From: Anaerolineae bacterium
GTDB taxonomy: Bacteria > Chloroflexota > Anaerolineae > 4572-78 > J111
DNA: 33,861 nucleotides
Direction: 5' to 3'
NCBI GenBank assembly: GCA_016931895.1
Contig: JAFGDY010000016.1
Location: 1-33,861, forward strand
Shown here: positions 1 to 33,861 of the stretch, in pieces
Numbering within the stretch: position 1 is the stretch's first letter
Layout: each line of letters opens with the position of its first letter
Program-made: the position numbers and the translations under genes
The notes under the pieces: model-generated
Told to the model about the DNA's origin: nothing
Seen by the model: the letters and a program-made list of their open reading frames with translations, nothing else
Databases searched by the model: none

Positions 1-8
1 CCCAATAT

Positions 9-60
9 GTAGGGGCGAATCCTTGTGGTCGCCCTGGGCAGGCACAAGACCTGCCCCTAC
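9..60. repeat. Dispersed palindromic repeat, copy 1
   Basis: A 52-bp element begins GTAGGGGC and ends GCCCCTAC, which are exact reverse complements. Its interior (CTTGTGGTCGCCC, then GGCAGGCACAAG) is shared with a second element at 9176-9231. It lies just downstream of the DUF433 gene, so it may fold into a hairpin in the 3' end of that transcript. It looks like a REP-type dispersed intergenic palindrome. No coding potential is visible. Confidence 0.7.
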
Positions 61-90
61 ACCACGGAAATTCTGGAAGAACCACAATCA

Positions 91-372
91 TCAAACCGGT
101 TCTAATTTGGGTAATGTTTTGATAAATTGGGTGGTAACGAGTTTTACGGCTTCAATAATTGCTTCTTGAGAAACACGGCCGCCATAGCCTTCAACAATTT
201 CCTCAATATTTTCGCCGGCAGCCAGGCGTTCCAGGGTTCCGGTTATCTCAATGCGAGTATATTTAAAAGTGGGCCGGCCTCCACAAACATCAATAGCTCG
301 CACTACATATTGGCCCAAGGGATAGTATTGATAGGGTTCACCGCCGACAATTTCGGCCACAAATTCACTCAT
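91..372 (-). CDS. DUF433 domain protein, antitoxin-like
   Basis: A 93-residue protein with the DUF433 pattern: a central segment ending in CGGRPTFKYTRIEITG followed by LERLAAGENIEEIVEGYGG and SQEAIIEAVKLV. In known DUF433 proteins (VapB45-like) this is a small winged-helix-like DNA-binding fold, often an antitoxin paired with a PIN-type toxin. No toxin partner sits next to it here: the upstream neighbour (468-1490) is a sugar dehydratase on the same strand. A cytoplasmic regulator is the best guess. The ATG is preceded by CTTTCTGGAGGGC, a good ribosome binding site. The family call is fairly firm; the antitoxin role is inference. Confidence 0.7.
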   Translation of the reverse strand: MSEFVAEIVGGEPYQYYPLGQYVVRAIDVCGGRPTFKYTRIEITGTLERLAAGENIEEIVEGYGGRVSQEAIIEAVKLVTTQFIKTLPKLEPV

Positions 373-467
373 TAAATGCCCTCCAGAAAGTTAATCACGG
401 GTATTATGCCCAAGAGACCGGCTATACACAAATTATTCAAACCACAGAAGTTGCTAAACCGTTAGCC

Positions 468-1490
468 CTAAGCTTTTATCTCACGGCCCGCATACTGCTG
501 CTGGTAATACTCTTTATACCGTTCTCCACTCTTGATTTTGCGCCACCAGGACTCATTTTCAACATACCACTTGACCGTAGACTCAATGGCCTGCGCGCAG
601 GTGTGGGCCGGCTCCCAGCCCAGGCCGCAAATTTTGCCAATATCCAGGGCGTAACGCCGATCGTGGCCGGGGCGGTCGGTAATGGGTTGGAGCAGGCTTT
701 CGGGTTTGTTGAGCAGTTTGAGAATCAAACGGGCCATGTCAATGTTGCGCATTTCGGCGCCGGTGCCGATGTTGTAGATCTGGCCAATTTGGCCCCGCTG
801 CAAAACCAGGTCAATGGCTTGGCAGTGGTCCAACACGTACTGGTAATCGCGCATTTGTTTGCCGTCGCCGTAGAGGGGCAGGGGCTGGTTGTCTATGGCG
901 TTGGTGATGAAAAGGGGCACCACTTTTTCAGGGTATTGGTAAGGGCCAACGTTATTGGCCCCCCGGGTCAGGGTGACCGGCACATCAAAGCTGGTGTAAT
1001 AGGCCAGGCACATCAAATCGCCCCCGGCCTTGCTGGCCGAGTAGGGGCTGCGAGTATGCAGGCGGTCTTCTTCGGTGGAGCGGCCTGCCAACACCTGGCC
1101 GTACACTTCGTCGGTGCTCACCTGGTGATAACGCTCCAGCCCATATTTTTTGGCCGCCTCCAGCAAAACGTAGGTGCCGTACACGTCGGTTTGAATAAAA
1201 CTGCCCGGCTCCATCAACGAGCGGTCCACGTGCGTTTCGGCGGCAAAATTGACAATCACGTCAATGTGGTGTTTTTGGATAACGTTGTCAACGGCGGCGG
1301 CGTCGCAAATATCGCCTTGATAAAAGTGGTAGCGGGGATCACGGGCCACCGGGGCCAGGTTGTCCGGGTTGCCCGCGTAGGTCAATTTGTCAAACACCAC
1401 CACGTTAATGCGGTCATACTTATCCAACAAAAGATGCACAAAGTTGGAGCCAATAAAACCGGCCCCGCCTGTTACCAAAAAGTTTTTCAT
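468..1490 (-). CDS. rfbB: dTDP-glucose 4,6-dehydratase
   Basis: A 340-residue extended short-chain dehydrogenase of the RmlB/RfbB type, which converts dTDP-D-glucose to dTDP-4-keto-6-deoxy-D-glucose using bound NAD, the second step toward dTDP-L-rhamnose and related sugars. The NAD-binding glycine motif TGGAGFIG is at residues 7-14, the active-site TDEVYG at 126-131 and the catalytic YSASK (Tyr150, Lys154) where expected. TRGANNVGPYQYPEK and the RDY-V-DHC block are also typical. The length is normal for the family (about 330-360). The other rml genes are not in the window, so the gene stands alone here and the final sugar cannot be named. Confidence 0.93.
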   Translation of the reverse strand: MKNFLVTGGAGFIGSNFVHLLLDKYDRINVVVFDKLTYAGNPDNLAPVARDPRYHFYQGDICDAAAVDNVIQKHHIDVIVNFAAETHVDRSLMEPGSFIQTDVYGTYVLLEAAKKYGLERYHQVSTDEVYGQVLAGRSTEEDRLHTRSPYSASKAGGDLMCLAYYTSFDVPVTLTRGANNVGPYQYPEKVVPLFITNAIDNQPLPLYGDGKQMRDYQYVLDHCQAIDLVLQRGQIGQIYNIGTGAEMRNIDMARLILKLLNKPESLLQPITDRPGHDRRYALDIGKICGLGWEPAHTCAQAIESTVKWYVENESWWRKIKSGERYKEYYQQQYAGREIKA

Positions 1491-1522
1491 CAGTGTTAGC
1501 CTCCCTGATATTGGTTAGGTTG

Positions 1523-1598
1523 TAAGGTAGCAAAGTAGCAAGGTAGCAGGTAGCAGGTAGCAGCACAAAATAAAAATTACCTGGTGCTACCTGCTACC
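1523..1598. repeat. GTAGCA heptad repeats forming a 14-bp hairpin
   Basis: Several tandem units of about 7 bp (GTAGCAA, GTAGCAG) run from about 1527 to 1563. The opposite strand carries the same units at 1585-1598, so 1549-1562 (GGTAGCAGGTAGCA) pairs perfectly with 1585-1598 (TGCTACCTGCTACC), giving a 14-bp stem around an A/T-rich loop. It lies between the isomerase stop codon and the dehydratase gene, both minus strand. It may limit read-through or protect the mRNA 3' end; there is no U-run, so it is not a standard intrinsic terminator. Confidence 0.6.
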
Positions 1599-1606
1599 CT
1601 GCTCTG

Positions 1607-3064
1607 CTACATTTCTTTAACGGTAATATCAATAATTTTATCGCCCGGCGGGGCAGCCGGGTTGGCTTGGGGGTCGCGGGGGGTGATGTTTTCGGCCACA
1701 TCCTGCCCCTCAATCACCCGGCCCAAAATGGTAAAGCCATCGTTCAAATTGGGCGCGGCATCGTAGGTAATAAAAAATTGGCTGCCGTTGGTGTCGGGGC
1801 CGTTATTGGCCAGGGCCACCATCCCTGCCCCGTCAAAACTACGTTCGGCGGTAACTTCGTCGCTACAGCGATAGCCGGGGAAACCCAGCCCCAGGCCGGT
1901 GGGGTCGCCCCCCTGGGCCACAAAGCCGGGCAAAACCCGGTGAAAGGTAACGCCTTTATACCAACCCTGATTGGCCAAAAAAACAAAACTGTTGACATTT
2001 ATGGGCGCGGTATCCGCAAAAAGTTCCACCACAATATCGCCTTTCTCGGTTTTTATGGTGGCCGTATACTCTTTTTCCGGGTCAATAACCTGTTCCGGCT
2101 GCCGGTACCACTGCCACTTATCCTGCGCCTTGAGTTGATTGATTTTGCTAAAAAGACTCAAGCCCGTAAAGGGGGGGATTTGAAATTGGCTTAAATCGCT
2201 CAGGGGAATATAACGTTGGTTGGCAAAAAAAGTGGGCGTGCCGGGCAAGCCCGCCCCAACTGCGGCCTCGTAGTCGGCCATTACTTTTTCGGCGTAAGTT
2301 TCATTTTCCAGGTCGCCCTTGAACTGATCAAGGTTTTCCACGCCAACCTCTTTGGCGTAGCCAACCAGCGTGTCAATGATATTGTCTTTGGGCAGGCGGC
2401 TCCATTCACTTTGCCGTTCGTACAAAATATCGTGCATTTCCCAAAATTTATCCTGGGCGCCAGCTGCTTCGGCTGCTTCGGCTGTTATTTGGGCTTTATC
2501 GTGAATGCTAATCAAGGGAAAATGGCGATAAACGATGCGCGCGTCGTTACCCAGGCTTGTTTTGACTCCCTCCAACACGGGAGAGATGCTGGCGCAAGCC
2601 GGTCACTGGAAATCGCCATATTCAATAATGGTCACCGGCGCATTGGCCGGGCCTTTCACCCAATCCGCAGCGGTTACGGCGGCAATCGCGTCGGTGGGGG
2701 GAGATTCATCTATATAGGCGCTGAGGGCCGTAATGACGCCTGTCAGTTGGTCGCTCTGGGGGTCTACGGCCTGGCAGCCAGGCGCCTGGCCCGCGGCAGA
2801 TATAACCGGCGTTTCTGGCTCCGCAGCGGCTTCCGGTTCGCCGGCCGGCGGCGCTTCGGCGGCAGCTTCGGTTTCCTTTTCCGGCGTTGCCGGTGGTTCT
2901 GTCGCAGTGGTGGCCGGGGCGTTGGCTGCTTCTGTGGGGGCAGGCGCGGTTGGCGTTTCGGGTGTAACGGCAGCGCCCCCGCAAGCCGCCAGGTTTAAGC
3001 CAACCAAAAGCAGGCCGGCCGGCCACAGGGCCAGAACAGGACGTAATAAAAATTGTTTGGACAT
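1607..3064 (-). CDS. Lipoprotein: DsbA-like thioredoxin domain (UPAC, likely selenocysteine) fused to cyclophilin
   Basis: One reading frame of 485 residues plus stop, interrupted only by TGA at 2605-2603. Met1 follows GAGGAGG. Residues 1-28 are a lipoprotein signal peptide ending LAAC (Cys28). A Pro/Ala/Thr/Glu-rich linker leads to a DsbA-like domain with EYGDFQ, then UGA at residue 154, then PAC: the position of the first Cys of CPxC. The rest of the fold follows (YRHFPL, EAAEAAG, and the cis-Pro GTPTFF). The C-terminal domain is a cyclophilin with FHRVLPGFVAQGGDPTG, NGSQFFITY and LNDGFTILGRV. Expected role: thiol redox and prolyl isomerase activity on the outer face of the membrane. I infer Sec insertion because the break is one codon, both sides are intact, and a hairpin follows. 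A nonsense mutation of Cys or a sequencing error is the alternative. No sel genes are in the window. Confidence 0.8.
2554..2600 (-). promoter_or_regulatory. Candidate bacterial SECIS hairpin after the UGA
   Basis: Counting mRNA bases after the UGA, bases 3-8 (GGCUUG) pair perfectly with 44-49 (CAAGCC), and bases 20-24 (CUCCC) pair with 33-37 (GGGAG). The apical loop at 25-32 is GUGUUGGA. Bacterial SECIS elements lie directly 3' of the UGA, with an apical loop roughly 16-37 bases downstream and a G among its first two bases; both hold here. The large asymmetric internal loop (11 against 6 bases) is less typical. Folding was done by eye. Confidence 0.5.
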
Positions 3065-3239
3065 AGTTGCCTCCTCGAACAAATTTTGCAAAGTGATACT
3101 TTACCACAAATCTTTGATTTGTCGAGGGCAGGGAGTCTGTCCGACATTTTAGGAGGACCGGGGGGTGTGGGGGGCGTCCCCCCAATTCCCCCCTGTGCTT
3201 TCCAAAAAATTTTGGACGCGCTCAGGGCAGGGGGAGGCA

Positions 3240-3268
3240 TTGACAATTGTTTTGAGATGGAGTATAGT
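3240..3268 (+). promoter_or_regulatory. Sigma-70-type promoter for the bactofilin gene
   Basis: TTGACA at 3240-3245, a 17-base spacer, and TATAGT at 3263-3268, a near-consensus match. The predicted transcription start near 3275 leaves a leader of about 35 bases before the GTG start at 3309. Confidence 0.75.
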
Positions 3269-3308
3269 CTGCCTGGATTATCCTCAAAACTGGACTCAGG
3301 AGGCAAGC

Positions 3309-3752
3309 GTGCTGGGCAGAAAAAAATCCCCGCCTATTGACAAAATAGAAACCGTGATTGGGGCCAATACCAATTTTAAGGGCCGGCTGGTGTGCGATGG
3401 CAGCGTGCGGATTGACGGTATTTGCGAGGAGGGCGTGATTGAAACCGTGGGCAACATTGTGGTTGGTCCGCAAGCCAAAGTAGCCGCCAACCTTATTGCC
3501 GAGAATGTGTCGGTGAGTGGGGCGGTGACCGGCCAAATCAAAGCCACGGGCCGGTTGGAAATATTGAGCACCGGCAAGGTGTGGGGGGATGTTGACGTGG
3601 GCAGCTTTTTGCTGGATGACGACGGTTATTTCCGGGGCAAGCTGGCCATGAAAGAGGAATTGCCGCCGCCCCCCATAGGGGCCGCTGCGGCGGAAGTAAA
3701 AACAGCACCTGCTCCTGAGCAACCCCCTGCTGACGCGGCAACCGAAGGATAG
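3309..3752 (+). CDS. Bactofilin (DUF583 polymer-forming protein)
   Basis: A 147-residue protein. After a short tail with IDKIETVIGANTNFKG come the repeated beta-strand turns of a bactofilin right-handed beta-helix (LVCDGSVRIDG, GNIVVGPQAKV, LIAENVSVSG, GQIKATGRLEI, GKVWGDVDVGSF), and then a Pro/Ala-rich C-terminal tail. Bactofilins polymerise without nucleotide into cytoskeletal filaments at the membrane and help place envelope enzymes. I chose GTG 3309 because AGGAGG lies 5 bases upstream (3298-3303) and the N-terminus then matches the family; the frame stays open further upstream but reads through the promoter. It is divergent from the isomerase gene. Confidence 0.9.
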   Translation: MLGRKKSPPIDKIETVIGANTNFKGRLVCDGSVRIDGICEEGVIETVGNIVVGPQAKVAANLIAENVSVSGAVTGQIKATGRLEILSTGKVWGDVDVGSFLLDDDGYFRGKLAMKEELPPPPIGAAAAEVKTAPAPEQPPADAATEG

Positions 3753-3812
3753 GCCTTGTTGGCCGGCTCCAATTCTACACCCCAATGTAAACATGCGTTC
3801 TATGCCGATTAA

Positions 3813-3821
3813 TGGTATACT
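3813..3821 (+). promoter_or_regulatory. Extended -10 promoter for the R-M operon
   Basis: TGGTATACT is an extended -10 (TGn plus TATACT at 3816-3821). No good -35 is visible at the right distance. Transcription would start near 3828, just upstream of the SD (GGGAGAG) and the ATG at 3847, which supports that start over the upstream ATG at 3793. Confidence 0.5.
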
Positions 3822-3846
3822 ATCGGAAAGCATGGGAGAGTTTACA

Positions 3847-4968
3847 ATGGGGACCTCTGTAAATAAAACTGATAAGACAAGTTTTAACATCAATAGGCTG
3901 CCACCAGACTTACAACGTCATCTGGCAAATGTTTATCAAAGCGAACAGATTGACGACGCATTAGCCGTAGATCACGTTTATCAAGGCGACGTGCGAGAAC
4001 TTCTGCCTAAAATTCAGCCAAACAGCATTGCCCTGAGCATCTGGTCACCCCCTTATTTTGTTGGCAAAGAATACGAATCGGATTTATCATTTAAAGATTG
4101 GCAAAGTCTACTGGCTTATGTCATCAATCTCCATTTTCCCATCATTAAACCAGGCGGATTTCTGGTTATCAATATTGCCGACATTTTAGTTTTTAAAGAC
4201 CCCTCGATACCAAAAATCCAAGCTGAAGTGGTTAGCAGCAGGCGTTCAACGGTGACACGAGAGGATGTGCTCCAGGCTATGGCTGCACACCCTGATTATA
4301 ACCGTTACCAAATTGCCAAACTATTAGGCTGTAGTGAGCAAACTGTTGACCGCCGGCTCAACGGCAACAACATCCGGGGCGGCAAATATGAAACACAAAC
4401 CAGGATAAAAATTGTGGGTGGTCTTATTGAAGAATGGGGGCTTAAGGCGGGTTTCTATATGTATGATAGACGCGCCTGGGTAAAAGACGCCGCCTGGGAA
4501 AATTCGCGCTGGCACAGTTTATCTTACAAATCAGTGGATGAGTTTGAGTATTTGTACGTGTTCTGGAAGCCCGGCGTGACCAAAGTTGATAGAACCAGAT
4601 TAACCCCCAAGGAGTGGCGAGACTGGGGTTCGCGCGGGGTCTGGCATATTCCATCGGTGCGGGCAAATGATAACCATGAAGCAAAGTTCCCTCTGGAATT
4701 GCCCCGCCGCTTCATTCAACTATTGACCGAAACGCACGATATTGTGCTTGATTGTTTTATGGGCAGCGGCACAACCGCCATCGCCGCAATTCAGCAAAAC
4801 CGGCGATTTATTGGCATAGAATTAATTGAAAAATACGTAAACTTAGCCCAAACAAACATTCAAAAAGCAACGGCTCAACAACAATTAGACTTGCGGCCTG
4901 ATAAAAGTGATAATGGTGAAACATACTGCTTGATCCAAAACAACTCACAAATGACCTTGCCCGACTAG
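3847..4968 (+). CDS. DNA methyltransferase (N4-cytosine/N6-adenine type) of a type II R-M system
   Basis: A 373-residue beta-class DNA methyltransferase: catalytic motif IV SPPY at residues 67-70 comes first and the AdoMet-binding motif DCFMGSGTT at about 302-310 lies near the C-terminus, followed by RRFIGIE. SPPY is typical of N4-cytosine enzymes, and the SfiI-like neighbour also favours cytosine-N4. Between the two motifs (about 128-195) is an insert with a helix-turn-helix look (residues 141-171, including YNRYQIAKLLGCSEQTVDRRL), likely part of target recognition. The ATG at 3847 follows GGGAGAG; an in-frame ATG at 3793 would begin upstream of the predicted promoter. Base composition here is more AT-rich than in the flanking genes, consistent with horizontal transfer. 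Confidence 0.88.
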   Translation: MGTSVNKTDKTSFNINRLPPDLQRHLANVYQSEQIDDALAVDHVYQGDVRELLPKIQPNSIALSIWSPPYFVGKEYESDLSFKDWQSLLAYVINLHFPIIKPGGFLVINIADILVFKDPSIPKIQAEVVSSRRSTVTREDVLQAMAAHPDYNRYQIAKLLGCSEQTVDRRLNGNNIRGGKYETQTRIKIVGGLIEEWGLKAGFYMYDRRAWVKDAAWENSRWHSLSYKSVDEFEYLYVFWKPGVTKVDRTRLTPKEWRDWGSRGVWHIPSVRANDNHEAKFPLELPRRFIQLLTETHDIVLDCFMGSGTTAIAAIQQNRRFIGIELIEKYVNLAQTNIQKATAQQQLDLRPDKSDNGETYCLIQNNSQMTLPD

Positions 4969-5641
4969 AAGAAATAGAAAAAGCATCGCTCCGGCTGGTG
5001 ACGCAAGCCATTTACGACTATCGGGATACCGCTATCGAAATCTTTCATGCGGAAAGTGATTTAGTGGCGGATATAGGTGAAGACATCACCCGCGAGGCTT
5101 TGGATAGAATGGGCATGGCCAAGATTGACCAACGGCTATTCGGAAAAATTGATTATAAACGCGCCAGATATTTGTTTCATCCAGAGTATGCTATCCGCCA
5201 GGCACTATTTGTCGACTCTAAAGCTGAAAAAATAGACGGCCAGGGCACAGCAACTTTACAAACTTCTCAATTCTCTATGATTGTGCGCCAATTTAGAGCC
5301 AAACAAAACGTTGAAGTTGAGGGAACTTTGCCAAAAATTTTGACCATCCGCAACATAAGTTATATTACCACGACCATCTTTGTTAAATATAACTACGAGG
5401 AGACAGATGGTTATCACAAAGAATTAAAATCCATCACCCTCGCCGCTTTGCCAAATGGCTTGCTTCAAGAAAAGTATAACCCATCTTGCGATAACACAAT
5501 ATATGGAAAGTGGGCAGAAATGCGCCCTCAAGAGGAGAACCATTTCGAGTACGCCTAGCGTTTGACTGGTTAGCAGTCAAAGCCGGTTGGCGCGTGCAAA
5601 AAATCCCTCTGCCTCCCCATAATTTCGTGTGGAGCGACTAA
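4926..5641 (+). pseudogene. SfiI-like type II restriction endonuclease, frameshifted near the C-terminus
   Basis: Coding sequence for an SfiI-family enzyme. The catalytic pattern IDYK...VDSK has 21 residues between the two Asp, matching what I recall for SfiI (Asp79, Asp100, Lys102). The only in-frame start listed by normal rules is GTG 4998, but natural-looking sequence (LLDPKQLTNDLARLEEIEKA) continues upstream inside the methyltransferase gene to about 4926, where CTG follows GGTGA. That start puts the first Asp at residue 76. The frame ends at TAG 5556-5558, yet the family-like C-terminus (GRNAPSRGEPFRVRL, then WRVQKIPLP) continues in the -1 frame to TAA 5639-5641. Removing one AT from the AATATATGG at about 5498-5506 would join them. 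It could be a pseudogene, phase variation or a sequencing error. Confidence 0.7.
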
Positions 5642-5853
5642 TCCTCTAGCTCCACTTCATCCTTTATCAACGCATCGGTAGAAACATTAAAGATTTGGGC
5701 AATTTTTAGCACCATATCTACATTAGGGACTTTCTCACCTCTCTCCATTTGTCCAATATAGCTATGGCTGACCTCAAGCATATCAGCCAACTGTCGCAGC
5801 GTAAAACTTTTTTGATTACGCAAAAAGCGCAATTTCTCCCCAAATTTTTCCAT
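5638..5853 (-). CDS. XRE-family HTH regulator, probable R-M controller
   Basis: A 71-residue Cro/C1-type helix-turn-helix protein: GEKLRFLRNQKSFTLRQLA, then MLEVSHSYIGQMERGEKVPNV, then IAQIFNVSTDALI. The recognition helix is about residues 27-36. The size and position beside a methyltransferase and an SfiI-like nuclease fit a controller (C) protein that times restriction after methylation, but C genes usually lie on the same strand as the nuclease. Here it is convergent, and its last bases overlap the nuclease's restored stop. Its likely operators are in the intergenic region 5854-5924, shared with the divergent gene at 5946. The DNA-binding call is firm; the R-M role is inference from context. 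Confidence 0.8.
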   Translation of the reverse strand: MEKFGEKLRFLRNQKSFTLRQLADMLEVSHSYIGQMERGEKVPNVDMVLKIAQIFNVSTDALIKDEVELED

Positions 5854-5868
5854 AAAACTCTTGTAAAC

Positions 5869-5921
5869 TTGACGCCAGTCAAATAATATGTTATTATCCT
5901 GTGAAGCTATAGCTTCACAGG
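5869..5921 (+). promoter_or_regulatory. Strong promoter with overlapping palindromic operators
   Basis: TTGACG (5869-5874), a 17-base spacer and TATTAT (5892-5897) form a strong promoter for the gene at 5946. Immediately downstream, over the expected transcription start, is a perfect 24-bp palindrome at 5898-5921 (half-site CCTGTGAAGCTA). A second, shorter inverted repeat TTGAC-GCCA-GTCAA (5869-5882) covers the -35. On the minus strand that same repeat gives a TTGACT -35-like box facing the HTH gene. The arrangement suggests autoregulation by the XRE protein. Confidence 0.7.
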
Positions 5922-5945
5922 GTTTTGAAAAAAGGAAATCATTCT

Positions 5946-6227
5946 ATGGGCACTTACGACCACAAACAAATCCTATCTGATTATGAAAATGGTAAATTGA
6001 CGGTTGAAATGGCAATAGGGCATACTTTGCAACACATTGATAAACTCTATGAGTTTCAAACCGTCGCCAACATTAACCGCTATGAATTGCGCGGCAAAAT
6101 AGATACGCTTGAAAATAGAGTAAACGGCTTACAAACAGAAATTGCCCGCCTGGCCGCTTTGGTAGAAAAGTTTCTGCCCAAACGCAAACAGAAATCTTCT
6201 GGCCAACCACCACAAGACCAACTTTGA
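5946..6227 (+). CDS. Small coiled-coil protein, unknown
   Basis: A 93-residue protein with no family I recognise. The first half (YDHKQILSDYENGKLTVEMA, then GHTLQHIDKLYEFQ) is polar and helical. Residues 45-77 form a heptad-like coiled coil (RGKIDTLENRVNGLQTEIA, then LAALVEKFL), and the tail is basic (PKRKQKSSGQ). I take the ATG at 5946, with AAAGGA upstream, over the in-frame TTG at 5925, which lies too close to the operator. It is driven by the strong promoter at 5869-5897 and divergent from the HTH gene, so it may be part of the R-M island's regulatory module. Function unknown. Confidence 0.65.
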   Translation: MGTYDHKQILSDYENGKLTVEMAIGHTLQHIDKLYEFQTVANINRYELRGKIDTLENRVNGLQTEIARLAALVEKFLPKRKQKSSGQPPQDQL

Positions 6228-6472
6228 ACAATCAGGCGGGGCTATGATATTAAAGCCTGCGAATTTGAGCGCGCTTTGCAGCTTTTCTTTTTGTATGATA
6301 AAGTAAACGATTGATTTAGGCAAGATCCAACCAAGCCTGAACGTTTTATTACACTTGGAGAAAGGTCAGTTTGACCAATAAAAGTGTTCGCCACCAAAAA
6401 ATCAGGTGTTTGGTTGGCCCGGCAACGGGCGCAGCCAGGCAACGGGGCATAGAGACATAACCGAATTTCCCC
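6228..6472. other. Gap between the R-M island and the nuclease gene
   Basis: There is no complete gene here. Directly after the TGA at 6225-6227 the same frame stays open to 6314 and reads GYDIKACEFERALQLFFLYD, which looks protein-like and could be a gene remnant. The rest is unassigned intergenic DNA. I see no clear promoter for the downstream nuclease gene and no Shine-Dalgarno sequence just before its ATG. Confidence 0.4.
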
Positions 6473-7705
6473 ATGAGCCAACCCATTAATTTACTCCACT
6501 TAGCCGACATTCATATTGGCATTGAAAACTACGGCCGGCTCGATGCCGTATCGGGCCTGAATAGCCGCGTGGTTGATTTTTTGCGCCGGCTTAGCCAGGT
6601 GATTGACCTGGCCCTGGAACGAGAGGTGGATGTTTGCATTTTTGCCGGGGACGCTTACAAAAATCAACGGCCCAATCCCACCTTTCAACGCGAATTTGCC
6701 CGCCGCATCAAACGCCTGTCCGACGAGAAGGTGCCGGTTATTTTGCTGGTGGGCAATCACGATATGGCTACGGCCGACCGCGCGGCCAGCAGCCTGGAAA
6801 TTTTTGGCGTATTTGACGTGCCCGGCGTTATTGTGGCCGACCGGGAGCAGGTGCATCAAATCACCTGCAAACGCGGCCAACCGCTACAGGTGGCCACGGT
6901 GCCCTATCCCCAACGTAGCCGGTTGTTGAGCCGGGAGCAGTATAAAAATATGACTCTCGATGACCTGGATATGGAACTTGGCCGTATTTTGGGCGATAAC
7001 CTGGCCGACCTGGCCGCCGAAGCCGGCGAGTTGCCCGACGTTCCGGCGGTGCTCACGGCGCATCTTTCGGTGAGCGGGGCCAGGCAGGGCAGCGAACAAA
7101 GCGTGATGATTGGCCGCGATGTGGTGGTGCTCAAAAGCGTGTTGGACAACCCGGCCTGGGATTACGTGGCCCTGGGCCATGTTCACAAGCACCAAGAGCT
7201 GAACGGCGGGCAGCATCCCCCCATTGTTTACCCCGGCAGCCTGGAACGGATTGATTTTGGCGAAGAGGGGGAACGCAAAGGTTTTGTGATGGCCCAGATT
7301 GAGCGGGGCCACACTACCTGGGAGTTTGTTCCGGTTGAGGCGCGTCGTTTTTTAACCATTCGCCTTGACGTTACGGGGGCGGATGACCCCCTGACAGCCA
7401 TTCTGGACGAGTTGGAACAACACAGCGTCAAAGAAGCCGTGGTCCGGCTCGTCATCAAGGCCACCGAAGCCCAGGAAATTTTGCTTGATGACAAGCCTAT
7501 CCGCCAGGCCCTGAATGACAGCAGCTACATTGCCAGCATTGCGCGCGACATTGACCGGGTCCAACATCGCCGGTTAGGCGGGATCTCTGCCGAGGCGCTA
7601 ACGCCTCAACAGATTTTGGAGCTTTATCTAGATTCCAAAGAAGCCCCCCCAGAACGTAAAGAACAGTTAATGCGTTATGCCGAAGTGATTTTTAGAGGGG
7701 AATAG
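6473..7705 (+). CDS. DNA repair exonuclease, SbcD/Mre11-like metallophosphoesterase
   Basis: A 410-residue protein with all calcineurin-like phosphoesterase motifs of the SbcD/Mre11 family: ADIHIG (Asp12, His14), AGDAYKN (Asp60), VGNHDM (Asn95, His96, Asp97) and, further on, LGHVHKHQ, then YPGSLERIDFGEE. These bind two Mn ions for dsDNA end and hairpin cleavage. Normally the protein works with the SbcC/Rad50 ATPase; no SbcC gene is next to it here. The C-terminal half after about residue 290 is the capping region and ends with a charged helix. The start ATG lacks a visible Shine-Dalgarno sequence, which hints at a leaderless or weakly initiated message. The family call is firm; whether it pairs with a distant sbcC is unknown. 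Confidence 0.88.
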   Translation: MSQPINLLHLADIHIGIENYGRLDAVSGLNSRVVDFLRRLSQVIDLALEREVDVCIFAGDAYKNQRPNPTFQREFARRIKRLSDEKVPVILLVGNHDMATADRAASSLEIFGVFDVPGVIVADREQVHQITCKRGQPLQVATVPYPQRSRLLSREQYKNMTLDDLDMELGRILGDNLADLAAEAGELPDVPAVLTAHLSVSGARQGSEQSVMIGRDVVVLKSVLDNPAWDYVALGHVHKHQELNGGQHPPIVYPGSLERIDFGEEGERKGFVMAQIERGHTTWEFVPVEARRFLTIRLDVTGADDPLTAILDELEQHSVKEAVVRLVIKATEAQEILLDDKPIRQALNDSSYIASIARDIDRVQHRRLGGISAEALTPQQILELYLDSKEAPPERKEQLMRYAEVIFRGE

Positions 7706-7741
7706 CCTTTAACTTTTAAGGCAAGACGCTCTACAAGCTAT

Positions 7742-8305
7742 CTATTTTTGATCAATCTTGGGCAGGGTAATGCCAATTTGTTTTTGGTACTTGCCCTTTT
7801 TATCGGCATAAGAGGTGCGGCACTGCTCGTCGGCCTGGAAAAAGACCACCTGGGCAATGCCTTCGTTGGCGTAGATGCGAGCCGGCAAGGGCGTGGTGTT
7901 GGAAATTTCCAGGGTCACGTACCCTTCCCATTCCGGTTCAAAGGGAGTTACGTTGACAATAATACCGCAGCGGGCGTAGGTGCTTTTACCCACGCAAATG
8001 GTGAGGATATCGCGCGGAATGCGAAAATATTCAACGGTGCGGGCCAGGGCAAATGAGTTGGGGGGAATAGTGCAAATATCGCCTTTTACTTCCACAAAAG
8101 AACGGTTATCAAAATGTTTGGGGTCTACCACCGTGTTGTTGACATTGGTAAAAATCTTAAATTCATCCGCCACTCGAATGTCGTAACCGTAAGAGGAAAC
8201 GCCATAAGAAATAACGCCCTCTTTTACCTGGCCCGCTTCAAACGGTTCAATCATGCCGTAAGTTAAAGCCATTCTTTCAATCCAATGGTCCGGTTTGATG
8301 CTCAT
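7742..8305 (-). CDS. dcd: dCTP deaminase
   Basis: A 187-residue trimeric dUTPase-superfamily enzyme that deaminates dCTP to dUTP for thymidylate synthesis. Signature blocks: [20 protein letters not shown] near the N-terminus, [20 protein letters not shown], then [20 protein letters not shown] carrying the catalytic Glu region, and the C-terminal lid [14 protein letters not shown] that closes over the nucleotide. The length is typical (about 175-195). Whether it is monofunctional or also hydrolyses dUTP cannot be settled by eye. It is convergent with the nuclease gene, about 36 bp away, with no strong terminator seen between them. Confidence 0.95.
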
Positions 8306-8346
8306 AAAAAAACCTCTCTGTTTTGAATTTCTGACTTGGATTTTTT

Positions 8347-9120
8347 TTAGGAATCCTTTCGTTTCCAGTCAATTCTCATTACCTGGATGGCCCCGTCTTT
8401 TTTACAATCGTCGCTCACTTCCCAATCGGGTGTATCTAACGACTCTACCCCCGCCCCGCCGATAACCTCTGCTTCAAATTCAACGCCGTTGAGGTCACCA
8501 TTCAATTCAGCAATCAGGATTGTATAATCTCCATTCTCGTTTGTTTTGCCAATATAGGGGCCTTTGAATTGGTCTTCATCGCCTTTTATCTGGATGGTGA
8601 CATAAGGCACCGGAGCGCCGCCGCTTCTTTGGAATACATGGCCATACACGCCAACGTGGGCGCAATTTTGCTCTCCTTCCATGCCTTCTTCCTCATATCG
8701 GCCCGGCGGTGTATCCGGCAGAGGCGTGGCCGTGGGCGTGGCCAACGGCGATTGGGGAGCCGGTACAGGGGTTGGCGTTGGCGGAACAGGGGTGGCGGTT
8801 GGCGGCGCGGCGGTGGGCGCGGGCGTATGGGTGGGCGGGATAGGGGTATCAGTGGGCGCCGGTGTATTGGTAAAAGTGGGGGTAGGGATAGGCGTATCGG
8901 TATAGATAGGGGTATTGGTAGGCGTTGGTACGGGAGTGGCGGTTGGCGGCAGCGGGGTTACAGTAAAAGTAGGCAAGGGGGTTCGAGTAAAGTGAGGCGT
9001 GGCCACCTGGGCTACCGGGGTATTGGTCAGGCAGGCCAGGGTGGGCAGCAATAATAAAACCACCCCCCACCAGCGCCGGCCAACCGGCCTAAATTCAACA
9101 ATATCCTGGTCGTTTGCCAC
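8347..9120 (-). CDS. Thr/Pro-stalk lipoprotein with C-terminal globular domain
   Basis: A 257-residue protein. A basic N-terminus (GRRWW) leads to a hydrophobic stretch ending LLLLPTLAC, a lipobox with Cys at about residue 30. Residues 35-150 are almost entirely Thr/Pro/Ala repeats of the TPTPTNTP and PTATPVP kind, the extended surface stalk common in Chloroflexota. The C-terminal 110 residues are different: a compact domain ([20 protein letters not shown], then [19 protein letters not shown]) that resembles a carboxypeptidase-regulatory-like or SD-repeat beta-sandwich. Export to the outer membrane face is well supported; the binding partner is unknown. Opposite-strand open frames here are caused by the repeats. 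Confidence 0.8.
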
Positions 9121-9162
9121 AAGAAAGTGTTTGATAGAGTTGATTATTCCCTCCAGGATTAA

Positions 9163-9250
9163 GTTTCAGATGACAGTAGGGGCGTACCCTTGTGGTCGCC
9201 CCGGAGGACAGGCACAAGGCGCTGTCCCTACGATTACTGTCACCTGAAAC
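9163..9250. repeat. Dispersed palindromic repeat, copy 2, with 16-bp terminal inverted repeats
   Basis: The core 9176-9231 resembles the element at 9-60 (GTAGGGGCG, CTTGTGGTCGCCC, GGCACAAG). Here it is enclosed by outer inverted repeats: GTTTCAGATGACAGTA (9163-9178) against TACTGTCACCTGAAAC (9235-9250), 15 of 16 positions complementary. The whole 88 bp could form one long hairpin, and the architecture recalls a MITE. No target-site duplication is obvious. Confidence 0.7.
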
Positions 9251-9426
9251 GCATCAACAATTTGCGTAAGCCCCTACTTAAATAGTGCACTTTGGGTAAC
9301 CTGGCCGTACTGCCAATTAAAAAAGCAATCCTGAATTTAGCATAGAAATGGTTGAGCGTCAATCCAGAAAAGCCGCATTGCTAATAGTGTGGCTTGGTGT
9401 TATACTGGCCTGGCACGGGAGAATTA

Positions 9427-9897
9427 ATGATGATTAAAGCAGGTCTGATTGGGGTGGCGGTTGCCTTTATTTATGTGAGCAGTATCACCCTCATCTCGCC
9501 CTTTTGCACCCTCTGTTTTACGCCCCTGCTGGGGCTTGGGGTAGGTTACCTGGCCGGCTGGTTTGACCAATGCCAAACCGCCAACGCCAGTGTTAACAAG
9601 GGCATTGTGGCCGGCGGGATAGCCGGCCTTGGCGCGGTGCTGGGTCAAATCCTGGCCGTCATCATTAGCACAGTTTTAATTACCAATCTGGAACAATTAC
9701 CTATTTTAATGCAAGAATTGGGCTTATCAGAATTTATCATCACCGATACCGCCGACTACTGGCAAACCACTTTAACCACCAGCGCCTTTTGCAGTTTCTT
9801 GAACTGGGGCATTATTGCCGGTTTGGGCGCCATGGGGGGGATGTTTTGGTCTCAGCGGAATCGGGCTGCCTTTCCTCCCATTTCATCAGGAGGTTGA
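9427..9897 (+). CDS. Small integral membrane protein, unknown
   Basis: A 156-residue protein with about four hydrophobic helices: IKAGLIGVAVAFIYVSSITL, then FTPLLGLGVGYLAGWF, then GIVAGGIAGLGAVLGQIL continuing AVIISTVLI, and near the C-terminus NWGIIAGLGAMGGMFW. A CTLC pair sits between helices 1 and 2. I do not recognise the family; Gly-rich helices resemble small DUF-type membrane proteins. ATG codons at 9427 and 9430 are both possible; GGGAGA (9418-9423) spaces better from 9430. The next gene follows after 5 bases, so the two are probably co-transcribed. Confidence 0.7.
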   Translation: MMIKAGLIGVAVAFIYVSSITLISPFCTLCFTPLLGLGVGYLAGWFDQCQTANASVNKGIVAGGIAGLGAVLGQILAVIISTVLITNLEQLPILMQELGLSEFIITDTADYWQTTLTTSAFCSFLNWGIIAGLGAMGGMFWSQRNRAAFPPISSGG

Positions 9898-9902
9898 CCC
9901 TT

Positions 9903-10277
9903 ATGAACAAGATTAATGCTGCCCGCCAGGCCCTGGGCCTGATTGAATTGGAAAACGCTTCTGCCGGGCCGGTTAAACAGGCTATTGAGCAGGTCAGCCA
10001 AATAACCGCCGTGGAGGGCAATCAGGTGAATTTTGCGGGCCGGCGTATTGTGGAGGGGCATGGCTTTGCCCTGACGGTAAATTGTTACGATATTTACCGG
10101 TGTCCCCGGGGCTACTTATTGCACGTTTATATGGACAAAGGGCCTAACTGGGCGGTAGCCGGTAAAACCCTGGCCGGCATGCTGGCCGCCGCCCCCGACC
10201 AAACAGTGGCCCGGCGCGCTCACGGCGAGTTGGTGAAAAAGGGGTTTATTTCTATTCATGATCGGGGTGGTTCATAA
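9903..10277 (+). CDS. Hypothetical small soluble protein
   Basis: A 124-residue protein with an AGGAGG ribosome site (9889-9894) overlapping the end of the membrane-protein gene. The N-terminal third is helical (NKINAARQALGLIELENA), and the middle has beta-like strands (GHGFALTVNCYDIYRCPRGY, then LLHVYMDKGPNW). The C-terminus is a helix plus KKGFISIHD. It may sense or act on the membrane partner, but no known domain is recognised. The frame is open further upstream (to 9789) inside the previous gene; ATG 9903 is chosen for its ribosome site. Confidence 0.7.
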   Translation: MNKINAARQALGLIELENASAGPVKQAIEQVSQITAVEGNQVNFAGRRIVEGHGFALTVNCYDIYRCPRGYLLHVYMDKGPNWAVAGKTLAGMLAAAPDQTVARRAHGELVKKGFISIHDRGGS

Positions 10278-10371
10278 CGCATGAGAAAGCCGACAAATGA
10301 CCAACGACCAACGACATTGCTCAAAGACCGTCAATAAATCGGTTGTTCGTCGGGCAAAAAAGGGTCAACTT

Positions 10372-10399
10372 TTGACATACACCCGGGGCAAAGTATAAT
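10372..10399 (+). promoter_or_regulatory. Consensus promoter for tRNA-Arg
   Basis: TTGACA at 10372-10377, a 16-base spacer and TATAAT at 10394-10399: both boxes match the sigma-70 consensus exactly. The tRNA begins 17 bases after the -10, so the 5' leader is about 10 bases. Confidence 0.88.
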
Positions 10400-10416
10400 T
10401 ACGGCTAACAACTTAT

Positions 10417-10490
10417 GCCTCCGTAGCTCAATTGGATAGAGCATCAGTCTTCGGAACTGAGGGTTGGGGGTTCGAGTCCCTTCGGAGGTG
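10417..10490 (+). tRNA. tRNA-Arg (anticodon UCG)
   Basis: The cloverleaf folds fully by eye. The acceptor GCCTCCG pairs with CGGAGGT (one G-U). The D stem is GCTC/GAGC, the anticodon stem TCAGT/ACTGA with loop CTTCGGA, and the T arm GGGGG-TTCGAGT-CCCTT, with two G-U pairs. Loop positions 34-36 are TCG, which reads CGA-type arginine codons. The discriminator base is G and CCA is not encoded. It sits at the junction between host genes and prophage genes, a classic integration site for tyrosine-recombinase phages, though a right-hand copy of its 3' end was not found inside the window. Confidence 0.93.
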
Positions 10491-10570
10491 CTGGTCGAAG
10501 CCTATTTAGTTGTGGGTTTTGACGGTTCACCTGCCTTTCTCGCCCTACCGGGGGCGGGGTTAAGGGTGTT

Positions 10571-10607
10571 GCCGCCCGCCATCTACTTGGCGGTGGTGGC
10601 GGGCGGC
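10571..10607. repeat. GC-rich 11-bp hairpin
   Basis: GCCGCCCGCCA (10571-10581) is perfectly complementary to TGGCGGGCGGC (10597-10607), with a 15-base loop. No T-run follows on either strand, so it is not a standard intrinsic terminator. It overlaps the end of a cryptic minus-strand frame (10583-10834). Confidence 0.65.
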
Positions 10608-10834
10608 GCTGCTGTATAATTCTCTACGGGATAGAGGTTGTCGAGCCGATCTTTGTACCATTGCGACACATACGGATTATTCCGCGTTGGGTTTTCGCTG
10701 GCGTCGTTTGTGGCTATGATCTGCCGGTGATAAAGAAATCTTAATCCTTTGCAGATTAAATGGAGTCTGTAGATTTCCAGCAGTAAGCCGATTATAAGAA
10801 TAAAGAGAGTAAACAGCTTAAAGCTTCTGATGAT
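10583..10834 (-). pseudogene. Possible small membrane protein lacking a standard start codon
   Basis: A minus-strand frame of about 83 codons opens after TAA 10840-10838 and ends at TAG 10585-10583. It reads as natural protein: a hydrophobic helix (FKLFTLFILIIGLLLEIYRL), then a polar tail with TNDASENPTRNNPYVSQWYK and RLDNLYPVENY. GGAGG lies 8 bases before two ATC codons, but no ATG, GTG or TTG is in frame in the upstream part. It could be a start-codon mutant, a remnant, or use of a rare start. The stretch 10491-10926 otherwise holds only the hairpin at its left side. Confidence 0.35.
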
Positions 10835-10926
10835 AAGTTAATCCTCCAATCCTTTGGATTGGTTGTGTTAGCCAATCTCTACTGGTTAGCCGCCGAAAGA
10901 GATTGGTACATAGTTAAGGTGAGTAA

Positions 10927-11346
10927 ATGAAACATTCTACTATTTCCGAAATATCACGAGCACTCGAGATATTAGCCGATGTTATGGTTAGCGATGGTCA
11001 AGATGAAATAGCAGGGTTCAACTCAGGATTTTTTTATAATGCAGGACGAACATTACGCCTGCTTACTCGATCTAAAATATTCAAAGAGGAAGAGTTTACA
11101 AATCTCTTGAACAAAATAGATACATACTACGACATAGGTTCAGAATGGGCATATGAAGAAGACCTATATCAACAAGCCTTAGCAAGGCTGAGTATTGATA
11201 ATGAGGAAGATCGAGAAATCTTAGGAAACATGCCCAATCTAATCCAGGATTGCGCCAGACAATATTATGCTATAAAGGCGGATTTGGACAGTGAAGTAGA
11301 TGATATAGACGAGTTTCTCCGTACAGAAGAAACTCGAAAGAAGTAA
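10927..11346 (+). CDS. Hypothetical acidic protein
   Basis: A 139-residue, strongly acidic, mostly helical protein in AT-rich DNA, unlike the GC-rich phage genes further right. Segments such as ISRALEILADVMVSDGQDEI and GFNSGFFYNAGRTLRLLTRS suggest an all-alpha fold; the C-terminus ends with many Glu/Asp residues. No family is recognised. AAGGTGAG precedes the ATG at a good distance. It is convergent with the XRE gene and shares a bidirectional terminator with it. It could be cargo of the prophage or a host gene next to the integration site. Confidence 0.65.
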   Translation: MKHSTISEISRALEILADVMVSDGQDEIAGFNSGFFYNAGRTLRLLTRSKIFKEEEFTNLLNKIDTYYDIGSEWAYEEDLYQQALARLSIDNEEDREILGNMPNLIQDCARQYYAIKADLDSEVDDIDEFLRTEETRKK

Positions 11347-11447
11347 GCAATCCGCCTTAGTGCGGTTGTTAAGTTGTTGCTCCACGTTGATTGGCGTCGG
11401 TTAGGAGCAATGACAAATAGTAAAGAGCCATGAAAATGGCGAAACAC

Positions 11448-11487
11448 AAAAAAGAACGCCTCCACTCTGATGGGGGTGTTCTTTTTT
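11448..11487. terminator. Bidirectional intrinsic terminator
   Basis: A stem of about 16 bp pairs AAAAAAGAACGCCTCC (11448-11463) with 11472-11487 (GGGGGTGTTC followed by Ts), including two G-U pairs, around an 8-base loop. The A-run on one side and the T-run on the other make it work in both directions, ending the acidic-protein gene (+) and the XRE gene (-), whose stop codon lies in the stem. Confidence 0.85.
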
Positions 11488-11728
11488 ATGCTGCTATCTC
11501 TTCAGGAACATGCTCTATCAAGTCCCCTATTGCGCAACCATAATATGAACATAGTTGGCTCAATGTATTGGCCGCGTACAACGTTGTCTCGTTATTGAAT
11601 AAGGCAGATAGAGTTCGTGTGGATAGGCCGGTTTTTTGACTAATTTCCCGATAGGGGATAGATCGGCCTTCTTCTACTTCCTTCCGAGCGTGCAGCAGTT
11701 TTACCCTGCTGCGAATAGCCATTTCCAT
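11486..11728 (-). CDS. XRE-type HTH regulator, probable prophage repressor
   Basis: An 80-residue DNA-binding protein: SRVKLLHARKEVEEGRSIPY, then REISQKTGLSTRTLSALFNN with the helix-turn-helix, then a C-terminal part (LSQLCSYYGCAIGDLIEH) as in Cro/C1 and YdaS/HigA-like regulators. ATG 11728 is chosen because AGGAGG lies 5 bases upstream; an earlier in-frame start exists at 11782 but would cover its own promoter's -10. Divergent from the exonuclease gene, it is placed like a lysogeny repressor. The promoter (TTGACA 11782-11777, TATACT 11758-11753) is strong. The DNA-binding role is firm; the repressor role is inference. Confidence 0.8.
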   Translation of the reverse strand: MEMAIRSRVKLLHARKEVEEGRSIPYREISQKTGLSTRTLSALFNNETTLYAANTLSQLCSYYGCAIGDLIEHVPEEIAA

Positions 11729-11752
11729 TGGCACCTCCTGAATGATACTTGG

Positions 11753-11852
11753 AGTATACCACAGGTTACTATAATTTGTCAAGATGTATCAATAATTTAT
11801 TTACATATTGACATTTATTTTAACTTGTGGTATTATTATTGTAACTTGTTAC
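11753..11852. promoter_or_regulatory. Divergent promoters with shared operator-like motif
   Basis: Plus: TTGACA 11808-11813, 17-base spacer, TATTAT 11831-11836, driving the exonuclease gene. Minus: TTGACA 11782-11777, 18-base spacer, TATACT 11758-11753, driving the XRE gene. Both promoters carry the same motif TAACYTGTGGTAT overlapping the -10: plus at 11821-11833 (TAACTTGTGGTAT), minus at 11768-11756 (TAACCTGTGGTAT). A palindrome GTAACTTGTTAC (11841-11852) follows the plus -10. This suggests one regulator controlling both directions. Confidence 0.75.
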
Positions 11853-11866
11853 AACGAGGTTCATAA

Positions 11867-12739
11867 ATGCAAATCATCATAGACCGCGCAACGTGCGCAA
11901 TCAGGATAGTTTTTGAAGAAGCCGCGCCGCCGGCCGAGCAAGCGGCGCTGGACGAGCGAGCGGCGGTGGCCGAGGCCGAGGCGACGGTGGCGGGCCTGCG
12001 CGAATTGTTGCAGTACCAAGCCGCTATTAGCGCCGACGCGCGCGCGGCAGCCGAGGCCCAGGCCCAGGCCCAGGCGCTGGTGGAAAACCTCCCCCCGGCC
12101 CCCTCCTACGAGGAGAGGGAAGTTAGGGTTCATTCAACCGTGCCGTTTAGCGTGGCGCAGAAGATGCGGGCGGTATTGGCGGCGGAGCCATTGTTTTTAG
12201 ATTATGAAACAACAGGCTTGCGGCGCGGGGTGCAGGCGCGCGAAGTTGGAGGCGGGTATACCACCACGGCCAGCGCGAAATACCACCAGGTAATTGAGGC
12301 GGCGGTAATGGACGCAAAGGGCCGCCTGGTGTTTCATAGCCGGGTGAACCCGCAGCGCGGCATCCCGGCCCGGATCAGCGAGACCAACGGCCTGGACCCG
12401 ACCAGCGTAGCCGCCGCGCCCACGTGGGGCGAGGTAGCGCCGCTACTGAAGCAGATTTTGCAGGGCCGAACGGTGGTGGCCCACAACGCGGCCTTTGACG
12501 CGCTGTTTACGCCGCCAGAGTGGGGGATTGAGTGGGTGTGCACCAAAGCCCTGGCTGACGAGGCGTTTGGGCGGTACGATTGGTTTGAGGCCCAACACGA
12601 CCGGCGCAAGAGCGGCCGCCTGGCGGACAGGCTGTGGCAATGCGGCCTGAAACCCGGGCCGGCGCACACGGCCGCGGGCGATTGCGAGAGCGTTTTGCGC
12701 CTGGCCAGGTATCTGGCGGGGCTAAAACAGCAAAGTTGA
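11867..12739 (+). CDS. DEDDh 3'-5' exonuclease with N-terminal coiled coil
   Basis: A 290-residue protein. Residues 1-75 form an Ala/Glu-rich coiled coil (including AALDERAAVAEAEATVAGL). From about 105 there is an RNase H-fold exonuclease of the DnaQ/epsilon type with all five acidic/His ligands: FLDYETTGL (Asp112, Glu114), VVAHNAAFD (Asp211), and HTAAGDC (His267, Asp272). It would remove nucleotides 3'-5' from DNA or RNA, perhaps in phage replication or host nucleic acid turnover. It is the first gene of the early transcript, directly behind the promoter at 11808-11836. Its stop codon lies within the left arm of the GAGTC repeat. Confidence 0.87.
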   Translation: MQIIIDRATCAIRIVFEEAAPPAEQAALDERAAVAEAEATVAGLRELLQYQAAISADARAAAEAQAQAQALVENLPPAPSYEEREVRVHSTVPFSVAQKMRAVLAAEPLFLDYETTGLRRGVQAREVGGGYTTTASAKYHQVIEAAVMDAKGRLVFHSRVNPQRGIPARISETNGLDPTSVAAAPTWGEVAPLLKQILQGRTVVAHNAAFDALFTPPEWGIEWVCTKALADEAFGRYDWFEAQHDRRKSGRLADRLWQCGLKPGPAHTAAGDCESVLRLARYLAGLKQQS

Positions 12740-12868
12740 GTCGAGTCGACTCATACGAGTCATGGAGTCATGCAGCATGAGTCGTCTTTTTGCGAGCAAA
12801 TTTTTCCCGAAAACCCCCGCAGAGTCACAGAGTCCATGACTCGTGTGAGTCGGGTAGACTCAACTTTG
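12731..12868. repeat. GAGTC/GACTC cluster in a 34-bp inverted repeat
   Basis: Arms 12731-12764 and 12835-12868 are complementary at 30 of 34 positions, with 12 perfect bases at the outer ends (CAAAGTTGAGTC / GACTCAACTTTG). Eleven copies of GAGTC or GACTC lie between 12738 and 12861 (starts 12738, 12743, 12748, 12757, 12765, 12779, 12822, 12830, 12838, 12847, 12857); chance would give well under one. It could be a multi-site operator, a replication origin or a large mRNA structure. Confidence 0.85.
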
Positions 12869-12913
12869 ATTAATAAGTAAAAGTTTTTTTGTAAAAAAGA
12901 AAGGATTTTAAGC

Positions 12914-13561
12914 ATGAACAAGGCAAATGGAACGCAAACGGCAGTAGCGCCGGTGGTTGAGGCCCCGGCGGGCAACGGCGTGCAGGAGGCGCTGGCGGCT
13001 TTATTACAGAGCAGCCGGCAGACCAACCAGACGCTGGCGCAGTTGGTGCAAGAAATTGGGCTGATGAATCACCAGATGTTTGCCGGCGGGCAAGCGGTAC
13101 GGGCGTACCAGCCGCCGGCGCAGCCCACTGCGCCATCCCCGGCCCCGGCTCAGCCGGTGGCCAGGGTAGTGCCGGACGGCCAACAGTGGCGCAAGGAGAT
13201 TTACAAGAGCCGGTGCAGCAGCATTGGCATTTCTAAAACGCGCAGTTTGAACAAGTGGAAGCTTAATTTCTACGTGGACGGCTACTATCGCCCGGCCAGC
13301 GCGTACAGCCGGATGGGGATTGCCAGCCTGATCCAGTTGGCCCGGGGGGTGTGGCCGGAGATCAGCGAAGACCATTTTAGCAACGAGACTTTTAACCAGC
13401 GCAACCAGGAGTGGCAGAACGCGGGGAACGACAATAATTATGAGGAAATGTTCACCGCGCCGCAGCCGTTTGCGGTGGAATGGTACGAAAAGCCGGGCAA
13501 CGACGGGCGCACTTACGCTTACGTGGAGCGGGTGTATCCGATAGGGGGGGAGATATGTTAG
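12914..13561 (+). CDS. Hypothetical phage early protein
   Basis: A 215-residue protein in two parts. Residues 1-85 are low-complexity and helical, Ala/Gln/Pro-rich, with a possible oligomerisation helix (LAALLQSSRQTNQTLAQLVQ) and a proline-rich linker. Residues 90-215 look globular, with aromatic strands (RSLNKWKLNFYVDGYY, FAVEWYEKPG) and basic residues (RKEIYKSRCSSIG), suggesting nucleic acid binding, perhaps ssDNA binding, but no family is recognised. AAAGGA precedes the ATG. It follows the GAGTC repeat and overlaps the next small gene by 7 bases, so the two are translationally linked. Confidence 0.7.
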   Translation: MNKANGTQTAVAPVVEAPAGNGVQEALAALLQSSRQTNQTLAQLVQEIGLMNHQMFAGGQAVRAYQPPAQPTAPSPAPAQPVARVVPDGQQWRKEIYKSRCSSIGISKTRSLNKWKLNFYVDGYYRPASAYSRMGIASLIQLARGVWPEISEDHFSNETFNQRNQEWQNAGNDNNYEEMFTAPQPFAVEWYEKPGNDGRTYAYVERVYPIGGEIC

Positions 13562-13776
13562 AGATTGTGCTGAGCTGGGACCCGGAGTGTGGTTTTTCGC
13601 GAAAAGACCTGGAGCGGCGGCTGAGGGAGTTAGGCCCGGCCGACGGCAAGTTTTTGAACGTGATCCAGACGCGGAGCAGAGGGATGATGATGGTATGCAC
13701 CGACGACTGGACCGCGCCGCCGGACGAGTTAGAAGAGCAAGTGTGGCGGCAGCTAAGGGCGGCCCTGCAAGATTAA
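13555..13776 (+). CDS. Small hypothetical phage protein
   Basis: A 73-residue protein starting inside the end of the previous gene (ATGTTAG overlap) behind GGGGGGAG. It begins MLEIVLSWDPECGFSRKDLE and ends with an acidic helix (PDELEEQVWRQLRAALQD). It has one Cys and no known motif. The alpha/beta pattern (strand-helix-strand-helix) is that of a small single-domain protein. The frame is open upstream, but the ATG at 13555 is supported by the ribosome site and the overlap. It is the last gene before an intrinsic terminator. Confidence 0.7.
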   Translation: MLEIVLSWDPECGFSRKDLERRLRELGPADGKFLNVIQTRSRGMMMVCTDDWTAPPDELEEQVWRQLRAALQD

Positions 13777-13796
13777 GAAACCCCGCAAAGGCAAGG

Positions 13797-13830
13797 GGGC
13801 TTATGGAAAGAAATCCCATAAGCCCTTTTT
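13797..13830 (+). terminator. Intrinsic terminator of the early operon
   Basis: A perfect 10-bp stem (GGGCTTATGG 13797-13806 / CCATAAGCCC 13816-13825), 9-base loop, then TTTTT and more T/A. It ends the exonuclease-hypothetical transcript just before the convergent moron gene, whose stop lies at 13833-13835. Confidence 0.88.
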
Positions 13831-13832
13831 AT

Positions 13833-14648
13833 TTATGGCGCGGCGACAATAGAGATGGCCCAGGGACCATGGGCAGAGAATTTTAGGAGTTGGGCCTGGC
13901 GATTGACGAGCACCTGCCCATCGTAAGGGTCGGCGGTATTGATAGGAACATCGAGCATGCGGCCCTGGCCAAAGACGGTAAGGGCAAAATGGCGAGTGGA
14001 GGCATTGCCGGTAACAACAGCCGTATCCGGGACGCCGCCGGAGAGTAACAAAACATCGTCGCCGTTTCCCTCGATGGAGCCAGGCACGGGCAAGAGAGTG
14101 GCCGCGGTTAAGGGCAGAATTTCTATGGTCCAATCCCCTTCGGCGTCAATCTCCAGGCGGGTGGTGTGCTCGCCGGTGTAGTCAATAAGGGTTCGACCGT
14201 CGTAAGCATCGGCGGTGTTAACCAACAAATCCAGGGTGTCGCCATTGGCGTTATAGGTAACAACGGCAAAGTGGCGCTGGCCGGCGTTGCCGGTGAGGTG
14301 GACAATGGCCGGGCCGGGCCACTTGTTGAGTTCCTGGATAAGATCGCCGGCGCCGTTAAAAATAATAGGTTGAGGGGCCGGGGTAGCAGTAGGAGGCGGC
14401 CCGGCGATGGGCGGCCCGGTAGGGGGCGGAGACGAAAGAGGCAGGGGGGTAGGAGTGGAAACGGGAATAACCGGGCGATCAATAACGGGCGCGCGAGACG
14501 ATTGGCTAGGGGTGGATGGGGGAGTAGTGGTTTGGATGACCAGGGCCAAGAGGGGACACCAAAGGCAGGCCGAGAGGATAAAGCCCAAACACCCCCCGGC
14601 GGCAAAAGACCAGGAATTATATTTTTGCTGATAATAATTTTGGGACAT
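13833..14648 (-). CDS. Membrane-anchored two-domain protein, probable prophage moron
   Basis: A 271-residue protein. One hydrophobic segment at about 16-40 (GGCLGFILSACLWCPLLALV) is followed by a Pro/Ser/Thr stalk to about 95, then two homologous beta-rich domains. The repeats share TGNA-x2-RHFA, then LDLLV/LDVPI, then NTADxYDGxxL, and end with a DWTIEI/PWAISI strand; each is about 65-70 residues, similar to PPC-type (bacterial pre-peptidase C-terminal) domains. The likely site is the outer cell surface. Transcribed against the flanking phage genes from its own promoter (14707-14679), it is placed like a lysogeny-expressed moron that alters the host envelope. Function unknown. Confidence 0.8.
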   Translation of the reverse strand: MSQNYYQQKYNSWSFAAGGCLGFILSACLWCPLLALVIQTTTPPSTPSQSSRAPVIDRPVIPVSTPTPLPLSSPPPTGPPIAGPPPTATPAPQPIIFNGAGDLIQELNKWPGPAIVHLTGNAGQRHFAVVTYNANGDTLDLLVNTADAYDGRTLIDYTGEHTTRLEIDAEGDWTIEILPLTAATLLPVPGSIEGNGDDVLLLSGGVPDTAVVTGNASTRHFALTVFGQGRMLDVPINTADPYDGQVLVNRQAQLLKFSAHGPWAISIVAAP

Positions 14649-14678
14649 GCGCGGCTCCTTAGCGGGGTTTTATTTTCG

Positions 14679-14707
14679 ATTCTACCGGGTTTTGGGAAAG
14701 GTGTCAA
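14679..14707 (-). promoter_or_regulatory. Promoter of the moron gene
   Basis: On the minus strand TTGACA (14707-14702), a 17-base spacer, and TAGAAT (14684-14679). AAGGAG and the ATG at 14648 follow at proper distance. It stands back-to-back with the plus promoter at 14711-14739. Confidence 0.8.
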
Positions 14708-14710
14708 CAA

Positions 14711-14739
14711 TTGAATAAGTTGCTTATATTATGTATAAT
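14711..14739 (+). promoter_or_regulatory. Promoter of the long phage operon
   Basis: TTGAAT (14711-14716), 17-base spacer, TATAAT (14734-14739). The -35 boxes of this and the divergent moron promoter are separated by only three bases, so a single bound protein could affect both. It is the only strong promoter I see before the continuous plus-strand gene run to 33623. Confidence 0.7.
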
Positions 14740-14828
14740 AAAAAGCGAAGGAAAGACAGCCGGCGAGGGTGATATTTTTGACAATTTGGATAGGGGATGT
14801 TTCATGCTAAAATAAGAGGGAGATATTT

Positions 14829-15038
14829 ATGAATAGCACCCAATTCCATCCGGCCCGGGGACTGTTACGGCTTACGTGGCCGCAGATAGAGTTGATTGAC
14901 CAGCTAATTGACCAACTTTGCCAGAGCACCGGCGAAGAAGGCTCAGGAACGCTGGTGCTAGAGGTCAAACGGGGCAAGTTGCGATTTGCCGAATATCCGC
15001 TGCGACTGCGGACCGAATTGCAACCCAACCGGGAATAA
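14829..15038 (+). CDS. Small hypothetical phage protein
   Basis: A 69-residue protein starting behind GAGGGAGA. It contains a helix rich in Ile/Leu/Asp/Gln (PQIELIDQLIDQLCQSTGEE), then a strand-turn-strand (GTLVLEVKRGKLRFAEYPL). No family is recognised. It is first gene of the long operon, followed 26 bases later by a LuxR-type HTH gene, so a regulatory accessory role is possible but unproven. Confidence 0.65.
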   Translation: MNSTQFHPARGLLRLTWPQIELIDQLIDQLCQSTGEEGSGTLVLEVKRGKLRFAEYPLRLRTELQPNRE

Positions 15039-15064
15039 ACGACCTTTTTTAAAACGAGACTTAT

Positions 15065-15364
15065 ATGCCCGACAGCGCGATCACGCCGGGGCGAGGCCAG
15101 AAGAGGCCGCGCCCCTTTTTTTTGTCTAAACGGCAAGCAGAAGCGTTGAAGCTGGCGGCCGGGGGGCGCACAGCGAAACAGATAGGCATGGAGATGGGAA
15201 TTTGCCCGCGCACGGCCAGCGCGCATTTACAGGCGGCCCGGCGGCAATTGCGGGCCGCAAATACGACCCACGCGGTGGCGATGGCCATAACCATGGGGTT
15301 TATTTACGTTGATTCTGATTTTTGGGGTGTAGAGCCGGCACGAACTGCGCCAGCGCAGGGATAG
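15065..15364 (+). CDS. LuxR/GerE-type HTH protein 1
   Basis: A 99-residue protein built around a LuxR-type DNA-binding domain: LSKRQAEALKLAAGGRTAKQ, then IGMEMGICPRTASAHLQAAR, RQL, where the second segment is the recognition helix region. There is no receiver or autoinducer domain, so it is a stand-alone regulator of the GerE type. It lies directly before a tyrosine recombinase gene and upstream of a second LuxR-type gene. The likely role is control of the late operon or of excision. The ribosome site before ATG 15065 is weak. Confidence 0.78.
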   Translation: MPDSAITPGRGQKRPRPFFLSKRQAEALKLAAGGRTAKQIGMEMGICPRTASAHLQAARRQLRAANTTHAVAMAITMGFIYVDSDFWGVEPARTAPAQG

Positions 15365-15383
15365 GCCGGCTCTTATTTTTATG

Positions 15384-15407
15384 TTCCGAAAATTACTATT
15401 TTCGGAA
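15384..15407. repeat. 10-bp inverted repeat in front of the recombinase gene
   Basis: TTCCGAAAAT, four bases TACT, ATTTTCGGAA: a perfect dyad eight bases upstream of the recombinase start codon. Read as 9-bp arms around 6 bp it has the geometry of a core site for a tyrosine recombinase (Xer type). It could instead be an operator or an mRNA hairpin controlling translation of the recombinase. Confidence 0.7.
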
Positions 15408-15414
15408 GTTGGCA

Positions 15415-15954
15415 ATGGCACACCGATTACCGACCTGGTTGACCGCATCTGAACGCAAACGGTTGCAAACCGCAGATTTAAATACCCGCGACCGGGCGAT
15501 AGTTGTAACCTTGTTGTATGCAGGGCTGCGCTCCAACGAATTAAAGATGTTGGACCTACATGATCTGGATTTTGACGACCGGACAATACTGGTCAGGCAT
15601 GGCAAACGCAACAAACAGCGGCTGATCCCGATGCACGCCGAAATTGCCGCGACGCTGGCCTTGTACGTGCAAGAGCGAGATGCTGGGGCGGTTTTTCTGA
15701 ATCGTTTTGGGCGCAGGCTCAGCAATCGCGCAATCAGGTTATTGGTAAAAAGCGCCGGGTTGGGGGCAGAGATAAATAAAGACTTGCACCCACATGCTTT
15801 ACGCCACTCATTTGCGGTTAGCTTATTGGAAACGGAACCGCCGACCGACCTGGAAACTATCAGGGAACTGCTGGGGCATGCGGACATTAAAACGACTTCG
15901 GTTTATTTGCATTGTTCATCGGCCCGCCGGAGAGAGGCGGTGGATAGGTTATAA
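15415..15954 (+). CDS. Tyrosine recombinase, catalytic domain only
   Basis: A 179-residue protein from ATG 15415 with the full active site of XerC/D-like recombinases: Arg39 in AGLRSNE, a Lys in HGKRNKQRL, His127 and Arg130 in HPHALRHSF, His155 in LLGHADI, and Tyr164 in TSVYLHC. The N-terminal SAM-like core-binding domain (about 90-100 residues) is missing; the frame extends upstream to 15322 but that sequence overlaps the previous gene and does not look like such a domain. It may serve integration/excision or resolution of phage DNA. Being inside the late-direction operon rather than beside the tRNA is unusual for a phage integrase. Confidence 0.85.
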   Translation: MAHRLPTWLTASERKRLQTADLNTRDRAIVVTLLYAGLRSNELKMLDLHDLDFDDRTILVRHGKRNKQRLIPMHAEIAATLALYVQERDAGAVFLNRFGRRLSNRAIRLLVKSAGLGAEINKDLHPHALRHSFAVSLLETEPPTDLETIRELLGHADIKTTSVYLHCSSARRREAVDRL

Positions 15955-15956
15955 AG

Positions 15957-16367
15957 ATGACGCCGATTATACCTTCAGCCAGGGCGTTTGAGGTAGGCGG
16001 GGCGGCTTGCCTATCATTGCTTTATGGAGAACCGAAATTTAACACGTTTCAGGCGCACGAGCTGGAACAGGCAGCGGAAACGTTGTTTCAGGCAGCCGAG
16101 ATTCTGGACATTCAGAGCCGGACAACCAGGTGGACGCAGAATCCGCCCGCCAAGCCCGGCGCTGAGGGCGTGAAGGAACGTTTAACCAGGCGCGAGCTTG
16201 AGGTTTTGCGACTGGTGGCGTTTGGCGGCACGTGTCGGCAGGTAGGGGAAGAATTAAACATCAGCCACCGGACCGTAGAGGATCACGTGGAGCACATCAA
16301 AAAAAAATTACACCTAGATGATCGCCGTGATTTAACCGAGTGGGCCATAGAAAACAAGTTAGTTTGA
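15957..16367 (+). CDS. LuxR/GerE-type HTH protein 2
   Basis: A 136-residue protein that starts 2 bases after the recombinase stop. The N-terminal 70 residues are of unknown fold and include a helical stretch (FQAHELEQAAETLFQAAEIL). The C-terminal 65 residues are a clear LuxR-type domain: LTRRELEVLRLVAFGGTCRQ, VGEELNISHRTVEDHVEHIK, then KKLHLDDR. With the 15065 gene it flanks the recombinase, so phage excision or late transcription may be under dual LuxR-type control. It has no sensor domain I recognise. Confidence 0.82.
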   Translation: MTPIIPSARAFEVGGAACLSLLYGEPKFNTFQAHELEQAAETLFQAAEILDIQSRTTRWTQNPPAKPGAEGVKERLTRRELEVLRLVAFGGTCRQVGEELNISHRTVEDHVEHIKKKLHLDDRRDLTEWAIENKLV

Positions 16368-16421
16368 ACGAGCCAAGAGAAAACGAAATTGAAACAAATA
16401 ATTAAAAGGAGACCTAAAAAA

Positions 16422-16946
16422 ATGAAGCAGTTACTCATTCTTGTTGTTGTGTTTGTTTTTTTGTTTAGCGCAATGCCGGCAATGGCCCAAGAGCCTCAGT
16501 TTGAGTCGCCGGTGCCTACTGCAACCGACGAACCGGTAGAGGTTACACCGACCGCTAACCCGACCGAAGAGCCGACCCCTACGTTTGATTGGCCGGAAGA
16601 ACTGCCGGGCACGGCCCAGGAGGGCTTAGAGATTCTGGCCGGTTTTATTACCTTTGTTTCCAGCCTGCTGGCGATGTACGCCACCCGATTTATCCGCAAG
16701 TTGCCTATTGTTAACGACGGCGAGAAGTCAAAGATCACGGGTCTGGCAGCCGACGCAGTAGCAGCGATAACGGCTTTGGCTATTGGCCTGGTTTTAGCTT
16801 ATGGCGCCTACGCAGCCGACTTTTTAGACGGCAACGGTTTTTGGCAAGTGCTGGTTTATGTATTCCCGTTGTTATGGGGGATGCACAAAGCCAAGAAAAT
16901 TAGCGGCATAGCCAAGCTGTTGCCGGCTTTGATCAAGCCTGAATAA
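16422..16946 (+). CDS. Signal-peptide membrane protein, holin-like
   Basis: A 174-residue protein from ATG 16422 (AAAGGAGA upstream). It opens with a cleavable signal peptide (KQLLILVVVFVFLFSAMPAM, cut after AMA), followed by a Thr/Pro/Glu linker of the PTATDEPVEVTPTANPTEE type, then two to three transmembrane helices (ILAGFITFVSSLLAMYATRF, AVAAITALAIGLVLAYGAYA, FWQVLVYVFPLLWGMHKAKK). The size and topology recall phage holins, but holins seldom carry a signal peptide plus stalk. It is placed before the terminase genes rather than beside a lysin. Function open. Confidence 0.68.
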   Translation: MKQLLILVVVFVFLFSAMPAMAQEPQFESPVPTATDEPVEVTPTANPTEEPTPTFDWPEELPGTAQEGLEILAGFITFVSSLLAMYATRFIRKLPIVNDGEKSKITGLAADAVAAITALAIGLVLAYGAYAADFLDGNGFWQVLVYVFPLLWGMHKAKKISGIAKLLPALIKPE

Positions 16947-16964
16947 TATTTTTAGGTTGTCATT

Positions 16965-17219
16965 GTGAGCGAGGAGGTAATTTTTCTGATCCTGCTCCTA
17001 TCGTTGGGAGTATGCGTTAGCCTGGATATTTTGGCCTTGTTTATCGCCTTTCGGATATTGCGGGAGGTAGATGACATCTGGCAGGCCAGGGCGCAGCTTC
17101 AGCTCACAATGGCAACCTTGTGCGAATCTCTGGAAGGTTTAAAAGAAACAATCTCGGCGCAGACGAGATTGACCGAGCAGGTGGGGCGGTGGGTAGGTGA
17201 CATCAAAGCCAGCCGTTAA
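16965..17219 (+). CDS. Small single-helix membrane protein
   Basis: An 84-residue protein with a GTG start at 16965. One transmembrane helix (VIFLILLLSLGVCVSLDILA, LFIAF) is followed by a cytoplasmic or periplasmic amphipathic coiled coil (REVDDIWQARAQLQLTMATL, LKETISAQTRL). This form resembles antiholins or spanin-like proteins, but no lipobox or signal cleavage site is present. It forms a pair with the 16422 gene and overlaps the terminase small subunit start by 23 bases. Confidence 0.65.
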   Translation: MSEEVIFLILLLSLGVCVSLDILALFIAFRILREVDDIWQARAQLQLTMATLCESLEGLKETISAQTRLTEQVGRWVGDIKASR

Positions 17220-17703
17220 CAAAAAACAGCAAGCGTTCATTGAGTCGTATTTGTGCTTGTGGAACGCGACGCAGGCCGCCGCAGAAGCCGGATATGCGCA
17301 CCCGCGGCAAGCGGGCAGCCGATTGTTGTCAAATGTTGACATTAAAGAGGCGATCCAGGCGCGATTGGAAGAGATGAAGCTAACGGCCGACGAGGTGCTT
17401 GTCCGCCTGGCGGACACGGCGCGGTTTGACGTGCTAAGCTTTGCTACACTGGACGGCGGCCAGGTTGGTATTGACCTAAAAAAGATTCACGAGGCAGGGC
17501 TGGGGCACGTTGTCAAGAAGATCAGTTACGACACGGAAGGGCGATTGGTAGTGGAGTTTTACGATAGCCTGAAGGCGCAGCAGTTGGTGGGGCAGCACCA
17601 TAAGTTATTTACGCAACGGCACCAATTAGACGCGCCGGAGCTGGCGCCGCTACCGGAGGTTTTGAGGGAATTGATCGGCAAGGTGTACGGGGGCGACGAT
17701 TGA
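17197..17703 (+). CDS. Terminase small subunit
   Basis: A 168-residue protein matching the Terminase_2-type small subunit: VNKKQQAFIESYLCLWNATQ, then AAEAGYAHPRQAGSRLLSNV, IKEAIQARL. The N-terminal HTH recognises the phage packaging site; the C-terminal half (DLKKIHEAGLGHVV onward, YDSLKAQQLVGQHHKLF) would form the oligomerisation and motor-contact region. The start is GTG 17197, inside the preceding gene. It is followed closely by the large subunit, the classic packaging pair. Confidence 0.88.
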   Translation: MTSKPAVNKKQQAFIESYLCLWNATQAAAEAGYAHPRQAGSRLLSNVDIKEAIQARLEEMKLTADEVLVRLADTARFDVLSFATLDGGQVGIDLKKIHEAGLGHVVKKISYDTEGRLVVEFYDSLKAQQLVGQHHKLFTQRHQLDAPELAPLPEVLRELIGKVYGGDD

Positions 17704-17716
17704 TAATCTTGAAGTT

Positions 17717-19171
17717 TTGGTCCGTGAAGCGCACACTGCCGGCTGCCCACCTGACCAGTTAGAAAATTTCCTACGGGCCGGCGTTGTTTTACAGCCCAAA
17801 CAACTGCTGGCCAGCGCAGCAGCCAGGGAGTTTGATGCCCCCGGCGCGCCTACAGAGTTAGGCTACGGCGGAGCCAGGGGCGGCGGCAAAAGTTATTGGA
17901 TGCTGGCCCAGATAGGGGTTGACGACTGCCAGCGATACGACGGCCTGAAAGCCCTGGTGCTGCGCAAGATAGGTAAAGCGGTAAGAGAAGCGTTTGAGGA
18001 CATGCGCCCCCGGTTGTTTGCCAGAGTAGCGCATGAATACGTTAGCAATACGTTACGCTTCCCTAACGGGTCCAGAATTGTTCTGGGACATTTCAAAGAT
18101 GAAAAAGACATTGATTCGTATCTGGGATTGGAATATGACGTAATCGGCGTAGAGGAAGCCACCGCGCTGACCTGGCGTAAATTTGAGGCGATCCAGAGCG
18201 TAAACCGGACCAGCAAACCGGGCTGGCGGCCCAGGATTTACACGACTACCAACCCGGGCGGAGTTGGACACGCCTGGTATAAAAACAGGTTTGTTTCACC
18301 GGCCAGGACGAAGAGAAGCGCCGAGACACGATTTATCCAGGCGACGGTTGACGATAACCGGTTTGTGAACCCGGAATATCGGCGCAAACTGGACCAACTG
18401 ACGGGTTGGTTATTGAGAGCCTGGCGCTACGGCGATTGGGATATTGCCGCCGGACAGTTCTTTACCACTTTCAGGCACGATACGCACGTGCGCAGGCCGC
18501 CGTTTACGCGGATACCGGATGGCTGGCGGGTGTGGTGCAGTATGGATTACGGCTACGTTCACCCCACGGTAGTGCATCTGTGGGCCGAGGATGACGACGG
18601 CCATTTGTACACGGTAGACGAGCACGCCGGGCAACGGATGCAGGTGAGCCAGCACGCCGGGGCTATCAAGATAATGCTGGACCGGTGGGGCGCGAGTTTG
18701 GAACGGCTATACACGTTTGTGGCCGGGGCTGACGTGTTTGCCCAGAAAGATGACGGGCCAACAGTGGCCAAGAAGTACAAGGCCCTGGGCATTACGTTGA
18801 GGCCAGCCAATATGGACCGGGTGAACGGCTGGGCGGAAATACTGGCCCGATTAGGGGACGTAGACCAGGGTATACCACCCCGGTGGACGATTTTTGAAAC
18901 GTGCCCGAGATTGATTGAGACGCTCCCGATTTTGGAGCACAACCCGCATAAACCGGAGGACGTGCTAAAGGTGGATATTGACGACGACGGCATTGGCGGG
19001 GATGACGCGGGCGATTGCGCCAGATATGGCGTAATGGCGGCGCACCGAAAGGCGATGCGCAGCGGGAAGGTGGATTGGTACGGCAAAACGCCGCCAACGA
19101 CCGAGCCGGAACGCCCGGCCCGAAGCGACGAGGAAATCAAGCGGCTGTTAGAGGAACATGGCAAAAGTTAA
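17717..19171 (+). CDS. Terminase large subunit (packaging ATPase-nuclease)
   Basis: A 484-residue motor protein. The Walker A-type motif GGARGGGKS is at 51-59, Walker B DVIGVEEAT at about 141-149, and the coupling motif TTTNPGG at 176-182. The C-terminal RNase H-like nuclease starts with SMDYGY (Asp277) and continues with AGADVF (Asp339) and a late acidic cluster (DDDGIGGDDAGD). It cuts and pumps phage DNA into proheads through the portal. TTG 17717 is the first usual start; the frame is open 6 codons further to an ATT that overlaps the small-subunit stop, and the extra residues (IDNLEV) look natural, so a rare ATT start is possible. Confidence 0.92.
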   Translation: MVREAHTAGCPPDQLENFLRAGVVLQPKQLLASAAAREFDAPGAPTELGYGGARGGGKSYWMLAQIGVDDCQRYDGLKALVLRKIGKAVREAFEDMRPRLFARVAHEYVSNTLRFPNGSRIVLGHFKDEKDIDSYLGLEYDVIGVEEATALTWRKFEAIQSVNRTSKPGWRPRIYTTTNPGGVGHAWYKNRFVSPARTKRSAETRFIQATVDDNRFVNPEYRRKLDQLTGWLLRAWRYGDWDIAAGQFFTTFRHDTHVRRPPFTRIPDGWRVWCSMDYGYVHPTVVHLWAEDDDGHLYTVDEHAGQRMQVSQHAGAIKIMLDRWGASLERLYTFVAGADVFAQKDDGPTVAKKYKALGITLRPANMDRVNGWAEILARLGDVDQGIPPRWTIFETCPRLIETLPILEHNPHKPEDVLKVDIDDDGIGGDDAGDCARYGVMAAHRKAMRSGKVDWYGKTPPTTEPERPARSDEEIKRLLEEHGKS

Positions 19172-20468
19172 TAGCATTTTTGAAGTAGACGAATTTAAGC
19201 CATTTAAAGCCCGTTGGGACGAGCGGCTAAAGGAATTGAGCCGGCGCAAGCGGTATTATGACGGCACAATTTATAGAAGCGTGCGCGACCAGGTGGGCTG
19301 GCTATGGCCCAGGCTCTACAAGGGCATTAAGCCGCTGTTTTTACCGTTGGCGCGGGCGGTTGACGTGGACGCAGGGATCATTCCCGGTGAATGGGCGCTG
19401 GCCGAGGACGCGCCCGGCGCGTGGCAAGAGGCCATTGACCAGGTATTTGATTGGTCGGATTGGGATAGAGACGGCGTGTTATACGTGCATTTTGGGGCGC
19501 AATACGGGCTGAGCGGCTTGAAAATATCGGATTTGCGCCAGAGCCGGCGGGTAGTAATAAAGCCTATTTCGCCGACAACGTTTCTGCTGATTGAGACGGG
19601 CGATTACGACGACCGGCCGACGATGGCCATTATTGTGGAAAAACGCAACGACCGGGGCGGAAAAGAGTATGAATACGCCGAGGTGGTGACAGCGGAGCAG
19701 ATACGCACGTTTAAGGACGGACAGCCGTTGGGATTTGACGGGCGCGAGCCGGAATATATTAACGAATTAAAGTTTGTGCCGGTGGTAGAGATTCGGCACA
19801 TAGAGACCGGCGAGCTAATGGGCGAGGCAACCTACCAAAAGGCCATCCCGATGTTGGACGAAGTAAACCAGTTGGCCAGCTACCTGGCGGACGTAATCGG
19901 CAAACACGCCGAACCGCAATGGGTAGTGATGGGGGCCGAGGCCGGAGACCTGGTTAAGAGCGGCGATAATGTATGGTTTGTGCCGGACGGGGCCAAAGTG
20001 GAAGCGTTAGTGCCGGAGGTTGATTTGCCCGGCATTTTGGAGTTTATCCGGGAGATACGCGACCAGGTGCACGGCAGTTTGCCCGAATTGGCTTTTGATG
20101 AACTGCGCAAAAAAGACCAGATTGCCACCGCTACCCTAGAATTGCAGTTGATGGAACTGGTACTAAAGATCAAACGGTGTCGCCCCAATTATGACCATGG
20201 GCTGGCTGACGCATTGCGAATGGCGGGGCTGGCCGGGAAAAGCATGGGAATTGGAGAGGTGGCGGCCCTGGATGACGAAGGGCTGGCCTTTGATAGCAAG
20301 CGGGCCGTGCTGCCCATGGATCCAATCACCGAGATGAGCATTGAAATGCAACGGCTTAACCTGGAGCAAATGCAGGCGCTGGCCGGGGTGGAACCGGGGC
20401 CGGGAGACGAGGGCGGCGACAATACGGACATAACGGCCGAACAGGACGGCGGCGGGCCGAATGGCTGA
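19158..20468 (+). CDS. Portal protein
   Basis: A 436-residue protein directly after terminase, overlapping it by 14 bases. It has the portal pattern of SPP1 gp6-like proteins: an N-terminal part with KRYYDGTIYR, a middle domain with YQKAIPMLDEVNQLASYLAD and PQWVVMG, a stem and wing region with RDQVHGSLPELAFDELRKKD, and a Gln/Glu-rich, disordered C-terminus (PGPGDEGGDNTD). The dodecameric portal forms the DNA channel at one vertex of the head. The family call is by position and pattern rather than a single signature motif. Confidence 0.83.
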   Translation: MAKVNSIFEVDEFKPFKARWDERLKELSRRKRYYDGTIYRSVRDQVGWLWPRLYKGIKPLFLPLARAVDVDAGIIPGEWALAEDAPGAWQEAIDQVFDWSDWDRDGVLYVHFGAQYGLSGLKISDLRQSRRVVIKPISPTTFLLIETGDYDDRPTMAIIVEKRNDRGGKEYEYAEVVTAEQIRTFKDGQPLGFDGREPEYINELKFVPVVEIRHIETGELMGEATYQKAIPMLDEVNQLASYLADVIGKHAEPQWVVMGAEAGDLVKSGDNVWFVPDGAKVEALVPEVDLPGILEFIREIRDQVHGSLPELAFDELRKKDQIATATLELQLMELVLKIKRCRPNYDHGLADALRMAGLAGKSMGIGEVAALDDEGLAFDSKRAVLPMDPITEMSIEMQRLNLEQMQALAGVEPGPGDEGGDNTDITAEQDGGGPNG

Positions 20469-21384
20469 CGGCAAGATCATCCAGGCGCAGCGGCGGGTGA
20501 TCCGGCTGGAGGATGAGACGGCCAAACTGGTGATTGAGGCTTACGAACGCGCCCGCCGGGAGATGACGGGAATTTTGCTGGAGCGGTTCCAGCAGCTTGG
20601 CGACAACCCGAATACAGAGGCTATCCGCGAATTGGCCAGGGACGCGGGCCTACTGCGGGAGATTGAGCAGCAATTAGTTGAGCTGACCGGCCAGCACGCA
20701 AATATTATGCGGGCCGGATTGAGCGAAAGCCAGCAGTTGGGCTTGCAGATTGCCGAGCGGGAATTGGAACGCCTGGCGACGCGGTTAAAGATCAACGTGG
20801 CGCCGTTTACGGGGATTGACCGGCGGTTGCCGATTCTATTAGATGCGATTATGCGCCAGGTGGAGGGGATCAGCGAGCAGTACCGGCGCACGTTGACCAG
20901 CGAATTATTGACCAGCCTGGCCCGCGGCGATAGCTTTAGAACGATGGTGCAACGGCTATTAGCCGCTGAACCAACCCCGGACGGGGTGAGTCTGGCGCGG
21001 CAAGGAAAAAACGCGGCAGAATTGTTGGCCAGAAAAACGGTAATAGAGGCCAATAACGCCTCACGGCAATCTGTGTATGAAGAGGCGCGGCAGAATATAG
21101 ACGGCTTAAAAAAACAACTGGTGGCAGTAATTCAAGAGCGGACCACCGAAACGTGTTTGAAGGCGCACGGGCAGATCAGGGAATTGGAAGAGCCTTATGT
21201 CTTGACCGGCAAGCCGCGATTCGCCAAAAAGATTATGTTCCCGCCGTTTCATTGGCGGTGCCGGAGTAGCAGCGTGGCTTATCACCCGAGTTTTGAGGAA
21301 GGCTCGAAGATGACCACCGCGGCAATGACAGAAGCGGCTAAAGCAGAACTCAAACGGCGAGACGCCGAGAAGAGTAAAAAATAA
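20461..21384 (+). CDS. Minor head protein (Mu gpF / SPP1 gp7-like)
   Basis: A 307-residue protein overlapping the portal gene by 8 bases. The long helical N-terminal part leads to the conserved head-morphogenesis C-terminus: KTVIEANNASRQSVYEEARQ, ETCLKAHGQI, then PPFHWRCRSSSVAYHP with the His/Cys/Arg pattern seen in Mu gpF and SPP1 gp7. In those phages the protein sits inside the head at the portal and helps DNA entry. It ends with a Lys/Glu-rich tail. The paired Cys residues may bind metal. Confidence 0.82.
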   Translation: MADGKIIQAQRRVIRLEDETAKLVIEAYERARREMTGILLERFQQLGDNPNTEAIRELARDAGLLREIEQQLVELTGQHANIMRAGLSESQQLGLQIAERELERLATRLKINVAPFTGIDRRLPILLDAIMRQVEGISEQYRRTLTSELLTSLARGDSFRTMVQRLLAAEPTPDGVSLARQGKNAAELLARKTVIEANNASRQSVYEEARQNIDGLKKQLVAVIQERTTETCLKAHGQIRELEEPYVLTGKPRFAKKIMFPPFHWRCRSSSVAYHPSFEEGSKMTTAAMTEAAKAELKRRDAEKSKK

Positions 21385-21393
21385 CAAGCGGGG

Positions 21394-21420
21394 CGTTGCC
21401 CGTAAAAAACGAAGAGGAGC
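21394..21420 (+). repeat. 27-base leader repeat, copy 1 (before scaffold)
   Basis: A 27-base block beginning CGTTGCCCGTAAAAAACG and ending at the ribosome site GAGGAGC is repeated at 22015-22041 with one mismatch (A to T). Upstream GGGC plus GCCC make a 4-bp hairpin with a short loop. It places the same leader ahead of the two most expressed assembly genes. Confidence 0.75.
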
Positions 21421-21425
21421 AAATT

Positions 21426-21992
21426 ATGTTCAGACCCTACATTTTATTTGATGCAGACGGCGGCGGCGGTAACAGCGGAACCCCGCCCTCTACGCCGCCA
21501 GCGGAGCCACCGGCGGATCCGCCAGCCCCGGAAGGCGATGGCGTGCCACGCTCGTGGGACGAGGTTTTTCAACATCAGAGATTCAAGGAATTGAATTCCC
21601 GGGCCAAAAAGGCGGAGGCCGAGTTACAGCAGCTTCAGGAGGCGGAAAAAAAGCGAAGCGACAAGGAAGCCGCCGAACAGGGGAAATGGCAGCAATTGGC
21701 CGAGCAGCGAGAAATCGAGTTAAAGACAGAAAGACTGAAGCGGCAACAATTAGAGATAGCCAGTAAAAAGGGCCTGCCGCCCGACCTGGCTCCCCGGTTA
21801 CGAGGCGATACGGTAGAGGAAATGGAAGCCGACGCCGATATCTTGCTCACTTTTATGAAACCCGGCGAAGGGCCGGGCGTGCCGCCCGCAGGCAGGGGCA
21901 GCGGCAGCAAGCCGTTGGATTTAAGCAAAATGACGCCCAAAGAAATCAGAGAAAAGAAGGAACAACTTTGGGCGCAGGAAATAGGCCAGTAA
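21426..21992 (+). CDS. Scaffolding protein
   Basis: A 188-residue protein from ATG 21426 (GAGGAG upstream). The N-terminus is Gly/Pro-rich (TPPSTPPAEPPADPPAPEGD), the middle a highly charged coiled coil (RAKKAEAELQQLQEAEKKRS, LAEQREIELKTERLKRQQLE), and the C-terminus helical with KMTPKEIREKKEQLWA. This order, just upstream of the coat gene, is that of DUF4355-like scaffolds that guide coat assembly and leave the head before packaging. No protease domain is present. Confidence 0.8.
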   Translation: MFRPYILFDADGGGGNSGTPPSTPPAEPPADPPAPEGDGVPRSWDEVFQHQRFKELNSRAKKAEAELQQLQEAEKKRSDKEAAEQGKWQQLAEQREIELKTERLKRQQLEIASKKGLPPDLAPRLRGDTVEEMEADADILLTFMKPGEGPGVPPAGRGSGSKPLDLSKMTPKEIREKKEQLWAQEIGQ

Positions 21993-22014
21993 CCTGGCCG
22001 ACGCTCCCCGGGGC

Positions 22015-22041
22015 CGTTGCCCGTAAAAAACGAAGTGGAGC
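22015..22041 (+). repeat. 27-base leader repeat, copy 2 (before coat)
   Basis: Matches 21394-21420 at 26 of 27 bases. It lies 38 bases before the coat ATG; a fresh AAGGAG ribosome site follows (22067-22072). The upstream GGGC/GCCC mini-hairpin is also kept, so structure as well as sequence is conserved between the two copies. Confidence 0.75.
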
Positions 22042-22078
22042 CATTCTAACCAAATTCTTATAAATAAGGAGATAAACG

Positions 22079-22978
22079 ATGGCAAACATCACTTCAACCG
22101 AAACGGCCAACGCGATTGCGACGATTGTGGCGGCGGAGGCCCTGGGATATTTAAAGGCCAATACTGTGCTGGCCAGATTGGTGGCACGGGATTGGGACAA
22201 CGAGGTGGCCGTTTACGGTCAAACCGTAGATATTAATATTCGCGGCTCTTTAAGCGCGAATGACAAGACCGAAAACAGCACCATTACGCTGCAAACGCCC
22301 AGCACCATCAAAAAGAGCGTAACCTTGAACAAACACAAGGAAGTGTCTTTTTTGCTGGAAGATTTTGCGCGGGTGCTTTCGCGGCCCAACCTGCTGGCCG
22401 GGTATATGGAAGACGGGATCAAGGTGATCGGGGAGCAGATTGACAGCGACCTGTCCGCCCTGTATTCCGGTTTCAGCCAAACCGTTGACGCGACCACGGG
22501 CCTGGGGGAGGATGACTTCCGCAACTCCCGCCGGTTGCTGAACTCGGCCAAAGCGCCTTTGGGCGACCGCTACGCGGTGTTGCACGAAGACGCCGAATAT
22601 GAGATGCTCTCCATTGAGCGGATCGTGAACCGCGATTACGCCGAGTCCCTGGGAAGCAGCGTGGCAGCCGATTCCTACAGCGGGCGGTTTGCCGGGTTCC
22701 AGATGTTCCTAGATCAAAAGATCGCGGTAGCCTCGAGCGAGTGTAAGAACCTGTTCTTTCATAAAAACGCGATGGTGCTGGCTACCCGCCCCATGCCTCA
22801 AGACGGCAACGGGGCCGGGGTAGTGCAAACCGCGATGGCCGAAGACGGCGTGGGCTTGCGAGTGACCATGAGTTACGACCACGATTACCTGGGGTGGAAG
22901 GTGACAGTGGACGTGCTTTATGGCGTGGCCGAGTTGCGCGACGATCACGGTGTGGTTGTTTCTACGACCGAAATCTAA
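22079..22978 (+). CDS. Major capsid protein (P22 gp5-like)
   Basis: A 299-residue protein. The N-terminal helix TETANAIATIVAAEALGYLK, LVARDWDNEVAVYGQTVDIN, the central region with KHKEVSFLLEDFARVLSRPN, LNSAKAPLGDRYAVLHEDAE, and the C-terminal strand block (MSYDHDYLGWKVTVDVLYGV) fit the P22 coat family, which uses the HK97 fold to build the icosahedral shell. It follows the scaffold gene with a strong ribosome site, as expected for the most abundant product. The family length is about 300-430, so this is a compact member. Confidence 0.85.
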   Translation: MANITSTETANAIATIVAAEALGYLKANTVLARLVARDWDNEVAVYGQTVDINIRGSLSANDKTENSTITLQTPSTIKKSVTLNKHKEVSFLLEDFARVLSRPNLLAGYMEDGIKVIGEQIDSDLSALYSGFSQTVDATTGLGEDDFRNSRRLLNSAKAPLGDRYAVLHEDAEYEMLSIERIVNRDYAESLGSSVAADSYSGRFAGFQMFLDQKIAVASSECKNLFFHKNAMVLATRPMPQDGNGAGVVQTAMAEDGVGLRVTMSYDHDYLGWKVTVDVLYGVAELRDDHGVVVSTTEI

Positions 22979-23008
22979 ATCAACCGCAGACTTTTTGAGT
23001 AAATATTT

Positions 23009-23037
23009 GGCACAGAGGCTCTGAGCGCCTCTGTGCC
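23009..23037 (+). repeat. 11-bp hairpin between coat and next gene
   Basis: GGCACAGAGGC (23009-23019) pairs perfectly with GCCTCTGTGCC (23027-23037), loop of 7. There is no U-run (CAGAAAAAAGG follows), so it is not a standard terminator; it may lower downstream expression or stabilise the coat message against 3' decay. Confidence 0.7.
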
Positions 23038-23060
23038 CAGAAAAAAGGAGATTTTTTACC

Positions 23061-23525
23061 ATGAAACGCAAGATTTTTAACGTTGTTGGCCTAATAGTGC
23101 TGATTATGCTTCTGGCAGCGATCAGCCTGGTAGCTATTCAGAACCCCGCAGCCCAAGCGGCGCCGCCGGCAGCGCCAACGCCGGTTTCTAATATCCTGGA
23201 TACCGAGGAAGCCAAACTCTTTAACTTTCAGACAGCGACCGCTGTTGCGGCAGACACCTACACTTCATGGCGGGACGTATCGGCCTTCGATTCTATTGAT
23301 GTTCAGCACGTGATCGACCACGGCACCGTGAACACAACCACCCTGACCGTGCAATACTCTATTGACGGCACCAATGCGGTGAACGGGCTGGCCTTAGTGA
23401 GCAATAGCGCGGCGGACGGGTCAGACATTACGCGCGTGCCGGTGTTTGGTAAATATATGCGGATATATCAGAATCTGACCAGCACCGACACTATCACCAT
23501 TACCCTGATAGCCGTGGGGCGGTAG
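23061..23525 (+). CDS. Signal-peptide protein inside the head operon
   Basis: A 154-residue protein. Residues 1-33 are a strong secretion signal (KRKIFNVVGLIVLIMLLAAI, then AAQAA cut site), followed by a short Pro/Ala linker and a beta-rich domain (TYTSWRDVSAFDSIDVQHVI, TTTLTVQYSIDGTNAV, YMRIYQNLTSTDTITITL). Such beta domains occur as capsid decorations or cell-surface binding units. A signal peptide on a gene between coat and connector is hard to explain for a virion part, since it would leave the cytoplasm; an N-terminal membrane tether is the alternative. The ribosome site AAAAAGGAG is strong. Confidence 0.7.
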   Translation: MKRKIFNVVGLIVLIMLLAAISLVAIQNPAAQAAPPAAPTPVSNILDTEEAKLFNFQTATAVAADTYTSWRDVSAFDSIDVQHVIDHGTVNTTTLTVQYSIDGTNAVNGLALVSNSAADGSDITRVPVFGKYMRIYQNLTSTDTITITLIAVGR

Positions 23526-23534
23526 GAGGGGATT

Positions 23535-23780
23535 ATGGCCAGCGACAAAAAGTATTACCTGGTAAACCCGTCCGGCACTATCCATGTTGTGACGCGGGAG
23601 CATGCGGAAACGCGCTTGAAGCAAACAGGCTACCGGTTGGCGACCAAAACAGAGATTGCGGCCTACGAAAAGACCAAAATCCAATCCCTGAAAACTCGGC
23701 TGGCCAAACCCTGGAAGCCTGAACTTGAGCCGGAGACGGTGTTACCCGACGAAGGCGAGGGCGAAGGCGGCAAGGAGTAA
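23535..23780 (+). CDS. Small hypothetical head-region protein
   Basis: An 81-residue protein starting 9 bases after the previous stop. The first half (KKYYLVNPSGTIHVVTREHA, TRLKQTGYRLATKTEIAAYE) looks like a compact alpha/beta unit with a Lys/Arg-rich surface; the second half is a charged helix and an acidic tail (EGEGEGGKE). Small proteins of this kind lie between coat and connector in many siphoviruses. No family is assigned. Confidence 0.65.
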   Translation: MASDKKYYLVNPSGTIHVVTREHAETRLKQTGYRLATKTEIAAYEKTKIQSLKTRLAKPWKPELEPETVLPDEGEGEGGKE

Positions 23781-23786
23781 CCACAG

Positions 23787-24620
23787 ATGAGCGAGCGAAG
23801 CCGGATTTACAACGGAAGATTTTTGCACAACCTGGATAACTGGACAGCCAGCAACGCCAGCTATAGCGCCGGAGACGGCGATGACCATTACGGCGTGGCG
23901 GTGCTGGAAACCGGGGGCGGGTACGTGGAACAGGATTTTGTTGTAACCGGCTATCGCACGTTTACGCTGCACCTGAGCGTGAAAGCAGTGGGCAGCGACC
24001 TGAGCGGTAGCCAGGCCACAGCGACGATCACCGACGGCGACGGCAATACCGTAACCGCCGAGAATCTATCCGGCACGGCCGACACCTGGACCGAAAATGA
24101 GATCAGCGTGGGCCTGGCCGAAGGCACTACCTATACCCTGACCCTCACCAACGCCAGCGCCGCCGGTGACGTAAAAATTGATGACGTGTGGCTGTGGTTT
24201 GTGCCCCTTACCCGGGCGCAGATTGCGGCGGCAGTGGCTCGCAAGTTGGGGCGCGTGGCCACGGACCGGAGTTATAGCACCACCCTGAGCGGCACCCAAA
24301 CCGAAGGCGATTACACCGATGCAGTGGATGACGCGCTGCGGACCATGGGCGCGATTGATCCCAAGACCGGGTTGACGAATGTCCGCTGGGCGGACAGCGG
24401 CATGGTGAAGGCGATCATTGACGCCGCGTTGCAGGCTATGCTGGAGAAGGCGCAGATTGACTACGCGGTAGAGGTTGATTTTTCAATAGGTCCGCACTCA
24501 GAGCAATTGAGCCAGAAGCGTGCCGCATTGAAAGATTTAACCAGCGCCGAGGGCGGCGCAGGAAACCGGCAGGTGGTCAGCCGCCCGCTGCGACACGAGC
24601 GGGAGGATTATACCTGGTGA
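23787..24620 (+). CDS. Jelly-roll (CBM-like) domain fused to a head-tail connector
   Basis: A 277-residue protein with two parts. Residues 1-135 form a beta-sandwich of the carbohydrate-binding type (NGRFLHNLDNWTASNASYSA, GGGYVEQDFVV, TYTLTLTNASAAGDVKIDDV, WLWF). Residues 140-277 are helical and match the connector pattern of phage gp6-like proteins (LTRAQIAAAVARKLGRVATD, YTDAVDDALRTMGAIDPKTG, VDFSIGPHSEQLSQKRAALK). The connector part would join the portal to the tail. A sugar-binding-like domain at the neck is unusual: it may form neck whiskers or help cell contact. Confidence 0.7.
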   Translation: MSERSRIYNGRFLHNLDNWTASNASYSAGDGDDHYGVAVLETGGGYVEQDFVVTGYRTFTLHLSVKAVGSDLSGSQATATITDGDGNTVTAENLSGTADTWTENEISVGLAEGTTYTLTLTNASAAGDVKIDDVWLWFVPLTRAQIAAAVARKLGRVATDRSYSTTLSGTQTEGDYTDAVDDALRTMGAIDPKTGLTNVRWADSGMVKAIIDAALQAMLEKAQIDYAVEVDFSIGPHSEQLSQKRAALKDLTSAEGGAGNRQVVSRPLRHEREDYTW

Positions 24621-24985
24621 CTACGATTTATCAAGGCGATTCTTACGGGTACAACTTTTTGGCCACTAAAACGGCCAGCACGCAGCGCAATGCGACCGGC
24701 TCCGGGATGAGCAATCATTTGAGCGGGTTGGCGGCGCCGGGGCTGTATCCGGTTGACGCCGACATTGTATCGGACGCCGGGCTGGAAGGCGCAGCCAGGG
24801 AGTATAAACAGACGTTTGTGCGCAAGCAGAGCCATACCGACGACGGCCAGACGGTAGACCAGTTACCGGACATAAAAGAAGGTGACAATTATATTGTGGA
24901 TGGGATAACGTACCGGGTCCGGTCGGCGGCGGAGTGGGGTAATATGCTGCACCTGGTAATAGGCGAGCTGAAAGGGGCGGCCTGA
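24617..24985 (+). CDS. Head closure or head-tail joining protein
   Basis: A 122-residue protein with a GTG start overlapping the previous stop. The sequence is beta-rich at its C-terminus (EGDNYIVDGITYRVRSAAEW, MLHLVIGEL), which fits the small-barrel head-completion proteins (SPP1 gp16/Phage_H_T_join type) normally found at this position between connector and the gp10-like gene. The position supports the call more than any single motif. Confidence 0.6.
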   Translation: MTTIYQGDSYGYNFLATKTASTQRNATGSGMSNHLSGLAAPGLYPVDADIVSDAGLEGAAREYKQTFVRKQSHTDDGQTVDQLPDIKEGDNYIVDGITYRVRSAAEWGNMLHLVIGELKGAA

Positions 24986-25356
24986 TGGCTAAAACCGGCG
25001 CGGCCAAGGTTGAAATTGACGGATTAAAAGAAACGCAAGATAAGTTGGTGCAGGTAGCCCAGCTTATTACCGAGGGCGGCAAGGGACTATTAAGTCGCAG
25101 TATTTTGCGGCTGCACCGGTACATGACCGGAATCGTGCAGGTAGACACCGGACGGCTCAAAAACAGCTTGCATCCGTTTGTAGAGGACAGGGAAGCCAAT
25201 ATCCGTACCAATGTAGTGTATGCCCTTCCGCTTGAGTACATGGCCGGGGGAAAGTATAGCTATATTCGCGAAACGGCCCGCGACGAGGGGGCGAATGTAG
25301 CGGCGCAAATAGTGAGCGGGCTGCAAGGAGAGATCAGTGACGCTTTCGGTGCCTAG
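24985..25356 (+). CDS. HK97 gp10-like tail-completion protein
   Basis: A 123-residue protein whose ATG shares bases with the previous TGA (ATGATGG context). It has the HK97_gp10 pattern: an N-terminal helix (KVEIDGLKETQDKLVQVAQL), the strand-turn TGIVQVDTGRLKNSLHPFVE, and RTNVVYALPLEYMAGGKYSY. In known phages this protein acts at the head-tail interface. Its end overlaps the next gene by 20 bases. Confidence 0.8.
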   Translation: MAKTGAAKVEIDGLKETQDKLVQVAQLITEGGKGLLSRSILRLHRYMTGIVQVDTGRLKNSLHPFVEDREANIRTNVVYALPLEYMAGGKYSYIRETARDEGANVAAQIVSGLQGEISDAFGA

Positions 25357-25771
25357 CCGACAGACAGTAAGGGAACGATTGGCCACGCTGATTGACGCGC
25401 AAATTGAGGCTTACGTGGCGGTGTTTGACCACGTGCCCAGGGATTTGCAAGGAAAATCGCCGTGTTGCACGGTGTCCTCTCTTGGTTTCAGGCCGGGGCA
25501 GAACCCATACCTATACACCTACCGATTTGCCATTGGCAATTGGGTGAGACGAGACTTATCAACCGGAGTGGCGGCCAGCGAAGATACGCTGGACACGTTG
25601 ATGCAGGCCATTGCCCAATTTGCGCTAAATAACGCCAACGATTCAGTTCTGCATATCTGCAAAATTCCGGTAGATCAGGACAGCGAAACATCTTACCCGG
25701 TGGTGGACGGGATCCCCTACCGGGCGGAGTTTATTACCGTGGAAGTGAGGCCACAGGTAGGAGCATCATGA
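25337..25771 (+). CDS. Probable tail terminator protein
   Basis: A 144-residue protein starting at GTG 25337 inside the previous gene. Its alpha/beta order (RQTVRERLATLIDAQIEAYV helix, then strands YLYTYRFAIGNW, a helix at AASEDTLDTLMQAIAQFALN, and final strands PYRAEFITVEVR) fits tail terminators that cap the tail tube, and it occupies the position expected for one, between gp10-like and tail tube genes. No diagnostic motif is seen. Confidence 0.65.
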   Translation: MTLSVPSRQTVRERLATLIDAQIEAYVAVFDHVPRDLQGKSPCCTVSSLGFRPGQNPYLYTYRFAIGNWVRRDLSTGVAASEDTLDTLMQAIAQFALNNANDSVLHICKIPVDQDSETSYPVVDGIPYRAEFITVEVRPQVGAS

Positions 25772-25947
25772 GCAAAAAAGAAATAAAATTAAAATTTGTG
25801 GGCGACGAGGGAGATTACGTGCAAGGCTACCCCCGGCGCGACATTACGGTGGATAACGCGGCTGAGGCCGAGCGGCTGGTGGAAACGAATTGCTACGAGC
25901 TAGAGCCGAACCGCCCACCGCAGCAAAAGGAGAAAAATAATGGGTGA
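25768..25947 (+). CDS. Small hypothetical tail-region protein
   Basis: A 59-residue protein with ATGA overlap to the upstream gene and an 8-base overlap with the tail tube gene. It is highly charged: MSKKEIKLKFVGDEGDYVQG, PRRDITVDNAAEAERLVETN, then a Pro/Gln/Lys tail carrying the next gene's ribosome site (AAGGAG). The first 45 residues resemble the short strand-helix proteins that often precede tail tube genes. It was called because both overlaps and coding composition support it, despite its size. Confidence 0.7.
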   Translation: MSKKEIKLKFVGDEGDYVQGYPRRDITVDNAAEAERLVETNCYELEPNRPPQQKEKNNG

Positions 25948-26899
25948 CATTGCGCTCAGAAAATTACAGGTGGGCCTTGAATCGGGTTGGGGCACGGCAG
26001 TGGCGGCCACCCGAATCTGGTACGGGCAAGGGAATATCCAGCCGGCGGGCGTTGAGCCGACCTTAAAAAACGAGGACCGGGGAAGTTATGACGCTTATCA
26101 CCGGGCCAGCGTGCCGGTTTTGGATTACGACTGGATGTTTAAGGGCGGGTTGGACCTGGACGACCTGGTGGAGCAGTTGAAGCTGGCCGTGCACAACGAT
26201 CCGACGCCAACCGGGAGCGGCCCTTACGTGTGGACGTTTACGCCCGACAATACCCTGGCCAGCGCCACGGTGGAGTGGGACGCCAGCGGCAAGGTGTGGG
26301 AAGCGCCGGGGGCGATGTGCGATTCGTTGAAATTGAGCGGAAACGCCAACGGGGACGACGTGACAGTGGAGTTATCCGGGCCGTGCAAGCAGAGAGACGA
26401 TTCTAGCTTGACCGGCCTGAGCGATCACGCGACCAACGTGGTGCAGGGCTGGGAGTTGGATTTTTACGTGGACGCCCTGGGCGGGACGCCGGGCACCACG
26501 CAAAAGGATTTGACTTTAATTAGTTGGGATATTGAGGTTAAAAACAATCTCCAGCGCAAGCGGCGGGGGACCAACGACCGCTACATTGCGGGGCTGGCCC
26601 GGGGGCGGCGCACGCTGACCGGCTCGATTTTGGGCGAGTTGAACGCTACCACGCTGAGCGAAATCACAAACCAGGAAGCGGTAACGGAGCGACTGCTCCG
26701 GCTGGCGCTGGGCAATAACGTGATCATCAGCGGCGCGGACAAGTATTATTTGTATATTGATATTCCGTGCGTGCTGATGACAAACGTGATCGAGGAAGAC
26801 GCAGAGATGAGCGTAGTAAGGTTTGATATTGCCGCAATTTACGACTCGACCAACGGGTTTATGTTTGAGTTTACGATGCAAAATAACAGGGCAAGCTAA
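25940..26899 (+). CDS. Major tail tube protein
   Basis: A 319-residue protein. It begins GDIALRKLQVGLESGWGTAV, a typical tail-tube opening (RKIQ-GxESxxGTAV), and contains KGGLDLDDLVEQL, VTVELSG, LISWDIEVKNNLQRKRR and a long C-terminal beta section with MSVVRFDIAAIYDSTNGFMF. Siphovirus tube proteins stack as hexameric rings around the tape measure. It ends with a base shared with the chaperone gene start (TAATG). Confidence 0.83.
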   Translation: MGDIALRKLQVGLESGWGTAVAATRIWYGQGNIQPAGVEPTLKNEDRGSYDAYHRASVPVLDYDWMFKGGLDLDDLVEQLKLAVHNDPTPTGSGPYVWTFTPDNTLASATVEWDASGKVWEAPGAMCDSLKLSGNANGDDVTVELSGPCKQRDDSSLTGLSDHATNVVQGWELDFYVDALGGTPGTTQKDLTLISWDIEVKNNLQRKRRGTNDRYIAGLARGRRTLTGSILGELNATTLSEITNQEAVTERLLRLALGNNVIISGADKYYLYIDIPCVLMTNVIEEDAEMSVVRFDIAAIYDSTNGFMFEFTMQNNRAS

Positions 26900-27189
26900 T
26901 GTGGGAAAAGCGGATAGTTCCAGTTAAATTTAACGAGTTAGAGGTTGAATTATGGATCAACCCACCGCGGGGCGATTATGAGGATTGCCCATCAGATACT
27001 AAATTGGTGGAACTTTGTTTAGTCTCCTGGAACTTGGGAGGGAAAGCCTATCAAGATTATACCTTCCCTAAAAGCCCAAACAGCGAAGCGATTAGAAAAT
27101 TGCCGTTTGACATAGTTACCCTTTTGGCTTTTGAGATTGCAAAAGCCATAAAAAGCAATATCCCAAAGCTGAAAGGCACCGCATCATAG
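26899..27189 (+). CDS. Tail assembly chaperone, short form (gpG-like)
   Basis: A 96-residue protein starting at the last base of the tail tube stop. It has an N-terminal beta part (KRIVPVKFNELEVELWINPP) and a helical C-terminus (IRKLPFDIVTLLAFEIAKAI). It sits between tail tube and tape measure, where siphoviruses encode two overlapping chaperones. Near its end it carries the slippery heptamer C CCA AAG (27162-27168); most ribosomes would stop at TAG 27187-27189 and give this short form. Confidence 0.8.
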   Translation: MWEKRIVPVKFNELEVELWINPPRGDYEDCPSDTKLVELCLVSWNLGGKAYQDYTFPKSPNSEAIRKLPFDIVTLLAFEIAKAIKSNIPKLKGTAS

Positions 27190-27368
27190 CGTATTATGAG
27201 GCGGTGCGAAAAAGAGAAAAACCAACCTTTACGTCTATAGACCACCAAACTATGATTTTTTGCGAGATTTTTGGCTGGACATACGAACAATACCGCAATA
27301 CACCGGCGGACGTGATTAGTCGCTGGATGGCATATAAGTCTATAGAAGCAACTGTAAAAAATGCCTAA
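26899..27368 (+). CDS. Tail assembly chaperone, -1 frameshift fusion (gpGT-like)
   Basis: Slippage of one base backward at C CCA AAG (27162-27168) moves the ribosome into a frame that stays open to TAA 27366-27368 and adds about 65 residues: a helical extension (YYEAVRKREKPTFTSIDHQT, then FGWTYEQYRNTPADVISRWM). This extension has no start of its own and ends just inside the tape measure gene, as with lambda gpGT, where the fusion recruits the tape measure protein. The heptamer fits X XXY YYZ exactly in the zero frame. The fusion has about 156 residues. Confidence 0.8.
27162..27168 (+). promoter_or_regulatory. Programmed -1 frameshift site
   Basis: C CCA AAG in the zero frame re-pairs as CCC AAA after a one-base backward slip. 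It is the only perfect X XXY YYZ heptamer between the start of the open -1 frame and the zero-frame stop. I did not identify a stimulatory stem-loop with confidence. Confidence 0.75.
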
Positions 27369-29058
27369 CGAAACTATCCTCAGAATTGTAATAGACGCCA
27401 AAGACACCACCAAAAAAACCTTTGATGGATTAGGGAAATCCATGAGTAATCTGGATGGTGTGGCCAGTACCCTGGCGACTGGCGGCTTAACCCTTGTGAC
27501 CGGAGCGTTAGCCCTAATAGGCACTACTGCTACTATTGCCGCCAAAGAAACCTTGAGCTTTACGGACGATCTAAATGGCGTATTAAAGGACGTAGAGAGA
27601 CAAACCGGACATACGTCTGAGGAGATGGATGATTTTAAATCATCTTTGACCAATGTTTATACCGACGCAAGAGTGGTTAATGTTGCTTTAGAAGATTTGG
27701 CTGACGCGCAAATTATCGTCCAACGCACCACCGGAGAAACCGGGGCCGAATTAGAGAATTTAACAGCGCAAGCCGTGGCCATGGGGGACGTATTTGAAAT
27801 AGACGTGGCCGAATCAATGCGCACAGTAGATGCATTGCTAAAAAACAATATAGCCCAAAGCGGGCAAGAGGCGCTTGATATTATTACAGCGGGCTTGCAA
27901 AACAACCTCAATGTGGCCGATGATTTTCTTGATACATTGACAGAATACTCACAAGATTTTAACGAACTGGGTTTGACCGGAGAACAAGCCCTAAACCTGT
28001 TAAATAGCGGCTTAGAGGCGGGCATTTTTAATACCGACAAAATAGGAGACGCGACGCAGGAATTTTTAACCAGCCTAAAGGACACGGCCGTTGTTGATAA
28101 ACTGAGAGAGATCAACCCCGCCCTGGCCGACATAGCGGTTAGTTTTAATGACGGCAAAATTACCGGGGTAGAAGCGTTGCAGCAAATTCAAGCTGAAATA
28201 GGAAGCATGGATGACAGCTTGCTGCGGAACGAAGCGGGGCGGACGTTGTTTGTATCATTTTGGGACGACTTGGGGCAAGAGGCGCTATTGGCGCTCGATC
28301 CGATAAATAACAAATTAGGAGACATCAACGGCTCTACCGCACAGGCCACGCAAGAAAATATGAACTGGAAAGATGCCCTAACTCAGCTAGGAAGAGAATT
28401 TGTTGTAGCAATGGAACCTGCGGCCCAAGAAATATTACCCTTACTTTATGATGGTATAAAGTTGGCCGGTGGTTTTATGAGGGAGGCGCAACCAGTTTTT
28501 GCCCAATTTGGCGTGGATATGAGAGATACGATTGGCCCGGCTATGGCTGTAGTAAATGATTCTTTGGTCAGGATTGCGCAGGCATTAGGGATAGCAACCG
28601 AGGATACAACCGGCATGGATATTGCGATTGCGGCGCTCAAAGCTACCCTTGACCTAATCGTGGCCACCATTCAGCTTGTGGCTATTGGATTCCATAATAC
28701 GGCAGAAGCGGCGGAATATTTGCGCGAGCAATTGGACGCCATAGCAAATTTTGACTTTGGATCATTGTCATCTATACAACAGGCGGCTCAAGGATTGGCG
28801 AATTTGACTCCGGCCGGAATGGTATCTAACGCCGGTTTTGGTTTTTTGGGATTTGCTGACGGCGGCGTTGTGCCTGGCCCTATAGGATCGCCAATGATGG
28901 CCATGGTGCATGGAGGAGAAGTCATTTCCCCGCCAGGACAAAGCGGCGGGCCGATGTTCAACATCTCTATATTTGCCAACGATGAAGAGGGCGGGCGGCG
29001 AGCCGGGCGAGGGTTTGTGGACGAGCTGCGGAGCCGGGGCGTGATGGTGGCGGCGTGA
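27361..29058 (+). CDS. Tail tape measure protein
   Basis: A 565-residue protein: an N-terminal part ETILRIVIDAKDTTKKTFDG typical of tape measures, a hydrophobic segment (GLTLVTGALALIGTTATIAA), a long helical middle with LNLLNSGLEAGIFNTDKIGD and EFLTSLKDTA as in TP901-type tape measure proteins, and a C-terminus with Gly-rich GFADGGVVPGPIGSPMMAMV, HGGEVISPPGQ as in many such proteins. Length sets tail length; about 0.15 nm per residue suggests a short tail near 85 nm. The start overlaps the frameshift product's end. Confidence 0.88.
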   Translation: MPNETILRIVIDAKDTTKKTFDGLGKSMSNLDGVASTLATGGLTLVTGALALIGTTATIAAKETLSFTDDLNGVLKDVERQTGHTSEEMDDFKSSLTNVYTDARVVNVALEDLADAQIIVQRTTGETGAELENLTAQAVAMGDVFEIDVAESMRTVDALLKNNIAQSGQEALDIITAGLQNNLNVADDFLDTLTEYSQDFNELGLTGEQALNLLNSGLEAGIFNTDKIGDATQEFLTSLKDTAVVDKLREINPALADIAVSFNDGKITGVEALQQIQAEIGSMDDSLLRNEAGRTLFVSFWDDLGQEALLALDPINNKLGDINGSTAQATQENMNWKDALTQLGREFVVAMEPAAQEILPLLYDGIKLAGGFMREAQPVFAQFGVDMRDTIGPAMAVVNDSLVRIAQALGIATEDTTGMDIAIAALKATLDLIVATIQLVAIGFHNTAEAAEYLREQLDAIANFDFGSLSSIQQAAQGLANLTPAGMVSNAGFGFLGFADGGVVPGPIGSPMMAMVHGGEVISPPGQSGGPMFNISIFANDEEGGRRAGRGFVDELRSRGVMVAA

Positions 29059-29846
29059 AGATAAAGAGTTTTGACGGCCTGGCCCTGAGTCAATACGAGA
29101 TTGAAGACGATATCCCGTTAGATTTCAGAAGCAACCTGGTGAAACTGCCCCTGGCCGGGGCGTTTGACGCGGACGGAAGCGAGCAATACCGGGAACCGCT
29201 GGTTATTACCCGCTCGTTTGAGATTGTGGAGAGCGCCTACACAACGGTGGATGATACTCTGGACAGTTTGCGAGCAAAAGCCAATAAAGGACTGGGTTGG
29301 CTGATCATAGAAATGCGCGACGATGACGAGCGCGGCACCTGGGCCAAATTAAAGCGCGTGCAGGCGCCATATAAGCCGGATTATTTACAACACCTGCCGG
29401 TAAAGCTGACATTCGAGGTGAGCTGGCCATGGTTTGAAGACGCTGACGATATTGGATATTTAGACGACGGCGGCTTGCTAGATGACGGCGGTATATTTGA
29501 CGAGAATTACACCAGCCAGGTGGGGGCGGGGGATTTTTCTATAAATAACACCGGGGGGGACCGGATCACGCGGGGGTTGATTGTGGTGAAGGGCAGCAGC
29601 ACTGATCCGAAGGTAGAAAACACAACTACCGGGGAGTGGGTGCAGTACACGGGCACAATCGCGGCTGGGTCGTTTTTGCTGATAGACCTGGGCGCGCAGA
29701 CCGCGACTATTGACGGCGTGAACGTGTGGGAGTACCTCTCCATTGGGGATGAACAAATACGGATGTTTTCCTTAATCGTAGGCAATAACTCAATTAGTTT
29801 TACGGGCGGCGGTACGCTGGAAATTCATTGGGCGAGGGTATATTAA
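29055..29846 (+). CDS. Distal tail protein (Dit-like)
   Basis: A 263-residue protein with GTG start overlapping the tape measure stop. The N-terminal half follows the Dit pattern (DIPLDFRSNLVKLPLAGAFD, then ITRSFEIVES, KANKGLGWLIIEMRDDDERG) and the C-terminal half is a beta-sandwich (TRGLIVVKGSSTDPKVENTT, GTIAAGSFLLIDLGAQTATI, DGVNVWEY) as in the galectin-like domain of Dit proteins. It would form the hub ring at the tail tip. DDGGLLDDGG is an internal short repeat. Confidence 0.8.
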   Translation: MKIKSFDGLALSQYEIEDDIPLDFRSNLVKLPLAGAFDADGSEQYREPLVITRSFEIVESAYTTVDDTLDSLRAKANKGLGWLIIEMRDDDERGTWAKLKRVQAPYKPDYLQHLPVKLTFEVSWPWFEDADDIGYLDDGGLLDDGGIFDENYTSQVGAGDFSINNTGGDRITRGLIVVKGSSTDPKVENTTTGEWVQYTGTIAAGSFLLIDLGAQTATIDGVNVWEYLSIGDEQIRMFSLIVGNNSISFTGGGTLEIHWARVY

Positions 29847-30650
29847 ATGACGACTAACCATCATACTGCGATAGCAACCGGGGCGAGCCGAAACGCGGCC
29901 ATTATTAATAGTCCGTTGGGAGAGTTGGATGCGGCCATTGACGCAGTGACCAATGTAGGCTCATCCTTCCCCGGTTCTCCCGGCGATGGAGACTTGTGTT
30001 ACCGGACCGATTTGGACGCGCTTTATATTTATAACGGCAGCGATTGGAGAGAAGTTGGTATCAGGATTGGCGAGATACGGATGTGGTGTTCAAACACTGC
30101 ACCAGACGGTTGGCTATTGACGGATGGAAAAACGGTTGGCTCGGCGTCGTCGGGCGGCACGGCCCTGGCCGACGATGACGCGGAAGAATTATTCACGTTT
30201 TTGTGGACAAATTTTGATAACACTACTTTAACTATACAGAATAGCAGCGGCACACCTACCACACGCGGCGCATCTGCAGCGGCGGATTTTGCCGCTAATA
30301 AACGCATGCCATTGCCTGACCTGCGCGGACGCGCGCCGGTGGGCCAGGACGATATGGGCGGCACGAGTGCTAACCGGGTGACAGCAGCGGCGGCAGACTT
30401 AATGGGCGGCGTGGGCGGCGCGGAAACTGTTACGCTTGACACGACGATGATACCGGCGCATCCGCATTCGTCCTCAAAAGTGCTTGATGGCTCGGCTCTG
30501 GCGATTACAGATGCAAATTACGACTTATTTGCCGAAGCTGGCGCATCCAGAAGCGACGCCTTAACCGGAAGCACGGGGGGGGGCGGCGCTCATGCCAATA
30601 TGATGCCTTACTATATTATTAATTTTATTATCTATACGGGGGTACTATGA
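29847..30650 (+). CDS. Tail fibre with phage collar domain
   Basis: A 267-residue protein. It begins with a short N-terminal part and DGDLCYRTDLDALYIYNGSD, then the collar domain (IGEIRMWCSNTAPDGWLLTD, GKTV), RMPLPDLRGRAPVGQDDMGG, and the C-terminal HANMMPYYIINFIIYTGVL that closes collar-type domains. Such domains sit at fibre tips and include a metal-binding loop with His (IPAHPHSS). It is a likely host-recognition element. The start abuts the Dit gene stop. Confidence 0.87.
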   Translation: MTTNHHTAIATGASRNAAIINSPLGELDAAIDAVTNVGSSFPGSPGDGDLCYRTDLDALYIYNGSDWREVGIRIGEIRMWCSNTAPDGWLLTDGKTVGSASSGGTALADDDAEELFTFLWTNFDNTTLTIQNSSGTPTTRGASAAADFAANKRMPLPDLRGRAPVGQDDMGGTSANRVTAAAADLMGGVGGAETVTLDTTMIPAHPHSSSKVLDGSALAITDANYDLFAEAGASRSDALTGSTGGGGAHANMMPYYIINFIIYTGVL

Positions 30651-31009
30651 TGGCCCAATTTCATCACCATCCTGATAACCTGATCATTATTCGAACAATC
30701 ATTGGCATATATATGGATACACCTCAAAATTTCGCGGTTGACTTGGGCGCAGATTATCCCGGCCTGCCGGATGGATCACGGGAAAGATTGTATGAGCCGG
30801 GCGTTAGACATTTTTTGGATAATGAGCCAAAAGACCTGGCCTGGCATCCGGGGGATGAGTACATTGCGGCTGTTTCCACATTGCTGGCGGCGCAAAAAGC
30901 GCGTCAGGATTATCCGACTAAAATAGCGAGTAAACGGGCCAAATGGCCCGATCTATTAAAAAATGAACTTACCGCAGGAGGCTTTTTAGACGATGTCAAA
31001 GAAACTTGA
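30647..31009 (+). CDS. Hypothetical tail-region protein
   Basis: A 120-residue protein starting in the collar gene's stop (ATGATGG). It opens with a His-rich MAQFHHHPDNLIIIRT, has PQNFAVDLGADYPGLPDGSR in the middle, and ends with a helical part (AAVSTLLAAQKARQDYPTKI) and a basic tail. An internal ATG at 30713 is an alternative start. Similar small proteins follow fibre genes in many siphoviruses, sometimes as fibre assembly chaperones. No family is recognised. Confidence 0.65.
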   Translation: MMAQFHHHPDNLIIIRTIIGIYMDTPQNFAVDLGADYPGLPDGSRERLYEPGVRHFLDNEPKDLAWHPGDEYIAAVSTLLAAQKARQDYPTKIASKRAKWPDLLKNELTAGGFLDDVKET

Positions 31010-31280
31010 TTTTGTAACCGCGTCTCAGGACGTTAGCACTATTTTGGGTCAAATTGCGCCCAAATTTCAAGTGTTGTTTGAAGTGTATTTTGACCGAGGG
31101 TACAACGGCGGCGGGGCCGATCCGATTACGGATGAGGATATTGCCGCAGCCGGGGTAACGGCGGCTGATGTGGCGGCTTTCACAACGCTGGCCGAGAACG
31201 TTGGGAAATTCCTGAATAATCAGGCGGCGTTCCAGAGCGACTATCAGGCGACGATCAATAAAATACGCACTGACGTTTGA
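30993..31280 (+). CDS. Hypothetical tail-region protein
   Basis: A 95-residue protein overlapping the previous gene by 17 bases; GCAGGAGG precedes the start. It is mostly helical (VSTILGQIAPKFQVLFEVYF) with a DPITDEDIAAAGVTAADVAA segment and a C-terminal helix (VGKFLNNQAAFQSDYQATIN). It is acidic with no known motif. It could be a baseplate component or chaperone. The stop shares bases with the next ATG. Confidence 0.68.
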   Translation: MSKKLDFVTASQDVSTILGQIAPKFQVLFEVYFDRGYNGGGADPITDEDIAAAGVTAADVAAFTTLAENVGKFLNNQAAFQSDYQATINKIRTDV

Positions 31281-33238
31281 TGTTTCGGATTGACGTACTT
31301 GACGCCGGCGGCAACAAGGTTGGCGACGGACCGATCACGAATATAGAAAGCATTAAGCGCCGCCGGTTATTGGATAAAATCGGCGGGGTGGATATTACGC
31401 TGCAAGCGATTGATCAAAAAACGGCGGTAGTGGGGGCCGGGCGATGGTATAGGATTCATCACCAGGTTTATGGCGACCTGGGCACGTACCGGCACGCAAC
31501 TGTAAGCAATCAAACTCAGGGCGCAAAGCTGGCAATTGCGGCGGATGACACCCTAATTGAGTTGGCCTATAAAAACTGCTATTTCAGGCGGAATTTTGAT
31601 AATGTAGCGGTTGACAGCGTAGTGAGCACGTTGGTGGGACTGGCCGGAGGATGGACTACCGGAAGCGTTGAAACCGGGATAGGCAATACGACCGTTAGTT
31701 ATGAGGGCGAAAGCGTGCTGGAAGCCCTGGACGTATTGCGCGATCGGTGGGGACGGCATTTTAGATTGTCCGCGGCGCGGACGTTGGATTTTGGTGAATT
31801 TGGCGACGACAGCGGATTGCGTCTGATCCGGCCTGAGAATGTGCCCAGGGAGTTGACCAATAACGCAGACGTGGCTTTTATTAACGCTCTGGAGATTACT
31901 GAGGAAAGCGGCGAGGTAATCAATCGGCTGATCCCGGTAGGGGCAGGCGTGGGGACTACGCAATTAACGTTACTATACGCCACTAGCACGCATCCCAGTT
32001 ACCCGGTACAGACTGGGGTCAACGCCGACGGTTCAGAGTTTTATTACATCGAGGACGCGGCAAGCCAGGCCATTTATGGCGTGATTGAACGCCCATTTGA
32101 GCAAAGCGGAATCAGACCTCTGACAAACAGCACTGCCGACATGCAGAACGCGGCCAACGCGCTATACTGGTCGGCCCTGGCCGCGTTGTTGCGGTGGAAA
32201 GAAAGCCGGACATATTACGCGGTAGGAGCGACGAAGCTGGACTCCACTCGGTTATTGCCCGGGGACACAATAGGGGTGGTTTTTCGGGGAATTGCCATGT
32301 ACCAGGGGAAACCGTACAAATGGGTTGACGTTGAGGAGAATTTATGGGTACTGGATATTGACGAGACTTACAACGCCAGGGGCGAGCAGCGGGTTAAATT
32401 GGCGGTGGCCACCACTTCGCAGCGGCGGACCAGCGATAGCGATTTATTATCGAAATTGATGAGAGACACGGCGGTACAGAAGGTCCACGTGCAGCCGAAT
32501 TTGACCCATTCACCCAATGGACCTTACACCAAACGAATAGATTCAACTCATACCGCAATTTTCAAGGTAAGACTCAAGGGCGAGGTGTTGGCGATTAATC
32601 GGGCTATTTTGAAGTTCAGTACATCGCCGCTGCGGAGTAGCGTTACGACTTCCCAGGGCGGAAGTAGCCATACACATACTACTACAATTGGCAGCGGAGG
32701 GGCGCACACGCATACTACTACAATTGGCAGCGGGGGAACGCACAGCCATTCGGTGCAGTGTACCGAGGTAAATTACACGGTTGGTTTAAACCAATTGTTT
32801 TTAGATACGAATACGGCTCCCGACAGATTAGCGTGGGTGGGATCGGCTTCTCCCCCGGTAACAAGTAGTATTGAATCAACAACCAGTGAAGCACACACTC
32901 ATGGAGCGGTTGTTTCTTCGAGTGATCCTCACACACATGGGGCTATTGTTTCCAGCGCCGACACGAGCCACACGCATGACCTGGTGTATGGTTTGTACGA
33001 AGATACCGTGTACCCGCAAAACATCAGTGTGGCCATCAACGGTACCGACCGAACGGCGGCATGGGGGGGGCCATGGGCGCCTAGCAATGCGGCTATAGAC
33101 ATTGATGATCTAAATGTAACCAGTTACCTAGCGAAAAACCAGGTGAATACTATCACGTTTAGTTGCACCGCCGGGCAGGGAGAAATAGAGTGCCTGGTGG
33201 AGCAATTATTGACGATTCAATCTATCATGGTAACGTAG
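31280..33238 (+). CDS. Tail tip protein with His-rich HxH repeats
   Basis: A 652-residue protein from ATG 31280 (TGATG overlap). The N-terminal 390 residues resemble tail-hub proteins of siphoviruses (Gp37-like/Prophage_tail type): MFRIDVLDAGGNKVGDGPIT, TLIELAYKNCYFRRNF, YEGESVLEALDVLRDRWGRH, ARGEQRVKLAVATTSQRRTS. Residues about 460-490 hold tandem 12-residue units (SHTHTTTIGSGG, AHTHTTTIGSGG, then THSHS), and 535-575 hold three more (EAHTHGAV, DPHTHGAI, SHTHDL). HxH motifs in fibre tips such as T4 gp37 bind iron. The C-terminus is a beta-rich domain. It is probably a receptor-contacting tip. Confidence 0.75.
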   Translation: MFRIDVLDAGGNKVGDGPITNIESIKRRRLLDKIGGVDITLQAIDQKTAVVGAGRWYRIHHQVYGDLGTYRHATVSNQTQGAKLAIAADDTLIELAYKNCYFRRNFDNVAVDSVVSTLVGLAGGWTTGSVETGIGNTTVSYEGESVLEALDVLRDRWGRHFRLSAARTLDFGEFGDDSGLRLIRPENVPRELTNNADVAFINALEITEESGEVINRLIPVGAGVGTTQLTLLYATSTHPSYPVQTGVNADGSEFYYIEDAASQAIYGVIERPFEQSGIRPLTNSTADMQNAANALYWSALAALLRWKESRTYYAVGATKLDSTRLLPGDTIGVVFRGIAMYQGKPYKWVDVEENLWVLDIDETYNARGEQRVKLAVATTSQRRTSDSDLLSKLMRDTAVQKVHVQPNLTHSPNGPYTKRIDSTHTAIFKVRLKGEVLAINRAILKFSTSPLRSSVTTSQGGSSHTHTTTIGSGGAHTHTTTIGSGGTHSHSVQCTEVNYTVGLNQLFLDTNTAPDRLAWVGSASPPVTSSIESTTSEAHTHGAVVSSSDPHTHGAIVSSADTSHTHDLVYGLYEDTVYPQNISVAINGTDRTAAWGGPWAPSNAAIDIDDLNVTSYLAKNQVNTITFSCTAGQGEIECLVEQLLTIQSIMVT

Positions 33239-33246
33239 GAGCAACG

Positions 33247-33432
33247 ATGGACGAATTTATCATGAGAACACACGAAATCAGGGAGGAAATCAATGAGTTG
33301 GTGATAGAAGTCGAGAAAACGGTTGACGAGCTGCCGGCAAACGACGCGGGGGTGCAACGGTTAAGTAACCTGATGGTTTATTTGAATGAGTGCAAGCGTA
33401 GCTTGACTATTGCCGAAAACGGTTTGAAATAA
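33247..33432 (+). CDS. Small helical hypothetical protein
   Basis: A 61-residue protein from ATG 33247 (GGAG upstream). It is nearly all helical and acidic: RTHEIREEINELVIEVEKTV, then GVQRLSNLMVYLNECKRSLT. It has the look of a small coiled-coil dimer. It lies directly after the tail tip gene and its stop overlaps the next gene's ATG. In many phages the lysis module begins near here, but nothing in the sequence identifies it as such. Confidence 0.65.
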   Translation: MDEFIMRTHEIREEINELVIEVEKTVDELPANDAGVQRLSNLMVYLNECKRSLTIAENGLK

Positions 33433-33623
33433 TGGAAAAAGTAGGCGAGATCATTATAACAGTATCCAGGGATGAAGCTGGAGTAGTACATTCTACGCAT
33501 CAGTTTAAAAATATTGGGGACGCCCTTGCATTGATTATTTTAGCCGACATTTTAAGAGACATTATCAAGCATGCGATGGCTCATTTTGTTGATGAGTCGT
33601 CACACACAAAGCCAGGCTTTTAG
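33432..33623 (+). CDS. Small hypothetical protein
   Basis: A 63-residue protein overlapping the previous stop by one base. It starts with a beta hairpin (VGEIIITVSRDEAGVVHSTH) and continues as an amphipathic helix (GDALALIILADILRDIIKHA). The helix is hydrophobic enough for peripheral membrane contact but too broken for a clear transmembrane span. It is the last plus-strand gene seen; convergent minus-strand traces begin at once. Confidence 0.6.
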   Translation: MEKVGEIIITVSRDEAGVVHSTHQFKNIGDALALIILADILRDIIKHAMAHFVDESSHTKPGF

Positions 33624-33773
33624 CGCCGCTCCCTCTTCCCGATCAGGCAAATTATTAAGTTGCTCAATAAGAGGTTCAAGCGCGTCAAGTAACCCTGCAA
33701 CAGCCGGAAAACTTGTGTAATCCCTACATAATGCTTGTGACTCATAAGCCTCCTTTTGCCAGCATGTAGCCAG
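33600..33773 (-). pseudogene. Minus-strand coding trace without a standard start
   Basis: A frame of 58 codons (33773 down to TGA 33602-33600) reads like real protein: EAYESQALCRDYTSFPAVAG, LLDALEPLIEQLNNLPDREE, GAALKAWLCV. It opens at CTG after a TAA and has no ATG or GTG near its start. An AAAAGGAGG ribosome site lies in front of an ATG at 33745 in a different frame, which hints at a frameshift or a decayed start. Confidence 0.35.
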
Positions 33774-33784
33774 TTAACGCTAAG

Positions 33785-33861
33785 CTAAGGCGCTGCCGGG
33801 TTAGCAAAATACTTTCGACGATAAACCAACTCCACCGGCAAAACAACTTCAAAAACCGCAG
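33785..33861 (-). CDS. Partial minus-strand CDS at the window edge
   Basis: The minus strand is open from the window edge to TAG at 33787-33785 and reads AVFEVVLPVELVYRRKYFAN, PAAP, a natural-looking C-terminus. The start lies outside the window. Together with the trace at 33600-33773 it suggests a minus-strand gene block meeting the phage late operon. Too short for a family call. Confidence 0.35.
   Translation of the reverse strand, partial: AVFEVVLPVELVYRRKYFANPAAP

Follow-up and report, generated by a model that had tools for sequence, protein, structure and literature searches.

A DsbA-like lipoprotein fused to a cyclophilin in Anaerolineae: a probable selenoprotein with repeated exchange of selenocysteine and cysteine

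Results

Gene layout

The window, i.e. the whole stretch of 33,861 nucleotides analysed here, carries on its minus strand a reading frame which runs from an ATG at 3064 to a TAG at 1607 and is interrupted only by the TGA at 2605-2603 (Table 1). A preliminary description of this DNA had reported two adjacent frames, exactly in phase and separated by this TGA only, and we read them in the same way. As an argument for a single gene, the adjacency is weaker than stated there. The window is GC-rich and contains 14 places at which a stop splits two in-phase frames, each of 100 codons or more (6 TAA, 5 TAG, 3 TGA), so that phase alone is no evidence. However, homology runs across the TGA, which makes a single gene more than a chance arrangement: 31 relatives align across the same domains as the whole gene. 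We conclude that 3064-1607 is one intact gene. Standard gene calling treats TGA as a stop and would break it into two, as had been anticipated; a mechanical list of open reading frames indeed has 1607-2578 as a separate frame with a GTG start.

Table 1. Features of the selenoprotein candidate gene and its surroundings
Feature	Position	Strand	Basis or remarks
Complete gene: lipoprotein, DsbA-like thioredoxin fold, cyclophilin at the C terminus	1607..3064	minus	485 aa, residue 154 = Sec (TGA read as Sec in the open frame; PF13462, PF01323, PF00160)
Shine-Dalgarno AGGAGG, ATG 5 nt downstream	3070..3075	minus	read directly
Signal peptide, lipobox LAAC (Cys28)	2978..3064	minus	read directly
UGA codon, predicted selenocysteine 154	2603..2605	minus	orthologue codon column TGA/TGC/TGT/other sense
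SECIS-like hairpin, stem UCUCUCC/GGAGGGA, 6-nt loop CGUGUU	2567..2586	minus	fold, compensatory pair changes, independent contrasts
DsbA-like thioredoxin domain, U154-P-A-C157, cis-Pro loop T276-P277	2204..2665	minus	PF13462, alignment, AlphaFold
Cyclophilin-type peptidyl-prolyl isomerase domain	1610..2068	minus	PF00160 1.9e-37, Foldseek

The encoded protein consists of a lipobox, a linker, a DsbA-like thioredoxin fold and a cyclophilin, in this order. Pfam recognises Thioredoxin_4 (PF13462, 6.8e-20, 72.3 bits, cut-off 23.2), DSBA (PF01323, 2.5e-12, 47.4 bits, cut-off 25.6) and cyclophilin (PF00160, 129.4 bits, cut-off 21.7). The UGA occupies the N-terminal redox position of the DsbA-like domain (FQ-U-PAC), where the preliminary description had placed it in lieu of the first redox cysteine. 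The sequence on both sides is as intact as claimed: a lipobox-like motif is shared by most orthologues, C157 and P277 are invariant in the alignment of relatives and the cyclophilin domain is recognised at the expected place. The alignment puts the catalytic Arg of this domain, R376, in the FHRV motif; we take it to be the equivalent of R55 of human CypA. Among the relatives, L044-L048 (family f13) retain the Sec site and have FHYV at this position of the cyclophilin core. Because FHYV replaces FHRV, their isomerase domain is, as judged from the motif, probably inactive.

Codon 154 in orthologues and selection across the UGA

Codon 154 was compared in 78 non-redundant orthologues of the fusion protein, all of which, where placed, belong to the class Anaerolineae. 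It is TGA in 30, TGC or TGT in 40 and another sense codon in 8; neither TAA nor TAG was found in any of the 78. Sampling of these orthologues is uneven, because Cys was part of one search pattern. In a sample of 150 genomes of the phylum, matches spanning both domains were confined to the class of the window. The TGA is present in 26 of 150 related genomes, the window's own included, and the others have Cys; one of the carriers is a second, independently assembled genome of the same genus. Eight orthologues (L056, L057, L061, L062 and L064 of family f29, L088, L093 and L096) have Ser, Thr, Asp or Ala at the redox position and thus probably possess a DsbA site devoid of its first redox residue.

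Compared with the same-genus orthologue, dN/dS is about 0.18 for residues 107-153 preceding the UGA, 0.13 downstream of it and 0.07 for the cyclophilin, with dS close to saturation in the first two segments. The eight codons directly following the UGA differ from this orthologue by two synonymous changes and by nothing else. These comparisons indicate that both flanks of the UGA are under purifying selection and that coding continues through the TGA.

Two alternatives have to be weighed against this background. First, a nonsense mutation or a base error might have split a gene of the Cys type, leaving a pseudogene or an artefact. There is a single in-frame stop, and most homologues outside the class have Cys at this position. 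Yet the same TGA recurs in separately assembled genomes of many genera, in about 30 orthologues, while TAA and TAG never take its place; dN/dS is low on both flanks, and a hairpin is tied to the TGA (see below). The Cys-type relatives, checked for disabling mutations, are likewise intact single proteins free of decay. We consider a pseudogene or sequencing error very improbable. Second, the locus might give rise to two proteins, with the lipoprotein cut short at the UGA and a second product started at the internal GTG (2578), in line with the frame 1607-2578 mentioned above. This GTG is the only plausible internal start. The stretch from the UGA to the GTG would belong to neither product, yet it contains the eight conserved codons, among them that of the resolving Cys157, which is invariant; this disfavours two separate proteins. 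Moreover, the Cys orthologues are single proteins, and the second product would be devoid of a signal peptide. Two products from this locus are thus scarcely credible, and we continue with a single protein read through the UGA.

Selenocysteine machinery and the use of UGA in the genome

The source genome (6.06 Mb, 320 contigs, 97% complete) has its named close relatives in the Chloroflexota, class Anaerolineae. Targeted searches for Sec machinery and further Sec genes found all four components that the preliminary description had proposed to look for: selA (489 bits, E 1.5e-146), a full-length selB in a 637-aa frame above the curated cut-off (331 bits with neighbours), a tRNA-Sec with UCA anticodon (67.2 bits) and selD (L017, 357 bits), which is itself of the Sec type with the motif CAGUASK. 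Among the 26 TGA genomes SelA was detected in 25, in G026 just as a partial gene at the edge of a contig; the one genome in which it was not detected, G023, has a completeness of 67%. Almost all members of the class have SelA (134 of the 150 related genomes), so this co-occurrence serves as a consistency check and discriminates little.

Other UGA/Cys pairs exist as well. Of 11 AhpC/TSA-type matches in the genome, 5 contain an in-frame TGA, and in all four sequences read the TGA stands for the redox Cys (TFVU, TPVU, TGGU and UGPC). These peroxiredoxin-type loci are L153, L154, L155 and L157; the contigs concerned are C77, C135, C212, C84 and C209 of the genome (G000), C209 holding the fifth TGA-bearing match. 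With at least four peroxiredoxin-type TGA genes and a Sec-containing selD, the genome is rich in Sec.

In-frame TGAs in several genes might also be taken to mean that UGA is reassigned throughout the lineage, to Cys or some other amino acid, or is generally read through, in place of SECIS-directed Sec insertion. However, the in-frame TGAs read so far fall on a redox Cys or, in SelD, on the customary Sec position, and the genome has the complete Sec system. TGA still terminates several ordinary genes of the window and the genome's own selB, so that there is no code change, as had been maintained, and we give this alternative practically no weight. The earlier proposal of a probable selenoprotein is thus supported by the machinery, the recurrent TGA and the Cys relatives; at the level of assembled sequences, none of the refuting conditions named with that proposal was borne out.

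A SECIS-like hairpin downstream of the UGA

A bacterial SECIS element is a stem-loop which directly follows the UGA and has a small, G-containing apical loop (PMC1088965). The predicted fold 3' of the window's UGA (arms 2586-2580 and 2573-2567) fits this description; its loop contains G and starts 24 nt after the UGA. Half of the Sec orthologues (15/30) were assigned to this +24 place. The other 15 have a hairpin at +39 with a 3-nt loop (GGU, GUU, GGA or similar).

The median stem score is 19 in Sec genes versus 11.5 in Cys genes, and all five innermost pairs are formed in 27/30 Sec genes versus 4/40 Cys genes. For Sec/Cys contrasts that are independent in the phylogeny (13 in all), the hairpin went with Sec in 4.0, 5.6, 7.5 and 9.7 on average at thresholds of 11, 12, 13 and 14, respectively, and opposed it in none of the 13 at any of these thresholds. 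The direction is hence constant, while significance varies with the threshold (median sign-test p = 0.125, 0.031, 0.008 and 0.002). Pair 24/35 of the +24 stem occurs in all four Watson-Crick types (UA, CG, GC, AU). The partner changes alter the encoded amino acid (GAG Glu, GCG Ala, GTG Val, GGG Gly) and the four types are therefore hard to attribute to protein constraint.

The window hairpin taken by itself is weakly better than its synonymous recodings (p = 0.05 to 0.075), so the case for the hairpin rests on the family. Rfam gave no SECIS family match at the hairpin site. The overall minimum free energy calculated for the first 63 nt 3' of the UGA distinguishes Sec genes from Cys genes modestly (p = 0.005, kinship ignored); the specific stem score is sharper. 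In three Sec genes (L026, L027, L032) the stem is short or shifted. One Cys-type orthologue (L076:66-1352) has a near-perfect +24 hairpin, UUGCGCC-CGUGCU-GGCGCAG, which is possibly a fossil SECIS following a recent switch from Sec to Cys.

Exchange of Sec and Cys within the family

A maximum-likelihood tree of the orthologues was calculated with residue 154 excluded. Along this unrooted tree the Sec label changes 14 times, at least 13 of these on well-supported branches. Two pairs differ within a genus, G010 (Sec) versus G006 (Cys) and G134 (Sec) versus G058 (Cys); the G058 sequence is identical to a Promineifilum sp. record (L086). Given that the tree is unrooted, gains and losses of Sec are not separable in these counts. 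Repeated gain of Sec, and not loss alone, within one orthologous family, accompanied on each occasion by a newly formed SECIS hairpin, is conceivable, though we regard it as rather doubtful. On this reading, the two hairpin places (+24 with a 6-nt loop, +39 with a 3-nt loop) would mean that the recoding signal can be rebuilt elsewhere in the gene with the protein unchanged.

Discussion

Structure and proposed function

The AlphaFold model has a mean pLDDT of 82.8, with values mostly above 90 in the two domains and a disordered linker at the N terminus. Foldseek finds solved cyclophilins (best E 4.5e-13) and the bacterial DsbA 4pwo (5.5e-10). A Cys in the linker (Cys97 here) is nearly always accompanied by a second Cys in or near the cyclophilin, at either of two positions: Cys400 here, or some 157 residues downstream of position 154. 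Most lineages devoid of the linker Cys are also devoid of the cyclophilin-side Cys, and vice versa (L021-L103). This pairing points to a putative interdomain disulfide, as would fit an exported protein, and suggests that the bond has moved between alternative Cys positions.

Taken together, we are highly confident that the locus encodes one selenoprotein with a hairpin-directed Sec154, a predicted lipid-anchored enzyme of disulfide exchange and prolyl isomerisation. Gene unity, exchange of Sec and Cys, the machinery and the association with the hairpin are each supported by sequence comparison; we infer the incorporation of Sec at residue 154 from them. Membrane anchoring, foldase activity and redox direction are proposed by analogy with known proteins; the enzyme may oxidise, reduce or isomerise disulfides. 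In translation, SelB with Sec-tRNA(Sec) would bind the hairpin just 3' of the UGA, and selenocysteine would be placed at residue 154. The product would be exported, receive a lipid anchor at Cys28 and sit at the membrane's outer face, where exported proteins may undergo thiol-disulfide exchange at the U-P-A-C site of the DsbA-like domain. The cyclophilin joined to it would act as an isomerase on prolyl bonds, probably those of the same client proteins. A VKOR homologue, also encoded in the genome, is a candidate partner which could re-oxidise the DsbA-like site. A likely role is that of an extracytoplasmic foldase combining both activities.

Relation to known selenoproteins

DsbA-like and DsbG-like UxxC selenoproteins have been described before (PMC1088965, PMC1794560, PMC13188914). 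The protein shares with the DsbA-like UxxC selenoprotein (the Sargasso Sea family; 'form 1' of PMC13188914; PF01323) a Sec at the N-terminal CxxC position of a DsbA fold and a bacterial SECIS shortly 3' of the UGA; both the UxxC motif (U154-P-A-C157) and the cis-Pro (P277) are found. In contrast, a cyclophilin fusion is not mentioned in these papers (PMC1088965, PMC1794560, PMC13188914). The C-terminal domain has the conserved FHRV...F..Q core of single-domain bacterial cyclophilins (PpiA/PpiB, PF00160), but is here joined to a predicted exported seleno-thioredoxin domain.

The closest family is NCBIfam NF041057, the Rcas_1661 family thioredoxin-like (seleno)lipoprotein, which a review places under DsbG-like UxxC (PMC13188914). 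It likewise combines a lipoprotein signal with a DsbA/DsbG-like thioredoxin domain and a possible Sec in UxxC, and its model matches residues 19-285 here; against 32 members of the present family, the best E-value is 6.2e-37. However, the match scores 98.9 bits (90.1 in a six-frame search) against a curated cut-off of 190, so by the curated test the protein is not a member, and the NF041057 model of 247 positions is devoid of the cyclophilin domain. Judged from this likeness, the protein is probably kin to NF041057 and probably works like it.

In the literature searched, the main texts of mostly open-access papers, no cyclophilin-fused DsbA selenoprotein is described and little is found on selenoproteins of Anaerolineae. 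Within that literature, it is the cyclophilin fusion as a selenoprotein that is new; the DsbA/DsbG-like UxxC kind was already known. The bacterial selenoproteome would gain a two-domain membrane-anchored foldase, in which a putative seleno-disulfide oxidoreductase is linked to a putative prolyl isomerase. Compared with the preliminary description, the SECIS-like hairpin, the repeated switching between Sec and Cys and the relation to NF041057 have been added. The at least 13 switches, including those between same-genus pairs, make the family a natural experiment, suited to asking how and why one of the two residues replaces the other and by what steps a SECIS element arises or disappears within a coding sequence.

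Further genes of the window

A Type II restriction-modification pair is located at 3793-5558, an N6_N4 DNA methylase followed by an SfiI-like restriction enzyme (PF11487, 3.4e-35). The region at approximately 17717-33238 is a prophage, with matches to terminase large subunit, tail tube and minor tail protein.
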